NCBI RefSeq assembly: GCF_035920345.1 | Contig: NZ_CP109149.1 | Span: 2,604,001 to 2,668,000, forward strand | From: Nocardia vinacea | Lineage (GTDB): Bacteria; Actinomycetota; Actinomycetes; Mycobacteriales; Mycobacteriaceae | Length of the DNA stretch: 64,000 bases | Direction of reading: 5' to 3' | Shown here: positions 1 to 64,000 of the stretch, piece after piece | Position numbering within the stretch: position 1 is the stretch's first letter | How the letters are laid out: every line of letters begins with the position of its first letter | Program-made: the position numbers and the translations under genes | The notes under the pieces: model-generated | Database searches by the model: none | What the model was told of the DNA's origin: nothing | Seen by the model: the letters and a program-made list of their open reading frames with translations, nothing else

Positions 1-504
1 AACTTCGGGTCTGCGGCATTCGCCGATGGGCAGGGAGCGTTGATAGTCGTGCTCCACATTGTCCTGGAATCCGCGATCAGCCCCGGTGAATACGACCTCG
101 ACCGCCTCGTCCCGGATACCGCAGCCGTCGAGAATCCCACCGAGTGCGGTGCCGGTCCATACCGCCGTGCCGATCGCCTCGAGACCCCACGGTTGGCTGA
201 TGTTGCGCGGGTCCATCCCGGTGCGTCCGTTACCCGCGCATTCGAGGGTGACCGGAATCGTCGTCGCCGGTCGCGACCTGATGTCGTCGAGCGATAGCTC
301 CAGTTCGCGCTCGACATTCCCGGTAACCCGCAGCCGCCACGACGATGCGTCGATCTCCGGGATATCGAAATGAATCAGCAGGTAGTGCATGCCGATGGGC
401 GTGACGTCGTACCGCATGCCCTCGAGTTGCATGCCGTGGTTGCGCGTCGCCAGCGCGAGCTCGTCGAACCGGACGCCCTGCGCGCGCGAGACGAGTTCGG
501 TCAT
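1..504 (-). CDS. Molybdopterin-dependent oxidoreductase, sulfite oxidase family (5' part; runs off left edge)
   Basis: The protein reads leftwards off the window, so only the first 168 codons are present. They form the front of a sulfite-oxidase-type molybdopterin domain. The signature VTLECAGNGR lies at about residues 85-94, and Cys89 is the expected molybdenum ligand. It is followed by a PWGLEAIGTAVWTG stretch typical of the SUOX fold. No signal peptide is seen, and the part visible cannot show whether a dimerisation domain or a haem domain follows. The start at 504 is the first in-frame ATG. The reading frame is open further upstream (SLFHLDQKQPEP precedes it) but offers no ATG, GTG or TTG before the cutinase stop. 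The substrate cannot be told: sulfite and other S- or N-oxides are all possible in this family. Confidence 0.85.
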   Translation of the reverse strand, partial: MTELVSRAQGVRFDELALATRNHGMQLEGMRYDVTPIGMHYLLIHFDIPEIDASSWRLRVTGNVERELELSLDDIRSRPATTIPVTLECAGNGRTGMDPRNISQPWGLEAIGTAVWTGTALGGILDGCGIRDEAVEVVFTGADRGFQDNVEHDYQRSLPIGECRRPEV

Positions 505-549
505 CGGCTCGGGCTGTTTCTGATCGAGATGGAACAGGCTGTCGGGGTC

Positions 550-577
550 AGTATAGGACTGCTCGGACGGGTGCCAA
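550..577 (-). promoter_or_regulatory. Sigma70-like promoter for the molybdopterin oxidoreductase
   Basis: On the minus strand, TTGGCA (577-572) and TATACT (555-550) are separated by 16 bases. Both are close to the -35 and -10 consensus, and they sit in the gap between the cutinase stop (590) and the oxidoreductase ATG (504). A transcript would start roughly 40 bases ahead of the ATG. The prediction rests on motif match only. Confidence 0.4.
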
Positions 578-589
578 CAGCGCCGGAAG

Positions 590-1231
590 CTACAAATGCG
601 CTGCGCTGAATCCCACTGCGGCACCGATGAAATCGCCGTAGCGGGCGTGCGCCCCGGGGTCGGTGCCGGCGCCACAGACCGGGTCGCCTGCCGCGCAGAA
701 TTCGGCGGTGCGGTCGGAGTACTGGTCGGGAACGCTCCACCCGATCGAGCGCAGCGGGTCGCCGAAGAGCAGGACGACGGCCACGCGGTCGACGAGATCG
801 CCGGGCAGTTGCACCACCCCCGGCAGCCCGGTGAAGATACCGGTGCCGAGCGCGGCATGCACGACGCCCGCCCCCAGCGAGTAGCCGGCGAGTATGAACT
901 GTTCATCCGGGCAGGCCGCGGCTAGATAAGCGACATGTGCGACCAGATCGGCGCTACCCGCGCTCACATCCGTCAGATTCGCGGAGTAGTTCACCGAATA
1001 CGCATGCACGCTCACCGGTAATGCCTGCCGCATCGCGTCGTACAGCGGATCACCGACGAAGGTTCCGAGGTACCCGGGTTCCTGGGCTCCCCTCGCCACG
1101 ACCAGATCCACCGCAGCACACGATTGTGCTGCGGCATGCGGACCGAGCACGGCACTCGCCGCGATCGCCAAGACCGCGAATGCCGATGCAATCGGCCACT
1201 TTTTGAACAGAACCACCTTTCGGTCGCCCAT
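590..1231 (-). CDS. Secreted cutinase-family serine esterase
   Basis: This is an alpha/beta hydrolase of the cutinase family (213 residues), secreted to hydrolyse esters such as cutin, lipids or polyesters. Residues 1-36 are a signal peptide with basic residues, a hydrophobic core and an AAAQ-type cleavage site. The mature enzyme starts at CAAVDLVVARGAQEPG, the conserved family opening. GYSLG places the nucleophile at Ser118. Asp183 in the Cys-flanked GDPVC and His195 in GAHARY complete the triad. Cysteines for the usual disulfides are present. I start it at the ATG at 1231 because GTGAGG lies five bases upstream. A GTG nine bases earlier is possible but has no ribosome binding site. The upstream region carries three palindromes, suggesting tight repression. 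Confidence 0.92.
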   Translation of the reverse strand: MGDRKVVLFKKWPIASAFAVLAIAASAVLGPHAAAQSCAAVDLVVARGAQEPGYLGTFVGDPLYDAMRQALPVSVHAYSVNYSANLTDVSAGSADLVAHVAYLAAACPDEQFILAGYSLGAGVVHAALGTGIFTGLPGVVQLPGDLVDRVAVVLLFGDPLRSIGWSVPDQYSDRTAEFCAAGDPVCGAGTDPGAHARYGDFIGAAVGFSAAHL

Positions 1232-1242
1232 TTTCCTCACCT

Positions 1243-1289
1243 CTCACGCCGTTGTGAGAAGTGCTTCCGCAGCCTCACGTCATTGTGAG
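1243..1289. promoter_or_regulatory. Twin palindromic operator upstream of the cutinase gene
   Basis: Two nearly identical 16-base palindromes, CTCACGCCGTTGTGAG (1243-1258) and CTCACGTCATTGTGAG (1274-1289), lie exactly 31 bases apart, about three DNA turns. They begin 12 bases upstream of the cutinase ATG. The arms are CTCAC/GTGAG with a six-base centre, as expected for a dimeric repressor bound twice on one helix face. The repressor is not evident in the window. Confidence 0.55.
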
Positions 1290-1301
1290 ACGTCGAGTGA
1301 C

Positions 1302-1318
1302 ACTTGTCAGAGACAAGT
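1302..1318. promoter_or_regulatory. Perfect 7-3-7 inverted repeat, operator-like
   Basis: ACTTGTC-AGA-GACAAGT is a perfect inverted repeat 12 bases beyond the twin CTCAC/GTGAG sites. Its sequence is unrelated to them, so a second regulator probably reads the same promoter region. It lies in the 195-base gap between the cutinase and the carboxylase stop. Confidence 0.5.
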
Positions 1319-1354
1319 CTCAATGTACTCCGCTACGCGGCACATGGACGACGA

Positions 1355-1398
1355 CAGTCGGCCGACTCGGGAGCGGTATTGCCCGAGCCGGCCGACTG
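1355..1398 (-). terminator. Strong hairpin terminator of the carboxylase gene
   Basis: CAGTCGGCCGACTCGGG (1355-1371) pairs with 1382-1398 at 16 of 17 positions around a ten-base loop. It lies 29 bases after the carboxylase stop in the direction of transcription. There is no U-tract, as is common in actinobacteria. It would also insulate the cutinase promoter. Confidence 0.7.
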
Positions 1399-1426
1399 TT
1401 TCAGCAATCTGATGGGTCCGGAATGA

Positions 1427-4400
1427 TCAGCCCGGCAGACCCGCCTCGATGGCTTCGATGATGCGGGGGCGCAGTTCGGCGGCGCGGATGATGGCGTCGA
1501 CCGAACCGACCTCCACGGCGCGCTGAATGTTGTGCACGCGGTCGAATTCCGCCGCGACCTCGCCGAGTTTCTCCGTTCGAATCGACGACCGGACCTCGTC
1601 GCGTTCCGCCGTCAGAGCCGCACGGTCGGCGCCCAGCGCGTTCGCGGCACGTGCCTCGAGATCCCGCACTCGCTGATCGGCTGCCGTACGGGCATCGACC
1701 TCGCCGGAGAACACCACCGCGGCCGCTGGGGCGCCGCCGAGCACCGAGGCGAACGAGCCTTCCAGCGCGAGCACGGTCATATTCGGGTTGAGCAGCTTCG
1801 AGAACACCACGAACGCGCCGCCGTGATAGCGCGAGATCACGCAGAACACGATGGGGCCCTGGAAGTTCACGATCGCGCGGCCGATCTCTGCACCGTACTC
1901 GAGCTGCAACTTCCGCATCGATTCCGGCGAACCGTCGAAGCCCGACAGGTTCGCCAGCACCACGAGCGGCCGATTGCCGCTGGCCCCGTTGATCGCCCGC
2001 GCGGCCTTCTTCGACGACTGCGGGAACAACGTGCCCGCCGTATAGGTGTCCGGGCCGTCGGTGGACGGGTAGCCGCGGCGCGGTACTCCCCTGGACTCGA
2101 TGCCCAGCAGGCACACCGGCATACCGCCGAGCCGCGCGTCCTGCACCACGGCCGTCTCGGCGTCAGCCATCCCCGCCCAGCGTTCCAGCACCGGGTGGTC
2201 CTGATCGGCCACCGCCCGCATCACGGTCCGGATGTCGAACGGCTTCTTGCGGTCCGGGTTCGCCGTGGCGGAGAAGATCTCGCCGACCGTGGTGAAGTCG
2301 CTGCCCGCCACGACATGCGGGAAGTCGGAGACGTCGCGATCGATGGGGTCGCTGGTCCGCGACCGCCGCGGCGACTGCTCGCCGGGCGCCACATAGGTGT
2401 GGTCGTAGTGCGACATCAGCACCTCCCGCGCGGCGTGCAGGTTCGGCGCCCAGTACTGCGCCTGCCCGTTCGGGCCCATCACCCGGTCGTAGCCGCCGAT
2501 ACCGAAATTGTCCTCGGCCGACACACCACCGGAGAAGTCCAGCGCCTGTTTGCCGGTGAGCACCATCGCCGAATCCGGCGTCATCACCAGGATGCCCTTG
2601 GTGTGCATGAGCATCGTCGCCTCGGCGTTCCAGTACGGCTGCGCGCCGACGTTGATGCCCGAGACCACGATGTTGATCTCGCCGCCGTCCTGGGTGAATT
2701 CGACGATCCGCTTGAGCGCCGCCGCCACCCAGTCCATGTTCTCGGTGCCGGACTGCATCGAGATCCGGGCGCCGGAGGACAGCGCGTACCACTCCAGCGG
2801 CACCTGCATCTGTTCGGCCAGGTCCATCGCGGCGATTACGCGGCGGCACTCCGGTTCCGAGAGCGCGCCGAGCGATTTCGTCGGATCACCGAGCAGCACC
2901 ACCCTGGTGATGCCGTCCGGATACTGCTCGGTCGGTGTGGTGACCACGCCCGCGACGATCGCGGCCTTGTTACGTCCCTTGGGCCGGTCGACCGGGACGA
3001 GCGTGTGATCGGAGTCGAGGTCGTACTCGGCGAACTCACCGAGCAGGCCGGTCAGTTCGTACGGGTACACGGTGTTGCGGCTACTGGCCCGCAGCACTTT
3101 CTGCCGGTACTCGTCGATCGGCTCGACCACCTCGCCGGACCGCTCACCGATGGTCACCTCGGTGCCGCCGGTAGCGTCGAACGAGATGCGCACGGCGACC
3201 TTGATCAACTCACCGGACCGCCGGTCCCGGTGCCGTGCGATGAGCAGGATCTCCTCCAGCCCGGCACCCGCGCTCGTCGGCCGCACCCGGTCGACGATCG
3301 TCTCCAGCTCGGCGCGGGTCATCTCGACCGGCGGCCAGATGTACATCACGACGCGGTTGGTGTGGAACCGCTTGGCCGACGGCCGCTGCGACTGCGCCCG
3401 GCGGATCGAGTCGAGGCAGGAGGCGATGGTGCTCTCGGCCGTCGGCAGCGCCAGCAGCCTGCCGTCGTGCTCGCGCAGCGCGGCCAGGTCACGCACCTGC
3501 GCGAATGCGACGAGACGCTCGTCGGACGCGTTGTCCTTCGCGATGCACCGGAACAGGTAGATCTCCTCGTCCGAGGACGGGAGCCGGGTGAGGTCGAACT
3601 TGCGCAGCCGCTTCATCTGCATCCGCTCCGCGATGTACGGATGCAGGCCGCGGATCAACCGCTCCTCGGCCATGCCGGTGGCGGACGGGCGGAAGGTGAA
3701 GTGGTGGTGCATCACCGCACCGCCGCTGCCCGCGACGGTGGCGGTGATCCGGTGGATCTGGTTCGGCAACGGCCGAGCACCGAGCACTTCCTGCAGTGCG
3801 GCCGCCATCGCGTCGAAGTCCTCCGGCTGCTTCTCCCAGCTCAGATAGATGTCGACCTCGATGGACGCGGCCACACTCGTCAGTTCGGTGAGACCACGCA
3901 GCACGGTGTCGAGCGCGTCGAAACTCACCGCCGCCGATACCAGGCTCAGGCCCCGGCGCTCGGCGATCACGAAGGTGCACCCGCCGACCTCGCGGGTGTG
4001 CACACCGGCCAGACCTTTGTTGCCGTAGTACCGACGGGTCAGCACCTCGAGCATGGCCGTGTTGTCGGCACTGCCGCGCACCAACCGCTGCCCGAGCAGC
4101 CGCACCAGCGGCTCGGTGCTGCGCACCATCTCGGAGATGCGCTCGGGGCGATCGGGGGTTTCCGGGTGCGCGTCGAGGTGGCTCAGCTGTTTACGAACAT
4201 TGGTGTAGACGCGGGCGCGGTTGCGCCGCAACAGCGGCTGGCCGAACCAGGAATACACCAGACCGCGGGTGAGGTCGGAGATCACGGGGAAGCGCACCTG
4301 CGTCGCGGCCACCAGCCGCTCCAGCGCCAGACCGACCGGCTCGCGCAGCGCCCGGTCCGGCACCGGCTCGCCCAGCCACTCGCGCAGCAAGGTGGTGATG

Positions 4401-6889
4401 ACCGTGACGGTGTCGGACGGCCGCTGCTGGGCGAGGAAGATCCGGAAGACGGCGGCTTCGAGCTCCGGGGAACGATCCAGTTCGGTGACGCCGTAATGCC
4501 CGAGCGCCTTGGCAAGCTTGGCCTGGTACGACTCCGGCAGCCCGGCCCGCTCGACATCGAGGCTCTGCAGGTAGGTGTGGAAGTACTCGCGGGCGCTGTG
4601 AACGTGGCCCTGGATGCCGTCCTCGTCCCACGACCGGTTGTGGCTCAGTTCGGACAGGTCGGAGAACACCTGCACGAGTTCGATCTCGTCGGCGAGGGGC
4701 CTGCGGTTGTCCGCGATGGCCGCCCGGCGCACGGCGAGGTAGTGGTCGAGCACGCGGCGCTCGTTATGCGGGTCGACGTCGAAGCCGAGCAGCAAGCTGC
4801 GCAGGTCCTGCAGGCTGCGGGCGGTGCCCTCGTACGGTCGGTCCGCTGCGGGCTCGTCGGGCAGGTCCAGTTCGACCGACGCGACCTCCTCGGCGTCCGC
4901 GGCCTCGTCGTCCTCGACGAGCGGCTCCAGCCGCATCAGCGGCGCGCCGGTCTCGACCTGGGTGCCGACGGTAACAGCGCATTCCTTCAACCGAGCCCGG
5001 AACGGCGCGCGCAGCACCGTTTCCATCTTCATGCTCTCGAGTACCAGCACCGGTGCGCCCGCCTCGACCTCGGCACCGACCTCCAGCGGCGTGGCAACGA
5101 CCAGCGCGGGGGCGGGCGAGCGGACGACGCCACCCTCGTCACGGTTGATCCGATGGGTCACACCGTCGACATCGACCAGATGTATCGGCCCATGCGTGCC
5201 GGTGATCACGCGGTAGCGGACGCCGTTGACCACGATCTGCCCGGTGTGGCGGTCGAAACGCTCGAGATCAATATCGGCGGCACGCATCTCGCCACCCGCT
5301 TCGATGCCGACGCGGAACCGGTGCGCACCGATCCGTGCCACGCGCACCCGGTATCCGACGCCACGCAACTTCAGGTCGTGCGGGCGACCGCTCTGGTGCT
5401 GCACCTGGGGCCGTCCACCGGCCGCCGTGGACAACAGCCGGTGCCGCTCGACCCGCTCGTCCTCTTCATAGGCATCGATGGCGGCGACGGCCACCGCGAC
5501 CGCGGAGTGTTGATGCGATACGAGGCGTCCCTCGGCGCGAACACGGTCGATCCAGCCGGTGTCCGCGCTGGCGTCGATCACCTCGGGCTGGTTCAGCAGA
5601 TCGAGCACGAAGCTCTTGTTCGTCGCGCCGCCCTCGATGACGACCCGGGTCTGCGCCATTGCCCGGCGCAGCCGGCCCAGCGCTTGCTCGCGGTCTCGTC
5701 CGTAGGCGATGATCTTGGCGATCATCGAGTCGAAGTCGGCGGGAATTGTGTCGCCCTCGCTGACACCGGTGTCGACTCGAATGCCCGGCCCGGCGGGCAG
5801 ATCCAGCCGGGCGATGCGGCCTGGAGCGGGCGCGAAGTCGCGGTCCGGATCCTCCGCGTTGAGCCGGGCCTCGATCGCGTGCCCGCGCTCGGCCGGCGGT
5901 TCGCCCTCGAGCTTGCCGCCCGATGCCACCAGCAGCTGCGCCCGAACCAGGTCGAAACCGGTGGTGTACTCGGTGATCGGGTGTTCGACCTGCAGTCGGG
6001 TATTGACCTCGAGGAATGCGAACAGCTCGTCGCCCGGGTGGTACAGGAATTCGACGGTCGCCGCGCCGCGATACTCGACCGCGATCGCCAACCGCTCAGC
6101 CGACTGCTTGAGCTCGGCTGCCTGCTCGGGGCGCAGCACCGGAGACGCCGACTCCTCGATGACCTTCTGATTGCGCCGCTGCACCGAGCAGTCGCGGACG
6201 CCGAGCGCCCACGCGGTGCCTTGGCCGTCGGCGATCACCTGGACCTCGACGTGCCGGGCGCCGGTCACCAGCCGTTCCAGGAAGACCACGCCGCTGCCGA
6301 ACGCACGCGCGGCTTCCTGACGGGTGCGCTCGTAGGCATCGACGAGCTCGGCCTCGTTCGTGACGACCCGGATACCCCGGCCGCCGCCACCGGCGGTCGC
6401 CTTGAGCATCAGCGGGTAGCCGATGTCGGCGGCGGCCGCGAGGGCGGCGTCCACGGTCTCGACGGCACCGCGGCTCCACGGCGCGACAGGCACGCCGACT
6501 TCCTCCGCGATCAGCTTCGCACCGATCTTGTCACCGAGCTTGCGCATGGCCTCCGGACTGGGGCCGATGAAGGTGACGCCGATCTGCTCGCACAGCTCGG
6601 CGAATGCCGGATCCTCGGCGACGAAACCCCAACCGACCCATGCGGCGTCGGCCTTGGTCGTCACCAGAGCGCGCTCGAGCGCCTTCAGATCCAGATACGG
6701 ACGCGCGGACGCCGGACCGAGGTCATAGGCGATATCGGCCTCGCGCACGAATGTCGCGTTCCGGTCGACATCGGTGTGCAAAGCAACGGTTTCGATCGGT
6801 CGCCCGGTCTCCGCGGCCAGATCTCGGACGGCATGGATGAGGCGCATAGCGGCCTCTCCCCGGTTCACGATGGCGATGCGGCTGAACAC
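1427..6889 (-). CDS. Fused biotin-dependent acyl-CoA carboxylase (BC-BCCP-CT in one chain)
   Basis: A 1820-residue cytosolic enzyme that carboxylates an acyl-CoA using ATP and bicarbonate. Residues 1-450 are biotin carboxylase, with IAIVNRGEAAMR at the start, the ATP-grasp loop KATAGGGGRG and EVNTRLQVEHPITEYT. A biotinyl domain follows, with ESMKME placing biotin on Lys621. A long central region (about 680-1250) resembles the non-catalytic middle of eukaryote-like carboxylases. The last 550 residues are both halves of a carboxyltransferase, with GINVGAQPYWNAEATMLMHT, LTGKQALDFSGGVS and HGGAFVVFS. The start is the GTG at 6889, nine bases after AAGGAG. Upstream in-frame codons lack a binding site. 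Actinobacterial relatives are annotated as fused acetyl/propionyl-CoA carboxylases or long-chain acyl-CoA carboxylases. The acyl substrate cannot be read from sequence. Confidence 0.93.
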   Translation of the reverse strand: MFSRIAIVNRGEAAMRLIHAVRDLAAETGRPIETVALHTDVDRNATFVREADIAYDLGPASARPYLDLKALERALVTTKADAAWVGWGFVAEDPAFAELCEQIGVTFIGPSPEAMRKLGDKIGAKLIAEEVGVPVAPWSRGAVETVDAALAAAADIGYPLMLKATAGGGGRGIRVVTNEAELVDAYERTRQEAARAFGSGVVFLERLVTGARHVEVQVIADGQGTAWALGVRDCSVQRRNQKVIEESASPVLRPEQAAELKQSAERLAIAVEYRGAATVEFLYHPGDELFAFLEVNTRLQVEHPITEYTTGFDLVRAQLLVASGGKLEGEPPAERGHAIEARLNAEDPDRDFAPAPGRIARLDLPAGPGIRVDTGVSEGDTIPADFDSMIAKIIAYGRDREQALGRLRRAMAQTRVVIEGGATNKSFVLDLLNQPEVIDASADTGWIDRVRAEGRLVSHQHSAVAVAVAAIDAYEEDERVERHRLLSTAAGGRPQVQHQSGRPHDLKLRGVGYRVRVARIGAHRFRVGIEAGGEMRAADIDLERFDRHTGQIVVNGVRYRVITGTHGPIHLVDVDGVTHRINRDEGGVVRSPAPALVVATPLEVGAEVEAGAPVLVLESMKMETVLRAPFRARLKECAVTVGTQVETGAPLMRLEPLVEDDEAADAEEVASVELDLPDEPAADRPYEGTARSLQDLRSLLLGFDVDPHNERRVLDHYLAVRRAAIADNRRPLADEIELVQVFSDLSELSHNRSWDEDGIQGHVHSAREYFHTYLQSLDVERAGLPESYQAKLAKALGHYGVTELDRSPELEAAVFRIFLAQQRPSDTVTVITTLLREWLGEPVPDRALREPVGLALERLVAATQVRFPVISDLTRGLVYSWFGQPLLRRNRARVYTNVRKQLSHLDAHPETPDRPERISEMVRSTEPLVRLLGQRLVRGSADNTAMLEVLTRRYYGNKGLAGVHTREVGGCTFVIAERRGLSLVSAAVSFDALDTVLRGLTELTSVAASIEVDIYLSWEKQPEDFDAMAAALQEVLGARPLPNQIHRITATVAGSGGAVMHHHFTFRPSATGMAEERLIRGLHPYIAERMQMKRLRKFDLTRLPSSDEEIYLFRCIAKDNASDERLVAFAQVRDLAALREHDGRLLALPTAESTIASCLDSIRRAQSQRPSAKRFHTNRVVMYIWPPVEMTRAELETIVDRVRPTSAGAGLEEILLIARHRDRRSGELIKVAVRISFDATGGTEVTIGERSGEVVEPIDEYRQKVLRASSRNTVYPYELTGLLGEFAEYDLDSDHTLVPVDRPKGRNKAAIVAGVVTTPTEQYPDGITRVVLLGDPTKSLGALSEPECRRVIAAMDLAEQMQVPLEWYALSSGARISMQSGTENMDWVAAALKRIVEFTQDGGEINIVVSGINVGAQPYWNAEATMLMHTKGILVMTPDSAMVLTGKQALDFSGGVSAEDNFGIGGYDRVMGPNGQAQYWAPNLHAAREVLMSHYDHTYVAPGEQSPRRSRTSDPIDRDVSDFPHVVAGSDFTTVGEIFSATANPDRKKPFDIRTVMRAVADQDHPVLERWAGMADAETAVVQDARLGGMPVCLLGIESRGVPRRGYPSTDGPDTYTAGTLFPQSSKKAARAINGASGNRPLVVLANLSGFDGSPESMRKLQLEYGAEIGRAIVNFQGPIVFCVISRYHGGAFVVFSKLLNPNMTVLALEGSFASVLGGAPAAAVVFSGEVDARTAADQRVRDLEARAANALGADRAALTAERDEVRSSIRTEKLGEVAAEFDRVHNIQRAVEVGSVDAIIRAAELRPRIIEAIEAGLPG

Positions 6890-7229
6890 GCGCCAACTCC
6901 TTCCACTCCACAGCACTGGCCCGGTCGGGCGACGGTTTGCGACTGCCGGTCCGGCGTAGTTTGCACTCCTACTGCGCCCAAGTACACAGCGTCAGGTGGT
7001 TACCCGCGCGTATCGTGGGAAATTCCTCATTTATGTCTATGACACTAGTGGCGGAATTCCTCGGTCGACAGGCTTCCAGTACCGTACCCGTGATCGAGTC
7101 GTAGCCGAGTCGCGTGTCGATCAAAGCAATCAAACGAGAGGGAGCGTCGATTCGCGCCCGACCATCGTCAGATGCGTTGACCGGCAACCTTTTCTCTCGG
7201 GTTCGAGCGCAGTGTGGGAGGTGATCTGG
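6890..7229. promoter_or_regulatory. Divergent control region between the carboxylase and a small gene
   Basis: This 340-base gap separates divergent starts. It holds a direct repeat of AATTCCTC (about 7021 and 7056), an 11-base palindrome TGTCTATGACA (7034-7044) and an overlapping ACTAGT, in locally AT-rich sequence that would suit promoters. GGGAGG eight bases before 7230 is the ribosome binding site of the rightward gene. No protein or RNA gene is supported here. Confidence 0.35.
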
Positions 7230-7601
7230 GTGGCCGACATTCTCGACGTACTGCATGCGCGCTGCGCCGAGGTCGCGGGCGAGGCGATCCTCTCCGGCGA
7301 GGAGCACCCGAGCCTCACCCTGACCACACGTGAGGTGGCCGACCTGCTCAACCATCTGGCCGACCTGCGCCGCCGCTACCACGACATCGACCTCGCCTAC
7401 CGCGAACTCGACCACCGCTACACCGTGCTCCGCCGAGCGACCGGCGATGCGACGGCGTCATTGGATCGGATCCGTGCCACGCTGGCGCAGCGGACTGCGC
7501 ACCCGGAAGCGCTTACGCGCCAGGCCTGCACGATCGCCCGGTTCGCTGCCGAGAACCTCAGCGCCGCGAGCATGGACTCCGAGACGACGTCGGGCCCGTG
7601 A
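7230..7601 (+). CDS. Small helical protein of unknown function
   Basis: A 123-residue protein starting MADILDVLHARCAEVAGE. It has no signal peptide or membrane segment. The middle (HLADLRRRYHDIDLAYRELDHRYTVLRRATGD) is strongly helical with heptad-like spacing of Leu, Tyr and Ile, suggesting a coiled coil or helical bundle. The GTG at 7230 is chosen because GGGAGG lies eight bases upstream. A much longer in-frame extension to 6996 exists but has non-coding composition. Its 3' end stops five bases before the stop of the convergent secreted-protein gene. I do not recognise the family, and its position gives no functional hint beyond being divergent from the carboxylase. Confidence 0.6.
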   Translation: MADILDVLHARCAEVAGEAILSGEEHPSLTLTTREVADLLNHLADLRRRYHDIDLAYRELDHRYTVLRRATGDATASLDRIRATLAQRTAHPEALTRQACTIARFAAENLSAASMDSETTSGP

Positions 7602-7606
7602 TGCGG

Positions 7607-8024
7607 TTATCGGGCGCGCGGTAGCACCGATCCGAGTCCGGCGACAGTGAACAACTGCGTGGTGACCGTGACGTCGGTGTCGGTGAACCGACGTCCGCCC
7701 AGCTGCTCGGTGATGAAATATCGGATCGGTTCGGATTGGTCCGCAAGGCTGTTCATTATTTCGGACGGCACCTCCACAGTGCCGTCGAGGTGCCGCGGCT
7801 GATCGCTGATCCCCCGCTGCTGCGGCAGCGGGCAGTGCGATGTCGGCGGGCGGTAGCCCTTCCAGGCCCGCGCTGGACTGGTCGCTTCCGATCTCGGGAG
7901 TTCCCACTGTGCCGAGCAAGGTACATGGCGCGTATTCGGCGGTTGCGGAATTCGTAGTGAGCCCGGTGAACACGAGCGTCAGCGCGGTGGGGAGCGCGAA
8001 TCGAGCGAGAGTTTTCACAACCAT
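7607..8024 (-). pseudogene. Secreted protein gene broken by a one-base frameshift
   Basis: Translation from ATG 8024 gives a clean signal peptide (MVVKTLARFALPTALTLVF, cleaved near NSATA), then about 45 residues ending LPPADIALPAAAAAG. At a run of five G on the coding strand (7811-7815) the frame loses coding character. Removing one G joins it to an equally coding-like frame, ISDQPRHLDGTVEVPSEIMN and on to VLPRAR, stopping at 7607. The joined protein would be about 138 residues and secreted. The start overlaps the stop of the upstream membrane-protein gene by ten bases, which implies translational coupling. Whether this is a true mutation, a sequencing error or slippage cannot be decided here. 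No family is recognised. Confidence 0.6.
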
Positions 8025-8641
8025 CCGAATGAGCCGAAGACAATGAGAGCCACCGCGTCGAGCCCGAGAATCACACCGACGACAACGGCCTTGGCGCGCA
8101 CCGTGGGCAGATCGTGCACCCAGAAGCAGGCCGCGAAGAACGGCACATAGCCGATCAGCCAGATCAGTGGCGGGAAGCCCGCCTGCCACCAGGACCAGTC
8201 CCAGGTCAGCACGCCGATCTTGTTGAGCACGATCTCGACGCCAACGGCCAGCGCCGCGTTCAGGGCCACGAGCACCGGACGGTTGGGTAGCCCGAACACG
8301 CGTATCTCGCGCGGCGGCAACAACTTCGCGGCCGCGACGCCCATGATCGCGAACATGAAGCAGATCTCGATATTGAGCCCGATCAGGATCTGATAGGCGG
8401 TCGGCCCCGTCGCGCCCCACACCGGAGCGCGATCGGTGACATGGAAGACCACGGCGTTCCAGATCTCGTTGAACCAGTCCATCCCCCACAGCGCCAGCCC
8501 ACCGAACAGGACATTCCAGTTCCGGCGCTCCACCTCGGTGGCATACACGTAGAGCACGATCAGCAGTAGCGGGATTACATACCACTTGAACTGGCTCGAA
8601 TCACGAACCAACTCCAGCGCCGCACGGGCGTTATCGGTCAC
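8015..8641 (-). CDS. Polytopic membrane protein of unknown function
   Basis: A 208-residue protein with about six hydrophobic segments, including YVIPLLLIVLYVYA near residues 21-34, a long one over ICFMFAIMGVAAAKLL, VLVALNAALAVGVEIVL, FPPLIWLIGYVPFFAACFWV, and the C-terminal VVVGVILGLDAVALIVFG. It carries many Trp residues and a conserved-looking NEIWNAVVFHVTDRAP loop. It starts at GTG 8641. Its stop overlaps the start of the frameshifted secreted-protein gene, so the two form a cotranscribed pair. Similar membrane proteins of unknown role occur in actinobacteria, but I cannot name a domain. Confidence 0.75.
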   Translation of the reverse strand: MTDNARAALELVRDSSQFKWYVIPLLLIVLYVYATEVERRNWNVLFGGLALWGMDWFNEIWNAVVFHVTDRAPVWGATGPTAYQILIGLNIEICFMFAIMGVAAAKLLPPREIRVFGLPNRPVLVALNAALAVGVEIVLNKIGVLTWDWSWWQAGFPPLIWLIGYVPFFAACFWVHDLPTVRAKAVVVGVILGLDAVALIVFGSFGWL

Positions 8642-8693
8642 TGGCCAGCCTCTCTTCCGATGACCGCAAACCCCGAAAGTGTGTTACATCGCT

Positions 8694-8704
8694 ACACTCA
8701 GTGT
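8694..8704. promoter_or_regulatory. Short palindrome upstream of the membrane-protein gene
   Basis: ACACTCAGTGT is an 11-base palindrome 53 bases upstream of the membrane-protein start, next to a TTGACA on the minus strand (8707-8702). Its position at the expected promoter makes it operator-like. There is no stronger evidence. Confidence 0.3.
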
Positions 8705-8736
8705 CAATCTGTCATGGTGCGAGCGTCGAGATCGAG

Positions 8737-8937
8737 CTAGGCCCTCAGACGAGGTACCGGTGGGCGACTTCGGTAATTCCATCGAGGGCGCGCACGCGGA
8801 TCGGTCCCGTGATCGGCCATCTCCTCGCAATTCCAGCCCGTGCCGACACCGAATACGAAGCGCCCGTGCGAGATTCGGTCAAGTGTGGCGACCTCCTTCG
8901 CGGCGTGGATGACATCGCGCTTTCGATCGCCAACCAC
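8737..8937 (-). pseudogene. Remnant of an F420-dependent LLM-class oxidoreductase
   Basis: The minus strand encodes DVIHAAKEVATLDRISHG followed by RFVFGVGTGWNCEEMADHGT. This is the central, highly conserved segment of luciferase-like flavin/F420 monooxygenases, where a normal gene is about 280-330 codons. Only some 50 family residues survive. The frame then degenerates (RWNYRSRPPV) and stops. In another frame the end ALDGITEVAHRYLV looks like the family's C-terminus, so a large internal deletion is likely. No initiation signals are present. With the flanks, this fills the 320-base gap between the membrane protein and the lipase. Confidence 0.6.
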
Positions 8938-8961
8938 CCGGGGCAGACAACTCCGATACTT

Positions 8962-10305
8962 TCAATCGATGGTGCATCCCGTCACGGGCAATCCGTTCAA
9001 CCGGTCGACGAGATAGCCGATCGCGTTATTGGTTCCGTAGCCGTCGATCAGCTCCGGACCGAAGTGGTTCGGGATGGTGGTCCCGGACAGGATGGGCGGC
9101 AGCTCGTTGGTGCGGAAGGTGACGGTCGCGCCGTGGCCGCACCAGTCGGCCGCCAGTTGCCCGGCCTGGCCGTAGGGGACGGTGTCGTCATTGCGGCCGC
9201 TGGTGATGAACACCGGACTGGTCGGCTTCAGTGAGCCGATGCGCAGTCGGTCCAGAATGCCGACGAGTTCCGGGATCTCGCGCAAATGATCCGACATTGC
9301 GCGGTGGTCGACGGTGAAATCGGCGGACCGCATGAACGGGTGCAGGAAGATGACATCGGCGATGCACTCGTCGGCCAGCTCACGCAGCAGCGCCTTGCCC
9401 TCGGGCGTGGTGCGCGCGTCGAGTTGCGGTTGTAAGTCCGGATGGCGGGCGAGCAGGCCGTTGATAGCGAATCCGGTCACGCCGCTGATGAGCACTCCGT
9501 CGACCTGCCGCAATATCTCGGAGAGGTCCGCTGTCGGCGCACCGGCCCAGGTGCCCTTCAGATTCAATTCGGGGGCGTAGCCGGACTGCATCTCGGCCGC
9601 CGCGGCAGTCGCCCCGCCGCCTTGCGAATAGCCCCAGAAGGCCAGCGGGGTGTCGGTTCCGCTGCCGGACAGTGCATTCGCCGCGCGGGCCCCGTCGAGG
9701 ACAGCGTGCGCCTCCTCGATGCGGTTGACGTAGGTATGAACTCCAGGTGTGCCCATGCCGATGTAGTCGGTCACGAAAACGCGCGCGCCCAAGGAATTCC
9801 ATGCCAGCGCCGCGAGCGCCTCCTGATTGACCGACAGCGCCGGCGGCGTGACTCGGGCATAGACCCCCGTGGAGAAGGCCAGCGACATCGCGCACTGATC
9901 GCCTTGCCCCGTGGTGCCGGGGCCGATGATGATGGTCGGCCGCGGACCGGAGCCGCGCCATGGCTGGTCGGCATCGATGAAGATGCCGGTGGCCGCGACC
10001 GGGGCGTCGTCCTCGGTCCGCGTTGTGTACATGACCTGTTTCGCCGGTATCGGCCACTTGCCGTTGTCCGTCGGCTGCGCCAGGTACACCGAGGTATCGA
10101 CGGTCTTGATAACGGCTCCGCGCGTCGCGTCGAATTGTGCAGGGGGAACGTAGAAATCGTTCACCGGGTCGGCCGAGGCTTGCCCCGGCCCGACGCAGGC
10201 GACCACAGCGGCCAGGCTCAGCGCGCTCACGACCGCCATCACATGCCGAAACTTGTTCGGCCGCCGGCGATTCGATGCGGACCAGCGCCGTTGTCCTGAC
10301 ATCAT
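8962..10305 (-). CDS. Secreted LIP-family lipase/esterase
   Basis: A secreted alpha/beta hydrolase of the secretory lipase (LIP) family, 447 residues, likely acting on triacylglycerols or other lipid esters outside the cell. The N-terminus has a twin-basic, hydrophobic signal ending near QASADP. A cysteine in VVAC could instead serve as a lipobox. GYSQGGG carries the nucleophile serine. SGRNDDTVPYGQ supplies the late Asp, and the C-terminal HFGPELI the probable His. Cysteines near CIAD and the terminal GCTID suggest disulfides. I begin it at the ATG pair at 10305. The frame extends 49 codons further up but with Arg-rich, non-coding composition. Paired palindromes about 180 bases upstream probably control it. 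Confidence 0.88.
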   Translation of the reverse strand: MMSGQRRWSASNRRRPNKFRHVMAVVSALSLAAVVACVGPGQASADPVNDFYVPPAQFDATRGAVIKTVDTSVYLAQPTDNGKWPIPAKQVMYTTRTEDDAPVAATGIFIDADQPWRGSGPRPTIIIGPGTTGQGDQCAMSLAFSTGVYARVTPPALSVNQEALAALAWNSLGARVFVTDYIGMGTPGVHTYVNRIEEAHAVLDGARAANALSGSGTDTPLAFWGYSQGGGATAAAAEMQSGYAPELNLKGTWAGAPTADLSEILRQVDGVLISGVTGFAINGLLARHPDLQPQLDARTTPEGKALLRELADECIADVIFLHPFMRSADFTVDHRAMSDHLREIPELVGILDRLRIGSLKPTSPVFITSGRNDDTVPYGQAGQLAADWCGHGATVTFRTNELPPILSGTTIPNHFGPELIDGYGTNNAIGYLVDRLNGLPVTGCTID

Positions 10306-10480
10306 TCTTCTTTCTCTGCGGAGCTCCCGCGCGCACGAACCGCGCGTGTGTATGCGATGAAAGGAGTTGTGCCCCAAACGAATCGGACGCGGCAGGTCGC
10401 GTCGATGATGTCGACGCCTCGACCTGAATCGCGGTCCGGGCGAGCGCCGCACGAGTTGCGTGCGTCGTCGAGTCTTCGAG

Positions 10481-10511
10481 TAACCCGGTTATTGGCGGTA
10501 ACCAAGTTACC
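10481..10511. promoter_or_regulatory. Pair of related palindromes upstream of the lipase
   Basis: TAACCCGGTTA (10481-10491) and GGTAACCAAGTTACC (10497-10511) are both perfect palindromes built on the same TAACC/GGTTA half-sites, five bases apart. This is a typical array for a TetR- or MarR-type dimer, placed to control the leftward lipase. The rest of the 389-base gap (10306-10694) shows nothing I can support except the AAGGGA ribosome binding site of the next gene. Confidence 0.5.
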
Positions 10512-10694
10512 ACAGCTTCGTCATCGACTTCCCGGCGTTCGATCCCGACCTTTCCACTCAGCGGAAGTTGATCAGGGATAGGCCATCCAACCGTTGGTAT
10601 GAAGGTTGCGGGACAGCCGGTCCATGCAGCGTTCGCTCGGAGGACGCACAGCAGCGCCGCCTACTGATCGACAGACGGTCGAAGGGATGAACTG

Positions 10695-11003
10695 ATGCCG
10701 AAGGGATACGTGATCCTGACCGAAGCAATTCGGGATCCGGCGGGTATGGACGAGTACGGGCGTGCGGCGGGACGGTCGATGGCGGAATTCGGCGCGGCGC
10801 CCCTGGTCGTCGATGGCAATCCGGAGGTCCTCGAAGGTTCCTGGCACGGCGATCGGACGGTCGTGATGGAATTTCCCTCGGTGGAGGCTGCGCGCGCCTG
10901 GTACGAGTCGGAGAGCTACGCGCGAGCAAAGCCGTTGCGGCACGCAGCCGCCGACGCCAACGCGGTCATAGTCGCAGGTTTCGAAATGCCGCCGCATGAG
11001 TGA
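10695..11003 (+). CDS. DUF1330 family protein
   Basis: A 102-residue ferredoxin-like alpha/beta-barrel protein of the DUF1330 family. It opens with KGYVILTEAIRDPAGMDEY and carries the family's VLEGSWHGDRTVVMEFPSVEAARAWY core. These small dimeric proteins have no firmly assigned reaction. The ATG at 10695 follows AAGGGATGA. The 3' end overlaps the next gene by eight bases, so the two are translationally coupled in a short operon of DUF1330, LLM oxidoreductase, VOC protein and a broken isomerase. That setting suggests a catabolic or detoxifying side pathway for an organic substrate. Confidence 0.85.
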   Translation: MPKGYVILTEAIRDPAGMDEYGRAAGRSMAEFGAAPLVVDGNPEVLEGSWHGDRTVVMEFPSVEAARAWYESESYARAKPLRHAAADANAVIVAGFEMPPHE

Positions 11004-11961
11004 GATCGAACTCTCCTGCGCGTTGCCGCCGGGTCCGGAGTTCGCGGATCTGGCGGCACTGGCGGAAACTCTCGGCTATGCCCGGGTATGGATCTACGGT
11101 TCCGCCCCGCTGTGGGAGGACCCGTTCGTTCATCTGGCGCTGGCGGCGCAGCGGACCAGCCGGATCGGTCTCGGCACCGCCGTGCTGATTCCGACCGAAC
11201 GTTCGGAAATGGCGATGGCGAGTGCGATCGCGACAATCACACGCCTGTCCAGCGGCCGATTCCGCGCGTGTTTCGGTACCGGATTCACCGCCAGATCGGC
11301 GATGGGTCAGCGCCCGATGATCTTGCGCGCCTTGACGGAATACGTCACGGCCGTACGCACCCTGCTCGCGGGCGAGACCGCTGTCATCGACGGTCAACCG
11401 GCCCGGATGCTGCATGCCACCGGACTGGCCGCGCCGCGTCCGATCGATACGCCGTTGTGGCTGAGCGCTTTCGGCCCGCGCGGCGCCGAGCTGGCAACCT
11501 CGGTGGCCGACGGTGTCATCGGACCAGTCCATCCCACTTTGCCCACCGCCATCACCGTCTCCGGCACCGTGCTCGAGACCGGCGAAGACCGCGGATCGAG
11601 TCGAGTGCGCGATGCGATCGGTCCGTGCCGGGTCGTCGACTGGCATGTCGCCTATGCCGCCGGTGGTGCGGCGGCTGTCGACGCGATGCCCGGCGGTAGC
11701 GCGTGGCGCGAGGCGCTGGAATCCGAGACACCGGAAGACGAGCGGCGTCCGCGGGCATTCGAGGGTCACTTCACCCACCTTTCCGACCGCGATCGCTTGT
11801 TGCTCGAGCACATCGATGTCGCCACGATGGTCGGCGAGCGCTCGGAAATCGCGGCGGCAGTAGCGAACCTGGCCGCGGCGGGGTACCACGAGGTTGTGTA
11901 CATGCCGACCGGTCCCGACGTAGTCCGCGAACTGCGGGCCTTCGCATCGGTCGAGCACTGA
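10996..11961 (+). CDS. LLM-class flavin/F420-dependent oxidoreductase
   Basis: A 321-residue TIM-barrel oxidoreductase of the luciferase-like superfamily, using FMN or F420. Hallmarks are LAETLGYARVWIYGSAPLWEDPFVHLALAA near the start, RIGLGTAVLIPTER, and RLSSGRFRACFGTGFTARS, the usual active-site strand. The C-terminal half (VGERSEIAAAVANLAAAGYHEVVYMPTGPD) matches the family's closing helices. The length is normal. It overlaps the DUF1330 gene by eight bases and is followed by a VOC gene after 18 bases. The substrate is unknown. The VOC partner makes oxidative breakdown of an aromatic or alicyclic compound plausible, but this is inference. Confidence 0.85.
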   Translation: MSEIELSCALPPGPEFADLAALAETLGYARVWIYGSAPLWEDPFVHLALAAQRTSRIGLGTAVLIPTERSEMAMASAIATITRLSSGRFRACFGTGFTARSAMGQRPMILRALTEYVTAVRTLLAGETAVIDGQPARMLHATGLAAPRPIDTPLWLSAFGPRGAELATSVADGVIGPVHPTLPTAITVSGTVLETGEDRGSSRVRDAIGPCRVVDWHVAYAAGGAAAVDAMPGGSAWREALESETPEDERRPRAFEGHFTHLSDRDRLLLEHIDVATMVGERSEIAAAVANLAAAGYHEVVYMPTGPDVVRELRAFASVEH

Positions 11962-11979
11962 GGAAACGGAGCAACTTTC

Positions 11980-12516
11980 ATGCCAGTCCAGCGCCTGAAC
12001 CATGCCGTCCTGTTCGTCTCCGATGTGGAGCGCTCGGCCACGTTCTACCGCGAGGTCCTCGGCTTCCGACAGATCGGCGCAATTCCGGGTGGGGTCTTCC
12101 TGCAGGCGGCCGGTTCAGCCAACGACCATGACCTGGGTTTGTTCCGATCCACCGAACCGGCCGCTCCGCATCGCACCGGACGAGTCGGGCTGTACCACCT
12201 GGCCTGGGAGGTGGACACGCTGCGCGAATTGGGGCGGGTCAAGGATGCGCTGCGGGCGGCGGACGCCCTGACCGGAGCATCGAATCATGCGGTCACCAAG
12301 TCGCTGTACGGAGCCGACCCCGACGGCATCGAATTCGAGGTGTGCTGGTTGGTGCCGGATGCCGCGATCGAACAGGAGTTGCGAGGTATGGCCGCGCCGA
12401 CCATGCCGCTCGATCTCGCCGCGGAGATCACCCGATATGGCGCGGATACGCCCGGCGGCAAGCGTACGGATCATGCGGTCTGGCAGCGCTTCCTCGCGAG
12501 TGAGACTGCCGACTGA
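11980..12516 (+). CDS. VOC-superfamily (glyoxalase/extradiol dioxygenase-like) protein
   Basis: A 178-residue vicinal-oxygen-chelate protein with two beta-alpha-beta modules. The first starts LNHAVLFVSDVERSATFYREVLGF and the second VGLYHLAWEVDTLREL. The likely metal ligands are His in RLNHA, His in YHLAW, and Glu in GIEFEVCW, the order seen in type-I extradiol dioxygenases and glyoxalases. The ATG at 11980 follows GAGGAAACGGAG. It has a C-terminal extension of about 45 residues (from AIEQELRGM) not needed for the fold. It sits in the operon with the LLM oxidoreductase, possibly acting on its product. Confidence 0.85.
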   Translation: MPVQRLNHAVLFVSDVERSATFYREVLGFRQIGAIPGGVFLQAAGSANDHDLGLFRSTEPAAPHRTGRVGLYHLAWEVDTLRELGRVKDALRAADALTGASNHAVTKSLYGADPDGIEFEVCWLVPDAAIEQELRGMAAPTMPLDLAAEITRYGADTPGGKRTDHAVWQRFLASETAD

Positions 12517-12540
12517 CCAGCACTTCGAACGGGGAAGTGC

Positions 12541-12729
12541 ATGGAGCGCATCGGCATAGAACATCTCAGCGTCTTCGGTCTGCCACGGATCGAATTCGTC
12601 GACCTGGCAGCGGATCTTGGCGTCCCGAACATATCGACGTCACTGCAGAGCACCGGGAACAGCCCGCTCGGCTATCCGCACTTCTCACTCTCGACCGTAA
12701 GCGACCCGCAGCGAAATCCGGGGGTATGA
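12541..12729 (+). pseudogene. Truncated sugar-phosphate isomerase/epimerase-like gene
   Basis: The 62 codons begin MERIGIEHLSVFGLPRIEFV, then DLAADLGV, IST and GYPHFSL. This is the N-terminal first barrel unit of the xylose-isomerase-like TIM barrel family common in mycobacteria and Nocardia. Relatives are about 260-290 residues. Here the similarity ends near residue 52 and a stop comes at 62. The start has a GGGGAAG ribosome binding site 25 bases after the VOC stop, so the gene was once the last member of this operon. The following 200 bases contain no continuation I can recognise. Confidence 0.6.
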
Positions 12730-12936
12730 GCAGCACAGGTCTTGACTCCGGATGGCGCCTCGCGCACACTACCGAGCAGTAACCGGACAGCACAGTCCGG
12801 ATGGTGAGACCGCACAGCCGCCACCATGGCAGTCGCATCTCAATGATTTCCGCAGCCGCCGATCGACGGACCACCAGCCCCGCGGCCGACCGGAACGACC
12901 GACACGAAAGGCAACCCTCATTGCCGAGGGTCACCC

Positions 12937-14508
12937 ATGACATCATCGTTGCTCCCCCTGGCTCGGCGTTCCCTGGTGACGGTCGCGGCCACGGCACTGC
13001 TGTTACCGACCGGAACCCTCGCCGCCCAACCACAGTCGGATATGACCGGCAGTGTTCGCGAAATCTCCGGACTCACCGATATCGCCGTCGCCCGCGCCGA
13101 GTGCGGCCCCGGCTCCGACCCAGAATCCGGACACCAGGGCGACGTACCCGCCGCCGACCGGAACAACGGCCGCAGCACCCTCGGCTACCGCTGCAATATG
13201 TCGCAGGTCGGCAATTACGCGGGGCGCGGCGGGGGTATCTCCTCGGTCAGCTTCGACCACTGCGTCTACGTCGGCACCTTCTTCCCGGGCAACCTGCTGG
13301 GGCCCGAACAAGGTGTGCAGGTGCTCGACGTCTCCGATCCCACCGCGCCGGCGCTGACCGAAACATTGAACGAACCGGCGATGCGGGCCGGCACCTGGGA
13401 AAGCTTGAAGGTCAACGAAACTCGCAAGCTGCTCGTCGGCGCGGGCGCGCCGTTCATGACCGGCGCGGGTCTGCTTTCGGTCTACGACATCTCCGATTGC
13501 GCGCACCCTCGGCTGCTCAACCCGGGCGCCGGGACCAGTTTGAACATGCCACTGCCGATCACCGCACACGAGGGCGGCTTCTCCCCCGACGGCAACACCT
13601 ACTGGAGCTCGGGCGTCGCCCCTGGCCTGGTCAGCGCGGTCGATCTCACCGATCCGGCCAATCCGCGCGTCATCTGGCAGAACCTGCCCGGATTATCCAT
13701 GCACGGCTTCGGATTCACCCCCGACGGCAACACCATGTATCTCGCCAATAACTCCGGCGGACTCATGGTCCTCGACATCAGCGCTGTCCAGCGCCGCGAT
13801 CCGAATCCGCAAGTGCGCCAATTGGCCGATATCACCTGGACCGACGGTTGGGCCACCCAGCACAATATCCCGGTCACATATCGAGGCACGCCGTATGTCT
13901 TCGCCACCAATGAGGCCGGATCCGGCGGCGTAAAGCTGTTCGACGTCTCCGACGCGACGAATCCGCGCCTGCGCAACACCATCAAACTCGAGATCGATCT
14001 GCCCCAGAACCAGGACATCGCAATGGCTTCCGCCGCGGGCGGCTCGCTGTTCGCCTACGACGCGCACTACTGCGCCGCGGATCGGCCTGCCGATCCCACC
14101 GCACTGGCCTGCAGTTGGACCTCCTCCGGCATCCGCGTATTCGACGTCCGCGACCCGCTCGACATCCGCGAGATCGCCTACTACAACCCGCCCGCGCACA
14201 CTGGGCACAACACCGAGCTGACGAACTCGCCGCACGCACTCGCCTCGATCATCGGCCCACCGCTGCTCGCGTCCCCGACGGTGGTCCAGACCATATTGCA
14301 GGGCCAGTTCGATATGTCCGAGGCCGCCGGTCCGCGCACCGGCATGCTCGCCTTCGGCGATCTCTCCTCGGACTGGTGCTTCTCCGCGCCCGAATGGCGT
14401 GGCAACCAATTGTGGACGACCTGTGCCGATAATGGATTCCTTGCGCTGCAACTGGATTCGAGCGTCTACACCCCGCCTGCCGACCAGCATTCGACCATGG
14501 GCTCATGA
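12937..14508 (+). CDS. Secreted LVIVD-repeat beta-propeller protein
   Basis: A 523-residue exported protein with a signal peptide over about residues 1-30 (RRSLVTVAATALLLPTGTLA). The mature part has repeated blades with the pattern V-x-V-x-D-V-S/R-D-P: VQVLDVSDPTAPALT, LLSVYDISDCAHPRL, VSAVDLTDPANPRV, VKLFDVSDATNPRL and IRVFDVRDPLDIREI. This fits the LVIVD-repeat family, predicted beta-propellers at the bacterial cell surface. Several paired cysteines suggest disulfides. The stop codon overlaps the start of the DUF305 gene (ATGA), so the two are coupled. The role is unknown; a binding or metal-handling platform working with the DUF305 protein is inference. Confidence 0.85.
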   Translation: MTSSLLPLARRSLVTVAATALLLPTGTLAAQPQSDMTGSVREISGLTDIAVARAECGPGSDPESGHQGDVPAADRNNGRSTLGYRCNMSQVGNYAGRGGGISSVSFDHCVYVGTFFPGNLLGPEQGVQVLDVSDPTAPALTETLNEPAMRAGTWESLKVNETRKLLVGAGAPFMTGAGLLSVYDISDCAHPRLLNPGAGTSLNMPLPITAHEGGFSPDGNTYWSSGVAPGLVSAVDLTDPANPRVIWQNLPGLSMHGFGFTPDGNTMYLANNSGGLMVLDISAVQRRDPNPQVRQLADITWTDGWATQHNIPVTYRGTPYVFATNEAGSGGVKLFDVSDATNPRLRNTIKLEIDLPQNQDIAMASAAGGSLFAYDAHYCAADRPADPTALACSWTSSGIRVFDVRDPLDIREIAYYNPPAHTGHNTELTNSPHALASIIGPPLLASPTVVQTILQGQFDMSEAAGPRTGMLAFGDLSSDWCFSAPEWRGNQLWTTCADNGFLALQLDSSVYTPPADQHSTMGS

Positions 14509-15152
14509 CCCGGCGGACCTGGATCAGGAGTGCCGCGCTCGTCAGCCTCGCCGTGCTGCTGCTGGCGGTCGGCGCGGCCATCCGTCCGCTGCTGATAGCC
14601 GACGACAAGCCCGCACCGCCCGTCCTCAGCAGTACCGAGATCGGCTTCGCGCAGGATATGGTCGCGCATCACAGCCAGGCACTGGTCATGACGCAGCGAC
14701 TCGACACCGGAGTCGAACCGACGGTACGTGCGCTGGCACAACAGATTTCGGACACCCAGCGCACCGAGATCGGTATGTTGCTCGGCTGGCTGCGAATGGC
14801 TCGCGTGGTCACGATCAATCCGCACCCGATGGCGTGGATGCACACCGACCAAACGAACCTCACCCAGCACCAGCACGCGACCGGCACCGCCCCGGCGACC
14901 GGCGATCTCATGCCCGGCATGGCGACCCAGGCCGAACTCGACGCACTGGCGGCGGCGCGCGGTGCCGACGCGGGAGCGCTGTTCCTGCAACTCATGCAGC
15001 GCCACCATGCCGGTGGCATCCAGATGGCCCAGGCGGCCGAGCGCCAATTGTCCAGCGGCATCGTCAAACAGGCGGCACGCGACATGATCGACACACAGAG
15101 CCGTGAAGTCGGCCTGATGATGCTGTTGACACAGCGCAGCACCCCGAGCTGA
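14505..15152 (+). CDS. Membrane-anchored DUF305 protein
   Basis: A 215-residue protein with an N-terminal membrane anchor or uncleaved signal (SAALVSLAVLLLAVGAAI). Two DUF305 helical-bundle halves follow, each with a His pair: FAQDMVAHHSQALVMTQ and FLQLMQRHHAGGIQMAQ. Met- and His-rich stretches (HPMAWMHTDQTNLTQHQHA, LMPGMAT) suggest metal, perhaps copper, binding on the outer face, which is known or proposed for some DUF305 proteins. The start overlaps the stop of the LVIVD gene by four bases. A predicted 47-residue membrane peptide starts four bases after its stop. Confidence 0.88.
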   Translation: MTRRTWIRSAALVSLAVLLLAVGAAIRPLLIADDKPAPPVLSSTEIGFAQDMVAHHSQALVMTQRLDTGVEPTVRALAQQISDTQRTEIGMLLGWLRMARVVTINPHPMAWMHTDQTNLTQHQHATGTAPATGDLMPGMATQAELDALAAARGADAGALFLQLMQRHHAGGIQMAQAAERQLSSGIVKQAARDMIDTQSREVGLMMLLTQRSTPS

Positions 15153-15156
15153 CGCC

Positions 15157-15300
15157 GTGTTGACCACGGCAGTCATCAAGCGGCGACTCGTCATCCAGTA
15201 CTGCATGGAAGTACGCACCAGCCCACGGTGGCTGCGCCTTTTCACCGACATCTGGCTGCTCGCCTGCTGGGCTGCGGCGCTGACCGTATACCTGCACTGA
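15157..15300 (+). CDS. Small single-span membrane peptide
   Basis: A 47-codon reading frame starts at GTG 15157, four bases after the DUF305 stop. Its codons have the high G/C third positions of its neighbours. It encodes a basic front (KRRLVIQY, then RTSPRWLRLFTD) and one hydrophobic segment, IWLLACWAAALTVYL, ending at residue 47. An internal ATG at 15205 is an alternative start giving 31 residues. The spacing suggests cotranslation with the LVIVD-DUF305 pair and a peptide that sits in the membrane beside DUF305. No family is recognised. Confidence 0.5.
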   Translation: MLTTAVIKRRLVIQYCMEVRTSPRWLRLFTDIWLLACWAAALTVYLH

Positions 15301-15564
15301 CCCGGACATCGGCGTGGCGAGCGCGCCGAAGCCGGCCATTCGGTTACGCGGCAGCAATGCCGCGTCCGCCTGTCGGAGCGACCGAGAAATCGACCAGTCG
15401 AGGGCAAGCGACCGAGCGGGATACCGATGACCTCGGTGAACGCCCTGGCCCGAGACGACGCTTCAACGATGCGAGGAAAACCCAACATGCCGAGCACACG
15501 ACCTTGCTACCATTTAGCAAACATCGCGTAGCGGGCGCCCTGCGACTTGGAGAGGCGTATTGCA

Positions 15565-16536
15565 ATGATTCCCACATGGTGTCGATGGGCCGGGGCGGTG
15601 GCCATATTGGCTGCGGCGACCACGGCATGTTCATCGGATAACGACGGAAAGCCGGCGTCGCAGGGGACAACAAGCGCCGCGACTACGAGCAAGGTGGCGG
15701 ACACCGGAAAGTTCGTGCCCAAGTACGAGCGTGCGATGGCTTCGGACCTTGCCAAAGAAGGCAAGGACGCCATTCAAGACAACAAGGTCCTCGAAGAGCT
15801 CACCGATGCCCTCGGGACGATGTACAAGCTACCCAAGGACATTCCCGTCATCGCCAAGGAATGTGGCGAGTTCAACGCGTACTGGGACCCGAAGAACCAG
15901 TCGCTGATCCTCTGTTACGAGATGTTCGCGGTCGCCGAGAGATACGCGAAGATGCAGGCTGCCGATCCTGCGAATGCGAATTCTATGGGAACTACTGACA
16001 TTTTCAACCTTTACTTCGACGGCGTAACTCGCATGATCACCTTCCACGAGTCCGCACACATGGCGATCAACCTGTATTCGCTCCCCGCGACAGGACGTGA
16101 AGAGGACTCCGCGGACCAGCTCGGCGCCCTGGTCCTATTGACCATCCCCGGTCCCCTCGGTGCCGGTAGCGTGGCCGCGGCGGCCGACTTCTGGTTCGCC
16201 GTCTCCGATGATCCGGCAAGTCTCGATGCGCGCACCTTCGCCGACGAACACTCGCTGAGTCAGGTACGCGCCTACAACCTGGAGTGCTGGACCTACGGCT
16301 CCAACCCCAACGTGCTGGACGTGCTTGTGAACAAACCGGGTGAGCCAGAGAAGAAAGGGTTCCTGCCATATCAGCGTGCTGCGGGGTGTCCCGATGAGTA
16401 CAACCGAATGAAGGCCGCGTGGGAGACCCTTTTGAAGCCCTATATCGAGACCAGTCTCGGCGCACCCGCCAGCAATACCCCGAGTGCGACACCTTCTTCG
16501 ACTACCCAAACGCATTCCACCACCCCTACGCGCTAG
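15565..16536 (+). CDS. DUF4344-type metallopeptidase-like lipoprotein
   Basis: A 323-residue exported lipoprotein. The signal is MIPTWCRWAGAVAILAAATT with the lipid cysteine at about residue 22 (TTACSS), followed by a Ser/Thr linker. The body matches the DUF4344 putative metallopeptidase pattern. CGEFNAYWDPKNQSLILCYE precedes the zinc-type motif HESAH (His161, Glu162, His165). GREEDSADQLGALVLL, with its third-ligand Glu/Asp, comes next, then CWTYGSNP and AAGCPDEY. A Ser/Thr/Pro-rich tail closes it. The ATG at 15565 has GGAGAGG ten bases upstream, whereas an earlier in-frame TTG lies on the ribosome site itself. Codon use is visibly less GC-rich than around it, hinting at separate ancestry. 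Confidence 0.82.
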   Translation: MIPTWCRWAGAVAILAAATTACSSDNDGKPASQGTTSAATTSKVADTGKFVPKYERAMASDLAKEGKDAIQDNKVLEELTDALGTMYKLPKDIPVIAKECGEFNAYWDPKNQSLILCYEMFAVAERYAKMQAADPANANSMGTTDIFNLYFDGVTRMITFHESAHMAINLYSLPATGREEDSADQLGALVLLTIPGPLGAGSVAAAADFWFAVSDDPASLDARTFADEHSLSQVRAYNLECWTYGSNPNVLDVLVNKPGEPEKKGFLPYQRAAGCPDEYNRMKAAWETLLKPYIETSLGAPASNTPSATPSSTTQTHSTTPTR

Positions 16537-16773
16537 GCGAGTCGTCGTCCCGCTGTCTCTACGACAACGGATGCTGTTGACGTCGCAGGCGGCCACAGCG
16601 TTCACCTTCGGGGCGAATGCCCGCCTCCAAGGGTGTGGGTTTGCTCCACCTCAGGTGTCTATTTCCTGCCGTCGTATGCCCGGACCATAGATCACGAGCC
16701 ATTGGTACCGGGAAGTCCAGACGTGGATTGGTCCCATCCACAATTCGACGACAGACACCCATGGAGGCAAAAA

Positions 16774-17571
16774 TTGTCACAGGAAAACCCATTCGACGAC
16801 ATCATGAACCAGCTTGGCGGAGCCCCGAGTTGCGGTGGCGCCACGACGGATCCGCAGGATATGACGGCACAGCTGAGCCAGGGATTCGACGACATCATGA
16901 ATCAGCTGGGCGGGATTCCCGGTCTCGAACAGCCGCAGGGGCCGATTGAAATTCCCGGCCTCGAGCTGCCGGTCGACCAGCAACCGGTGGATCAGCAGCA
17001 ACCACCTGTGGATCAGCAACAGCCTGTCGACCAGCAGGCACCTGCCGACCAGCAAGCACCCGTCGACCAGCAAGCACCCGTCGACCAGCAAGCACCCGTC
17101 GACCAGCAAGCACCCGTCGACCAGCAAGCACCCGTCGACCAGCAAGCACCCGTCGACCAGCAAGCACCCGTCGACCAGCAAGCACCCGTCGACCAGCAAG
17201 CACCCGTCGACCAGCAAGCACCCGTCGACCAGCAAGCACCCGTCGACCAGCAACCGATCGACCTGCAGTTCCCCATGGACCAGCAGGCACCTGCCGATCA
17301 GCAACAGCCCATCGACCAGCAACAGCCCGTCGATCAGCAGGCACCCGTCGATCAGCAGGCACCCGCCGACCAACAGCCGCCCATGGACCAGCAACCGATC
17401 GACGAGCAGCCGATCGACGAGATGTCCATGGACGACGGCCTGCCGCCCGATGACGTCTACAACACGGATTCCAACGGCCTCGGCATGGGCGCTGGGACGG
17501 AAGACATGTTTTCCGAAGGGCCCTTGGCCGATATCGGTGACACCATCGCCGACTCCATGGACATGTTCTGA
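16774..17571 (+). CDS. VDQQAP-repeat acidic protein in the iniB position
   Basis: A 265-residue protein starting at TTG 16774, chosen because GGAGG lies six bases upstream. An upstream ATG frame lacks support. The N-terminus holds two copies of FDDIMNQLGG (about residues 6 and 37). The middle, about residues 67-215, is Pro/Gln/Asp-rich tandem VDQQAP hexapeptides, ten of them encoded by perfect 18-base repeats. The C-terminus is acidic and Met-rich (DEQPIDEMSMDDG, DTIADSMDMF). There is no signal peptide or membrane span. It is probably extended or disordered, able to bind many copies of a partner. It ends two bases before the IniA-like gene. Mycobacterial iniB is also low complexity and precedes iniA, but no sequence homology is evident. 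Confidence 0.72.
   Translation: MSQENPFDDIMNQLGGAPSCGGATTDPQDMTAQLSQGFDDIMNQLGGIPGLEQPQGPIEIPGLELPVDQQPVDQQQPPVDQQQPVDQQAPADQQAPVDQQAPVDQQAPVDQQAPVDQQAPVDQQAPVDQQAPVDQQAPVDQQAPVDQQAPVDQQAPVDQQPIDLQFPMDQQAPADQQQPIDQQQPVDQQAPVDQQAPADQQPPMDQQPIDEQPIDEMSMDDGLPPDDVYNTDSNGLGMGAGTEDMFSEGPLADIGDTIADSMDMF
17062..17253 (+). repeat. Perfect 18-base in-frame tandem repeat
   Basis: GTCGACCAGCAAGCACCC is repeated ten times without a mismatch, with an eleventh partial copy (12 bases) ending at 17253. Each unit encodes VDQQAP, and degenerate copies continue on both sides (about 16970-17400). Since 18 is a multiple of three, copy-number changes would lengthen or shorten the protein without breaking it. Confidence 0.95.
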
Positions 17572-17573
17572 GC

Positions 17574-19415
17574 ATGCGACCCGATCAACTACCGACAGGT
17601 GGATCGGCCGCGGCCGTCCCGCCCCTGTTCGATTGGTTGATCCGGCTCGCACAGTCGGCGGACCGGGAAGACCTGCTCGGCACCCTCCAATCCGTGCGAC
17701 GCCGATCCGCCGACGCTGCCATGCGGGTCGCCGTTGTCGGATTGCGCCAGCAGGGCAAAAGCCAGCTGATCAATGCCCTGCTGAACGAGCAGGTCTGCGT
17801 AGTCGGTGACCGTCGAGCCACCTCGGTGGTCACCGTCGTCCGGCACGCGGACGAACCGGTCGCGAAGCTGGTGGTCGAGCTGCCGGACGCCGAAACTCCC
17901 GTCGCGGCTGCACTGCCATTCGGTGAGTTGCAATCCGAGCTGGCGAAGTCCGCGCACGCGCGCGGCGGCCAGGTGGTGTGCGCTGAGGTCGGCATCGATA
18001 CCGCGACGCTGCCGAAAGGTCTGGCCCTCATCGACACCCCGGGGGTCGGTGGCATCGGCCAGCGGCATGTCCCGCGAGTATTGAACGAGGTGGCGCTGGC
18101 GGACGCCGTCATCATCGTCACCGATGCCAGCCAGGAGTTCACCGAACCCGAATTTCGGTTCGTGCAGCAGGTGATCGGTCTGTGCCCCACGGCCGTCATC
18201 GCGTTGACCAAGGTCGACATCTACCCCGAATGGCGCCGAATCGCGGACGCCGACCGGCGCCACCTCGCCGATGCCGGAGTCGGCTGCCGAATCATTCCGG
18301 TTTCGTCGATGCTGCGCGGCCACGCGGTACGCCTGCGCGACAAGGAACTCAATGCCGAATCCGGCTATCCCGACCTGCTCGCGTTCCTGCGCACCGAGGG
18401 TCTCGCCGACATCGCAACCAAACGGCGCATCCGCATAGCGCGGGATATCGAGTCCGTCGCACACCATCTGACCGTGCCGTTCGAGGCGGAATTGAATGCG
18501 TTGCGGGACCCAGGGTTCCAGCAGCGAATGGCCGAGGAGTTGAAGACGCGCAAGGACATCTCGGACGCGCAGGTGAAGTCGGCACGGTCGTGGCAGCAGG
18601 TATTGAACGACGGTGTCGCGGACCTCAATTCCGAGATCGACCATGACCTTCGGGAACGGCTGCGGAGCATCAACAAGCACATCGAGTCCGAGCTCGAGGA
18701 CGGCGACCCGGACAAGAAATGGCCGGTGCTGACCGAGTGGGTGCAGGAAGAGGTGAGCGCTGCGGTCGCCGACAATTTCGTCTGGGCGTACCAGTCCGCT
18801 CAGGCACTGGCCGAGCGGGTGGCGGCATCGTTTGCCGTGGACGGCAACGGCGTTGATCTCCCCGTGCTCGAGGCCATCTGCGAAGGTGACCTGATCGACC
18901 GACGGCTGCAGATCGGTGATCTGCGCGATATGAAGGTTTCGCTGGCGGACAAGGGCCTGACCGCGGTTCGCAGTGGCTACAGCGGCGCGATGATGATCGG
19001 TATGGGCGCCACCATGGTCGGCGCGGCGATGATGAACCCGATCACGATCGGAGCCGGGGTGGTGATCGGTGTGAAGGCCTACCAGCAGGACCGCGCGGGA
19101 CGACTGGCCCGCCGCCGCAACGTCGCTCAGCTCACGCTCCGAAAGTACGTCGACGACGTATCCTTCCAGGTGCACAAGCTCTCCCGTGACCGCCTCCGGA
19201 ATGTGCAGCGGGAGTTGCGCGATCACTTCAAGGAATCTGCCGAGCAAGCCTTGGCGTCACTGCAGAGTTCGTTGAAGGCAGCACAGGACGCAGCAGGCAT
19301 GGAGCGCGTGGTGCGGGAAAAGCGTGCGGCCGAGGTCGAGCAGAATTTGACCGCGCTGGCCAGGGTTCGCGAAGGCGCTACCCGGCTGCGGACCGTGCAG
19401 TCGCAGCGAACCTAG
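17574..19415 (+). CDS. iniA: IniA-like bacterial dynamin GTPase
   Basis: A 613-residue dynamin-family GTPase. P-loop GLRQQGKS lies at residues 56-63, the switch threonine in RATSVVT, DTPGVGG starts at 154, and the guanine-specificity motif TKVD is at 212-215. Long helical stalk segments follow, with DNFVWAYQSAQALAERVAASF and VDDVSFQVHKLSRDRLRNVQRELRDHF, both highly diagnostic of mycobacterial IniA. A Gly/Met-rich hydrophobic stretch near 465-500 (SGAMMIGMGATMVGAAMMNP) is the membrane-inserting paddle. IniA is induced by isoniazid and ethambutol in M. tuberculosis and reshapes or fuses membranes. The gene starts two bases after the repeat-protein stop. A strong hairpin follows its stop. Confidence 0.92.
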   Translation: MRPDQLPTGGSAAAVPPLFDWLIRLAQSADREDLLGTLQSVRRRSADAAMRVAVVGLRQQGKSQLINALLNEQVCVVGDRRATSVVTVVRHADEPVAKLVVELPDAETPVAAALPFGELQSELAKSAHARGGQVVCAEVGIDTATLPKGLALIDTPGVGGIGQRHVPRVLNEVALADAVIIVTDASQEFTEPEFRFVQQVIGLCPTAVIALTKVDIYPEWRRIADADRRHLADAGVGCRIIPVSSMLRGHAVRLRDKELNAESGYPDLLAFLRTEGLADIATKRRIRIARDIESVAHHLTVPFEAELNALRDPGFQQRMAEELKTRKDISDAQVKSARSWQQVLNDGVADLNSEIDHDLRERLRSINKHIESELEDGDPDKKWPVLTEWVQEEVSAAVADNFVWAYQSAQALAERVAASFAVDGNGVDLPVLEAICEGDLIDRRLQIGDLRDMKVSLADKGLTAVRSGYSGAMMIGMGATMVGAAMMNPITIGAGVVIGVKAYQQDRAGRLARRRNVAQLTLRKYVDDVSFQVHKLSRDRLRNVQRELRDHFKESAEQALASLQSSLKAAQDAAGMERVVREKRAAEVEQNLTALARVREGATRLRTVQSQRT

Positions 19416-19429
19416 CCGATTCCACCTTG

Positions 19430-19467
19430 GGTGAACGAACCTCACCCCATGCGGGGTCCGGTTCACC
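19430..19467 (+). terminator. Hairpin after iniA
   Basis: GGTGAAC (19430-19436) pairs with GTTCACC (19461-19467), and between them ACCCC-ATGC-GGGGT extends the stem with small internal mismatches. It lies 14 bases after the iniA stop and 110 bases before the Hsp70-like start, with no U-tract. It may terminate or attenuate transcription into the Hsp70-like gene. Confidence 0.55.
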
Positions 19468-19523
19468 ACTTGGGGTTATGGCCGACGATCCGTCTGTGCA
19501 GGAGATTTATAACCGTAACTCCC

Positions 19524-19565
19524 CAGCAACCAGCAACCAGCAACCAGCAACCAGCAACCAGCAAC
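19524..19565 (+). repeat. Heptanucleotide microsatellite, six copies, just upstream of a start codon
   Basis: CAGCAAC is repeated six times without mismatch. The array ends one base before the GAGAGG ribosome binding site and 12 bases before the ATG of the Hsp70-like gene. A TTTATAAC promoter-like element lies just upstream (19507-19514). Seven is not a multiple of three, and the array is in the 5' leader, so copy-number change would alter promoter or leader spacing rather than the protein. Confidence 0.92.
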
Positions 19566-19577
19566 CGAGAGGTGTGC

Positions 19578-21005
19578 ATGTCCGGCAGTCTTGGCATCAA
19601 GATCGGCACGGCCGATTTCGTCACCGCAGCTGACGCGGCGTCCGGAGGTTCCGAGCGGCGCGCCCCACGTCTTCAGACGACACAGCACCAGGCGACGTTG
19701 ATCATGACCCAAGGCATGGCGCCGACGCTGTCTCCAATCGGCAGCGGTACCCGTCCGGCGCACATGGGACTGGTAGTCACCGGATTCGTGGACCGAGTCG
19801 GCGACCCGATCGATCTCGTCGCCGCCGACGGTTCCGCTCATCGGCCGGAGAAACTCGTCGCCAGCGCCGTCCAGTACCTGACGCGTTATTCGGCCGGTGC
19901 GTTCGCCGGGCCTCCCACCATCGCGGCGACATATCCCAGCTACTGGCAGCCACAGGGCGTGCAGGCGCTTCGCGAGGCGCTCGACCGGATGGACATGGCC
20001 GGTGTGGCACTCGTGGACGAGGTCGGATCGATTCTCGCCCGTGTCGAGTCGACACGAGGGCTACCTTCGGACGGCGCCGTCGTGGTGTACGACCTCGGCG
20101 GCAACGGCCTCAGCGTCTCGGTGGCCCGCGGTACCGAACAGATCGGCAGAACGGTCCGGAGCGCGGAATTCGGTGGCAAGCACATCGATGACGCCATCTT
20201 GCGGCACGTTCTCCGAGGCCTGGCTGGAGAACTCGGAGACATCGATCTCGCGGCCCCCGCTTTACTGGCGCCACTGAACGAACTGCGGCTGCGCTGCCGT
20301 CAGGCCAAGGAGACGCTTTCCATCGAAACTGCCTCGGTGATCGAGGTGGAGCTGGGACCTGTGCGTCACGATGTGCGACTTGTCCGCTCCGAGCTCGAGG
20401 ATCTGATCAGAGAGCAGGTTGTCGAGTCCGCCGGACTTGTCCGAGAAGCTCTGCGCACCAACGAAATCGATGCCGGCGACGTGCGAGCAGTAGTGCTGGC
20501 CGGTGCGGCGTCGGCGACCCCGCTCGTGGCCGAGGTGTTGTCCACAGAGTTGCACGTACCGGTGATAGCGGAACCCGATCCCGGCCTCACATCCGCGAAT
20601 GGCGCTGCTCTGCTGGCGCGTTCTTCGGCAAGTGTCGCCCCATCGGCGCCGGTGCCGCCGCTATCGATGCCGGCACCGACACCCGCTACCCCGCCGCAAC
20701 CTCCGGAACCGCCTCGGTCCGCCGAGCCGGTCGCGAATACGCCGCCGGTGGTCGTCGCAGCCGCGAATCCGGTGGCGCCGGAATCAACAGGAGGTGGCAA
20801 AAAGGTCGGCAGTCGACGTCGTAAACAAGCACTTCTCGCCGCTGCGGCCATTGCTACGCTCGCAGCGGCGATTGTCGGAATTGTCGCGCACAGCACGCCG
20901 AAGACCGAGCCGCAGCCCACGGTAACCGAGCAAGTTACCGACACACCTTCACCTGCCGCGACAACCACCACGCAACTCCCCTACCCCACCAGGCCTGTTT
21001 CATAA
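19578..21005 (+). CDS. Membrane-anchored Hsp70-fold (actin-like) ATPase
   Basis: A 475-residue protein with a degenerate Hsp70/actin-type ATPase domain (residues 1-340). The phosphate-1 motif is GIKIGTADFV, the phosphate-2 motif VVYDLGGNGLSVSV, EFGGKHIDDAIL follows, and the adenosine motif is VRAVVLAGAASATPLV. There is no substrate-binding domain of the DnaK type. A Pro/Ala-rich linker (about 345-405), a KKVGSRRRK stop-transfer patch, one transmembrane helix (QALLAAAAIATLAAAIVGIV) and a short Pro/Thr-rich outer tail follow instead. The start at 19578 has GAGAGG five bases upstream, and a longer upstream frame runs through the microsatellite. It sits between iniA and convergent iniC. Coupling nucleotide state to the dynamins or the envelope is inference. 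Confidence 0.82.
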   Translation: MSGSLGIKIGTADFVTAADAASGGSERRAPRLQTTQHQATLIMTQGMAPTLSPIGSGTRPAHMGLVVTGFVDRVGDPIDLVAADGSAHRPEKLVASAVQYLTRYSAGAFAGPPTIAATYPSYWQPQGVQALREALDRMDMAGVALVDEVGSILARVESTRGLPSDGAVVVYDLGGNGLSVSVARGTEQIGRTVRSAEFGGKHIDDAILRHVLRGLAGELGDIDLAAPALLAPLNELRLRCRQAKETLSIETASVIEVELGPVRHDVRLVRSELEDLIREQVVESAGLVREALRTNEIDAGDVRAVVLAGAASATPLVAEVLSTELHVPVIAEPDPGLTSANGAALLARSSASVAPSAPVPPLSMPAPTPATPPQPPEPPRSAEPVANTPPVVVAAANPVAPESTGGGKKVGSRRRKQALLAAAAIATLAAAIVGIVAHSTPKTEPQPTVTEQVTDTPSPAATTTTQLPYPTRPVS

Positions 21006-21011
21006 GCAGTC

Positions 21012-22490
21012 CTATCGAACACCCCGCCGCAACTCGCTCAGCACGCCTTCGGCGCTGCGGGCCGCCACAATGCAGGCATTGGCGGTGAACTGATCCGCGA
21101 GCGGGTGTTCGGCCCGGGATCGCCATCGTCTGATTTCCGCCAATGCGACGTCCTGGCCCACGCCCGCGACCGCGAACGGTTCGATTCCCAAGCGTTCGGC
21201 CGGTCCCGTCCCGTGACCGCCGATCACCCGTTGCAGATCGGTGAGTTCGTGCTCGGACAACACCGTCTCGGTCGAGCGGAGCCGACTCAGGAGTCGGAGT
21301 TCTTCGAAGCCGTGCACATTCGCGAGCAGTGTCGCGACTTCCTGGCCGAGCGGTACGGCCTGCGGGGCCGGGTCGGCGGCGAATATCTGCCGCAGCATCA
21401 GCAGCGCGGTATGTGCCTTCAATTCGTCCGCCCGCTGGCCGAACTGAATGTCGATGACGCGCTCGAGTTCACCGATACCGCTGCGTGCGATCAATTCGTC
21501 GACCAGAGCCGCCGAATCGCTGGTTCCGGACCGTAGTCGAGTCAGTGCCATGCCGATTCCGAATAGCCCCAGACGTCTGACGAGGTGCTGTCGCGCCGCG
21601 GAATCAATCGGCAGATAGTCGGCTCGCTGGAATCGGTCGGCCGAGAGCATGGCCAATTCCAGGTCGGCCGGTGCGACCGTGGCAAGCCGGCGAAGGCCCA
21701 CGAACTCGCTCTGTCGAAGAGTTTTCGCGGTAAAGGCGAGCAAACCTGCAACCGGTACGGCCGCCTGGCACAGGCCCGTCGTTTCCAATTCGCGCGTGAA
21801 GTCTTTGGCGGCCGCGCGGGCGGAGTGCATTGCGTCCGGACGGCCCGCACCGAGTTCGTCTGCCCGTGAGAGGACGCCGACGATTCCGAGCGGACCGGCG
21901 TTGCCGCCGACGTGCTCGCCGATCTGACGAATCAGTGCGAGGTCGGAATCGTCGAGCGCACGAAACAGATAGACCACCGCATCGGCTCCGGCGGAGCCGG
22001 TGTCCGGAGTCAGCAATCGCAGTGTGCGCGCGGACACATCCCTCGACAGTGACGTGGTTCCGGGGGTGTCGATGATCGTGGTGCGCGCGAGGCGGGGCAC
22101 CGGCCAGTCGACGTCGATTCGATCGACCTGCGCGGCCACGAGCTTCCCGAGGTCGAACGTCAGACCACCGTCGGCTCGCTGTATCGGTACATACTCAGCC
22201 CGGCCGCTCGCGAGCCGAGCGATGACCGTCGGCGTGGCACCGTGCCGGTACCAGGTCACGACGCGGGTGCATTCGGTGGCGTCGGTGGGGGCGATATCTT
22301 GGCCGACCAGTGCGTTGAGCAGTGTCGACTTTCCGGCCTTGACGGCACCGGCCAATGCGATGCGCAGCGGTTCGTGCAGCCGTCGCGCGCCCTCTTCGAG
22401 GCGATCGGTAGCGGCGCGGTTACCGAAGTAAACGCGATGGGCGGCCTCGATGATTCTGTCGACCCTGGCGATCGGCGCTGCCGTGTTCAT
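21012..22490 (-). CDS. iniC: IniC-like bacterial dynamin GTPase
   Basis: A 492-residue dynamin-like GTPase close to mycobacterial IniC. EPLRIALAG with P-loop GAVKAGKS (48-55) is followed by GQDIAPTDATECTRVVTWYR, then DTPGTTS from 141 and SRAD at 208-211 as guanine motif, with Ser for the usual Thr as in IniC. The later FTRELETTGLCQAAVPVAGL, ERVIDIQFGQRADELKAHTAL and VIGGHGTGPAERLG stretches are typical of that family. IniC lacks the large membrane paddle of IniA and is thought to be its partner. Unlike the mycobacterial iniBAC operon, this gene faces iniA and the Hsp70-like gene, its stop six bases from the latter's, so it has its own promoter in the 264-base gap before 22755. Confidence 0.92.
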   Translation of the reverse strand: MNTAAPIARVDRIIEAAHRVYFGNRAATDRLEEGARRLHEPLRIALAGAVKAGKSTLLNALVGQDIAPTDATECTRVVTWYRHGATPTVIARLASGRAEYVPIQRADGGLTFDLGKLVAAQVDRIDVDWPVPRLARTTIIDTPGTTSLSRDVSARTLRLLTPDTGSAGADAVVYLFRALDDSDLALIRQIGEHVGGNAGPLGIVGVLSRADELGAGRPDAMHSARAAAKDFTRELETTGLCQAAVPVAGLLAFTAKTLRQSEFVGLRRLATVAPADLELAMLSADRFQRADYLPIDSAARQHLVRRLGLFGIGMALTRLRSGTSDSAALVDELIARSGIGELERVIDIQFGQRADELKAHTALLMLRQIFAADPAPQAVPLGQEVATLLANVHGFEELRLLSRLRSTETVLSEHELTDLQRVIGGHGTGPAERLGIEPFAVAGVGQDVALAEIRRWRSRAEHPLADQFTANACIVAARSAEGVLSELRRGVR

Positions 22491-22754
22491 ATCGGCACTC
22501 GGGTAACCCGCATGGTTTCACCCATACCGAACATCATTGCGCCACCGAATCCGCAGCGTGTGCCTAACACTTCTTTCTCTGCGTCGACGTTCTCCGATGG
22601 CCTGGGGTGACGGCGCGCGCCACCGAGGTGTGAGGGTTTCCAACCCGGGGGAGGATGATCTTCCGGACGCGCTACGAGAAGAGTTGGTGGTGTTCACGTG
22701 CGGGAAGTCTTCGACGGACGAGGGCATCCCTGAACCCCAGTTGAAGGAACCATC

Positions 22755-23003
22755 ATGAACAGCACCAAAATTCGCGCAGCCCTAGCAGTGGCAGCGCTCG
22801 CACCGATGATTGCTCTCGGGTCAGGCGTAGCTACCGCCGCTCCCGCCCCGGTTGCTCCCCCTGCGCCTGTCCAAGTGGCACCCGCCGCCGAACAATTGCC
22901 CCCGCAAGTCGAGCCTGCCGTTTTGTCGTGGAACCCATTACTGTGGTGGGTCTGCTTCGTACCGCCGATCTTCCCCCTCGGTACGGGCATCTGCCTCGTA
23001 TGA
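22755..23003 (+). CDS. Small secreted protein of unknown function
   Basis: An 82-residue protein with a clear signal peptide (MNSTKIRAALAVAALAPMIALG, cleavage after VATAA). The mature part is a Pro/Ala/Val-rich stretch and a hydrophobic aromatic C-terminus, LLWWVCFVPPIFPLGTGIC, with two cysteines. GAAGGAACC precedes the ATG. It is divergent from iniC and 33 bases ahead of the serine protease gene, so it may be cotranscribed with it. I do not recognise a family. The short hydrophobic tail could insert in the envelope. Confidence 0.7.
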   Translation: MNSTKIRAALAVAALAPMIALGSGVATAAPAPVAPPAPVQVAPAAEQLPPQVEPAVLSWNPLLWWVCFVPPIFPLGTGICLV

Positions 23004-23036
23004 CCGGATAGTTGCAGCTCAGCGATTGGATTGGAC

Positions 23037-23699
23037 ATGTTCAAGAAGCTCGCGAGGGCTGCGGCTGTGCTCGCAGCATGCGCAGCGCCGGCCGGGGTGC
23101 AAGTAGGCACTGCGCATGCCATAGACCCGTCTGTTCTGGGCGGTGGTTCCGGCATTATCGTCAACGACCAAGGCGTCTGCACGCTCACCACGATCGGGCA
23201 CGATGCTGCGGGTCGGCTGGTCGGGCTCACCGCGGGTCATTGCGGTGAGGCGGGTACCACGGTCGTTGCCGACGCCAACCGTGACGCCGGTGTTGTGGGC
23301 ACCTTCGCCTACGCGAACAACGATATGGACTACGCCGTCATCGTGTTCGATCCGGACAAGGTCGTACCCGTGAATCGCGTGGGTAATACGACGATTACCG
23401 GATTGGGCGGTCCGGCGCAGTTCCCGGACGTCGCGTGCAAGGAAGGCTATACCACGGGCCAGACCTGTGGACTGGCCTACGGAGATGTGTTCCAGACCGA
23501 CACCTGGACCTGGACGCAGATATGCGTCCTTCCCGGTGACTCCGGCGGACCGGTCGTGGTCGGCACAACGCTCGTCGGCATGGTGAACGGATACCTGAGG
23601 GTGCCGTGCCTGGGACCGCAGCTCGGCGCGAATATTGCCGCCATCATGGGCGACGTCGACGCGCGCGGTGATATCGGAGCGGGTTTCCGCCCGATCTAG
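23037..23699 (+). CDS. Secreted trypsin-like serine protease
   Basis: A 220-residue exported peptidase of the chymotrypsin fold. The signal peptide spans about 1-28 (FKKLARAAAVLAACAAPAGV to GTAHA), and no long propeptide is obvious. The catalytic triad is His68 in LTAGHCG, Asp98 in DMDYAVI and Ser169 in GDSGGP. Cysteine pairs flank the His and Ser loops. Its compactness and the CTLTTIGHD opening resemble actinobacterial S1 peptidases of the alpha-lytic/streptogrisin type. The first ATG (23037) is taken as the start; a TTG two codons earlier is possible. A neighbouring small secreted protein upstream may be its partner or substrate. Confidence 0.88.
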   Translation: MFKKLARAAAVLAACAAPAGVQVGTAHAIDPSVLGGGSGIIVNDQGVCTLTTIGHDAAGRLVGLTAGHCGEAGTTVVADANRDAGVVGTFAYANNDMDYAVIVFDPDKVVPVNRVGNTTITGLGGPAQFPDVACKEGYTTGQTCGLAYGDVFQTDTWTWTQICVLPGDSGGPVVVGTTLVGMVNGYLRVPCLGPQLGANIAAIMGDVDARGDIGAGFRPI

Positions 23700-23728
23700 C
23701 TGCGTCACCGCACATTCCAGCCGAAGTC

Positions 23729-24418
23729 CTACCGCCCGTGGTGATTGACGACCACGCCGCTGTCGAGTGCGCGCTCAACTAGAAACACGCGTTTTTTGTT
23801 CTGCGGGAAGGATTCGACGTCGAATATTTTGAACAGCGCCCGCATGTGAGTCTTCACCGTGGCGACGCTCAGGCAGAGATCGTCTGCAATCTGCCAGTTC
23901 GATGCGGGGTAGGTGAACCCGGTCTCAGCGTCGTACGGGCGACATAGTGCCTCGAGAATCAGATACTGAGCGTCGGTCAGCGCAGTACGGGCCGGGAGAC
24001 CGGTCTGGGCAATTGTTCGTTCATCCTCGGATGGGTGGCCGTCGGTGAAGATGAATACCGACTTCCCGAGCCGAATCGAATCGCCGGACTCGAGTTTGCG
24101 ATACCCGCCGATGCGCTCGCCGTTGACGAAGGTCCCGTTTGTCGACAGCCCATTATCGATGACGACCCAGCAGTCGCTCACCCGCTTGATTATGGCGTGC
24201 AGGCGCGAGACGGTCGCGTCGGTCACGGTGATATCGGCCGCCTCCGACCGCCCGATTGTCATACTGTGCGTGTCGCGGTCGAGTGAAATCTCGCGCCGAA
24301 TTCCGTAGCCGCTCCGGTGGGAAAGAGTGCCACCACCGGCTGACTGTTGCCGCGCATGTTCGCCTGCGTCCGGGTAGGGGTCGTGACGCAGGGCCTGTTG
24401 TCCGTATGACGTGGACAT
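23729..24418 (-). CDS. FHA-domain protein with C-terminal winged-helix domain
   Basis: A 229-residue cytosolic regulator. Residues about 35-125 form a forkhead-associated domain that reads phosphothreonine: TIGRSEAADI, VSRLHAII, DNGLSTNGTFVNG. Residues about 140-225 resemble a winged or LuxR-like helix-turn-helix, with LTDAQYLILEALCRPY and NWQIADDLCLSVATVKTHMRALF. The combination suggests a DNA-binding protein switched by Ser/Thr kinase signalling, and the window carries two such kinases further right, though not adjacent. A CTGAT/ATCAG dyad (24462-24478) lies about 44 bases upstream of the start and could be its own operator. It is convergent with the protease gene, 29 bases apart. Confidence 0.85.
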   Translation of the reverse strand: MSTSYGQQALRHDPYPDAGEHARQQSAGGGTLSHRSGYGIRREISLDRDTHSMTIGRSEAADITVTDATVSRLHAIIKRVSDCWVVIDNGLSTNGTFVNGERIGGYRKLESGDSIRLGKSVFIFTDGHPSEDERTIAQTGLPARTALTDAQYLILEALCRPYDAETGFTYPASNWQIADDLCLSVATVKTHMRALFKIFDVESFPQNKKRVFLVERALDSGVVVNHHGR

Positions 24419-24652
24419 GATGCGTGGTTCCCAATCCGAGGTACGTCATGAACTGCCGGCACTGATTTGTAAGATCAGAATGCGCCGTTCTGCCGCTTAA
24501 TGTACGAATTCAACTCAATTGATATGCGGGGCGGGGGTCTGATCGTTCCCTAGGTCTCATTTACGCAAATATTCCAGACTAAGAGTTCGGCAATCAGAGT
24601 GTGGGGTTGCTCGTTCGGTCGCAATTCTTCCCCGGCGCGTCGGGAACCCCGG

Positions 24653-26284
24653 CTATTGCGGATCCGGGGCAGGCAGCGGCCAGCGATCCACGGTGTGCAG
24701 TGTCGAACCGGCTTGGCGCGCATAGTGTTCGGCGTGCAGGGCATCGGGGTGCAGGCGGCGGGCGGCGGCCAGCCAGCCGCCGGCCTGCCGGAGAACTTCG
24801 GTACGGGTGCGCGCCGGGTCGTTACCCAGCAGCAGACCACCGTGTTCCGGGGCGAGGACCACCGCCGATCCGAGGTGCTGCAGGCAACGACCGGTACCGA
24901 GATCGTCTCCGAGCTCGCGGTAGGCGGTGAGAGCGCGTTGCCAATGCCGAAGGGCCCGGCGGGGTTCACCGCGGGTCCACCAGAGGACCCCGAGTGTTTC
25001 GCGCGTCTGGGCACGGCCATCGGGGTCGCGGCCGTCGCGGGTCAAGGATTCAGCCAATTCCAGGCGGTCCTGGGCAGCGTCCAACCGACCCTGATGTAAG
25101 TGGACGACGGCCAGGTTGATCAGCGCGCACACCACTGCGGCCAGATCCGCACGCGGCAGCACCCACCAGGCGGCTTCCAGTTGTTCTGCCGACTCGGACA
25201 GTACGGTCGGACTCGGCGGCGCGGCCTCGAGTCGATGCAGCGCGGCGTAGTGCGACCAGCGCGCGGACAGACTGGTGGACAGGGCGCGTGGACGGTACTT
25301 CCGCGGCCGTCGGCGTAGGCGGCCCGCGCGCAGTGCAGCCAGCTCGCCACGCAGCGGGAAGTCGTCGGGATCGGTGAGTTCGCACAGCGCCTGCGCGACG
25401 CCGTAGGCATTCTCGGGCAGGCCCTTCCGGGCGTACCAGACGTCGAGGGCGTCCGCGATTCTGGCGAGTTCGTGGACCGCCGCCGTCGGTAGCCGCGTTG
25501 CCGGAATCGGGAAGAGCGTGCGCAGATATTCTTCTTCCGCTTCGAACCAGCGTCGCGCCCCCTTGGCGAAACGAACCGTTTCCAAGGCGATCGCCCAGCG
25601 GCTGGCCCGGTCCGCGTAGTGATGCAGCAGTGCGGACAACGCCGCCCGCCAGTGGGGTCCACGGACGACCTCCGCGGTGAGCGGCAGCCGCGGAGCCTTG
25701 CGCAGGCAATATCGGTCGGCGCCGAGATAATCGATGACTCCGCGTACCTCGAGGTCGGCCAGCAACAGCGTCGCGGTGCGCCCGTCGGGTGCGGAATCCG
25801 GGGGCAACCGGGTCGGCGCCTCGAGGGTGGCAGACAGCACCGCGAGCAGAGCGGCTGTCTCGAATTCCTGAACCGGTAGGTCCCGCAATGCGGCGAGGAT
25901 GGGATCGTGATCGAGTTCGGAAAGCTGTTGCGGCGGATCAGGACAGTTTCTGGCGTCGACGAAGCGTACCGGCTCGCCGGGTTCGACGAGTTCGGCGATC
26001 AGGGCGAGTTCCCTTTCGGTGCGCACTCTTTCGCGAAAGCTGTCTATGCGTCGGTAAGCCACATACGCGCCGGCGCCCAGCACTGCGACGATGGCGAGCC
26101 CGCGCAGCACCCCGCCGATCACCTTGACGACATCGCTGTCGCCGAGTGAGTTGACCACGATATTGCGACCGAGTTCGAGTACCAGCGCCCATGCGACGAC
26201 ACCCGCTGTGCCGAGCACGCCCTCCCAGATCGACGAGCGCGGCGTGATCTGCTGCGGCGCCTCGTATCCGCGTGGCGCCGTCAC
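24653..26284 (-). CDS. Membrane-anchored TPR protein linked to an ABC importer
   Basis: A 543-residue protein. Two hydrophobic segments near the N-terminus (VLGTAGVVAWALVLELG and VLRGLAIVAVLGAGAYVAY) anchor it. The remainder is helical, with TPR-like repeats in the second half (ALINLAVVHLHQGRLDAAQDRLELAESL, then TLGVLWWTRGEPRRALRHWQRAL). A winged-helix-like stretch around LLADLEVRGVIDYLGADRYCLR is also visible. The start is GTG 26284, overlapping the permease stop by four bases (GTGA). A long open frame continues upstream inside the permease gene but is an out-of-frame shadow. Being last in the operon after the substrate-binding protein and permease, it probably helps that transporter. I know of no defined role. 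Confidence 0.72.
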   Translation of the reverse strand: MTAPRGYEAPQQITPRSSIWEGVLGTAGVVAWALVLELGRNIVVNSLGDSDVVKVIGGVLRGLAIVAVLGAGAYVAYRRIDSFRERVRTERELALIAELVEPGEPVRFVDARNCPDPPQQLSELDHDPILAALRDLPVQEFETAALLAVLSATLEAPTRLPPDSAPDGRTATLLLADLEVRGVIDYLGADRYCLRKAPRLPLTAEVVRGPHWRAALSALLHHYADRASRWAIALETVRFAKGARRWFEAEEEYLRTLFPIPATRLPTAAVHELARIADALDVWYARKGLPENAYGVAQALCELTDPDDFPLRGELAALRAGRLRRRPRKYRPRALSTSLSARWSHYAALHRLEAAPPSPTVLSESAEQLEAAWWVLPRADLAAVVCALINLAVVHLHQGRLDAAQDRLELAESLTRDGRDPDGRAQTRETLGVLWWTRGEPRRALRHWQRALTAYRELGDDLGTGRCLQHLGSAVVLAPEHGGLLLGNDPARTRTEVLRQAGGWLAAARRLHPDALHAEHYARQAGSTLHTVDRWPLPAPDPQ

Positions 26285-28101
26285 GACAGCGTCCCGCCGG
26301 TCAGTCCCGGTACCAGCCAGCGGCGCCACGTGGCAAGCAACAGCAGCACGGGCAGCACGGCCGACAGCAGCGACCCGGCCGCCAATTCCGCGGCGTTCTC
26401 GTTGAATTGCCGTGCCTCGCCCCACAGCAGCAACGACCAGGGGCTGGCACCCGCGCCGTTCATCATCAGCCCGATGAAGAAGTCGTTCCACACCTGGATG
26501 AATTCCAGTACCGCGACCGCCACTACGGCCGGGCCCGCCGATGCCAGCAGCCGCCGCGTGACGGTGCCCGGACTGGCCAGCCCGTGCAGCGCCGCATCGG
26601 CCGGAGTGTCCGGCGGGGCCAGCATCGCACCGCGCAGGATCAGGATCGCGATCGGCAATCCCGCGGCGGCGTGCACGAAGATCAACGGAATCCTGGTGCC
26701 GGACAAGTTGAACGTGTCGATGAACGCATCGAGGGAACCTAGGTAGCTCTGCGCGGGCAGCACCGACAGGACCACCAGGGACACCACCGCGATCCGCGAG
26801 ACCACACCCTCCTGACGCCCCGCGGCCAATCGATGCGCCACCGGAAGTGCGGCCGCCACCACGACGATCGTCGCCAACCCGGCCACCAGCAATGTCGTCT
26901 GCCATGCCGCACGGAAGGATTCATCGCGCCACATACCGGTGAGCGCGGAAAGCCCGAATCCCTTGGGGCCGTTCAGACAAACGGCGATCAGCACCAGGAT
27001 CGGCACCAACGCGAACAGCGACACCGCGGCGATCCCGATCGCGCGCACCGGACCGATGCGGCGACTGGCATCCACCGGCGGCGAAACCGCCGCATGGGTC
27101 CGGCCGCCGCGCTGTCCGCGCACGCCGGTCCGCGGCAGCCAGGCCACGAAGCCGACCAGCACCGCCAACGGCAGCGCGTACGCCGCGGCGACACCCGCGC
27201 CGAGATCGCCGTCGGTGGCCAGTCGCCACCACTGCACGGTCGCACTGTCGAGCTGATACTGCATTGAACCGGGTACCCCGATCAGCACCACATCGAAGAC
27301 CCGGGCCGCGGCGACCGCGACGACCAATCCGAGAATGAGCAGGATCGGACGCACCAACTCCAGCAGGCGCAGCAGCGGGAAACGCTTTCCCTGCCTGTGC
27401 AGATAGCCCGACCGCACCGGATCCGCCTCGATGGCACGGATATCGGCGCGCAACAAGCCGGTCAGGAAACCCAGCCAGGTCCACAGAAACGCCGAACCGA
27501 GCATCAGCGCGAACCAGATCCGGTACCCGCCAACGCTTTCGATGCCGAACCGAGCGGCGAGATGTTGGAAGATTATCCGGAAGGCGACACCCGAGACGAA
27601 TGCAGAGATACCGAACGGCACGATCAGCGGCGCCCACAACCTGCGCGAATCGCGTGACAGCCAGGCGATGCCGACGGCGACGAGCAGCAGGACCAGACCG
27701 AAGACGACCCACAGCATGGTCAGCAGGTACGCCCATCGTCCGTCGTCGGCCAGGGCGTCGGCGAGCAACCAGAGCCCCAGCGCGGTGAGCACGGCGCAAG
27801 CCGCCAGCACCGACAGCCGTGCCCGGCTCGACGATCCACGCCTGCGGATCAGGGTGAAGGCGACGGCACCACAGGCAACAAGCGTGCAGGAGAACACGAT
27901 TCGCGGACGCGCGGGCACCGCGATCGCCACCGTCCACACCGCGGGCGCCACCAGCAACGCCGCAATCAACCCGACCGCCAGCAGACCGGCCCAACCGAGC
28001 CAGCGATGCGGCCGCCCGCCCGGTATCAGTGGGCCGCGCATCCGGCGAGTCGCGAGCTCGATGCGCATTCCGTTGGCACGGAAGTCGGCCACACCCGTCA
28101 T
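26281..28101 (-). CDS. Fused MalF-MalG type ABC sugar permease
   Basis: A 606-residue inner-membrane protein with two successive binding-protein-dependent permease domains, normally separate MalF and MalG proteins. The first half has its coupling loop at AIEADPVRSGYLHRQGKRFP, and the second at DAALHGLASPGTVTRRLL. Each is followed by the typical run of membrane helices. The last domain includes LPAQSYLGSLDAFIDTFNLSGTRIPLIF and VWNDFFIGLMMN, like MalG. About 12-14 membrane segments are visible. The ATG at 28101 overlaps the substrate-binding protein stop (ATGA). A longer in-frame start upstream is non-coding in style. No ATPase gene is nearby, so a shared MsiK-type ATPase is likely. Confidence 0.85.
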   Translation of the reverse strand: MTGVADFRANGMRIELATRRMRGPLIPGGRPHRWLGWAGLLAVGLIAALLVAPAVWTVAIAVPARPRIVFSCTLVACGAVAFTLIRRRGSSSRARLSVLAACAVLTALGLWLLADALADDGRWAYLLTMLWVVFGLVLLLVAVGIAWLSRDSRRLWAPLIVPFGISAFVSGVAFRIIFQHLAARFGIESVGGYRIWFALMLGSAFLWTWLGFLTGLLRADIRAIEADPVRSGYLHRQGKRFPLLRLLELVRPILLILGLVVAVAAARVFDVVLIGVPGSMQYQLDSATVQWWRLATDGDLGAGVAAAYALPLAVLVGFVAWLPRTGVRGQRGGRTHAAVSPPVDASRRIGPVRAIGIAAVSLFALVPILVLIAVCLNGPKGFGLSALTGMWRDESFRAAWQTTLLVAGLATIVVVAAALPVAHRLAAGRQEGVVSRIAVVSLVVLSVLPAQSYLGSLDAFIDTFNLSGTRIPLIFVHAAAGLPIAILILRGAMLAPPDTPADAALHGLASPGTVTRRLLASAGPAVVAVAVLEFIQVWNDFFIGLMMNGAGASPWSLLLWGEARQFNENAAELAAGSLLSAVLPVLLLLATWRRWLVPGLTGGTLS

Positions 28102-29390
28102 CGGCGACTCCGCTCGAATCCGTCCAATGCGGCGATCGCGCGATCGATCGCGGCATCCGGCGGCTCGGCGGCACCGTCGCCGATCGCGACGAGAAAGTCG
28201 GTCAGTATGCGCCACAACCCATTACGGCCACCCACCGCTCCTAGCTGATCGGACAGGTCGAACGCGCTCCAGGGGCTCTGCGACCGCGCGATCGGTTCCA
28301 GCAGTGCCGAATAGCGCACGGTGGTCCGCGTATTCGGGGCGATGAAGCCGCCGTCGCCCTGAATCCAGGGCAGCGGCGCCTCCGGTGCAGCCAGCGCCGC
28401 CACCACCTCATCAGCGCGCGAGCCGGCATATTTGGTCACCACCATGACATCGCCGCCCACAATCCGTGGCCGTTCACCACCGAGGCCGGTGACCGGGAAC
28501 GGTGCGATACCAACCACCTCCTCCAGCCTTCGGCCCGAGGCTCGAAGGCACTCGCGGACAACGGGTTCGGCGAAATCGGGCGCGATCACCATGGCGGCGC
28601 GGCGGTGCTCGAACACCTCTCGAATTGCGTCCGGGAACTGACGGGTCAACGCCACCGCGACTCCGCCCGCGATGGCATGCCGTCGGCCCCACAGCCGGGC
28701 GAGATTTCCGAACGTCGCGCGCACGGCAGGCCGGTCCCAGACGCGCTCCTGCGTGGTGGTCGTCAAATCGTCGTAGGTGCGTGGAGATTCGGCGCGCAGC
28801 ACATTCTCGAAGACATCGGTCAGTACCCAGCCGTCCGCCGCGGCGAGGGCGAGCAACCGGATCGGCGTGTCCGCTAGCACCTCGATCCGGTCGACCCAAT
28901 CCGCGATCGTCCAATCGGCGGGGTCGCCGAGGTGATACTTGTCGACGGTCTGCCGGTCGTACCAGACCAGCGACTTGTCGGCGGCCTTGAACGGCACCCC
29001 GTACGGCTTTCCGTTGTAGTACAACAGCTGTCGCCACAACTCGGGATACCGCGCCCCTTGGTCGTCGGTCCACAGCGCATCGGGGACCGGCCGAAGCTTA
29101 CCGTCGTCGACGAGTGCGCGAACCTGACCGGCCTGCGGCAGCAGCACGATATCCGGCGCCGACTTCCCGCCCGCGCTGAACGCGGTACCGACCTCGTCGC
29201 CCATCGGAATCACATCCACCGATCGCGCGAACGGCATCGGCGCCAACACCTTCCGGAAGGCAGCCAGCTCCGCCCCACTCCACGACACCCCGATCCGGAT
29301 CGACCCCGAATCGCCCCACAACAGCTGCGGCGCACACGCGGCCAGCGGCAACACCCAACCCGCTTGCAGCAAAGCTCTTCTCGTCCCCAT
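28098..29390 (-). CDS. Sugar-type ABC transporter substrate-binding lipoprotein
   Basis: A 430-residue extracellular solute-binding lipoprotein. The signal MGTRRALLQAGWVLP ends in a lipobox LAAC with Cys19. The body has the cluster-B/MalE-like pattern: SIRIGVSWSG, APDIVLLPQAGQVRALVDDGKLRPV, YYNGKPYGVPFKAADKSLVWYD, then AMVIAPDFAEPVV and GGDVMVVTKYAGSR. It feeds the fused permease encoded immediately downstream with a four-base overlap. The ligand is probably a sugar or oligosaccharide, but the residues seen do not fix which. It starts 53 bases after the gas vesicle gvpK stop, on the same strand, so read-through from that operon is possible. Confidence 0.88.
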   Translation of the reverse strand: MGTRRALLQAGWVLPLAACAPQLLWGDSGSIRIGVSWSGAELAAFRKVLAPMPFARSVDVIPMGDEVGTAFSAGGKSAPDIVLLPQAGQVRALVDDGKLRPVPDALWTDDQGARYPELWRQLLYYNGKPYGVPFKAADKSLVWYDRQTVDKYHLGDPADWTIADWVDRIEVLADTPIRLLALAAADGWVLTDVFENVLRAESPRTYDDLTTTTQERVWDRPAVRATFGNLARLWGRRHAIAGGVAVALTRQFPDAIREVFEHRRAAMVIAPDFAEPVVRECLRASGRRLEEVVGIAPFPVTGLGGERPRIVGGDVMVVTKYAGSRADEVVAALAAPEAPLPWIQGDGGFIAPNTRTTVRYSALLEPIARSQSPWSAFDLSDQLGAVGGRNGLWRILTDFLVAIGDGAAEPPDAAIDRAIAALDGFERSRR

Positions 29391-29442
29391 GCTCCCCCAA
29401 CCGAGCGGTTATGGTGTCGCCGAGGATTATTCCATCACCCTC

Positions 29443-29733
29443 CTAGTCGGGAAGAAGCTTTCCCAAGGGACCCAGGTCGATGTTGAGATCTTCTGGGGTG
29501 AGGCCGAAATGGTCGCGCAGTTCGTCCATGCGTTGTTCGAGCAGCATCAGGGTGGTGCCGATGCGTTCGATCTGGGTCTCCGTCAGCTCGCCATCGTCCA
29601 CGCGCCGCAGTGCCTGCCGTTCCATCAGTTGCCGCAGCAGCTCCACCAGTGTGAGCACAAGCGTGACCAGACCGCGCTCGACGGATTCGGGGTCGGTATC
29701 GATACGCGGTGGAATGCCACCGATTTCAGTCAT
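29443..29733 (-). CDS. gvpK: Gas vesicle protein GvpK
   Basis: A 96-residue cytosolic helical protein required for gas vesicle assembly. It has the GvpK pattern: RIDTDPESVERGLVTLVLTLVELLRQLMERQALRRVDDGELTE, then ERIGTTLMLLEQRMDEL and the closing FGLTPEDLNIDLGPLGKLL. The length is typical. The start overlaps the gvpS stop by four bases. It is the last gene of the gas vesicle operon, the same position as in Streptomyces gvp clusters. Confidence 0.95.
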   Translation of the reverse strand: MTEIGGIPPRIDTDPESVERGLVTLVLTLVELLRQLMERQALRRVDDGELTETQIERIGTTLMLLEQRMDELRDHFGLTPEDLNIDLGPLGKLLPD

Positions 29734-29963
29734 CTCGGGGGCGGTTCCAGTTCAGGGTGTGACGCCGTGGACTCGACCGCAGACACAGACAGCGTACTGA
29801 TGGATGAGATCAGGGCTCGCAGCGAGATTGCGACCAGGTCGACGTCCGCGATGGCCAGCCTGACGTCGCCGGAGATGACTACGCCGCCGGCCAGCACTCG
29901 GTCCAACAAATCGACGAGTGCGACCCGGCGCTCGCCGTCGACGCTCTGGTCGGCGGGTTTCAT
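29730..29963 (-). CDS. gvpS: GvpA/GvpJ-family minor structural protein (GvpS-like)
   Basis: A 77-residue member of the GvpA/J family. VALVDLLDRVLAGGVVISGDVRLAIADVDLVAISLRALISSI is the conserved amphipathic shell-forming core. The C-terminus is short, SHPELEPPPR. Start ATG 29963 overlaps the gvpL stop (ATGA). A longer frame exists but would sit inside gvpL. By position (L-S-K) it corresponds to Streptomyces gvpS. It is probably a minor, cap-associated subunit rather than the main rib protein. Confidence 0.85.
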   Translation of the reverse strand: MKPADQSVDGERRVALVDLLDRVLAGGVVISGDVRLAIADVDLVAISLRALISSISTLSVSAVESTASHPELEPPPR

Positions 29964-30754
29964 ATCGGCTCCTGATCCACGCCGGCGAACGAATACGGCG
30001 GCCACGGACCGGTGATTTCGAGCCGGATGCCGGGCAATTCCTTGCCGAGTTCGTTCACGGTCGCGGCGAAGTCAGCGGCGTGGTCGTCATCGACCAGATA
30101 GGTGCCGTTGAGCACCATCCAGTCGCGGCGGCCGCTCAGCGCCGGATCCGTCGCCGCTTGACGACGTCCCGCGGCGGCCTGGCGAACCAAGCGCGCATGT
30201 ACCGCCTCGGCCCGTTCTGCCGCGTCGCGTTCCACGGTTTCCTGTGCGGACAGTTCCGCGCGGCGACGGGCCAGATAGGCCGTGCCCGTACCCTTTCCGC
30301 TCCCCGTGCTCGCGGCCCTGGCATCGGCCACTGCGGCGGTGAGGGTGGCACGGTCGGTATAGGCTTTCACGCCCCACTCGGTGCGGCCGGTCACCAGCGT
30401 CAGCGCTGCGATGAAGTCCGCACGCCTCGTATCGAGCAGCTCGCGCACCCGCTCGTCGTCGAGAAAGACCGTGGCCAGGCGTAGCGGGACGGTCGGGCCG
30501 CGGCGCACCAGCGCTGACACCACGGCGTCGTGCGCCCGTGCCGTCGCCGCCAGCCAGTCCAGATCCTCCAAGTTCCGCCGTAGTGGCTGCTCCCCGAATA
30601 CCTCGAGCGGCACCGATCCGACGAACGCCGCCAGCGCATCCGAGACCACCGCGCGTACCGGCTCGCCCGCGACGCCGGTGACCGAGCCCGATCCCGCCGC
30701 GGCGTCCGTGGCCCGGGTGACCGCGTACAACCAGACGCCGACCTGTTCAGTCAC
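29960..30754 (-). CDS. gvpL: Gas vesicle protein GvpL/GvpF family (second copy)
   Basis: A 264-residue two-domain GvpL/F protein. It starts VGVWLYAVTRA, has PLEVFGEQPLRRNLEDLDWLAATARAHDAVVSALVRRGPTVPLRLATVF (the diagnostic central strand) and a coiled-coil-like Arg/Ala-rich segment (LARRRAELSAQETVERDAAERAEAVHARLVR). The second ferredoxin-like domain starts MVLNGTYLVDDD and ends ITGPWPPYSF, the family's closing motif. Proteins of this family bind GvpA and act in vesicle assembly. It overlaps gvpJ by eight bases upstream and gvpS by four downstream. Confidence 0.93.
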   Translation of the reverse strand: MTEQVGVWLYAVTRATDAAAGSGSVTGVAGEPVRAVVSDALAAFVGSVPLEVFGEQPLRRNLEDLDWLAATARAHDAVVSALVRRGPTVPLRLATVFLDDERVRELLDTRRADFIAALTLVTGRTEWGVKAYTDRATLTAAVADARAASTGSGKGTGTAYLARRRAELSAQETVERDAAERAEAVHARLVRQAAAGRRQAATDPALSGRRDWMVLNGTYLVDDDHAADFAATVNELGKELPGIRLEITGPWPPYSFAGVDQEPI

Positions 30755-31139
30755 GGTCCTTCGATTCCTCGGGTTCGCGGCGGCGTTCGATGGATTGGTG
30801 GCGCTTGCCTGCGGCCTCGAGTTCGGCGATTCGGTCGCGCAGTTCCCGGTTCTCGAGTTCGAGGTCGTGATCCTGCCGCTCGAGCGTGTGGGCCTTGCTG
30901 TTGAGCCAGGGGTCGGTCTCCCACCAGTCGATGCCGACCGCCTTGGCCGTCTCCAAGGACGCGATGACCAGTCGCAGCTTGATCGTGAGCAGTTCGATGT
31001 CGAGCAGATTCACCTGGATGTCCCCCGCGATCACCAAGCCCTTGTCGAGCACCCGTTCGAGGATGTCGGCGAGATTCGTCGATTGATGTCCGCCGCCGTA
31101 CGGCTGCGGTGCCGAGGACTCGCCTCCGACCACCGTCAT
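30747..31139 (-). CDS. gvpJ: GvpJ: GvpA-family minor structural protein with charged tail
   Basis: A 130-residue protein of the GvpA/J family. The core LADILERVLDKGLVIAGDIQVNLLDIELLTIKLRLVIASLETAK matches the shell-protein fold. WWETDPWL and a charged, coiled-coil-like tail (HTLERQDHDLELENRELRDRIAELEAAGKR) follow, typical of actinobacterial GvpJ and absent from GvpA. It probably nucleates or caps the vesicle. Start ATG 31139 overlaps the gvpO stop by four bases, and the stop overlaps gvpL by eight. Confidence 0.9.
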   Translation of the reverse strand: MTVVGGESSAPQPYGGGHQSTNLADILERVLDKGLVIAGDIQVNLLDIELLTIKLRLVIASLETAKAVGIDWWETDPWLNSKAHTLERQDHDLELENRELRDRIAELEAAGKRHQSIERRREPEESKDRD

Positions 31140-31471
31140 GGTCGAGCTCTTCCACCGATATCGGTGCTACCGCGGTAGTAGCGCCTGGTTCTGCGGTAGG
31201 CCAGCAGATTTCCGTCCAAATCGAGCTCGAGCTCGTAGAGCGCCAGCATGTCCCCCGATGAGGGGATGCGGCGATCCTCGAGCACCTCCATCTCTACCAG
31301 CCATCCGTCCTCGATCGGCTCCATGGAGGTGACGCCCTCCACGTGCTTCGAGGTCAGTTCCACCAGGATCTCGATTGCCGCGGCCGAGGCCTGTGCCGCG
31401 GTGATGGGAGGCGGTTCGTCCGGCACCGCGTCGACATCCTCGGGGTTTTCCGGAGTGGTCATGCGTGCCAC
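31136..31471 (-). CDS. gvpO: Gas vesicle protein GvpO
   Basis: About 111 residues. An acidic Pro-rich N-terminus (EDVDAVPDEPPPIT) is followed by the GvpO core: AAIEILVELTSKHVEGVTSMEPIEDGWLVEMEVLEDRRIPSSGDMLALYELELDLDGNLLAYRRTRRYYRG. GvpO is essential or regulatory for vesicle formation in haloarchaea and is conserved in actinobacterial clusters. GTG 31471 is preferred because AAGGAG lies eight bases before it. ATG 31462 and GTG 31480 are alternatives. It sits between gvpG and gvpJ, whereas in Streptomyces gvpO leads the cluster. Confidence 0.88.
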   Translation of the reverse strand: MARMTTPENPEDVDAVPDEPPPITAAQASAAAIEILVELTSKHVEGVTSMEPIEDGWLVEMEVLEDRRIPSSGDMLALYELELDLDGNLLAYRRTRRYYRGSTDIGGRARP

Positions 31472-31476
31472 GCGAG

Positions 31477-31734
31477 TCACTCCTTCCGTTTAGTCGCCGT
31501 CGTGTCGTCCGAGGACGGGAGTGTGCGATCGAGGACGGCTTGCTGCGCTTGCTTCCGCTCTTCTTCGGACAGGCGACCGGCCGCGGCGGCCTCATCGATC
31601 TCCTCGAGTTCGCGCCGCACTGCCGCGGGACTTTGTAGCTGCTGCTCTACCTGGTCCTGGATCAGTTCGCCCAGCCAGATCACGCCGCGCACCGGTGCGA
31701 GGGGCAACGACAAGATCGCTGAGACCAGACCCAT
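31477..31734 (-). CDS. gvpG: Gas vesicle protein GvpG
   Basis: An 85-residue helical protein with the GvpG pattern. A hydrophobic, amphipathic front, MGLVSAILSLPLAPVRGVIWLGELIQDQVEQQ, is followed by LEEIDEAAAAGRLSEEERKQAQQAVLDRTL. GvpG works as an assembly accessory alongside GvpF/L. Its start is three bases after the gvpF stop. The gvpO ribosome binding site (AAGGAG) overlaps its last codons. Confidence 0.92.
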   Translation of the reverse strand: MGLVSAILSLPLAPVRGVIWLGELIQDQVEQQLQSPAAVRRELEEIDEAAAAGRLSEEERKQAQQAVLDRTLPSSDDTTATKRKE

Positions 31735-31737
31735 GGT

Positions 31738-32496
31738 TCAGCTCTCGGGTGCCTGCTTGGTCACGAAGTCGTAGGCTGCCATCGGTCCGAGCAGGGTCAG
31801 TTCGACCCGGTCGTCCCAGTCCCTGGCGAGCCGGCGCAACACATCCTCCAGATCGCCTTGCCGACTCGTGTCGACCAGAACCGCGACGTGCACGGCGTCC
31901 TCCTCGTGGGTGGGCTGGCGTTGGTTGACGAGCGGGTCGAACTCCTCGAGTTCGGAAATCACCCTGCGGGTGTCCTCGGCGCGTTTGGCTTCGATCGCCT
32001 GGTTGATCATTTCGCCCAGTGCGATCCGGGCATCGCGGGTGGCGTCTTCGGGTTTGTCGTGGATCTCCTCGCGCAGCCGGGCGACTTCGGCGTTCTCGTC
32101 GACGAGTTCACGCAGGACGGCATTCTCGACGTAGCGCCCCTTGATCACGAACTGCGCACGCCCCTCCAGTTCCTCCAGCGCGGCACGGAATTCGTCCTCG
32201 TGTTCCCCGAGCAGCTCGTTCCCCACCGCCTCCGCATCGGTCATCACCGCGCCGAAGCGCAGCGGCAGCACCGGAACCACGGCCGCCGACTCGTCCAGCA
32301 GCTTGGCGTGTGCGGCGAGATCATCGGGATCGCCGAGCCGGCGATCGGTGGCGACGTCACTGACCAGCGCGGCGATCTCGCCGTGTCGCACCACTGCGAC
32401 ATCGCCGGGGGGATCGCCGACACCACTGGCATGCGGCTGCGGCTCCACATCGGCAGGGACGATTCCGTAGACGTACAGGGCGTGGCCGGTAGCCAT
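31738..32496 (-). CDS. gvpF: Gas vesicle protein GvpF
   Basis: A 252-residue GvpL/F-family protein. It starts HALYVYGIVPADVE, has AAHAKLLDESAAVVPVLPLRFGAVM in the first domain, and FVIKGRYVENAVLRELVDENAEVARLREEI as a helical middle. The second domain (HVAVLVDTSRQGDLEDVLRRLARDW) closes with ELTLLGPMAAYDFV. GvpF is found at the gas-facing surface and contacts GvpA during assembly. The start is the TAATG overlap with the gvpA stop, with GGGAGG upstream. The pairing of gvpF and gvpL in one operon matches other actinobacterial clusters. Confidence 0.94.
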   Translation of the reverse strand: MATGHALYVYGIVPADVEPQPHASGVGDPPGDVAVVRHGEIAALVSDVATDRRLGDPDDLAAHAKLLDESAAVVPVLPLRFGAVMTDAEAVGNELLGEHEDEFRAALEELEGRAQFVIKGRYVENAVLRELVDENAEVARLREEIHDKPEDATRDARIALGEMINQAIEAKRAEDTRRVISELEEFDPLVNQRQPTHEEDAVHVAVLVDTSRQGDLEDVLRRLARDWDDRVELTLLGPMAAYDFVTKQAPES

Positions 32497-32900
32497 TATT
32501 CCTCCCTGCGCCGCGAAGACCGGGGTGCTGTTTGGCGCTTGTCCTCGACGTCGTCGAGGAAGCTCTTGACCTTCTCGCCCGCCGCCTCGAGCGCACCCTT
32601 GGTCTTGTGCTTGCTCGCACCCTCGGTGACGTCGCCGACGATATCGGTCAAGCCCTTGGGTTCACTGGTGGAAATTTCGAGCCGATTGACGGCCTCGGCA
32701 AAGCGTAGATACGTGTCGACGCTGGCCACGACGACGCGGGCGTCGACGGTCACCAGTTCGATGCCGACCAACGACACGCGCGCGAACGCGTCGATAACCA
32801 GTCCTTTGTCGAGAATCGTGTCTACAACGTCGGCCAGGCTGGAGGAATTCGGGCGCGCCATTGTGCCGGTTCCGCCACCGCCTGCGGGTTCGATGGTCAT
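32496..32900 (-). CDS. gvpA: Gas vesicle main structural protein GvpA
   Basis: A 134-residue GvpA. The core [57 protein letters not shown] is the canonical rib-forming subunit. It is longer than cyanobacterial GvpA (about 70 residues), with a 13-residue front and a charged C-terminal extension ([24 protein letters not shown]), as in other actinobacteria. Start ATG 32900 has AGGAG ten bases upstream and overlaps the SRPBCC gene stop by four bases. It is the only clear GvpA; gvpJ and gvpS are minor relatives. Confidence 0.94.
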
Positions 32901-34063
32901 GTTCGTGCTCTCCTCTCGCTCGACCGGCGGGCCGCTGTGGTGCGGCGCTGCGAGCCCGATCGACGGCGGGGCCGCGCGGGTGCGGTCTGCTCGTCCTCGT
33001 CTTGCTCGTCCTCGTCGTACTCGTCGGACTCGCCTTTCGGTTCCTCTTCGTCGGACTCGTCTTTCGGTTCCTCTTCGTCTCGATCTTCTTCGTCCGCAGT
33101 TTCGGCCTCGGCGTTCTCCTGTTCCTCGCGCCGTGCGGTCTCGTCGTCCTTGACGACTTTGCTGTCGTGGATCTCGCCGTGCCAGCCCACGATGTCGTCG
33201 GGGTGCAGCACAGCCTCGGTCATGACGTGCCGCTCGAATTGCTTGAGCTCCAAGCGGCATCGGCGACCGGCCGCGCGCCACAGGTTGGCTGTCTTCTCGA
33301 AGACGCCGTTGGGCTGGTACTCGAGCACCACGAGGATGCGGGTGAGATCCGGTGTGATCTCGTGAAAACTCACCGCGCCGTCGATGTAGCCCTTGGCGCC
33401 TGAAGAACGCCAGACGATTCGCTCGAAAGGCACCTGCTCGAGGATCGTGGATTTCCAAGTCCGCCTTGACCAGAACACCTTGCCGGTCCAGGTGAGTTTC
33501 TCGTCGGCGACCTGCTCGACCTGCTCGACCTTCTTGGTGAACTTCGGAAATTCGGCGAACTGGGTCCACTGGTCATAGGCGAGGTCGATCGGAACGCCGA
33601 GATCGAGCTGCTCGACGATATTGGTCGGTTTGCGCTTCTTGCCGCCCCCCTTGCCCTTACCGCCGGTCATGGACTCCTTGACCGTTTCGAAGTTGTCGCG
33701 GACGGAGTGCTTCAGCCTGTCCATGCCCGCACTCATCGCCGCTTGCAACGGCGTGGCGCCTTGGCTGAGTTTTTCCACTCCGGTTATCGCCGAAAGTAGA
33801 TTTCCCCCACCGTCTTCAGCGTATTGATTCAGCCGGTCCGCGGTCTTCGATACCGTGCCCGAGAGCCCGGAGGCTGCGCGTGCAGCCAGGGTTGCGGTGA
33901 GATTCTGCACCGATTGCTGCAGGGGGCTGGCCGGAATGGCTTGTTGGGTCTTCTTCTGGATGGTCGACCCCGCCCCGGTCGCGGCTTTGGTGGCCCGGCC
34001 CGCGGAGGCGGCGGCCTTCTTGCCGACTCCGGCCGTCGTATCACGCAATGTCTTGGCCGCCAT
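32897..34063 (-). CDS. Gas vesicle operon SRPBCC-domain protein with acidic and basic tails
   Basis: A 388-residue protein. An Ala/Lys/Thr-rich N-terminal region of about 120 residues is followed by a START/SRPBCC (polyketide-cyclase-like) domain: [67 protein letters not shown], and [21 protein letters not shown]. The tail is first strongly acidic ([17 protein letters not shown]) and then Arg-rich ([22 protein letters not shown]). Such genes recur in Streptomyces-type gas vesicle clusters as gvpY/gvpZ-like accessories, but I cannot assign the letter. Start ATG 34063 is chosen over 34072 for GAGGAG nine bases upstream. Confidence 0.82.
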
Positions 34064-34068
34064 CGGCC

Positions 34069-34713
34069 TCATCTCCTCGTGCGTCGCACGGGCGCTTCGT
34101 CGGCGTCATCGGTATCGACGCGACTACGGCGTCGGCGGGTCGAGGGTGCCTTACGCTCGGCGGAGCCGGGCGCACGATCCGAGGTCCGGGAGCCCGTCCT
34201 ACGCACCGCCGTACGCGTCCGGCGCGGCCGCGGCCGCGCGCTGGTCCGCTCGTCGTCCTCGTCGTCCTCGTCCTCGTCGTCCTCGTCCTCGTCCTCGTCT
34301 TCGTCGTCCTCGGCCGGTTCTTCTTCGGCGGGTTCGTCCTCGGGCAGTTCGTCCTCGGGCAGTTCGTCTTCGTCGGAATCCGGCTCCCGCGAATCGCCCC
34401 GGTCCTCCTGCGGATCGGGCATCGCACGCTGCTGCAACCGGGCGTTGAGCGCGTCGATGCGGTGGCTGGCGGCGGTGACCGCGGCGGACCGCACAGCGCC
34501 TATCAATTCACCCTTGACGGTATCAGTGATCTGAGTCAGCTCCGGCGACGATCTGAGCAACGATGTCCCCCGCTCGAGCAGATCCGCAGGCGTTCCCTCC
34601 GACCGCCTTGCCATCGCCGCACCCGCCAGCGCCAACGCCAACCGCATCTTGCGCGTGCGCCCCAGCACGTACCCGATGCCCACCCCTATGGCAATTCTTA
34701 CTCCACCTTTCAC
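34069..34713 (-). CDS. Gas vesicle operon leader gene: anchored protein with polyacidic and polybasic tail
   Basis: A 214-residue protein. A short glycine-rich hydrophobic N-terminus (VRIAIGVGIGYVLGRTRKMRLALALAGAAMA) resembles YtxH-like anchors. A helical region (LTQITDTVKGELIGAVRSAAVTAASHRIDALNARLQQ) follows, then about 45 mostly Asp/Glu residues and an Arg-rich end. The same acid-then-base tail arrangement appears in the SRPBCC protein encoded five bases downstream, suggesting the two bind one another or a common partner. It is the first gene of the ten-gene operon, so the promoter should lie in the 177-base gap before 34891, where a CCCCA-GAG-TGGGG hairpin is visible (34782-34794). Confidence 0.75.
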   Translation of the reverse strand: MKGGVRIAIGVGIGYVLGRTRKMRLALALAGAAMARRSEGTPADLLERGTSLLRSSPELTQITDTVKGELIGAVRSAAVTAASHRIDALNARLQQRAMPDPQEDRGDSREPDSDEDELPEDELPEDEPAEEEPAEDDEDEDEDEDDEDEDDEDDERTSARPRPRRTRTAVRRTGSRTSDRAPGSAERKAPSTRRRRSRVDTDDADEAPVRRTRR

Positions 34714-34890
34714 GGCTCACTCCTTGCTCACCTCGACACCCAAACGCATCAGCGAAGCCCGGGCGTCCGAGATACGACGCCCCAGAGTGGGGTAGATCGG
34801 GACGCAGAATATTTGGCAAACTTCAGCGTATTCCTGGTTACCGGATAGGTCCATGGGTGCGGCCCGCGAAAAGCGGTCGGACTGCGAGGT

Positions 34891-35262
34891 TCACGGAACA
34901 GCCGTGAACAGTTCATAGCTGTGGCCGTCGGGGTCGCGAACATATACCCCTCGCCCTCCAGCGAGGTGGTTGATCTCCCGATCCCAGCCGTTCTCGGGGC
35001 CGGAACCGTAATCGACAGCAGGCCATTTCGACAATCGGTGCAGCACCGCGTCGAAGGTCGCGTCATCGACGAGGAATGCATAGTGCCCTGCTTCGACACT
35101 GCCACGGTGGTCGAAGTCGAAGGTCAGCTCGTGGTTGACGGTCACCGGCACGAACGGCCCGTTCGGAGGCGACACCGAAAGCCCCATCAACTCCGCGAAG
35201 AACGTCGCCGCCGCCTGCTTGTCGGTCGTGGGCACGATTGTGTGATTGAGAACGATGGTCAT
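34891..35262 (-). CDS. VOC-family (glyoxalase-like) protein
   Basis: A 123-residue single VOC domain: MTIVLNHTIVPTTDKQAAATFFAELMGLSV at the front, ELTFDFDHRGSVEAGHYAFLVDDATFDAVL in the middle, and GRGVYVRDPDGHSYELFTAV at the end, with His in LNHT, His in GHYAF and Glu in YELF as likely metal or ligand residues. It is a small-molecule binding or resistance type protein, and the ligand is unknown. It faces a MarR regulator across a long inverted repeat, so that regulator very likely controls it. Confidence 0.87.
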   Translation of the reverse strand: MTIVLNHTIVPTTDKQAAATFFAELMGLSVSPPNGPFVPVTVNHELTFDFDHRGSVEAGHYAFLVDDATFDAVLHRLSKWPAVDYGSGPENGWDREINHLAGGRGVYVRDPDGHSYELFTAVP

Positions 35263-35296
35263 GCGACCTCCTGTGCTGGAACCGAGTACGGCTCAT

Positions 35297-35340
35297 TTGT
35301 ATGTGATACGCACACAAATATACGTGCGGATCGCATACAA
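35297..35340. promoter_or_regulatory. Long inverted repeat operator between VOC and marR genes
   Basis: TTGTATGTGATACGCAC (35297-35313) is mirrored by 35324-35340 with 15 of 17 matches around an AT-rich ten-base centre (ACAAATATAC). It fills the divergent promoter region: the right arm ends eight bases before the marR ATG and the left arm is 35 bases from the VOC start. This is a classic autoregulatory MarR site. Confidence 0.7.
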
Positions 35341-35347
35341 TGTCGAG

Positions 35348-35833
35348 ATGAATGTCAGTGCTGCCCGAAACAGTGAGACCGCCGATGGCGGACCGGCGTT
35401 GTTCCGGTTGGTTCGCTTCTGGTCACGCCGCTGGATCAACCAGGCCCTGACAGATACCGCGGCGGCCCCGGACCACGACCTGCGCCAGGTCCAGCACATC
35501 CAGGTCGTCGAAGCCGTCACGGCCGGGCTGCGGATTTCCGACGAAGCCACCGTCTCGACCGTTGCCGATCAACTCGGCCTGGATCACTCCGGCGCCAGCC
35601 GCATGGTCCGCGATGCCGTCGCGGCCGGTTACCTCACCCGCGTCGACTCCGCCCATGACCGGCGACGAGTGGTCCTGAAACTCACCGGCAACGGTCGAGA
35701 CCTGCTCGCCGGATCCCGCGACTGGCAACGCCGATGCTTCGATCAACTAACCGCGTCCTGGCACGAACGCGACCGCCGCCAGTTCGCCGCCTACCTGCAA
35801 CGCCTCGCCGACGAAACCACCACCCACCCTTGA
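35348..35833 (+). CDS. MarR-family transcriptional regulator
   Basis: A 161-residue winged-helix protein. Helix-turn-helix: VSTVADQLGLDHSGASRMVRDAVAAGYLTR. Wing: VDSAHDRRRVVLKLTGNGRDLL, the characteristic MarR DxRRxxLxLT motif. Long dimerisation helices flank it. The ATG at 35348 is only eight bases after the palindrome, so the message is probably leaderless or has a very short leader, and binding would block its own transcription as well as that of the divergent VOC gene. The likely inducer is the small molecule handled by the VOC protein. Confidence 0.87.
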   Translation: MNVSAARNSETADGGPALFRLVRFWSRRWINQALTDTAAAPDHDLRQVQHIQVVEAVTAGLRISDEATVSTVADQLGLDHSGASRMVRDAVAAGYLTRVDSAHDRRRVVLKLTGNGRDLLAGSRDWQRRCFDQLTASWHERDRRQFAAYLQRLADETTTHP

Positions 35834-35905
35834 GCCGGTCAACGAAATCTATTGGGACGGTGTCGCATATCGACGCCGCAACGGCACTGAGTAGCGTCGA
35901 CGGGT

Positions 35906-37105
35906 ATGGCTACACCCCAGCATCCGGTCGCCACGGTGGGTACACGAAAGTTGGCCGCGGCCTGCCGGGCGGAAATTCCAGTGCTGACCCGGCGGTTGCT
36001 GTCGGCGATTTTCACCGATAACCCGGAGTGGACGGATTACACCTCGGTGCCGCGCAAGGAGCTGCGGGAAGGCTGTCGGCAATATCTGACCCGGATTTTG
36101 GATCTGCTGGGCGGGGCGGCGACCGATCCCGAACACGATGATGTGGCCGCGGCGATCGGCAGGCATCGCGCTGCGCAAGCGGTGCCGTTGGAGGCGATGT
36201 TGCGCACGTTCCGCCTCGGCGGCGGGATCGTGTGGGAGGCGTTGCTGGACAAGGCCGAGGCGATCGACGCACGCGAGATCCGCGAGGCGGGTACCGCGAT
36301 GTGGACGGTGATCGATGGGTTGTCCTCGGCGCTGGTCACGTCGTATCGCAATGCCGAACTCGAACAGGTACGCCACGACGAACGCCGCAGGCATGCGCTG
36401 ATCGAGGATCTGCTCGCCGGGCGCGCGCATGATGCGACCTTCGCCGCGCGGGTGGCGCGCGAGCTGAACTTGCCCGCCCACGGGGGCTATCTGGTGGTCG
36501 CGGTCCGTGGCGGTGAGGGACGGCCGCTACGCGCGGGCGCCGAAACCGCGTTGGGCGCGTTGGGGATTCGGTCGGTATGGCATGACCGGGTGGATGCCAC
36601 GATCGGGCTGGTTTCGCTGGCCCGTCATGACAGCGCTGCCGTGCTGGCTCATCTTCGCCCCCAAATACGTGGACTGGCCGGGGTCTCCCCCGCTGTCGCG
36701 GGACTCGCGGATGTCGATACCGCGCACGCGCTCGCTATCATCGCGATGCAGACAATGCCCCGGGACGCAACGGGATTGGTCGCCTTGGACGAGCGTTATC
36801 CGGAAGCGCTGCTGGTCCGCTCGCCCGACCTGACCGAACTGCTGGTCACCCGAACCCTCGGCCCGGTGTTGGCGCTCCCGGTCAAAGAACGCGACTCGCT
36901 GCTGCGCACCCTTGCAGTATGGCTGGCGGAGAACTGCTCGGCGGCCAATGCCGCGCCGCGTCTGCATTGCCACCGCAATACCGTGATCAACCGGCTGCAA
37001 CGCATCTCGACCCTGCTCGGTCGTCCGCTCGACGGACAACGCTCCTATCTGGAGCTTTCGCTCGCGCTCGCGGCGCTCCGACTCGGCGAACCGGAGTACC
37101 GATAG
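35906..37105 (+). CDS. PucR/CdaR-type helix-turn-helix regulator
   Basis: A 399-residue regulator with a C-terminal PucR-type HTH: LLRTLAVWLAENCSAANAAPRLHCHRNTVINRLQRISTLLGR, followed by LELSLALAALRL. The N-terminal half (ELREGCRQYLTRILDLLGGA, then PLEAMLRTFRLGGGIVWEALLD) matches the RsbRD-like helical sensor of this actinobacterial family. A GGDEF-like middle is degenerate. It starts at ATG 35906 and ends 155 bases ahead of the dehydrogenase-complex genes on the same strand, so it is the obvious candidate regulator of them. The signal is unknown. Confidence 0.85.
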   Translation: MATPQHPVATVGTRKLAAACRAEIPVLTRRLLSAIFTDNPEWTDYTSVPRKELREGCRQYLTRILDLLGGAATDPEHDDVAAAIGRHRAAQAVPLEAMLRTFRLGGGIVWEALLDKAEAIDAREIREAGTAMWTVIDGLSSALVTSYRNAELEQVRHDERRRHALIEDLLAGRAHDATFAARVARELNLPAHGGYLVVAVRGGEGRPLRAGAETALGALGIRSVWHDRVDATIGLVSLARHDSAAVLAHLRPQIRGLAGVSPAVAGLADVDTAHALAIIAMQTMPRDATGLVALDERYPEALLVRSPDLTELLVTRTLGPVLALPVKERDSLLRTLAVWLAENCSAANAAPRLHCHRNTVINRLQRISTLLGRPLDGQRSYLELSLALAALRLGEPEYR

Positions 37106-37260
37106 GCACCCGTGGAATTGTGCTCAGCGCCCATTTTCGAGACCGATTTCCTGGGCTTCGGAGTGATTGTCTGTGCGCTGGGTGGTGACAAGACTCGTCG
37201 ATGATGACTCGCGCCATACCCGTGCCGAGTCGAAATCGTTCGAGACGAGGAGCACCACGA

Positions 37261-38715
37261 GTGCCGGACTTCGATCTTTTGGTGGTCGGCGGCGGCCCCG
37301 GCGGCTATGTGGCCGCCATCCGCGCGGCTCAGCACGGCTTGGCGGTCGCCTTGGTGGAAAAGGAGCGGCCGGGCGGGGTCTGCCTGAATTGGGGCTGCAT
37401 TCCGACCAAGGCCATGCTGCGGTCCGCGGAGGTTTTCCAGACCGTCAGCGCCGCAGCAGATTTCGGTGTCTACGCCGAGAACGTGCGCTTCGACTTCGCC
37501 GCTGTGCGCCAGCGCAAGGACGGCATCGTCAAGGAACTCACCGACGGTGTCGCGGGCTTGCTCGCGGCCAACGGCGTGACCGTCATCGAGGGCCATGCCC
37601 GCTTCATCGATCCCACCACCGTCGAGGTGCACGAGGTAGGCCACTCCCCCGTCGGTCCGCAGGGCCCGCGCTACGCCGCCGCCCCGACCACGCTGATCCG
37701 GCAGGTCAGTGCGCGCGATGTGATCATCGCGACCGGCTCGGTGCCCGCTCGGCTGCCGATTCCGGGCGCTGATCTGCCCGGCGTGATCACCTCCGACGGC
37801 GCGTTCGGGTTGACCGAGGTGCCGAAGCGGCTGGTGATCATCGGCGGCAGCGCGGTCGGCGCCGAATGGGCCAGCCTGTTCGCCACCTTCGGCGCCGAGG
37901 TCACGATCGTCGAAATGCAGGACCGGCTCGTTCCCGCGGAGGACACCGATATCGGGTCCGCGCTGGGCCGCTCCTTCGGCAAGCGCGGCATTTCGGTGCT
38001 CACCGGGTCAACGGTGAAGTCCATTGCACAAGAGTCGAATCAGGCACTGCGAGTGACTGTCGACGGCCCGCGGGCGCGCGAGCTCGATGCCGACGTGGTA
38101 CTGGTCGGTGTCGGGCGGCGTCCCAACACCGCCGACCTCGGCTTGGACATTGCCGCCATCGCCACCGACGACCGGGGATTCATTACCGTCGACGAGCAGT
38201 TGCGTACCGGTACCGCGCACGTGTACGCCATCGGCGACGTCACCGGTCGGGCGCTGCTCGCCCACGTCGCCTCCCATCAAGGCCTCACCGCCGCCGACGT
38301 GATCGCCGGACATCAGGCGCATATCGATTACACGGTGATCCCCGCGGCCACGTTCACCCATCCGGAGATCGCCAGCGTCGGACTCACCGAGGCCGCCGCC
38401 CGCGCCGCCGGGCACGAGGTGATCACCGCGCGCTTCCCGTTCGCGGCCCTGGGGCGAGCCAAAACCTTCGGCGAGACCGAGGGATTCGTGAAAATTGTCG
38501 CCGGGCAACAGCATCAGGAAGTCCTCGGCGTGCACATCATCGGCCCCTCGGCCAGCGACCTGATCACCGAAGGCGCACTGGCGATTTCGCTCGAGGCGAC
38601 GCTCGACGAGCTGGCAGGCACCATCCACGCCCACCCGACCCTCGGCGAGATCGGCATGGAGGCGGCGCTGGCCGGCCTGGGACTGCCCGTACACATCGCG
38701 CCACGCAAACGCTGA
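37261..38715 (+). CDS. lpdA: Dihydrolipoamide dehydrogenase (E3)
   Basis: A 484-residue FAD/NAD flavoprotein that reoxidises dihydrolipoyl groups of the E2 encoded downstream. FAD motif: LLVVGGGPGGYVAA. The redox disulfide is GGVCLNWGC with Cys41 and Cys46. NAD motif: LVIIGGSAVGAEWASLFATFG. The second FAD motif is HVYAIGDVTG, and HAHPTLGE holds the catalytic His-Glu pair. A 15-residue insertion with HSPVGPQGPRYAA near 125 departs from most E3s. The start is GTG 37261, eight bases after GAGGAG. The four genes E3, E1alpha, E1beta and E2 are contiguous with gaps of 9-32 bases, as in acetoin and pyruvate dehydrogenase operons. Confidence 0.92.
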   Translation: MPDFDLLVVGGGPGGYVAAIRAAQHGLAVALVEKERPGGVCLNWGCIPTKAMLRSAEVFQTVSAAADFGVYAENVRFDFAAVRQRKDGIVKELTDGVAGLLAANGVTVIEGHARFIDPTTVEVHEVGHSPVGPQGPRYAAAPTTLIRQVSARDVIIATGSVPARLPIPGADLPGVITSDGAFGLTEVPKRLVIIGGSAVGAEWASLFATFGAEVTIVEMQDRLVPAEDTDIGSALGRSFGKRGISVLTGSTVKSIAQESNQALRVTVDGPRARELDADVVLVGVGRRPNTADLGLDIAAIATDDRGFITVDEQLRTGTAHVYAIGDVTGRALLAHVASHQGLTAADVIAGHQAHIDYTVIPAATFTHPEIASVGLTEAAARAAGHEVITARFPFAALGRAKTFGETEGFVKIVAGQQHQEVLGVHIIGPSASDLITEGALAISLEATLDELAGTIHAHPTLGEIGMEAALAGLGLPVHIAPRKR

Positions 38716-38724
38716 GGAGCCACC

Positions 38725-39792
38725 GTGACCACGACCACCGCACCCCGTAAAACCACGTCGAAAGCCGCGGCCCGTAAGGCATTCGCCGGTACAGATCCCG
38801 ACACCCTGCGTGGCTACTTCCGCGACATGCTGTTCGTGCGCCGCTTCGAAGAGCGCACCGCGCAGGGCTACACCCAGGCCAAGATCGGCGGCTACTGCCA
38901 TCTCAACCTCGGCGAGGAAGCCACCGTCGTCGGACTCGCCGCAGCGATGCGCCCGACCGACTACCTGTTCACCAACTACCGCGAACATGGCTACGCGATC
39001 GCCAAAGGCATCGAACCCGGCCGGGTGATGGCCGAACTCTACGGCCGAACCACCGGCACCTCGAAGGGGTGGGGCGGCTCGATGCATATGTTCGACACCG
39101 CGACCCGACTGCTCGGCGGCTACGGCATCGTGGGTGGCCAATTGCCGTTGGCCGTCGGCGCCGCACTGGCCATCGACTACCGCGGCGGCGACGATGTCGT
39201 AGTCTGCCAAATGGGTGACGGCACAACCAATATCGGGGCATTCCACGAATCGCTGAATATCGCGGCACTGTGGCATCTGCCCGTAGTGTTCGTCGTGATC
39301 AACAACCACACCGGCATGGGCACCACCGTCGAACAGTCCTCCGCCGAACCCGACCTCTACAAGCGCGCCAGCGCATACCGGATGCGCGGCGAACGAGTCG
39401 ATGGGACGGACGTACTCGCGGTGCGGGATATCGCCACCGAGCTGGTGGAAGCCGCCCGCCGGGAGGGAAAACCAGCCCTGCTCGAGGCCGTCAGCCACCG
39501 ACTCAAGGGGCATTCGGTGGTCGACCCCGCGAAATACCGTAGCGCCGAAGCGGTTTCGACCGCACGCGAATCCGATCCGGTCGCGCGGCTACAGCGCGAG
39601 CTGATCGCCGCCGGTGTCCTCGACGAGGACACCGTTGCCGCCATCGAAGCCGAGGTGCGCGAAGAAGTCGACGCCGCCGTGGCCTTCGCCGACGCCAGCC
39701 CACACCCCGAGCCAACCAGCCTGTTCGACTACACCTATGCCACCCCGGTGGCCGGTGAATCCCGAAGGCTGCCAGCCGATCCGCTGTTCTGA
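38725..39792 (+). CDS. Pyruvate/acetoin dehydrogenase E1 component, alpha subunit
   Basis: A 355-residue thiamine-diphosphate enzyme subunit that decarboxylates the 2-oxo acid or cleaves acetoin. The pattern is FRDMLFVRRFEER, HLNLGEEATVVGLAAAM, YREHGYAIAKG, and GWGGSMHMFD. The TPP-binding GDG-(x)n-N motif is MGDGTTNIGAFHESLNIAAL to FVVINN. TYRYKGHS-type substrate residues appear as HRLKGHSVVDP. An Ala/Lys/Thr-rich front of about 20 residues precedes the fold. It starts at GTG 38725 after GAGGAG. With E1beta it forms an alpha2-beta2 E1. Sequence alone does not separate pyruvate from acetoin or branched substrates. Confidence 0.9.
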   Translation: MTTTTAPRKTTSKAAARKAFAGTDPDTLRGYFRDMLFVRRFEERTAQGYTQAKIGGYCHLNLGEEATVVGLAAAMRPTDYLFTNYREHGYAIAKGIEPGRVMAELYGRTTGTSKGWGGSMHMFDTATRLLGGYGIVGGQLPLAVGAALAIDYRGGDDVVVCQMGDGTTNIGAFHESLNIAALWHLPVVFVVINNHTGMGTTVEQSSAEPDLYKRASAYRMRGERVDGTDVLAVRDIATELVEAARREGKPALLEAVSHRLKGHSVVDPAKYRSAEAVSTARESDPVARLQRELIAAGVLDEDTVAAIEAEVREEVDAAVAFADASPHPEPTSLFDYTYATPVAGESRRLPADPLF

Positions 39793-39824
39793 AAACACTT
39801 CCCGCAACCGCTGAGGACACCACC

Positions 39825-40817
39825 GTGCCTGTCATGACCTATCGCGAAGCGCTGCGCGAAACCCTGCGCGAGGAGATGCGTCGCGATGACGACGTCCTGC
39901 TCATCGGGGAAGAGATCGGCGTCTTCGAAGGCTCCTACAAGATCACCGCCGGACTGCTCGCCGAATTCGGCGAGAAACGGGTGCGCGATACCCCGATCGC
40001 CGAAGAGGGATTCGTCGGCGCGGCCATCGGCGCCGCGATGCTCGGCCTGCGCCCCGTCGTGGAACTCATGACGATCAACTTCTCGCTGCTGGCGCTGGAC
40101 CAGATCGTCAACCACGCCGCCAAGATCTACGGCATGTTCGGCGGACAGACCAGCGTGCCGATGGTCATCCGCACTCCTGGTGGCGGCGGCCAGCAATTGG
40201 GCGCCACCCACTCGCAGAACATCGAGCTGTATTACGCGTTCGTGCCCGGACTGAAGGTCGTCGCCCCCAGCACTCCGGCCGACGCGCGGGCACTGCTGCG
40301 CGCCGCGATCGAGGACGACGACCCGGTGCTGTTCCTGGAGAACCTCGCCCTCTACAACACCAAAGGCGAAGTGCCCGAGGATCTTCCACCAATTCCGATC
40401 GGCAAGGCAGCGATCACGCGTCCGGGCACCGACATCACCCTCATCGGCTACTCGCGCATGGCGACGATCGCCACCCAGGTTGCCGAACGCCTGGCCACCG
40501 AAGGGATCTCGGCCGAGGTCATCGACCTGCGCAGCCTGCGCCCCTTGGACCGCGACACCATTGTCAGCTCGGTACGCAGGACCGGCTGCGCGGTGGTCGC
40601 CGAAGACGACTGGCTCACCTACGGCATCGGCGCGGAAATCGCCGCCTCCATCTCCGACGGCGCCTTCGACTACCTCGACGCACCGGTTCGGCGAGTCGCC
40701 GCCGCGGAAGTGCCGCTGCCCTACGCCAAAACTCTCGAACAGATCGCGCTGCCGTCCGCCGAATCCCTTTACACCGCCGCCGCGGAAACACTCGCGGCCG
40801 TCGGCCGACGCCGCTGA
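39825..40817 (+). CDS. Pyruvate/acetoin dehydrogenase E1 component, beta subunit
   Basis: A 330-residue E1beta. TYREALRETLREEMRRDDDVLLIGEEIGVFEG at the front, then RVRDTPIAEEGFVGAAIGAAM, ELMTINFSLLALDQIVNHAAK, the potassium- and interface-related PGGGGQQLGATHSQNIE, and C-terminal transketolase domain EVIDLRSLRPLDRDTI. The length is standard. The GTG at 39825 (MPVMTYRE) is preceded by GAGGAC. ATG 39834 three codons later is possible. It follows E1alpha after 32 bases and precedes E2 after 11. Confidence 0.92.
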   Translation: MPVMTYREALRETLREEMRRDDDVLLIGEEIGVFEGSYKITAGLLAEFGEKRVRDTPIAEEGFVGAAIGAAMLGLRPVVELMTINFSLLALDQIVNHAAKIYGMFGGQTSVPMVIRTPGGGGQQLGATHSQNIELYYAFVPGLKVVAPSTPADARALLRAAIEDDDPVLFLENLALYNTKGEVPEDLPPIPIGKAAITRPGTDITLIGYSRMATIATQVAERLATEGISAEVIDLRSLRPLDRDTIVSSVRRTGCAVVAEDDWLTYGIGAEIAASISDGAFDYLDAPVRRVAAAEVPLPYAKTLEQIALPSAESLYTAAAETLAAVGRRR

Positions 40818-40828
40818 GAGGACTTCAC

Positions 40829-42103
40829 ATGCCCGACATCATCATGCCCCGCCTGTCCGACACCATGGAGGAAGGCGTCGTCGTCGCCTGGCTCAAACAG
40901 GTCGGCGACAAGATCAGCCGCGGCGATATCCTCGCCGAAATCGAAACCGACAAAGCCCTCATGGAACTCGAGGCCTACGAGGACGGCATCCTCGAACAGA
41001 TTCTGTTCGAACCGGGCTCGCGCGTCCCGATCGGCAATACAATCGCGCTGATCGGCGACGGAACCGGGTCCGCGGCGGGCGGCTCTGCCGGATCGAACGC
41101 CGCTGCAGCCGAAAGCGGTGCGGCATCGAGTGATACGGCGAAGGACCAGGCGGCCGATCCGCCGGGAAGTGTTGGTACACAGAATAATCCGATCGACACA
41201 TCGGGAACTTTTTCCGCGGCTATGGAGACCGGAACTCACAAGAAATCCTCACCGCTGGCCCGCAAGATCGCCCGCGAACTCCACGTCGACCTCGCCACCG
41301 TAACCGGCACCGGCCCCGGCGGACGGGTCACTCGCAACGATGTCGAATCCGCTTACCGCGCTATCGAATCCACTCCCACTGCGCCGCCGGTAGCATCCGT
41401 GACCCCCGCAGGCGACTACGACGAGATCCCGCTCAGCACCATCCAGCAGGTCTCGGCCAAACGCCTCACCGAAAGCAAACAGCAGGCCCCGCACATCTAC
41501 TTGACCAGCGCAATCGACGTCACCGACCTGCTGGCCTTCCGTGCCGAGATCAACCGCACCCTCGAACAAGCAGGCAAAACCAAGGTCAGCGTCAACGACC
41601 TACTCGTCAAAGCGGTCGCCACCGCACTGCGCACCGACCCCGCCGTCAACGTCTCCATCGCCGACGACAAACTCCTGCGGCACCGCGGAATTCACCTCGG
41701 CATCGCCGTCGCCACCCCCGCTGGACTCCTCGTCCCGGTCGTCCGCGACGCCGACCGCAAGAGCGTCTCGGAAATCGCCACCGAAACCCGCGACAAAGCC
41801 GAACGCGCCCGCGACCGCAAACTGCGCGCCGACGAAATGAGCGGCGGCACCTTCACCATCTCCAACCTCGGCATGTTCGGCATCGAACAATTCACCGCCG
41901 TCATCAACCCGCCAGAATCCGCCATCCTCGCCGTCGGCGCGGCCAAAGACGAACTACGCCTCGACAACTCCCAGGTCGTCACCCGCAGCATCCTGCGCGT
42001 CACTCTCTCCGCCGACCACCGCGCAATCGACGGCGCAACCGCCGCACGGTTCCTCCAACAGTTGACCGAACTCCTGGAACACCCCTTGCGCATCATCACC
42101 TGA
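40829..42103 (+). CDS. Dihydrolipoamide acyltransferase (E2) of the dehydrogenase complex
   Basis: A 424-residue E2 core protein. One lipoyl domain has the modified lysine at Lys42 (ETDKALME). An Ala/Gly/Ser-rich linker, a peripheral-subunit-binding domain (SSPLARKIARELHVDLATVTGTGPGGRVTRNDV) and an acetyltransferase catalytic domain follow, closing with SADHRAIDGA, where His397 and Asp401 are catalytic. A single lipoyl domain is usual for acetoin or 2-oxo-acid type complexes, while the housekeeping actinobacterial PDH uses AceE with a multi-lipoyl E2. This suggests a substrate-specific second complex. A terminator hairpin follows within three bases. Confidence 0.92.
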   Translation: MPDIIMPRLSDTMEEGVVVAWLKQVGDKISRGDILAEIETDKALMELEAYEDGILEQILFEPGSRVPIGNTIALIGDGTGSAAGGSAGSNAAAAESGAASSDTAKDQAADPPGSVGTQNNPIDTSGTFSAAMETGTHKKSSPLARKIARELHVDLATVTGTGPGGRVTRNDVESAYRAIESTPTAPPVASVTPAGDYDEIPLSTIQQVSAKRLTESKQQAPHIYLTSAIDVTDLLAFRAEINRTLEQAGKTKVSVNDLLVKAVATALRTDPAVNVSIADDKLLRHRGIHLGIAVATPAGLLVPVVRDADRKSVSEIATETRDKAERARDRKLRADEMSGGTFTISNLGMFGIEQFTAVINPPESAILAVGAAKDELRLDNSQVVTRSILRVTLSADHRAIDGATAARFLQQLTELLEHPLRIIT

Positions 42104-42105
42104 CC

Positions 42106-42131
42106 GGTCCTTCTCGCTGAGCGGAAGGACC
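42106..42131 (+). terminator. Hairpin terminator of the dehydrogenase operon
   Basis: GGTCCTTC (42106-42113) pairs perfectly with GAAGGACC (42124-42131). The ten-base centre contains CGCT/AGCG, so the stem is almost continuous. It lies two bases after the E2 stop and 67 bases before the symporter start, so the symporter probably depends on read-through or its own promoter. Confidence 0.7.
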
Positions 42132-42197
42132 AGGCCACCTCACCGCCCCAGCCGGATACCGTTTCCGCGTCCACTCCAACGCGACGAAGGAACACCG

Positions 42198-43106
42198 GTG
42201 AACTCACCGCTCGTATCACTGGCTCTGCCACTGGCTTTGGCCGTGATCATGTTCGGGCTGGGACTTTCGCTCAGCGTCGACGATTTCACCCGGATCGCGC
42301 GCCAACCCAGGACGGTCGCTATCGCGCTGGCGTGTCAGTTGCTCGTGCTGCCGGCAATCGCGTTCGGTCTGGTCCTGCTCTTCGATCTACCGCCGACCCT
42401 TGCCGTCGGCATGCTGCTGCTCGCGTCGTCGCCGGGCGGTACCACGGCCAACCTGCTCAGTCACCTGTTCGGCGGCGATGTCGCACTCAACGTATCCCTC
42501 ACGGCCGTCAATTCGATCATCGCGGTCGTCACCGCACCCCTGATCACGAACTTCGCGATCGACTACTTCGAACCCGAAGCCGGTGCGAGCGGACTGGGCT
42601 TGCAGTTCGGCAAGGTGATCCAGGTGTTCGCGATGATCCTGATCCCGGTCATCGTCGGTATGCTGGTGCGGCGGCTATCCCCCGACTTCGCCGACCGGAT
42701 GAACCGCCCGGTGCGCATCGGCTCGGCGCTGACCCTGGTACTAGTCATAGCCGCAAGCGTGATCAGCGGCGCCGCTGACCTGCCGGGATATCTCCTCGAC
42801 GTCGGCGCGGTCACCTTTGTCTTCTGCCTGCTCAGCTTGACTGTGGGCTACTTCGTCCCCCGATGGCTCGGCGTCGACATCCGCCAGGCGATAGCCTGCT
42901 CGATGGAGATCGGTATCCACAACAGTGCCATCGCCATCACCATCGCCATCAGCGTTCTCGACAGCACCGAAATAAGTGTGCCCGCAGGGGTTTACGGCGG
43001 AATCATGCTCCCGGTCGCGGGCGCTGTCGGTTGGCTCATCACCCGGCGACACACCGCGGTGCGGACCGAAGAGGGTGACGGTCTCAGTCGCCGAATTCGG
43101 CATTGA
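42198..43106 (+). CDS. BASS-family sodium-dependent symporter
   Basis: A 302-residue membrane protein of the bile acid:sodium symporter family, with about nine or ten hydrophobic segments. Diagnostic stretches are LAVGMLLLASSPGGTTANLLSHLFGGDVALNVSLTAVNSI (the crossover region of the first repeat) and ACSMEIGIHNSAIAITIAISVLD (the second, with the sodium-site Glu and Asn). Family members carry bile acids, pyruvate, pantothenate or sulfonated compounds, and few bacterial substrates are known. Being next to a pyruvate/acetoin-type dehydrogenase makes an organic-acid substrate plausible, but this is inference. The 3' end overlaps the convergent marR by 23 bases. Confidence 0.88.
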   Translation: MNSPLVSLALPLALAVIMFGLGLSLSVDDFTRIARQPRTVAIALACQLLVLPAIAFGLVLLFDLPPTLAVGMLLLASSPGGTTANLLSHLFGGDVALNVSLTAVNSIIAVVTAPLITNFAIDYFEPEAGASGLGLQFGKVIQVFAMILIPVIVGMLVRRLSPDFADRMNRPVRIGSALTLVLVIAASVISGAADLPGYLLDVGAVTFVFCLLSLTVGYFVPRWLGVDIRQAIACSMEIGIHNSAIAITIAISVLDSTEISVPAGVYGGIMLPVAGAVGWLITRRHTAVRTEEGDGLSRRIRH

Positions 43107-43515
43107 GGCGGTGCAGGAGTTCGGCGAGTGTTGCCAGGTCGGATTCGGGCCAGCTCGACAGTCGTTCGTGCAGCACTCGGCGGCGGGCGACGCGGGTCGC
43201 GTCCAACCGCTGTTTGCCGAGCGTGGTCAGTGCGAGCAGCTGTGCGCGACCGTCGTCCGGATCGGGTTGCCGGTCGATTAGTCCGAGTTCCTCGAGTGCC
43301 GAAAGTTGGCGTCCGGTAGTGGCTTTCCCGATACGGAAGTAGCTGGCCAGGTCGCTGGGACGGCTGGGGCCGATGGCGTCGAGCCGCATCAGGAAGGCGT
43401 AGGCGGCGGGTTCGAGACCGGGATGGACACGTTCCGCGGACTCGAACGAGGTTCTGCGGCTGCGCCGCAGCGCCACAATGAGCTGCTCCTCGATCTCGTC
43501 GATCGTATCGTTCAC
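43084..43515 (-). CDS. MarR-family regulator of the adjacent exporter
   Basis: About 143 residues, winged helix: RPSDLASYFRIGKATTGRQLSALEELGLIDRQPDPDDGRAQLLALTTLGKQRL, with the MarR wing, and flanking dimer helices. I choose GTG 43515 because GGAGG lies 11 bases upstream. A longer frame begins at TTG 43563, overlapping the exporter stop (TTGA), but those 16 codons use rare, AT-richer codons. It follows the MFS exporter on the same strand, so the two form an operon. A 19-base palindrome upstream of the exporter is the likely target. Confidence 0.87.
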   Translation of the reverse strand: MNDTIDEIEEQLIVALRRSRRTSFESAERVHPGLEPAAYAFLMRLDAIGPSRPSDLASYFRIGKATTGRQLSALEELGLIDRQPDPDDGRAQLLALTTLGKQRLDATRVARRRVLHERLSSWPESDLATLAELLHRLNAEFGD

Positions 43516-43559
43516 CGTCTTACCCACCTCCACAGCGCCGCGTGAAGCATACGGGTTAC

Positions 43560-45200
43560 TCAAGAGTGGCCGACTTTACCCTCGGTCCGCGGTCCAGCCG
43601 CTTCGACTACAGGGTCCGGGGCATTTGTGGTGCGCAGCGGGACCTCTCGGATGAACAGGACGGCGACCAGCGCGAGTACGGCCAGCGGCGCGGCGCAGAG
43701 GAAGGCATCGGCGACGCCGTGTCCATAGGCGTCTTCCACTACCGAGCGGACCGGGGCCGACAGTGCTGACAAGCTCGGCAGGCTGCTACCCGAATGAACG
43801 CCACTGCCGGGGATTCCCAGCCGGGCCAAACCCGTTTCGGTGTAGTGGGTGATGCTGTTCGCCATGACCGCACCAAGTGCGGCAACGCCGATCGCGCCGC
43901 CGAGAGATCGCATGAACGCGACAGTCGCGCTGGCCGCGCCGATCTCGTGGATGCGCACTTGATTCTGTACGGCGAGTACCAAGTTCTGCATAGTCATGCC
44001 GACTCCGGCGCCGACGCAGAACATGTAGACGGCCAGCAATCCGTAAGGGGTGTCGGCGCGGGCGGTGCCCAACGAGGTGACACCGACCACCATGAGCACA
44101 CTGCCGATGACCAGGACGATCTTCCAGCGGCCGGTCCGGGAGATCAGCCGCCCCGACACGATCGACACGATGGCCAGGCCGAAGATCATCGGCAGGGTGA
44201 GCAGGCCGGCCGCCGTCGGTGACGCATCCCGGGCGAGTTGAAAGTACTGGCTGAGGAAAGTGGTGCCCGCGTACATGGCCACACCCGCGACCAAGGAGCC
44301 CACGACGGCCAGCACGATGGTGCGATTGCCGAACAGGTACAGCGGGATGATCGGCTCGCTCGTCTTCGACTCCGTCAGCAGCAACAGCGCGACCAAAACC
44401 ACTGTGCCGCCGATCATCACGCCGGTCTGCCAGGACAGCCAGGCGTACTTGTCGCCGGCGAACGAGATCCAGATCAGCAGCAGCGAGGTAGCGGCGGCCA
44501 CCAGCAGCGCTCCGAGCCAGTCCACCGATGTCTGCCGCTTGACCATCGGCAGGTGCATCGTCTTCTGGAGTACGACCAATGCGACCGCCGCAACGGGGAT
44601 GCCGATGAAGAAGCACCACCGCCAGCCCAGCCAGGAAGTATCCACGATGGCACCGCCCACCAGCGGTCCCACGACGGTGCCGACGGCGAAGAGACCGCTC
44701 ATGTAGCCGCCGTAGCGACCGCGTTCGCGGGGCGAGATCATGACCGCCATGATGGTCTGGGTCAGCGCCGTCATACCGCCTGCACCGACACCTTGGATCG
44801 TCCGCGCCGCGATCAGCTGTCCCACGTTGGCGGCCAGGCCCGCGATGATCGAGCCCACGACGAAGATGACCAGGCTTATCTGCACGAGAAGTTTCTTGTC
44901 GACCAGATCCGACAGTTTTCCCCAGATCGGCGTGGTCACCGTCATCGCGAGCAGGGTCGCGGTGATCACCCAGCTGTAGGCGGTCTGGCCCGCATGCAGA
45001 TCGGAGATGATCGTGGGCAGCGCGTTCGCCACGATGGTCGAGGACAGGATCGCGACGAACATGCCGGTCAGCAGTCCGGTCAGCGTTTCCATGATCTGAC
45101 GGTGTGTCATCGGAGCGCCGGGCTCGGCGTGCTTGTTCAGGTCCGGCGCGGCCTTCTCCTGGTCGGCGTCCTGCAAATTCTGCGACAAGGCAGGCCTCAC
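43560..45200 (-). CDS. MFS multidrug exporter, DHA2 (EmrB/QacA, 14-TM) family
   Basis: A 546-residue inner-membrane proton antiporter. Fourteen hydrophobic segments are discernible. Motif A is WGKLSDLVDKK after the second helix, and the antiporter motif C is FAVGTVVGPLVGGAIVDTSWLGWRWCFFIGIP. VGAGGMTALTQTIMAVMISPRERGRYGG is typical of the DHA2 family. An acidic cytosolic front of about 30 residues precedes the first helix (METLTGLLTGMFVAILSSTIV). The start GTG 45200 is uncertain, and ATG 45110 (MTHRQIME) is an alternative. The 3'-neighbouring marR makes drug- or metabolite-induced efflux the probable role; the substrate is unknown. Confidence 0.92.
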   Translation of the reverse strand: MRPALSQNLQDADQEKAAPDLNKHAEPGAPMTHRQIMETLTGLLTGMFVAILSSTIVANALPTIISDLHAGQTAYSWVITATLLAMTVTTPIWGKLSDLVDKKLLVQISLVIFVVGSIIAGLAANVGQLIAARTIQGVGAGGMTALTQTIMAVMISPRERGRYGGYMSGLFAVGTVVGPLVGGAIVDTSWLGWRWCFFIGIPVAAVALVVLQKTMHLPMVKRQTSVDWLGALLVAAATSLLLIWISFAGDKYAWLSWQTGVMIGGTVVLVALLLLTESKTSEPIIPLYLFGNRTIVLAVVGSLVAGVAMYAGTTFLSQYFQLARDASPTAAGLLTLPMIFGLAIVSIVSGRLISRTGRWKIVLVIGSVLMVVGVTSLGTARADTPYGLLAVYMFCVGAGVGMTMQNLVLAVQNQVRIHEIGAASATVAFMRSLGGAIGVAALGAVMANSITHYTETGLARLGIPGSGVHSGSSLPSLSALSAPVRSVVEDAYGHGVADAFLCAAPLAVLALVAVLFIREVPLRTTNAPDPVVEAAGPRTEGKVGHS

Positions 45201-45296
45201 TCTCTCGTGGCGCTAGTGCACGCGGCACCGGATTGCCCGCTGAGTGGACGTCATCGCGGACCCCGTCGATAGTTGCTCGGGGCTACCATATCAGAT

Positions 45297-45315
45297 TAGT
45301 TGCCCAAGGCAACTA
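45297..45315. promoter_or_regulatory. MarR-type operator of the MFS-marR operon
   Basis: TAGTTGCCCAAGGCAACTA is a perfect inverted repeat with eight-base arms and a three-base centre, 96 bases upstream of the exporter start and 17 bases beyond the DUF2637 stop. TTGCC/GGCAA half-sites are common for MarR proteins, and the operon encodes one. Confidence 0.65.
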
Positions 45316-45332
45316 GTCGAGGACGGGACGGG

Positions 45333-45833
45333 CTACGACAAAAGACGTCCGGCCGCGTCGACGACGGGCGTTTCAGCCGCTGTACCTCGGGAGAAATTGT
45401 CCGCACCGTGCAGCCACGGTTTGGTTGTGCTGAAGAAGATCGAGGTGTTGAGGACCACCAGCAGCAGACACAGCGGCGGAATCGCACCCATGATGGCTTT
45501 GGCGGCCAGCGAAAGCTCGCCGGGATCCGTTGCGTTGAACGCGTTTCCGAGGACGCCGGCGGCCACACCGCTCAGCAGGAGAACCCCGAAGTACAGTCGG
45601 ATGATTCCAGTCCGATACGGCAACGTTCCGACCATCACGTAGCAGTACGCGATCTGAAAGACCGTGAGGCCCACCACGATCGGCCACAGCCACGCGATGG
45701 TCGATGGCGTTCCGGCCAACCGTGCCAGATGATGCGCGAACGCGAATGATGCGACCGCCGCCACTGCAATCAGAACCGAGGCGGACACGACAGCGACTCT
45801 GTTGACCGAGAGCCGCTCAGTCCATGGGTTCAT
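45333..45833 (-). CDS. DUF2637 (SpdB-like) four-helix membrane protein
   Basis: A 166-residue protein with four membrane helices: VAVVSASVLIAVAAVASFAF, IAWLWPIVVGLTVFQIAYCY, LYFGVLLLSGVAAGVLG and AIMGAIPPLCLLLVVLNTSI. The HHLARLAG loop between the first two is typical of DUF2637, whose members include the Spd spread proteins of actinomycete plasmids and integrative elements. Start ATG 45833 has GGAGG six bases upstream. No replication, FtsK or integrase genes lie beside it, and the next kilobase looks degenerate. It may be a relic of an integrative element, or a domesticated membrane protein. Confidence 0.72.
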   Translation of the reverse strand: MNPWTERLSVNRVAVVSASVLIAVAAVASFAFAHHLARLAGTPSTIAWLWPIVVGLTVFQIAYCYVMVGTLPYRTGIIRLYFGVLLLSGVAAGVLGNAFNATDPGELSLAAKAIMGAIPPLCLLLVVLNTSIFFSTTKPWLHGADNFSRGTAAETPVVDAAGRLLS

Positions 45834-46829
45834 CCGTTTCCTCCGAGTTGAGATAGCTTGATAATGACTGGAATTCGTCGCCGACATCGAACATGCAGCC
45901 GGGCAATAACTAGCGATGACGGCAGTGACCGGCGGGGCTCTACCGCCCCGGTCGGCGTGATGAATCGAGCGATATCGGCTGGGGCAGTGGGCAATCCAGG
46001 TTCACGAACGGCTGACGCAGATCGCACCGAGCGTCGCGCCTTTCTAGTTCGCTATGGGCGTTGGTGCCGTCGAGCCAGTCGCGTGCCCGGTCGGGCGCGG
46101 CCTGCTCGCGGCGGACGTGCCTGCTTACCTGCGCTCGGCCAATAGCTGCGCGGGTTGGATTTTCAATGCGTCCACCGCCGCGCGGGTCTGGCGTAGTTCG
46201 GCGCGCGGTTCGGCGATTTCGGCAACACGAGCGACGATCGCACTGGTCACGACGGGCCCCTTCGGGTCTTGTCTCTCCTCGGTGCAGCTTTGGCTCGCCC
46301 AGTATGCCCTCGACATCACACCGACACGCGGAATACCGACATTCGCCGGCCACCGCACCGGATCGCGATCGATACCGTAGGTTGCGGGCTCGCGACTCCG
46401 ATAGCCTGGCCCGCAACCTATTCGGATGTTCGATCAGGACTTCTTGCCGATTTTTCACGCCGAAGATCAACTGCCGCAGCTGATTTCGTGGACCGGCGAA
46501 GTCGCCTCGCCCGTGATGCTGCCCAATATCACCCCGACCGTCCCCGGTTTTCGGTGTTCGACGCAGGCCTGGGCACCGCACCACGCAATGGTGGTCGCCG
46601 CGCGGGAGTTGTCCGAAAGCGACAGGTACCGGTCGAGGACAGAGGCCGCGGTCGCCGACCGGGCAGGCGATGCTCGCCGCACCCGACGTGCGCCGCAAGA
46701 TCGAGATGTTCATCCACGGTCCGGCGCGGCGGCAAGCGTGGTTGAGACCGGCCGAATACGCGACGAGATCGATCTCGATGAGGGCGACGTCGACTGTTTC
46801 AGGGGTGGTGGGCCGGGAACGCCCAATTT
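45834..46829. other. About 1 kb of degenerate sequence without a convincing gene
   Basis: Reading frames on both strands here are Arg/Ser-rich and look like shadows of each other. The best candidate is a 41-codon leftward frame at 46130-46255 (MTSAIVARVAEIAEPRAELR...), helical, with GAAGGGG before its GTG. Its frame ends abruptly, and the Arg-rich frame after it might be a shifted continuation. A rightward frame from 46426 (MFDQDFLPIFHAEDQLPQL) starts well but decays. This looks like decayed accessory DNA, possibly once linked to the DUF2637 gene. Confidence 0.4.
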
Positions 46830-48254
46830 ATGGAGGAAGTACTGGAACGTGAAAGCAAATGGGAGGTCGACGAGGTCTTTTCTCTTCCGGCATTGGACAA
46901 CCTCGTCTCCGACAGTCGTATCGAAACGACGTCGGTCGAATTGACCAGCACCTATTTCGATACCCCAGAGCGAGATCTGCTCGCTCACAATCTCACCCTG
47001 CGCCGCCGGGAAGGTGCCGACGAATCCGGCTGGCAGTTGAAAGTTCCCCATCCGAACGGTCGCACCGAATTGCATGCCCCGCTCTCGGAGGAACTGCCGC
47101 CCGAGTTCGTCGAGGTAGTCACCGGCGCGGCGCTGGGTAAACCACTGCACGCGGTCACCACGATTCACACGCTGCGGAATCGCCACCGTGTACTCGGGCC
47201 GGACGGCGAATTGATAGTCGAAGTCGACGACGACATCGTCGATACGACACCGGCTGACGGAAGTTCCGTCGCCTGGCACGAGATCGAGGTCGAACTCGGC
47301 CCGCGAATCGACGCTGTACCCGAGGCGCTGGTGGACAGTCTCGCTGAGGCGGGCGCACGCAGATCGGAATTTCCCTCCAAGCTCTCTCACGTGCTGCCCC
47401 CGCAGCCCAAGCCGGTCACGGACACTGCGGCGGAGCGCGCCATCTACGAGTACATGACCGCGCAGATCGACATGATCTTCGCCGGTGATGTCGCTCTGCG
47501 CCGCGGCCAGGAACCGATCCACGACACCCGCGTCGCGACGCGGCGTCTGCGCAGCACCCTGCGCGTGTTCGGAAAGCTGTTGGACCGCTCCGCCATCGGT
47601 GCTGTCGAGGACGAATTGAAGTGGTATGCAGGGTTACTCGGCGATGTGCGCGACTGCCACGTCCAACATCGCCGTCTGGCCGACCAGGTGCATAAACTGC
47701 CGTCCGAACTCGTCCTCGGCCCGGTCGCCGCGCGCATCGACGCGACGATTCTGGCCCGACAGGTGCCCAGCCGCAATGCAATCACCGAGGCCATGGACTC
47801 GACTCGCTACCTGGAATTGCTCGCGACCCTGCATGCCTGGCAATCGCACCCGCCGTTCGACAGGCGACTTCGCAGACGTGAACTCGTGCAGCGGGCTCGC
47901 AAAGCCGCCCGCAAAGCCGATCACCGGCTCACGACCGCCCTGCACGACCAACGACAGGCGTCATTGCACCGCGCCCGCAAGGCCGCCAAACGAGCCCGCT
48001 ACGCCGCCGAACTACTCGAGCCCGCGGGAAAACACTCGCGAGCGAAGCCGAACATCAAGTACTACAAGAAGATTCAACGCGTGCTCGGCGACTACAACGA
48101 CGGAATCGTATCTGCACGATTCCTGTGGCGCACCGCGACGACCGCAGGCACAGCAGCCGGCGAGAACGGCTTCACCTTCGGCCTGCTGTACGCAAACGAA
48201 ATGCACGCCGCCGACGATGCCCGGCGTAAGACCTCCAAAATCGCCACGAGGTAG
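46830..48254 (+). CDS. CYTH and CHAD domain protein
   Basis: A 474-residue protein. Residues 1-200 are a CYTH (triphosphate tunnel) domain: the ExExK-type entry is ERESKWEVD, then TYFDTPERDLLAHNLTLRRR, WQLKVP, and EVDDDIV and WHEIEVELG, supplying the acidic and basic tunnel residues. Residues about 210-470 are a CHAD domain of helices rich in His, Arg and Lys: PIHDTRVATRRLRSTLRVFGKLL, LGDVRDCHVQHRRL, LHRARKAAKRARYAAELLEP, LGDYNDG. CHAD domains bind polyphosphate, and CYTH domains hydrolyse triphosphates or polyphosphate. A cytosolic role in polyphosphate metabolism or binding is likely. ATG 46830 is the natural start. It is isolated, convergent with the kinase-LuxR gene. Confidence 0.92.
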   Translation: MEEVLERESKWEVDEVFSLPALDNLVSDSRIETTSVELTSTYFDTPERDLLAHNLTLRRREGADESGWQLKVPHPNGRTELHAPLSEELPPEFVEVVTGAALGKPLHAVTTIHTLRNRHRVLGPDGELIVEVDDDIVDTTPADGSSVAWHEIEVELGPRIDAVPEALVDSLAEAGARRSEFPSKLSHVLPPQPKPVTDTAAERAIYEYMTAQIDMIFAGDVALRRGQEPIHDTRVATRRLRSTLRVFGKLLDRSAIGAVEDELKWYAGLLGDVRDCHVQHRRLADQVHKLPSELVLGPVAARIDATILARQVPSRNAITEAMDSTRYLELLATLHAWQSHPPFDRRLRRRELVQRARKAARKADHRLTTALHDQRQASLHRARKAAKRARYAAELLEPAGKHSRAKPNIKYYKKIQRVLGDYNDGIVSARFLWRTATTAGTAAGENGFTFGLLYANEMHAADDARRKTSKIATR

Positions 48255-48311
48255 CAAGCGACAGGAGTTGTCCGGGCGCGACCGGAGCGCGGGTTCAGCT
48301 GGACTGTGCGG

Positions 48312-48629
48312 TCACGAAGTCGCTTGCCGGCTTTGATCCACGATCCAGGCAGCGATCTGCGCGCGGGAGGTGAATCCGAGTTTGCTCAGGATGTGTTCGA
48401 CATGCCCGTCCGCGGTGCGTTGCGAGATCACCAGTTTCGCCGCGATCTGCTTATTGGTGAGTCCTTGGGCCACAAGGTCTGCGACCTGCTGCTCGCGTTT
48501 GGTCAATGCCAGTTCCGAAGCTCGCGGGCCGGCGGTTGTCGGCTCCCCCAGCGCGTAGGCGACTGCGGCGTTTATTCCCATGGATTGGCCGCGCCGGAAT
48601 GCCGCATCGAATCCTCGGTTGCCGAGCAC
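48312..48629 (-). pseudogene. LuxR-type DNA-binding end of the frameshifted kinase regulator
   Basis: This frame carries a GerE/LuxR helix-turn-helix, LTKREQQVADLVAQGLTNKQIAAKLVISQRTADGHVEHILSKLGFTSRAQIAAWI, which normally ends kinase- or cyclase-ATPase-TPR regulators. Its own start (GTG 48629) has no ribosome binding site. Upstream, the frame continues as FPELFRFHDECERTARRVLGNRG, the linker that should follow the TPR region of the large gene. The two frames join if one T is added, or slipped on, in a run of five T at 48683-48679 of the coding strand. It is therefore the detached 3' end of that gene, not an independent regulator. Confidence 0.7.
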
Positions 48630-51604
48630 ACGACGCGCCGTGCGCTCACATTCGTCGTGAAATCTGAATAGCTCCGGGAAAAAGTCGACAAGCCAGAGGA
48701 GGCCCGCAACAGATTTTCCACGGCGCCCAGCAGAACGGCCGAGCGCTCACCATCGCGATCGGCGGCGATCCAGGCCTGCCCCTCGAGATCGACGGCCGTG
48801 ACGAGAGGGCTGCGCGCGGACCGGCTGACTCGCAGCGATTCCTGCAGCAACTGGAGTGCGTCGGACCGCTCGCCCTGCTGCAAGACGGCAATGCCCTTCG
48901 CCCCCAGGGCGGCCGAGCGAAACAACGATTCGCCGCGCGCTTCGGTGATGGAAACAATTCGATCGTGATACTCGATCGCCCGCCGTTTGTCCCCCTGCAG
49001 AGCATGTGCCCAACCGAGCAACACCAACGTAGCGATATGGAGGTGTCCCCGCAGGTTCGAGCTGAACACTTCGACGGCACGCTCGAGGCAGGAGACCGCG
49101 CGAGCGGGTTCATTCCTATACAGCGCCAAAGTGCCCTCGGCCTTAGCAATCAGCGCCTGGTTCAGAGGAGTGGGATCCTGTTCGGCCAGTGCGCGTCCTT
49201 CGTCCAGTAAGGCACCTGCTGACTGAAAGTCCCGCTGCATCGCGGCTGCGTTACTGCTGTCATGAAGCGCCCTGACACGGTCGGGTATCGATCGTGCGGC
49301 GGGGTTGGCAAGGGCGCGGCCGAGCCAGCGTCTGGCCTCACCCCACAGGCCCCGAAAACCCCAGAACACAGTAGCCAACACGGCCGCAATGCGTAGCCCA
49401 GCCACGGCCGATTCCGCACTGTCCTCGGACGTGCAGAACTCGAGCGCGTCCAGCAGGTTTGGTTGTTCACGGTCGAGCCGGGTCAACCAGTAGGGCTGCC
49501 GGTCACTGATCCAGCCGGCCTCGGCATCCAGCGCCAGCCGCTCGTACCAGTCGCGGTGCCGTCGACGCAGATCCTCGTATTCGCCGGACTCTTGCAACTT
49601 CTCCCGACCGTAGTCGCGAATCGTCTCGAGCATCCGGAAGCGCACGGCGTCCTCCAGCGTCTCCCGGTTTACGATCGACTTGTCCACCAGGGAAGACAAC
49701 GCATCCAACAAACTCTCGAGCTCCAGGTCCGCACCGCACACCCGTTCGGCGGCGTCGAGTTCGAAGCCGCCGGCGAATACCGACAATCGGGCCCATAGCC
49801 GCTGCTCGGCCGGCGTGCACAATTGGTAGCTCCAGTCGATGCACCAACGCAGCGTCTGCTGCCGCTTCGGCGCGGTGCGACTGCTGCGGGTCAGCAGCGC
49901 GTACCGGTCGCTGAGCCGCGCCAGGATCTGCTCGGGCGACATGGTGCGCATCCGTGCCGCGGCAAGTTCGATCGCCAGCGGCAACCCGTCCAGCCGCGAA
50001 CAGATACCGGCCACAGCGGCCTTGTTGTCGTCGGTGAGTTCGAAGCCCGGTACGACCAGCGCGGCGCGTTCGGCGAATAATGTCAACGCGTCGTATTTAG
50101 GCAATCCCCGCAGCGTCGGCTCACCGTCGGTGCCCGGAACAGTCAGCGGCAGCACCCGCAGCACTGCTTCCCCGGCGATGTCGAGCGGCTCGCGGCTGGT
50201 GACCAGAATCCGCAGGCTCGGACACGCCAGCAACAATGTTTCGACCAGCTCCGCCAACGCCTCCACAACCTGCTCGCCATTGTCCACAACGAGCAACGTT
50301 TCCCGGGAACACAGGAACTCGACCAGCACGTGCTGCATCGGTCGAGCCGAATCGTCCCGCAGGCCCAGCGTGGACGCCACGACGCCGATCAGCAGTGCCG
50401 GGTCTCGCACGTCGCCCAGCTCGATCACCCATGCCCCGTCGGGGAAATCGCGTCGCGCGTTCGACGCCGCCCGCAGCGCCAGCCGGGTCTTGCCGACACC
50501 ACCGATCCCGGCCAACGTCACCAGCCGCGACACCGACAGCAAAGCCTTGATCTCCGACACCTCGGTACGGCGGTCGACGAAACTGGTCAACTCCAGCGGC
50601 AGCTCACCAGTGCTGCCGCGACCCCCCGTTGTCTGCGGCCCAGACCATACCTGCGACGGCGGCGTGTGCTCGTGCGGCCCGCTGTCCGGTGTCCGCAGCG
50701 CCATCTCGCCCACCTGATATCCGTGACGCCGCTGTACCTGGCGGATGGCCTCACCTACCTCGGTCGCCGACGGCCGCCGCTGTGGATCCCGGCCCATCGC
50801 CGATTCCACCACCGCCGACAAGTCATCAGGAATACCGCTATCCCGCAGATCCGGCACCGGCTGGCTGGTGATCCGCAAAAACTGGGCTACCACCTGCTCA
50901 CCGCTACGACGCTCGAACGCGGCATGCCCGGTCAGCGCGCAGAACAAGGTCGCACCCAGCCCATAGACATCCGCCGCCGGTGTCGCGGCTTCGCCACCGA
51001 GCACCTCCGGGGCGGTGAACGCCGGCGACCCGGTCAAGATGCCCGTCGCTGTCTGGAAACCGCCGGACATGCGCGCGATACCGAAATCGGTCAACGCCGG
51101 CTCCCCGTAATCGGTCAGCAGAATATTTCCCGGCTTCACATCCCGATGCACGATCCCGAGCCGATGCGCGCTCTCGAGCGCGCCCGCGATCTTCACCCCG
51201 ATCCACAACACCGTCTCCACCGGCACCCGGCCCTGCCGACGAACCCACGCATCCAGCGAATCCAACGGGTGATACGGCATCACCAGATACGGATGGCCGC
51301 TCGCGGTGACACCCACCTGCAGCACCGTGACGATATTCGGATGCCCGGTCAGTCGGCCCATCGCCTGCTGCTCGCGGAAGAACCGCTCCCGATTGTCTTC
51401 GTCCAGCTCATCGGTCAGCACCTTCACCGCAACCGTGCGGTCCAGCGCCACCTGCCTGCAGCGATACACCACACCGAAACCACCGCGGCCGATCTCCGCG
51501 GCATCCTCGAACCCGGACGCACTCAACTCCACCGCGACGGGCATGCTCACGTCACGTTGGGTCCGCGGCGGATCATCGCCGACCATCAGCGGCGTGCGAT
51601 CCAC
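48572..51604 (-). CDS. Ser/Thr kinase - STAND ATPase - TPR regulator (LuxR end lost to frameshift)
   Basis: A 1010-codon frame. Residues about 30-290 are a Ser/Thr kinase: IGRGGFGVVYR, VAVKVL, HRDVKPGN, TDFGIARM, SPAFTAPEV. A STAND/NB-ARC type ATPase comes next, with P-loop LAGIGGVGKTRLA, Walker-B LLVVDNGEQVVEAL, sensor ILVTSREPL and GLPLAIELAAARM. TPR-like helices fill about 620-970. The expected C-terminal LuxR domain lies in the other frame, and the last 36 residues here (from SRSYSDFTT) are out-of-frame. The family is a cytosolic one-component regulator, like mycobacterial cyclase-ATPase-LuxR proteins with a kinase as input domain. The start is uncertain (GTG 51604 or ATG 51544). It is divergent from another kinase gene. 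Confidence 0.85.
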   Translation of the reverse strand: MDRTPLMVGDDPPRTQRDVSMPVAVELSASGFEDAAEIGRGGFGVVYRCRQVALDRTVAVKVLTDELDEDNRERFFREQQAMGRLTGHPNIVTVLQVGVTASGHPYLVMPYHPLDSLDAWVRRQGRVPVETVLWIGVKIAGALESAHRLGIVHRDVKPGNILLTDYGEPALTDFGIARMSGGFQTATGILTGSPAFTAPEVLGGEAATPAADVYGLGATLFCALTGHAAFERRSGEQVVAQFLRITSQPVPDLRDSGIPDDLSAVVESAMGRDPQRRPSATEVGEAIRQVQRRHGYQVGEMALRTPDSGPHEHTPPSQVWSGPQTTGGRGSTGELPLELTSFVDRRTEVSEIKALLSVSRLVTLAGIGGVGKTRLALRAASNARRDFPDGAWVIELGDVRDPALLIGVVASTLGLRDDSARPMQHVLVEFLCSRETLLVVDNGEQVVEALAELVETLLLACPSLRILVTSREPLDIAGEAVLRVLPLTVPGTDGEPTLRGLPKYDALTLFAERAALVVPGFELTDDNKAAVAGICSRLDGLPLAIELAAARMRTMSPEQILARLSDRYALLTRSSRTAPKRQQTLRWCIDWSYQLCTPAEQRLWARLSVFAGGFELDAAERVCGADLELESLLDALSSLVDKSIVNRETLEDAVRFRMLETIRDYGREKLQESGEYEDLRRRHRDWYERLALDAEAGWISDRQPYWLTRLDREQPNLLDALEFCTSEDSAESAVAGLRIAAVLATVFWGFRGLWGEARRWLGRALANPAARSIPDRVRALHDSSNAAAMQRDFQSAGALLDEGRALAEQDPTPLNQALIAKAEGTLALYRNEPARAVSCLERAVEVFSSNLRGHLHIATLVLLGWAHALQGDKRRAIEYHDRIVSITEARGESLFRSAALGAKGIAVLQQGERSDALQLLQESLRVSRSARSPLVTAVDLEGQAWIAADRDGERSAVLLGAVENLLRASSGLSTFSRSYSDFTTNVSARRVVCSATEDSMRHSGAANPWE

Positions 51605-51925
51605 TCGGCATGTGCACCGAAACCGGGCACCATCTGCTCACCCTTCCGACAATGCCCAGCGTATCGCCAACAAAGGTGAACGGCCCGCCGGTCCGCATCG
51701 CGACTCCCGGGGGCCGACCGGTTCGAATATCGGTCGGTCGACCGTTGGTGGTCGAAGCGGTTGCGAGAATCAGGGCAGCCGAGGCCTGGTTCGCCAAACG
51801 AGGTCGGGGGTGGACAAATGCCCACAAGGGCGAAAGGCTGTTGGTGAAGTGCCAGCTACTCCCCCGGAGGGATCCGAAACCCCTCGGTGCGGGAGCCGGG
51901 CTCGACCACTTCGAAGCGAGCGACG
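51605..51925. promoter_or_regulatory. Divergent promoter region between two kinase genes
   Basis: About 320 bases separate the two kinase starts. The region has GC-rich sequence with a CGGTCGACCG palindrome (51735-51744) and GGTCGGTCG repeats, but no clear -10/-35 pair. No gene is supported here. Both kinases could be controlled from it. Confidence 0.3.
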
Positions 51926-54175
51926 ATGAATCAGAACCTCGGAGCGAACACACCCGGCGTCGGTGTAGCCCGCGCGACAGCAACGCAGACCGCGTTGACG
52001 ACTCTGGTTGCCCAGTTCGCCGGGGACTGGAAAGCATCGAGCGAACCGCCCGATTTGTCGGCGCATCTGCCCCTCGAGCCCGCGCTGCGGCGGACCACGT
52101 TGATCGAGCTGATCAAAGTCGATCTGCACGAACGGTGGCAGCGCAGCGACGACGCGCTGCGCCTGGCCGACTATCGCGAGCAGTTCCCGGAATTGGGCAC
52201 TGCCCCGTTGCCGCCGGATCTCGTCTACGAGGAGATCAGTGCCCGCAGCTGCCGCAACGACGTCGACCTCACCGAGTACGAGCACGACTATCCGAACCAA
52301 ATGGCCCGCATCACCGAGACTTTCGATGTCGGCGGTCTGCGCAGCACGCTGCTGGCCGACCCCAAGGCGCTCGATGCCCTCGAGGCCATCGGTACGGGCG
52401 CCTCGGTCGACGATTTCGATCTGCTGCTGCCGCTCGGCCGCGGCGCCTTCGCGCGCGTATTCCTGGCCCGGCAGCGATCGATGAGCCGGCTGGTGGCAGT
52501 GAAGATCTCCCGCGACCGCGGCACCGAACCGCAGACGCTGGCCCAGCTCGACCACGACTACATCGTCCGCGTCTTCGATCAGCGTCAGCTCGCCGAACAG
52601 CATCTGAAGCTGATGTACATGCAGTACGTGCCCGGCGGCACCCTGCTGGGCGTCCTGCGGCAACTGCGCAGCACCCCACCGGAACGACGTAGCGGCAAGC
52701 TGCTGCTGCAGGCCATCGACGCCGCCACCACCAGCGGTGGCGTGCTCGAGCCGCAGAACTCGCCCGCGCGCGCGGAACTGGAACAGCTCACCTGGCCGGA
52801 AACCGTAGCCCGGTTGGGCGCCCGGCTGGCCGCCGCGCTCGATTACGCCAACCACCACGGTGTGCTGCACCGCGACATCAAACCCGCAAATGTGCTGCTG
52901 ACCGCCGACGGCCAGCCCAAACTGGCCGACTTCAACATCAGCTTCAGCCGCCACCTGCCCGGTGCGAACCCCGTCGCCTACTTCGGCGGATCCCTGGCCT
53001 ACATGTCCCCCGAACAGCTCGAGGCCTGCCACCCCACCCTGGCCACCACTGCGGCCGATCTCGATACCCGCAGCGACCTCTACTCGCTGGCTGTGGTCCT
53101 GTGGGAACTACTCACCGGACGGCGACCGTTCGACGACGGCTTCGGAGCAGGCGAATCGGAGCAATCGTTGCAGGCAATGGTCGATCGACGCCGCCGGATC
53201 GACGATGCGAACCTCGAAGCCGACCTGCCCCCGGACTGCCCGGCCCTCCTGCGTCATGCACTACTCACCTGCCTTGCGCCCGACCCCGCCGACCGCTACC
53301 CCGGCGGCGCGGAACTGGCCCAGCAGCTGGAATTGAGCCAGGACCGGGCCGCCCGCGACCTGGTCGACCCGCCCGCACACAGCCTGCGGGCACGGCTGCG
53401 CATGCGGCCGATCCCGGTGGTGATTCCGGCAAGCATGTTCGGCCAGGTCGCGGCGGGACTGTACCTGTCGGCGCACAACGTCCGCCTGATCCAACTCGAA
53501 CTGGGCTCCGAGGCTGCCGGGCGGCTGACCCACCTGGGGTACGTGGTGATCGCGATCTCCTATCCGGTCGCCATCGCAGGCCTGCTGTACTGGTGCCGCA
53601 ACGTCTTTCTGGTGCCCGACGGCCTGCGCCGGGGCAAGCAATTCGACGAGGCCACCCTCGCTCGGGCGCGCGCCGACACCCTGGCCTGCGGCGACCGAAT
53701 CGCGGCAGTCGCGTTTATCGGATGGATCCTGGCCATGGTTATCTTCGCGGTGAAGCTGCTGACGCTGGGGCCGATACCTGGTGGCCTGCTGGCGAATCTG
53801 ATTGCCTCGAGCCTCGTCGCGGCCGCAGTGGCGGTCGTGTACACGTACTTTCCGGCCACCTTTTTCGTCTTGCGCTGGTACTACCCGGGTTTGGTCGCCG
53901 CCGGTCACATCTCCCCCGACGACGCTCCCCGGCTGCATCGGCTGATCCGGCGCAGCCGCGTGTATCTCGGTGTGGCAGCATCGGTTCCGCTGATCGGCGT
54001 GTCGTTGGGGCTGATATTCCTGACTCCGCATCAGCAGCACACGGTGATCGGCTCGATAGTAGCCCTGTGTATCGGTGGGTTCATCGCGTTCGCCGTCGCC
54101 CTGCGCACCTTCTACGCCCTGCAATCGGATCTGGCGGCCCTCGAGCGCATCGTGAACCCGCATTACCGCACCTGA
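51926..54175 (+). CDS. Membrane Ser/Thr protein kinase with polytopic C-terminus and DFN motif
   Basis: A 749-residue protein. An acidic helical N-terminal region of about 160 residues is followed by a kinase domain: LLPLGRGAFARVF near residue 168, VAVKISRD, HRDIKPANVLL near 313, ADFNISFSR (DFN in place of the usual magnesium-binding DFG), YMSPEQLEA, SDLYSLAVVLWELLTGRRPF. Residues about 490-745 hold six hydrophobic segments, e.g. LGYVVIAISYPVAIAGLLYW and VAASVPLIGVSLGLIFL. Catalytic Lys, HRD-Asp and DF(N)-Asp are all present, so activity is possible. The kinase domain faces the cytosol in front of a membrane domain of unknown kind. An earlier GTG/ATG frame to 51887 is less likely. Confidence 0.87.
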   Translation: MNQNLGANTPGVGVARATATQTALTTLVAQFAGDWKASSEPPDLSAHLPLEPALRRTTLIELIKVDLHERWQRSDDALRLADYREQFPELGTAPLPPDLVYEEISARSCRNDVDLTEYEHDYPNQMARITETFDVGGLRSTLLADPKALDALEAIGTGASVDDFDLLLPLGRGAFARVFLARQRSMSRLVAVKISRDRGTEPQTLAQLDHDYIVRVFDQRQLAEQHLKLMYMQYVPGGTLLGVLRQLRSTPPERRSGKLLLQAIDAATTSGGVLEPQNSPARAELEQLTWPETVARLGARLAAALDYANHHGVLHRDIKPANVLLTADGQPKLADFNISFSRHLPGANPVAYFGGSLAYMSPEQLEACHPTLATTAADLDTRSDLYSLAVVLWELLTGRRPFDDGFGAGESEQSLQAMVDRRRRIDDANLEADLPPDCPALLRHALLTCLAPDPADRYPGGAELAQQLELSQDRAARDLVDPPAHSLRARLRMRPIPVVIPASMFGQVAAGLYLSAHNVRLIQLELGSEAAGRLTHLGYVVIAISYPVAIAGLLYWCRNVFLVPDGLRRGKQFDEATLARARADTLACGDRIAAVAFIGWILAMVIFAVKLLTLGPIPGGLLANLIASSLVAAAVAVVYTYFPATFFVLRWYYPGLVAAGHISPDDAPRLHRLIRRSRVYLGVAASVPLIGVSLGLIFLTPHQQHTVIGSIVALCIGGFIAFAVALRTFYALQSDLAALERIVNPHYRT

Positions 54176-54222
54176 CCGCTGAACGACCTGTCATTGATCG
54201 CTGACACCATGGGGTGATATTT

Positions 54223-55125
54223 ATGCGAACGGACGGAGACAGCTGGGACATCGTGACGAGCGTGGGGCTGACCGCCCTGGGCGTCGCCACGTTTCGCGCA
54301 CGCGAGACGCTCGATCCCGAGCCGATGATCCACGACGACTACGCGGCGTGGTTCGTCGAGGCGGCGGGTGAACCGCACTTTCTGCAGAAACTGGACGAAC
54401 CGGCGTCGGGGGGCTCGGTCGGATTGTTCGGGCGGTTCATAGGGATTCGGACAAAGTTCTTCGACGAGTTCTTCGCCGCGGCATGGCAGCAGGGTATGCG
54501 GCAGGCAGTGATCCTGGCATCCGGTCTCGACGCGCGGGCCTATCGACTGGATTGGCCCGCGGGCACGGTCGTCTTCGAGATCGATCAGCCCGGTGTGCTG
54601 GAGTTCAAGAACCGGGTGCTCGCCGAGCACGGTGCCGTGGCCACGGCCGATCGGCGCGCGCTGGCGGTCGATCTGCGCGACGACTGGCCCGCCGCGCTCA
54701 CTGCTGCGGGTTTCGATCCCGGGCGGCCGGCGGCGTGGTCGGCCGAGGGGCTCTTGCCTTTCCTGCCGGGTTCGGCACACGACGCACTGTTCGAACGCAT
54801 CGACGCCCTGTCCGCGCCCGCCAGTTGCGTGGCCGCCGACGACTTCGGCCGCGGCATGGACCAGCACCACTTCGACATGGAGGAAAGGTTCTTCGGCAGC
54901 AACCCGTTCGGCAACCTGAACGTGCGCGACCTGTGGTACGACGACACCCGCGTCGATCCCGGGGACTGGCTGTCTCGGCACAGCTGGTCGGTCCACCGCG
55001 TCACCCCCTTCGACCTGGCCGCCGGCTACGGCCGTCCGATCACCGACTTGCCCACCGACCTGCCCGCCGAGCTGCTCGACCGGCTGCAGCAGGCGTCCTA
55101 CGTATCCGCCGAGAAGCACCGGTGA
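54223..55125 (+). CDS. SAM-dependent methyltransferase, TIGR00027 / leucine carboxyl methyltransferase-like family
   Basis: A 300-residue class I methyltransferase of the large mycobacterial and Nocardia paralogous family. Hallmarks are WDIVTSVGLTALGVATFRARE, RTKFFDEFF, VILASGLDARAYRLDWP (SAM-binding motif I) and VVFEIDQPGVLEFK. The expected late block AWSAEGLLPFLPGSAHDALFERIDAL is present. The methyl acceptor is unknown in almost all members; relatives resemble protein or polyketide O-methyltransferases. ATG 54223 is chosen with GGGGTG upstream, and GTG 54214 is possible. It lies between the membrane kinase and the convergent acyltransferase. Confidence 0.92.
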   Translation: MRTDGDSWDIVTSVGLTALGVATFRARETLDPEPMIHDDYAAWFVEAAGEPHFLQKLDEPASGGSVGLFGRFIGIRTKFFDEFFAAAWQQGMRQAVILASGLDARAYRLDWPAGTVVFEIDQPGVLEFKNRVLAEHGAVATADRRALAVDLRDDWPAALTAAGFDPGRPAAWSAEGLLPFLPGSAHDALFERIDALSAPASCVAADDFGRGMDQHHFDMEERFFGSNPFGNLNVRDLWYDDTRVDPGDWLSRHSWSVHRVTPFDLAAGYGRPITDLPTDLPAELLDRLQQASYVSAEKHR

Positions 55126-55146
55126 ACCCGGACCTGCCTGGCCCGC

Positions 55147-57321
55147 TCAGCCGTTGGCCAGCGCACGGTCAGCGAGTGCGGCGATGACCGGTCCGAGTGT
55201 TCTGGCGTAACTGACAGTGAGGTGATTGTCGTCGCGGTACACCAGGTTGTCACCGATGATGAGGGGGCAGCTGGCGGCGGTACAGAACAGCGAGGTCAGA
55301 TCGGCGTACTGGCCGCCGCCGGTGGTAGCTGCCGCGTGCTCAGCCGCCATACCCGCGTCATCGACCGCGTCCGGCCGCGCCGGCGTGCATGCCGCGGCAT
55401 TGTCGATATGTTCGGACAGGCACGCAGGCACGGTGGTGTGCGGATCGGGGATCGACCCGAGAACGAGGACCGCCGCTCCGGTCGCTCGCAGCTGGCCGAC
55501 CAGGCGGTTCAGGCTGTCGATCCAGGCCTGGTCGTAAGAGACGAAGCCGAAATCGGCGCCGTAGCGCCGGGACATGCTCACCACGATCAGCCGGGGGTGT
55601 TCGGCCCGCAACCTGGTCAGGATCTGGCCGCGCCACTGCTCGCATTCGGTGTACTCCCGGCCCAGATAAGGGCTGGTGATGGGCAAGCCGAGCAACGGAC
55701 AGGTGACCTTGGCCATGGTTTCCAGCCGCCAGTGCCGCTGCGCGGCGATCGACTCGAACGCCGGATGCCACATCGCGGCGTGTGAATCACCGACCAGGGC
55801 CACTGTCGTGGCCGAGTCCGGATCGCCGGAGGCGCACTCGGCCTGTCCCACGTCACGCCACGATCGCACGCAGCCGTCGACGAACACGCCCGCCTTGTCG
55901 CCGGGCGCGTCGGCCAGTGCGGGGGTGAGATTCGAAGGGACAGCGCGGATTTCGGCCGAGGCAGCGACTGCGGCCTGCGTCTGTGCGGTCAGCTGCCCGA
56001 CCGCCTCGTCGCGCGCGACCGCGCTGAGGGTGGCCGGCGCGGCCGGCGTGGCGAGTGTGAGAGCCGCGGCCGCCGCGCCGCGGCCGACCGGGACGGGAAT
56101 GAGCACGAGCAGCATCAGTGCCACACCACCGGCGACCGCGGTGATCGCGCCGCCACAGGCGAGGCTACGTGCGGCCGACCCTCGCAATGGGGCGGCGAAG
56201 CGAACCGGGTTCTCGACCAGCCAAAACGTGAGCATGGCGAGTCCGCCTGCCATCATGACCGCGCCCATCGAGCCACTCCGTCCGAGTTGGTGACCGAGCG
56301 CGCACGGCGCCAGCAGTAATACCGGCCAGTGCCACAGATACCAGGAGTACGACACGCGGCCGATCGCCCGCATTACCGGCGCCGCCAGTCCGCGACCGAG
56401 CCCGAATCGTGTTTCCACACAACCCGATACGATCACCAGTGCGGTACCGAGAACGGGCAGCAGGGCCGCAGTGCCCGGATACGGGGTCTTCCCGTTCAGC
56501 TGGGTACACGCAGCAACGATCAGGGTCAGACCGATCCATCCGGCAGGGGCGGCGACCGGTTTCGGCAACCGGGACCACACGCCGACCGACAGCGCGATCA
56601 TGCCGCCGGCGCCGAGCTCCCAGGCCCGTGTCGGCAGCGAGAAGAACGCCCACGGTGGCAGCGTGCGGGTCCAGGTCAGCGAGAGCGCGAAGGAGAGCGC
56701 GGTGACAACCGCAAGAACGACCAGGTACGGGAACACAGCGGCCGATCCGATTCCGCGCCGCCGCGCGAACCAGGCCGTGCCGGCGATCAGCGCGGGCCAC
56801 AACAAATAGAACTGCTCCTCCACACCGAGCGACCAGAAGTGCTGAAACGGCGACGGGAGCGTGTCGCCGGCAAGGTAGTCGGTGCCGTGCAGCGCGAGCC
56901 GATAATTCCCGGCGTACAAGGCGCTGGCGATCCCATCGCCGAGGACCTGGCGAGCCTGCAGCGGCGGCAGCAGTACCGCCGCACCGATCGCGGTGGCAAC
57001 CACCACGACACCCGCCGCGGGCAGTAGACGGCGGGCCCGCGCGCCGTAGAACCGGAGCAGCCCGACAGTGTCGGCGGAAGCCGCTTCCCGCCAAAGGATT
57101 CCGGTGACGAGGAAGCCGGAAATGACGAAGAAGACATCGACACCGACGAATGCGCCCCCGAGCCCGGGCGTGTTCGCATGAAAAAGCACAACGGCCAACA
57201 CGGCGACTGCTCGCAACCCCTCGATGTCGGGCCGAAATGTCTTGCGCGGTGTCGCACTGGGTGCCTGATCAACCCGCCGATTTATCAATCCGCCGCTCGC
57301 CGCCACCGTCATGCGCGGCAT
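55147..57321 (-). CDS. Acyltransferase-3 / SGNH fusion membrane protein (OafA-like)
   Basis: A 724-residue membrane enzyme that transfers acyl groups to extracytoplasmic glycans or lipids. The first 400 residues are the ten-helix acyltransferase-3 domain: FRPDIEGLRAVAVLAVVLFHA, GVDVFFVISGFLVTGILWRE, PFQHFWSLGVEEQFYLLWP, YSWYLWHWPVLL. The last 270 residues form an exported SGNH domain: VALVGDSHAAMWHPAFES has the Ser, CPLLG... with TECEQW the Asn-containing region, and RDDNHLT the catalytic Asp-His. Cysteines there suggest an external location. In mycobacteria related enzymes acylate arabinogalactan, LAM or peptidoglycan. The target here is unknown. Confidence 0.92.
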   Translation of the reverse strand: MPRMTVAASGGLINRRVDQAPSATPRKTFRPDIEGLRAVAVLAVVLFHANTPGLGGAFVGVDVFFVISGFLVTGILWREAASADTVGLLRFYGARARRLLPAAGVVVVATAIGAAVLLPPLQARQVLGDGIASALYAGNYRLALHGTDYLAGDTLPSPFQHFWSLGVEEQFYLLWPALIAGTAWFARRRGIGSAAVFPYLVVLAVVTALSFALSLTWTRTLPPWAFFSLPTRAWELGAGGMIALSVGVWSRLPKPVAAPAGWIGLTLIVAACTQLNGKTPYPGTAALLPVLGTALVIVSGCVETRFGLGRGLAAPVMRAIGRVSYSWYLWHWPVLLLAPCALGHQLGRSGSMGAVMMAGGLAMLTFWLVENPVRFAAPLRGSAARSLACGGAITAVAGGVALMLLVLIPVPVGRGAAAAALTLATPAAPATLSAVARDEAVGQLTAQTQAAVAASAEIRAVPSNLTPALADAPGDKAGVFVDGCVRSWRDVGQAECASGDPDSATTVALVGDSHAAMWHPAFESIAAQRHWRLETMAKVTCPLLGLPITSPYLGREYTECEQWRGQILTRLRAEHPRLIVVSMSRRYGADFGFVSYDQAWIDSLNRLVGQLRATGAAVLVLGSIPDPHTTVPACLSEHIDNAAACTPARPDAVDDAGMAAEHAAATTGGGQYADLTSLFCTAASCPLIIGDNLVYRDDNHLTVSYARTLGPVIAALADRALANG

Positions 57322-57666
57322 TGTTACCGATCGCCCCAGTTAAGTCACGGCAACTCACCGCGCACCAGGCTGCCCGACCTCGATTTTTCGCCTCCACAGG
57401 CAGACGGAGTTCGAGATCGGGATTTCACTATGCGTCGAGACCACGGCGTGGATGCGTGCCGCGAAATGCGCACTCTCCGTGGCAGATCCGCACCTCACCG
57501 TGGGCTACGCTGCCAAAGCGCGCGTGGGTGGCTGGGGCTGATGCGGAATGGTCTCGTCGGACTCGGCCTGAAACGAAACACCACCAGCGCCCGCGCGATC
57601 GAGGAAATCCAGGCCGACGACCGTGGTGCGGGAAGCGCGGTCCATCCCGGGAAGGCGGAAAGCAGT
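57322..57666. promoter_or_regulatory. Divergent gap with no recognisable gene
   Basis: Reading frames through this 345-base stretch extend the next gene's frame upstream (to 57178), but composition is Arg/Cys-rich and not coding-like. A plausible later start (MRNGLVGLGLKRNTTSARAIEE at 57541) cannot be excluded. Nothing else is seen except the GGCGGAAAG ribosome binding site before 57667. Confidence 0.3.
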
Positions 57667-58077
57667 ATGCCGCGAACGATTCTCTACCCATCCGACGAAC
57701 TGATCCGCACCGTGACCGCTACCTTGCTCGGAGCCAACGAGCAGTCGGACTCGGCTCCCCTCTTTTTCGGCCTCACCCTGGCGGGTCCGGATCAGATCGG
57801 CGTTCTCACGCTGCCGACGTCTGCTGATCCGCCGTTCCAGGATTTGGCGACGCTGATCTTCTCGCGGGCCCCCCGTAAGACACTGTGGGGGTTCGGATTC
57901 CACGCGGAAGCGGCTGTGATGCGGACCGCCGACGCACGGGGCAATCTCTGGTCGGCGGCCCGGGAGCACCGCGGTGCCGATGTCGTGGAAACATTCCGGT
58001 CGGCCGATCACGGTGTGCCGGACGATCCGATCGATCGAGAGCTGTGGGTCGCCGCACTGGCTCTCGCAGCGCTCTGA
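57667..58077 (+). CDS. Small protein of unknown function
   Basis: A 136-residue protein beginning MPRTILYPSDELIRTVTATLLG. It has no signal peptide or membrane segment. Residues such as LFFGLTLAGPDQIGVLTLPTSADPP and TLWGFGFHAEAAVMRTADARGNLWSAARE look like a mixed alpha/beta fold, but I recognise no family. The start has GGCGGAAAG seven bases upstream. It lies 266 bases upstream of the NRPS on the same strand with no visible terminator, so a shared transcript is possible but not shown. Confidence 0.6.
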   Translation: MPRTILYPSDELIRTVTATLLGANEQSDSAPLFFGLTLAGPDQIGVLTLPTSADPPFQDLATLIFSRAPRKTLWGFGFHAEAAVMRTADARGNLWSAAREHRGADVVETFRSADHGVPDDPIDRELWVAALALAAL

Positions 58078-58343
58078 GTGACTCCCCGCCGGATACAGAA
58101 TCTCAGGACTGCTCCGCGTTCGGGTGGCTATCGATCCAGCAACCGGTGAGCGCCCTGCCCCGGATGTAACCCGTGTGACGTCATGACGCCGCCGCCTGTG
58201 ATTTGATAGGGCACAAATACTCCAAAATCGATTCCTTCTCGCTTTGTTCGACACTGGTTCGCCAACGGTGTGCCGGGATCCGGCCGGGTTCGTGGGTTTC
58301 GGCAAGACCTGTGGGCTGGACGCGAGAGGACTGTAGTACTCGA

Positions 58344-61300
58344 ATGGATAGGGTTCGTCGCACTGTTCGGGGTCGAATTCGCCGCAGATCGAGTAGCCCG
58401 CTCTTCATGCAGTTGTTGGGGGCCGCGGTCGAATCCGCGGCCGACTCGATCGCGATCCGCTACAACCCGACCGGCGAACCCGCTGATCAGCGCGAACTCA
58501 CCTACACGGAGCTGGACGAGTCGTCATCACGACTGGCACGGGAACTGATCGAGCGGGGCGTGGGCCCCGGCGACCTCGTCGCCGTCGGCTTCACCCGCTC
58601 GATCGAATCCGTGCTGGCCGTATGGGCCGTCGCCAAGACCGGTGCGGCCTACGTGCCGGTCGACCCCACCCTTCCGCCGGAGCGCAGCGAATACATCGTC
58701 GCCGACTCTCGGGCGGTGCTGGGGCTCACCGACTCGACGCATCGCTCGCGGTTCGGCACCGAGATCTACTGGCTCGACATCGATGATCCGCTGCACCGGG
58801 AACGGATCGCGGCCCGGCCTGCACATCCGATCTCCTACGTCGACCGGGTGGGCACACCGACCGAACAGCATCCGGCGTACGTCATCTACACCTCCGGCTC
58901 CACCGGTCGCCCGAAGGGCGTTGTGGTGACGCACGCAGGTATTGCGATGCTGGTGAACGCTCAGCGAGAGCGCTACGCGGTCGATGGCGATTCGCGGGTG
59001 CTGCACGTTTGTTCGCCGAACTTCGACGTATCGGTGCTCGAGCTGCTGCTGGCCTTCAGTTCCGGCGCGACGCTCCTGGTGGCCCCGCCGACGGTGTTCG
59101 GCGGCGCCGAGCTCGCCGACCTGTTACGCCGTGAACGTGTCACGCACATGCTGATCACGCCCGCGGCGCTGGAGTCGGTCGATCCGGTCGGACTCGACAC
59201 GTTGCGGGCCGTGGTCGTTGCGGGTGATGCGTTCGGCCCCCGACTGGTCGAGCGGTGGGCGGTCGCCGGACGGTCTTTCTACAACGCTTACGGGCCCACC
59301 GAGGCCACCATTCTCGCCACTGGTAGCGCCGAGTTGGTGCCCGGTCAGCCGATCACCATCGGTACCGCCCTGCCGGGTGTCGGCGCGGTAGTGCTCGATT
59401 CGCGGTTGCGGCCGGTACCCGCCGAAGTGATCGGCGAACTCTACCTTTCCGGTCCCGCGCTCGCGCAGGGCTATCTGGGCCGAGCGGCGCTCACGGCGGA
59501 ACGATTCGTGGCGAATCCGTTCAGCGGGGAAGTCGGCAACCCTGGCGCACGGATGTATCGCACCGGCGATTTGGTGCGGCGCCGCATGGCCGATGGCGCG
59601 ATCGAATATCTGGGACGCTCGGATTTCCAGGTCAAGATCCGCGGCTTCCGTATCGAGCCAGGTGAGATCGACGCCGCACTGACCGGTCACCCCGATATCG
59701 AATACGCCGCGACTCTCGGCAAGCTCGCGCCCTCCGGCGCGACCGTACTGGTCTCTTATGTGCTGCCGCGCAACGGCATTTCCATCGATGCCGGAGAACT
59801 CCTGCGCTTCGCCGGAGCCGCATTGCCCGGCCATATGGTGCCGTCCGCGATCGTCGTTCTCGACGCGATCCCCTTGTCCCCCAACGGAAAGCTCGATCGG
59901 CAGGCGTTGCCGGAGCCGGTTTTCGAGGCGGCGGTGTCGCGTGCCCCTGTCGGCGCCGTCGAATCCCGGCTCGCCGAGTTGTATGCACAAGTGCTCGGTG
60001 TGCGGGTCGGGGCGGAGGACTCGTTCTTCGCCGCAGGTGGAGACAGCATCCTATCGATCCAGCTGGTCTCGCGGGCCCGTGCGGCAGGGATAGTGTTCAC
60101 CCCCCAGGATGTGTTCGAGCAGCGCACCGTGGCCGGGTTGGCGCGGGTCGCGGTTGTCGGTTCCGAACCCACGCCGAGGCTCGCGGAGTTACCCGGCGGC
60201 GGCGTCGGGGAGATTCCGCTGACACCGGTGCTGGCCGCCCACCTCCTCGGGGGGAGGTCGTTCGGCCGGTTCTCCCAGCACATGGTGCTTGCCCTACCCG
60301 AGCACATCGACCGGGCGGGTTTGGTGGCCACGCTCGCCGCGGTGCTGGACCACCACGACATGCTGCGCGCACGGTTGTGGTCCGACGACGGGCGATGGCA
60401 GCTGCACACTCTGCCGCCGGGTGCGATGGACGTGGATACCCTGCTCACTCGTGTCGACGTGCCCGTGGGACTGGACATCGATGAGTTATGCGGAACTGCC
60501 AGTGCGGCAATGGATTCCGCCCTCGATACGCTCGACCCGGCGTCGGCTCGGATGATCGCCTGCACCTGGCTGTCTCGACCGGACGGCCGGGATGCGCTGA
60601 TCATCGCCGCGCATCACTACGTGATCGATGGTGTGTCGTGGCGCATTCTGATCTCTGACTTGGTGACCGCGTGGGCGCAACGCGACGGTGGCCACCGGAT
60701 CGCCCTGCCCGATGTCGGCACGTCGTTCCGGCGGTGGGCGCACGGTCTGGTCGAGGCGGCGACCGCCGCGGACCGTTCCGGCGAACTGCCGTACTGGCGG
60801 CAGGTTCTGACCGTCGCTGATCCGCTATTGGGCGCGCGGGCACTCGACCCGGTCGTCGACACAGCGGCAACGGTGCGGTATTTCACCATCACGGTGCCGG
60901 CCGAGGTCACCCATGCGGTCTTGACCGAATTGCCGAGGCTGTATCGGAGCGGAGTCAACGACGGTCTGCTCGCGGCGTTGGCGCTCGCGGTGCGCTCATG
61001 GCGGGCGAAAAGAGGGGTCGATGCCGCGACCACGCGAATCCGGCTCGAGGGACACGGTCGTGAAGAAACCGCCGTCGCCGGTGCCGACCTGAACCGCACT
61101 GTCGGCTGGTTCACCAGCATGTATCCGGTGGTGCTCGATCTGTCCGGCATCGACGCCGATGCCGCATGGAATACTGCCGACGCGACCGCGGCGATGCTCA
61201 AGACGGTGAAGGAGCAGCTGCTCGCGGTGCCGGATAAAGGCATCGGTTTCGGCATGCTGCGTCATCTCGACACCGATACCGCAGGCGAACTCGACGGTGC

Positions 61301-64000
61301 GCTGGGCCAGATCGGTTTCAATTATCTCGGTCGGATTTCCGCAGGCGACTTGCCGGAGGGGCTGACGGATCGTAGTTGGCTGCCGACCGCCGACTGGGGC
61401 GCCCCGGAAGCTGCCCAGGATCGGGCGATGCCCGCGGCCGCCGTGGTGGATATCAACGCGATCGTTACCGATGCCGACGCGGGCGCGCAGATGAACGCGT
61501 CGTTCGCGTACGCGTCCGAGATCCTCGACGAGGACTCCGTGCGGGAGCTGGCCGAGTACTGGGTGGCCGCACTGACCATGCTTGCCGGACATGTACACGA
61601 TCCGGCGGCCGGTGGCCTGACTCCGGCGGATGTCCCGCTCGTGCGGATCACCCAGGGTGAACTCGATATCTGGCAGCGGGAGCACCCGGGTCTGCTCGAT
61701 GTCCTGCCGCTGTCGCCCCTGCAGCTCGGATTGCTTTTCCTGACACAGCTTTCGGACGATTCGGCAGATCCCTATCTGCTGCAGTTGGCGGTGGAGTTGT
61801 CCGGCGTGATCGATCTGGATCGCCTACGGCGGGCGGCGCAAACGATGTTGGATCGGCATGTGACCCTGCGTGCCGCGTTCAGAACTTCGGTCGATGGCAC
61901 CCCGGTCCAGATCGTCGCCGAGTCTGTGGCGGTCCCGTGGCGGATCGTCGACACCTCGGACGCCGATCCGGCGTCGCTCCTAACCGCCGAAGCACGCGTC
62001 GGATTCGATCCGACGGTGGCGCCGCTGCTGCGATTCACGGTGTATCGCACGAACTCCGGGCGCGTACATCTGGTTTTGACCGCGCATCACATCCTGTTGG
62101 ATGGCTGGTCGATGCCGTTGCTGATGAAGGAACTACTGGTTTCCTATGCGGCCGACGGTGATTCGACACCGCTGCCGCGAGTCCGGCCGTATCGGGACTA
62201 TCTCGCGTGGTTGGCGCGCTACGACCGGGACGCCACCGTGCAGACGTGGCGCGCGGCGCTGGCAGGTCTGACGCCGACGCGGCTGGCCACGACCCTGCCG
62301 CCGCCCGCGACGCCCGCCGACGGCCATGGGGTTTGCGCCGCCGACCTTTCACCCGCCGCGACAGCGGAGCTGCTGAGGTTCGCCGCCGCAACCGAGGTCA
62401 CCGTCAATACGGTGGTCCAGGCGGCGTGGGGTCTGGTGCTCGCGGCCTGTGCCGGAGGTGACGATGTCGTGTTCGGCGCGGTGGTTTCCGGGCGGCCGCC
62501 GCAGGTCGACGGGGTCGACGAAATGGTCGGCCTGTTCGCCAATACCGTCCCGGTTCGGGTTCGGTTCGACTCCGGTACACCGGTGCGGCAACTGCTGATT
62601 CGGCTGCAGTCCGAACAGGTTTCGTTGCTCGACTGTCATCACATCGGGTTGGCCGATATTCAGCGCGCCGCGGGTGCGGGCGAGTTGTTCGATTCTCTCG
62701 TGGCTTTCGAGTCGTATCCCATCGACACCGATGGTTTGCGGCAGGCCCACGCGACGATCGACGGGCTGGAAGTCGTCGATCTCCAAGGTCGCAACTTCAC
62801 GCACTATCCGGTGGCTGTCGTGGCCGAGTTGGGCACTCAACTGCATATACAAGTGCAGTACCGGCGCGACATGATCACCACCGCCACCGCGCAGGCGCTC
62901 GCCGCGCGGTTGCGGGTGCTGATCGGTGAATTCGTTGCGACGCCGGAGCGCACGCCGGCGGAAATCAATCGGTTCTTCGATGATCGCGGCGATCTGATCG
63001 CGCAGACGCGCTACTGGCGCACCGCGCTCCAGGGGATACCGGATGAGCTGAACCTGCCCATGGATCGCCCACGGCCTGCGGTCCCCTCTCGTGCGGACTC
63101 GTGCGTCGAGTTCGAGATCGGTGCGGATTTGCAGCACCGGCTACATCAAGTCGCGCACGACACGACGGTGTTCACCGTCGTACACGCGACCTTGGCGGTA
63201 CTGCTTGCGCGACTATCGGGGACCGATGACATCGCGATCGGCACCCCCGTCGAAACGAGCGGATCGGTCAACACGGTCGTACTGCGCACCAGGGTGCCGG
63301 GTGAAATCTCCTTCGACGATCTGCTCGCGCAGGCGAAAGACATCGCCCTACAGGCGTTCACACGAGCAGACCTGCCCTTCGACGAGTTGGTAGCACTGCT
63401 GGATCCGGTTCGGTCGGACGCACGTCACCCGCTGGTACAGGTGATGTTGTCCGCCGGTGATCGGACTCCCGTCGCACGCGGGCCATTCGATCTGTCCCTG
63501 CACGTCCGGGAGAACCGAGACAGCGCCTGCATCGCCGCGAACCTGTCCTTCGCGCCCGATCTGTTCGACCGGCGCACCGTGGAGATTTTCGCCGAGCGAT
63601 TCCTGCGGCTGCTGGCGGCCGCGGTGCACCACCCCGGGGACCCGATCGGTGATTTGCCGTTGCTCGGCGACGACGAGCTGGCCCTGCTGACCCGGGTCCA
63701 CGACGATGCCGTGCGGGCGCCCCGGTTGCTGCCTGATCTGCTGACCAGTGGACTCGCCTTGGGCCGGGACCGGGTGGCGGTGCGATACCGGGGTCGGTCG
63801 ATCAGTTACGGCGAACTCGACGAACAGTCGTCGCGGTTGGCGAGAGTCCTGATCGATCGAGGTGTCGGTCCCGAACTGCCGGTCGCGGTGTCACTACCCC
63901 GTTCCTACGAGATGGTGCTGGCAGCAATCGCGATCGCCAAGGCCGGTGGTGCGCACCTGCCGGTCGACCCGGCTCATCCCGCGCATCGGGTGCGGCACAT
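58344..64000 (+). CDS. Non-ribosomal peptide synthetase (5' part; A-T-E-C-half C-A...)
   Basis: The frame starts at ATG 58344 (MDRVRRTVRGRIRRRSSSPL, a basic front common in Nocardia NRPSs) and runs 1885 codons off the right edge. Order: adenylation 1 (TSGSTGRPKGV; FDVSVLE; AYGPTEATI; YRTGDLVRR), thiolation with AGGDS (Ser568), epimerisation (HHYVIDG at 757-763, EGHGRE, VGWFTSMYPV), a full condensation domain (HHILLDG at 1248-1254, VSGRPP, VGLFANTVPVR), the second half only of another condensation domain (about 1550-1770, from YWRTALQGIPDEL), then the start of adenylation 2 (SISYGELDEQSSRL). Module 1 should load and epimerise a residue to the D form. The amino acid is not predicted: by-eye pocket residues D-V-L match no code I trust. 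No condensation domain precedes A1, so this starts the chain. Confidence 0.92.
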   Translation, partial: MDRVRRTVRGRIRRRSSSPLFMQLLGAAVESAADSIAIRYNPTGEPADQRELTYTELDESSSRLARELIERGVGPGDLVAVGFTRSIESVLAVWAVAKTGAAYVPVDPTLPPERSEYIVADSRAVLGLTDSTHRSRFGTEIYWLDIDDPLHRERIAARPAHPISYVDRVGTPTEQHPAYVIYTSGSTGRPKGVVVTHAGIAMLVNAQRERYAVDGDSRVLHVCSPNFDVSVLELLLAFSSGATLLVAPPTVFGGAELADLLRRERVTHMLITPAALESVDPVGLDTLRAVVVAGDAFGPRLVERWAVAGRSFYNAYGPTEATILATGSAELVPGQPITIGTALPGVGAVVLDSRLRPVPAEVIGELYLSGPALAQGYLGRAALTAERFVANPFSGEVGNPGARMYRTGDLVRRRMADGAIEYLGRSDFQVKIRGFRIEPGEIDAALTGHPDIEYAATLGKLAPSGATVLVSYVLPRNGISIDAGELLRFAGAALPGHMVPSAIVVLDAIPLSPNGKLDRQALPEPVFEAAVSRAPVGAVESRLAELYAQVLGVRVGAEDSFFAAGGDSILSIQLVSRARAAGIVFTPQDVFEQRTVAGLARVAVVGSEPTPRLAELPGGGVGEIPLTPVLAAHLLGGRSFGRFSQHMVLALPEHIDRAGLVATLAAVLDHHDMLRARLWSDDGRWQLHTLPPGAMDVDTLLTRVDVPVGLDIDELCGTASAAMDSALDTLDPASARMIACTWLSRPDGRDALIIAAHHYVIDGVSWRILISDLVTAWAQRDGGHRIALPDVGTSFRRWAHGLVEAATAADRSGELPYWRQVLTVADPLLGARALDPVVDTAATVRYFTITVPAEVTHAVLTELPRLYRSGVNDGLLAALALAVRSWRAKRGVDAATTRIRLEGHGREETAVAGADLNRTVGWFTSMYPVVLDLSGIDADAAWNTADATAAMLKTVKEQLLAVPDKGIGFGMLRHLDTDTAGELDGALGQIGFNYLGRISAGDLPEGLTDRSWLPTADWGAPEAAQDRAMPAAAVVDINAIVTDADAGAQMNASFAYASEILDEDSVRELAEYWVAALTMLAGHVHDPAAGGLTPADVPLVRITQGELDIWQREHPGLLDVLPLSPLQLGLLFLTQLSDDSADPYLLQLAVELSGVIDLDRLRRAAQTMLDRHVTLRAAFRTSVDGTPVQIVAESVAVPWRIVDTSDADPASLLTAEARVGFDPTVAPLLRFTVYRTNSGRVHLVLTAHHILLDGWSMPLLMKELLVSYAADGDSTPLPRVRPYRDYLAWLARYDRDATVQTWRAALAGLTPTRLATTLPPPATPADGHGVCAADLSPAATAELLRFAAATEVTVNTVVQAAWGLVLAACAGGDDVVFGAVVSGRPPQVDGVDEMVGLFANTVPVRVRFDSGTPVRQLLIRLQSEQVSLLDCHHIGLADIQRAAGAGELFDSLVAFESYPIDTDGLRQAHATIDGLEVVDLQGRNFTHYPVAVVAELGTQLHIQVQYRRDMITTATAQALAARLRVLIGEFVATPERTPAEINRFFDDRGDLIAQTRYWRTALQGIPDELNLPMDRPRPAVPSRADSCVEFEIGADLQHRLHQVAHDTTVFTVVHATLAVLLARLSGTDDIAIGTPVETSGSVNTVVLRTRVPGEISFDDLLAQAKDIALQAFTRADLPFDELVALLDPVRSDARHPLVQVMLSAGDRTPVARGPFDLSLHVRENRDSACIAANLSFAPDLFDRRTVEIFAERFLRLLAAAVHHPGDPIGDLPLLGDDELALLTRVHDDAVRAPRLLPDLLTSGLALGRDRVAVRYRGRSISYGELDEQSSRLARVLIDRGVGPELPVAVSLPRSYEMVLAAIAIAKAGGAHLPVDPAHPAHRVRH

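What the first reader, a model, noticed from the sequence alone, without database searches (positions are those of the whole stretch)
16774..22490. A variant ini locus: repeat protein, IniA dynamin, membrane Hsp70-fold ATPase, convergent IniC dynamin
IniA and IniC similarity is clear from several long diagnostic segments. The mycobacterial order is iniB-iniA-iniC in one operon. Here iniC is flipped, a membrane-anchored Hsp70/actin-fold ATPase sits between, and iniB is replaced by a VDQQAP-repeat protein. Two dynamins, an ATPase switch and a multivalent disordered protein together look like a stress-responsive membrane-remodelling machine that has not been described in this form.
Basis: partly seen in the sequence, partly recalled or inferred. 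Interest (0 to 1): 0.78.

Follow-up and report, generated by a model that had tools for sequence, protein, structure and literature searches.

The report
Second ini dynamin locus in Nocardia
A Nocardia bacterium carries, besides its standard ini membrane-remodelling gene set, a second rearranged one in which two dynamin-like proteins sit with a membrane-spanning, probably non-hydrolysing relative of the chaperone Hsp70 and a highly acidic repeat protein, and relatives of that Hsp70 turn out to be frequent neighbours of the standard gene set in this bacterial family.

Summary
The four genes are real: a TTG-started VDQQAP-repeat gene (16774-17571), an IniA dynamin (17574-19415), a membrane Hsp70-fold protein (19578-21005) and a convergent IniC (21012-22490). 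The window holds a second, diverged ini-type locus (ini2). Its IniA orthologue occurs in 6 of 148 Nocardia genomes; all 6 keep the gene order, and iniA2, hsp70 and iniC2 show purifying selection. The Hsp70 link is general: 65 of 79 canonical-type IniA genes in a family sample have a relative of this Hsp70 nearby, all 65 on the opposite strand. The 'ATPase switch' is doubtful: Asp8 and Lys70 of DnaK are replaced in 52 of 52 relatives. Best reading: a dynamin pair with a membrane-anchored pseudo-Hsp70 partner and an acidic scaffold, under its own promoter. New variant of a known kind. In 8 literature searches and passages of 4 papers I saw one sentence on such a gene: dnaK-like, beside iniR in M. 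smegmatis.

The parts
16606..16773 (+). leader / promoter region upstream of the repeat gene, partly well conserved
   Evidence: 98-100% identical in the two 50-base blocks 16647-16746 to N. anaemiae (neighbouring blocks 80-94%) and to G134 (where neighbouring blocks are 92-98%, so less telling); a 68% match also precedes the N. lijiangensis gene; no Rfam match; folding z -1.1 to -1.9
16774..17571 (+). VDQQAP-repeat acidic protein, 265 aa, TTG start with GGAGG upstream, no Lys or Arg
   Evidence: C-terminal tail and FDDIMNQLGG-type motif kept in relatives; no IniB_NTERM match
16996..17394 (+). tandem array of an 18-base unit, 22.3 copies; the protein has 13 exact VDQQAP
17574..19415 (+). iniA2, dynamin-like GTPase, 613 aa, starts 2 bases after the repeat gene's stop
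19416..19577 (+). iniA2-hsp70 intergenic stretch with a 28-base block invariant in 5 sequences and a (CCAGCAA)6.3 array at 19523-19566, not seen in the 5 relatives' sequences
19578..21005 (+). membrane-anchored Hsp70-like protein, 475 aa: nucleotide-binding fold 1-352, Pro-rich linker, one predicted transmembrane helix, 39-residue outer tail (topology inferred)
20829..20885 (+). predicted transmembrane helix of the Hsp70-like protein (residues 418-436)
   Evidence: highest 19-residue hydropathy 2.55; helix 414-432 in the model, at low confidence
21012..22490 (-). iniC2, dynamin-like GTPase, 492 aa, convergent, 6 bases between the two genes' stop codons

Best explanation
This is a second, anciently diverged ini-type dynamin locus (ini2). 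IniA2 and IniC2 act as a pair of GTP-driven membrane-remodelling proteins on the inner face of the plasma membrane (inferred from the solved and tested IniA of M. smegmatis). The Hsp70-like protein is a single-pass membrane protein whose cytosolic part keeps the Hsp70 nucleotide-binding fold but has lost residues needed for hydrolysis; I propose that it binds nucleotide without cycling and works as anchor, assembly platform or envelope sensor for the dynamins, not as a chaperone. The acidic, Lys/Arg-free repeat protein takes the place of IniB as a length-variable scaffold or cell-envelope filler. The locus is driven from its own leader and lacks the palindrome of canonical Nocardia ini promoters. 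Shown: gene identities, order, conservation, selection, the replaced residues, the general Hsp70-ini linkage. Inferred: the function of each part, the membrane topology and the physical partnership.
For: IniA identity. Orthologues in 6 of 148 Nocardia genomes with the same gene order and purifying selection. IniA2 forms its own clade, 100/100, with unnamed database proteins and one Rhodococcus sp., apart from 17 canonical Nocardia IniA; the quick Hsp70 tree groups the window clade in a roughly similar way. Hsp70 near canonical-type iniA: 65 of 79, all on the opposite strand; co-occurrence table 69/4/10/68, Fisher p=1.1e-26. No iniR-like match is in the window, yet Hsp70 stays with the dynamins. 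Catalytic positions replaced. Lys+Arg 0 of 265 in the repeat protein and 1 of 1144 in the canonical IniB of the genome.
Against: No expression or interaction data. R488, whose mutation abolished membrane binding in M. smegmatis IniA (PMC6715688, passages), is Val here, so lipid binding may differ. The Hsp70 distribution could reflect the iniR-like gene and not the dynamins. 14 of 79 canonical-type iniA have no Hsp70 hit nearby, 10 of these none in the genome at the threshold. The Fisher test ignores relatedness. Thr199 is replaced by Ser in 13 of 52 and a PDB title (1ats) says the matching Thr204 of Hsc70 is not essential for hydrolysis; Asp201 is kept in 17 of 52.
Confidence: 0.55

Rival explanations
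1. The Hsp70-like protein is the membrane sensor of the regulator IniR: its outer tail senses the envelope and it passes a signal to the trehalose-responsive ATPase IniR; in ini2 it is a leftover or a decoy.
For: In the canonical loci hsp70 lies next to the iniR-like gene on the same strand; IniR is the dedicated iniBAC activator in M. marinum and M. tuberculosis (PMC5760070, passages).
Against: The window has no iniR-like match and no canonical palindrome, yet its hsp70 is under purifying selection and stays between iniA2 and iniC2 in 6 of 6 genomes. An IniR acting in trans on ini2 is not excluded.
Confidence: 0.25
2. A working Hsp70-type chaperone that folds or disassembles the dynamins by ATP cycling.
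For: Hsp70 nucleotide-binding fold with high model confidence; Glu171, Asp194 and the adenine-site Gly are kept in 50, 52 and 52 of 52.
Against: Asp8 and Lys70 replaced in 52 of 52, Thr199 in 51 of 52; no substrate-binding domain found.
Confidence: 0.1
3. ini2 is a decaying or neutral extra locus without function.
For: Patchy: 6 of 148 Nocardia genomes; the repeat array varies strongly.
Against: dN/dS 0.12-0.32 in iniA2, hsp70 and iniC2, no internal stops in the frames compared, order kept.
Confidence: 0.05

Closest known systems
iniBAC operon with iniR of mycobacteria (PMC5760070, passages read)
   Same: IniA and IniC dynamins beside a low-complexity protein; M. [quoted passage not shown]
   Different: iniC flipped, hsp70 between the dynamins, no iniR-like match in the window, no IniB N-terminal domain, no canonical Nocardia promoter palindrome; lies in a genome that also has a canonical locus
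IniA of M. smegmatis (6j72/6j73, PMC6715688)
   Same: match over residues 17-606, G-domain motifs kept
   Different: R488 of the lipid-interacting loop is Val, K489 kept (the paper's numbering matched to the chain by an offset of 2)
DnaK/Hsp70
   Same: nucleotide-binding domain fold
   Different: no substrate-binding domain found, catalytic residues replaced, a hydrophobic helix and outer tail
Canonical ini cluster of the same genome (L017)
   Same: IniA, IniC, membrane Hsp70, a protein nearly free of Lys and Arg
   Different: 41%, 57% and 39% identity for IniA, IniC and Hsp70; order and orientation differ; it has an iniR-like gene and IniB

Membership tests
IniA (bacterial dynamin-like) | near full-length homology to a tested IniA | tested here: met
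   6j72, residues 17-606, E=1.8e-142
IniA (bacterial dynamin-like) | P-loop GxxxxGKS, DTPG, TKxD motifs | tested here: met
   GLRQQGKS, DTPG, TKVD seen in the alignments
IniA (bacterial dynamin-like) | basic lipid-interacting loop (R488, K489) | tested here: inconclusive
   Val at R488, Lys at K489; two canonical Nocardia IniA have Gly-Lys
IniC | best match to canonical IniC, not IniA | tested here: met
   57% over 7-487 to the canonical IniC of the genome, 31-36% over parts to IniA
IniB | IniB N-terminal domain NF038175 | tested here: not met
   no match for the window protein (scanned from 16633) or for relatives L024 and L025; the canonical IniB scores 62.6 against cut-off 40
Hsp70 chaperone | Hsp70 nucleotide-binding fold | tested here: met
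Hsp70 chaperone | catalytic Asp8, Lys70, Thr199 | tested here: not met
   K, V, G in the window; replaced in 52, 52 and 51 of 52 relatives, 13 of the 51 being Thr to Ser
Hsp70 chaperone | substrate-binding domain | tested here: not met
   Pfam match covers profile 102-372 of 599; after residue 352 the model has one helix only and low confidence
iniBAC operon | iniB-iniA-iniC co-directional with iniR nearby | tested here: not met
   iniC convergent; no iniR-like match in the window at E<=1e-3
iniBAC operon | induction by cell-wall antibiotics | not testable with these tools
   needs expression data

The most novel reading that the evidence does not exclude
A degenerate, membrane-spanning Hsp70 is a core and overlooked component of ini dynamin systems across the family: a non-hydrolysing nucleotide-sensing anchor that couples the envelope to dynamin-driven membrane remodelling. 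The ini2 locus shows the minimal set (acidic repeat protein, IniA, pseudo-Hsp70, IniC), able to work without a linked IniR and without an IniB domain.
Probability: 0.4. Interest if true: 0.7.

Novelty: new variant of a known kind. Interest (0 to 1): 0.52.

Why it matters
How ini dynamins are recruited and controlled is open: the fission activity of IniA alone is described as relatively low, with help from IniC suggested (PMC6715688, passages). A conserved membrane partner with a pseudo-Hsp70 domain is a direct, testable candidate. The natural ini2 variant, which keeps the Hsp70 but has no linked iniR-like gene or IniB domain, points to the dynamins rather than the regulator as its partner.

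Tried and rejected
Plasmid origin: 19 plasmid records match IniA2, all under 60% identity; the only one covering at least 80% is a Nocardia farcinica record at 40.7%. Known RNA element in the leader: no Rfam match at E<=1; folding z -1.1 to -1.9 in three sequences. A hairpin between iniA2 and hsp70: z -2.72 in the window but -0.42 and -0.90 in two relatives and +0.64 in N. lijiangensis, so not claimed. Simple promoter and terminator scan: nothing above shuffles. Mistaking DnaK for the Hsp70 neighbour: a match inside the DnaK gene of this genome scores only E=2.0e-6 with the window Hsp70, far from the 1e-35 cut, and lies on the strand of canonical iniA. PF07142 and PF10511 hits of the repeat protein I take for low-complexity matches. 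Recent duplication of the canonical copy: spoken against by the tree. Relatives of the repeat protein: a search with residues 1-80 gave one protein, 174 aa, 64%.

Full report
What is there. The window is bases 2604001-2668000 of a 10.36-Mb one-contig genome. The four named relatives of its IniA found in genome contigs are all Nocardia, N. vinacea being closest at 96%. The four genes of the finding are confirmed. The repeat gene begins at TTG 16774, preceded by GGAGG; the nearby ATG is out of frame in the window and in G134 and in frame only in N. anaemiae, while the TTG is in frame in all three sequences compared. It encodes 265 residues with 0 Lys or Arg and 50 Asp or Glu. IniA2 starts two bases after its stop. 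The Hsp70-like gene begins at ATG 19578. Its stop and that of the convergent iniC2 are separated by 6 bases.

The genome has three IniA genes. One lies in a canonical cluster at 7.52 Mb (locus L017): a short Hsp70-like gene, an iniR-like gene (NF038181, 500.6 bits against a cut-off of 750, so only IniR-like) and a membrane Hsp70 on one strand, and iniB (NF038175, 62.6 against 40), iniA and iniC on the other. A dnaK, grpE and dnaJ set follows further on, by my reading of the translations. The third IniA (35% to the window) has neither iniC nor hsp70 next to it among the called genes; weaker Hsp70-like matches lie about 10-16 kb away. The window locus is thus an extra ini-type locus, here called ini2.

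Conservation. Of 148 Nocardia genomes searched, 147 have some IniA relative at E<=1e-20, but only 6 (this one included) have an IniA2 of 78% or more; all other listed matches are at 43% or less (the match list is cut at the weak end). All 6 keep the order repeat gene, iniA2, hsp70, convergent iniC2. In N. vinacea and N. pseudovaccinii only the 3' end of the repeat gene is present, because the contig ends there. Pairwise dN/dS is 0.13-0.31 for iniA2 (15 pairs of 6), 0.17-0.32 for hsp70 (10 pairs of 5; N. lijiangensis left out) and 0.12-0.21 for iniC2 (15 pairs of 6). The repeat part varies: 22.3 units of 18 bases in the window against a 3.6-copy 87-base array in G134; N. lijiangensis has a 635-residue version without DQQ but with a DVMTQLG-type motif and an acidic tail. 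Its Hsp70 has a long Gly-rich end.

Origin. In a 45-protein tree the IniA2 proteins, four unnamed database proteins (55-58%) and one from Rhodococcus sp. NPDC058521 (50%) form one clade with 100/100 support, apart from 17 canonical Nocardia IniA; the Rhodococcus row has a long branch, so its place is less sure. The quick Hsp70 tree puts the window clade with database relatives and the same Rhodococcus in one 98% group, but that group is drawn open and also holds mycobacterial and other Nocardia Hsp70-like proteins, and long branches are flagged, so it agrees only roughly. For seven IniA2/Hsp70 pairs the two proteins have the same longest-contig length; only three of those contigs are under 100 kb, so this shows a shared contig and suggests, without proving, that they are close. 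Three of the four unnamed IniA2 relatives (P0132, P0133, P0135) have no such partner in the Hsp70 list. I could not open those contigs.

The Hsp70 link is general. Of 20 further Nocardia canonical loci that I picked by hand, mostly on long contigs, 19 show the Hsp70 at 49% or more on the strand opposite iniA, next to iniB; the twentieth (G123) has it at 56% just outside the first stretch. In 65 of the 79 the Hsp70 lies within 12 kb (within 17 kb in the one case of G123), in all 65 on the opposite strand. Among the 14 others, three (G152, G258, G280) have an IniA or Hsp70 hit within 2 kb of a contig start. For 19 genomes of other genera, chosen because they had the best Hsp70 hits and so not a fair sample, the neighbourhood was opened: in 19 of 19 iniA, iniC and an IniB N-terminal match were there, and an iniR-like match in 18, the nineteenth stretch ending at a contig end.

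The Hsp70-like protein. The model has 263 of 475 residues at pLDDT 90 or more and an Hsp70 nucleotide-binding fold (best E=3.5e-24; TM-score by target up to 0.77 in the 50 rows shown), and nothing ordered after residue 352 but one low-confidence helix. Aligned with the DnaK of the same genome, Asp8 is replaced in 17 of 17 ini2-type and 35 of 35 canonical-type proteins, Lys70 in 52 of 52, Thr199 in 51 of 52 (13 by Ser) and Asp201 in 35 of 52, while Glu171 (50 of 52), Asp194 and the adenine-site Gly (52 of 52 each) remain. The role of these residues in DnaK is recalled knowledge; mutants at K71, T204 and D206 of the bovine protein are among the solved structures, and the title of one (1ats) says Thr204 is not essential for hydrolysis, so the Asp8 and Lys70 changes carry the argument. 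Lys70 lies in a poorly conserved stretch and its alignment is less certain than the others. In 34 canonical proteins with a full reading frame a hydrophobic stretch (highest 19-residue mean 1.86-2.52) is followed by 147-203 residues; the topology is inferred.

Regulation. GGGGN5CCCCTAA lies between hsp70 and iniB in 22 of the 24 Nocardia loci in hand and in 7 of the 19 others (my count). In the window it is absent at up to one mismatch, with 0.43 expected by chance, and the exact GGGGAAATTCCCCTAA is met only with three mismatches, at 60207. That it is the IniR operator is my guess. The ini2 leader is 98-100% identical at 16647-16746 in N. anaemiae and G134; in G134 the neighbouring blocks are nearly as alike.

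Literature. Boot et al. (PMC5760070, passages read) state that M. [quoted passage not shown] dnaK occurs once in that text. IniA's membrane fission is from PMC6715688 (passages). Of PMC11832169 and PMC13413693 I saw passages only; Hsp70 occurs in neither, and dnaK, asked of the second alone, does not occur there. Eight searches were made, with terms on ini genes, Hsp70, dnaK-like, dynamin, Nocardia and Rhodococcus; apart from these four papers the hits were seen only as listings, for example 14 of the 18. Only open-licence papers are held, so this is not proof of absence.

Verdict. A real, conserved, lineage-restricted variant of the ini system. The more valuable result is that its oddest part, the membrane Hsp70, is a frequent companion of ini dynamins and looks like a pseudo-enzyme.

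Noticed in passing
window 29960-34713 (-): Gas vesicle gene cluster: two GvpL/GvpF, a gas-vesicle (GvpA-type) and a GvpO protein; similar translations lie near ini2 in N. anaemiae (L025 14897-18625).
   Followed up: partly
L018 6068-10160: Third IniA paralogue (35% to the window) preceded by a 735-aa Pro/Thr-rich protein and without IniC beside it; matches at about 35% are listed for many other Nocardia genomes.
   Followed up: partly
window 19523-19566: Array of 6.3 perfect CCAGCAA units just upstream of the hsp70 ribosome-binding site, not seen in the five relatives' sequences; could vary in length.
   Followed up: no
L017 8238-8250 and other hsp70-iniB intergenic regions: Conserved GGGGAAATTCCCC-type palindrome, a candidate operator of canonical ini promoters.
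   Followed up: partly
window 23031-24418: Weak trypsin-like protein and an FHA protein with a LuxR-type end, kept next to ini2 in N. vinacea, N. pseudovaccinii and N. anaemiae but not among the genes called in the G134 and N. lijiangensis stretches.
   Followed up: partly
window 15547-16536: Putative metallopeptidase (DUF4344) upstream of ini2, apparently doubled in tandem in N. anaemiae.
   Followed up: no
window 48572-51604 (-): Large protein with a Ser/Thr kinase domain, an NB-ARC-type part and TPR-like repeats.
   Followed up: no
L033 9030-17344: Two canonical-type IniA genes near each other on one strand in genome G123, with iniC between them.
   Followed up: no
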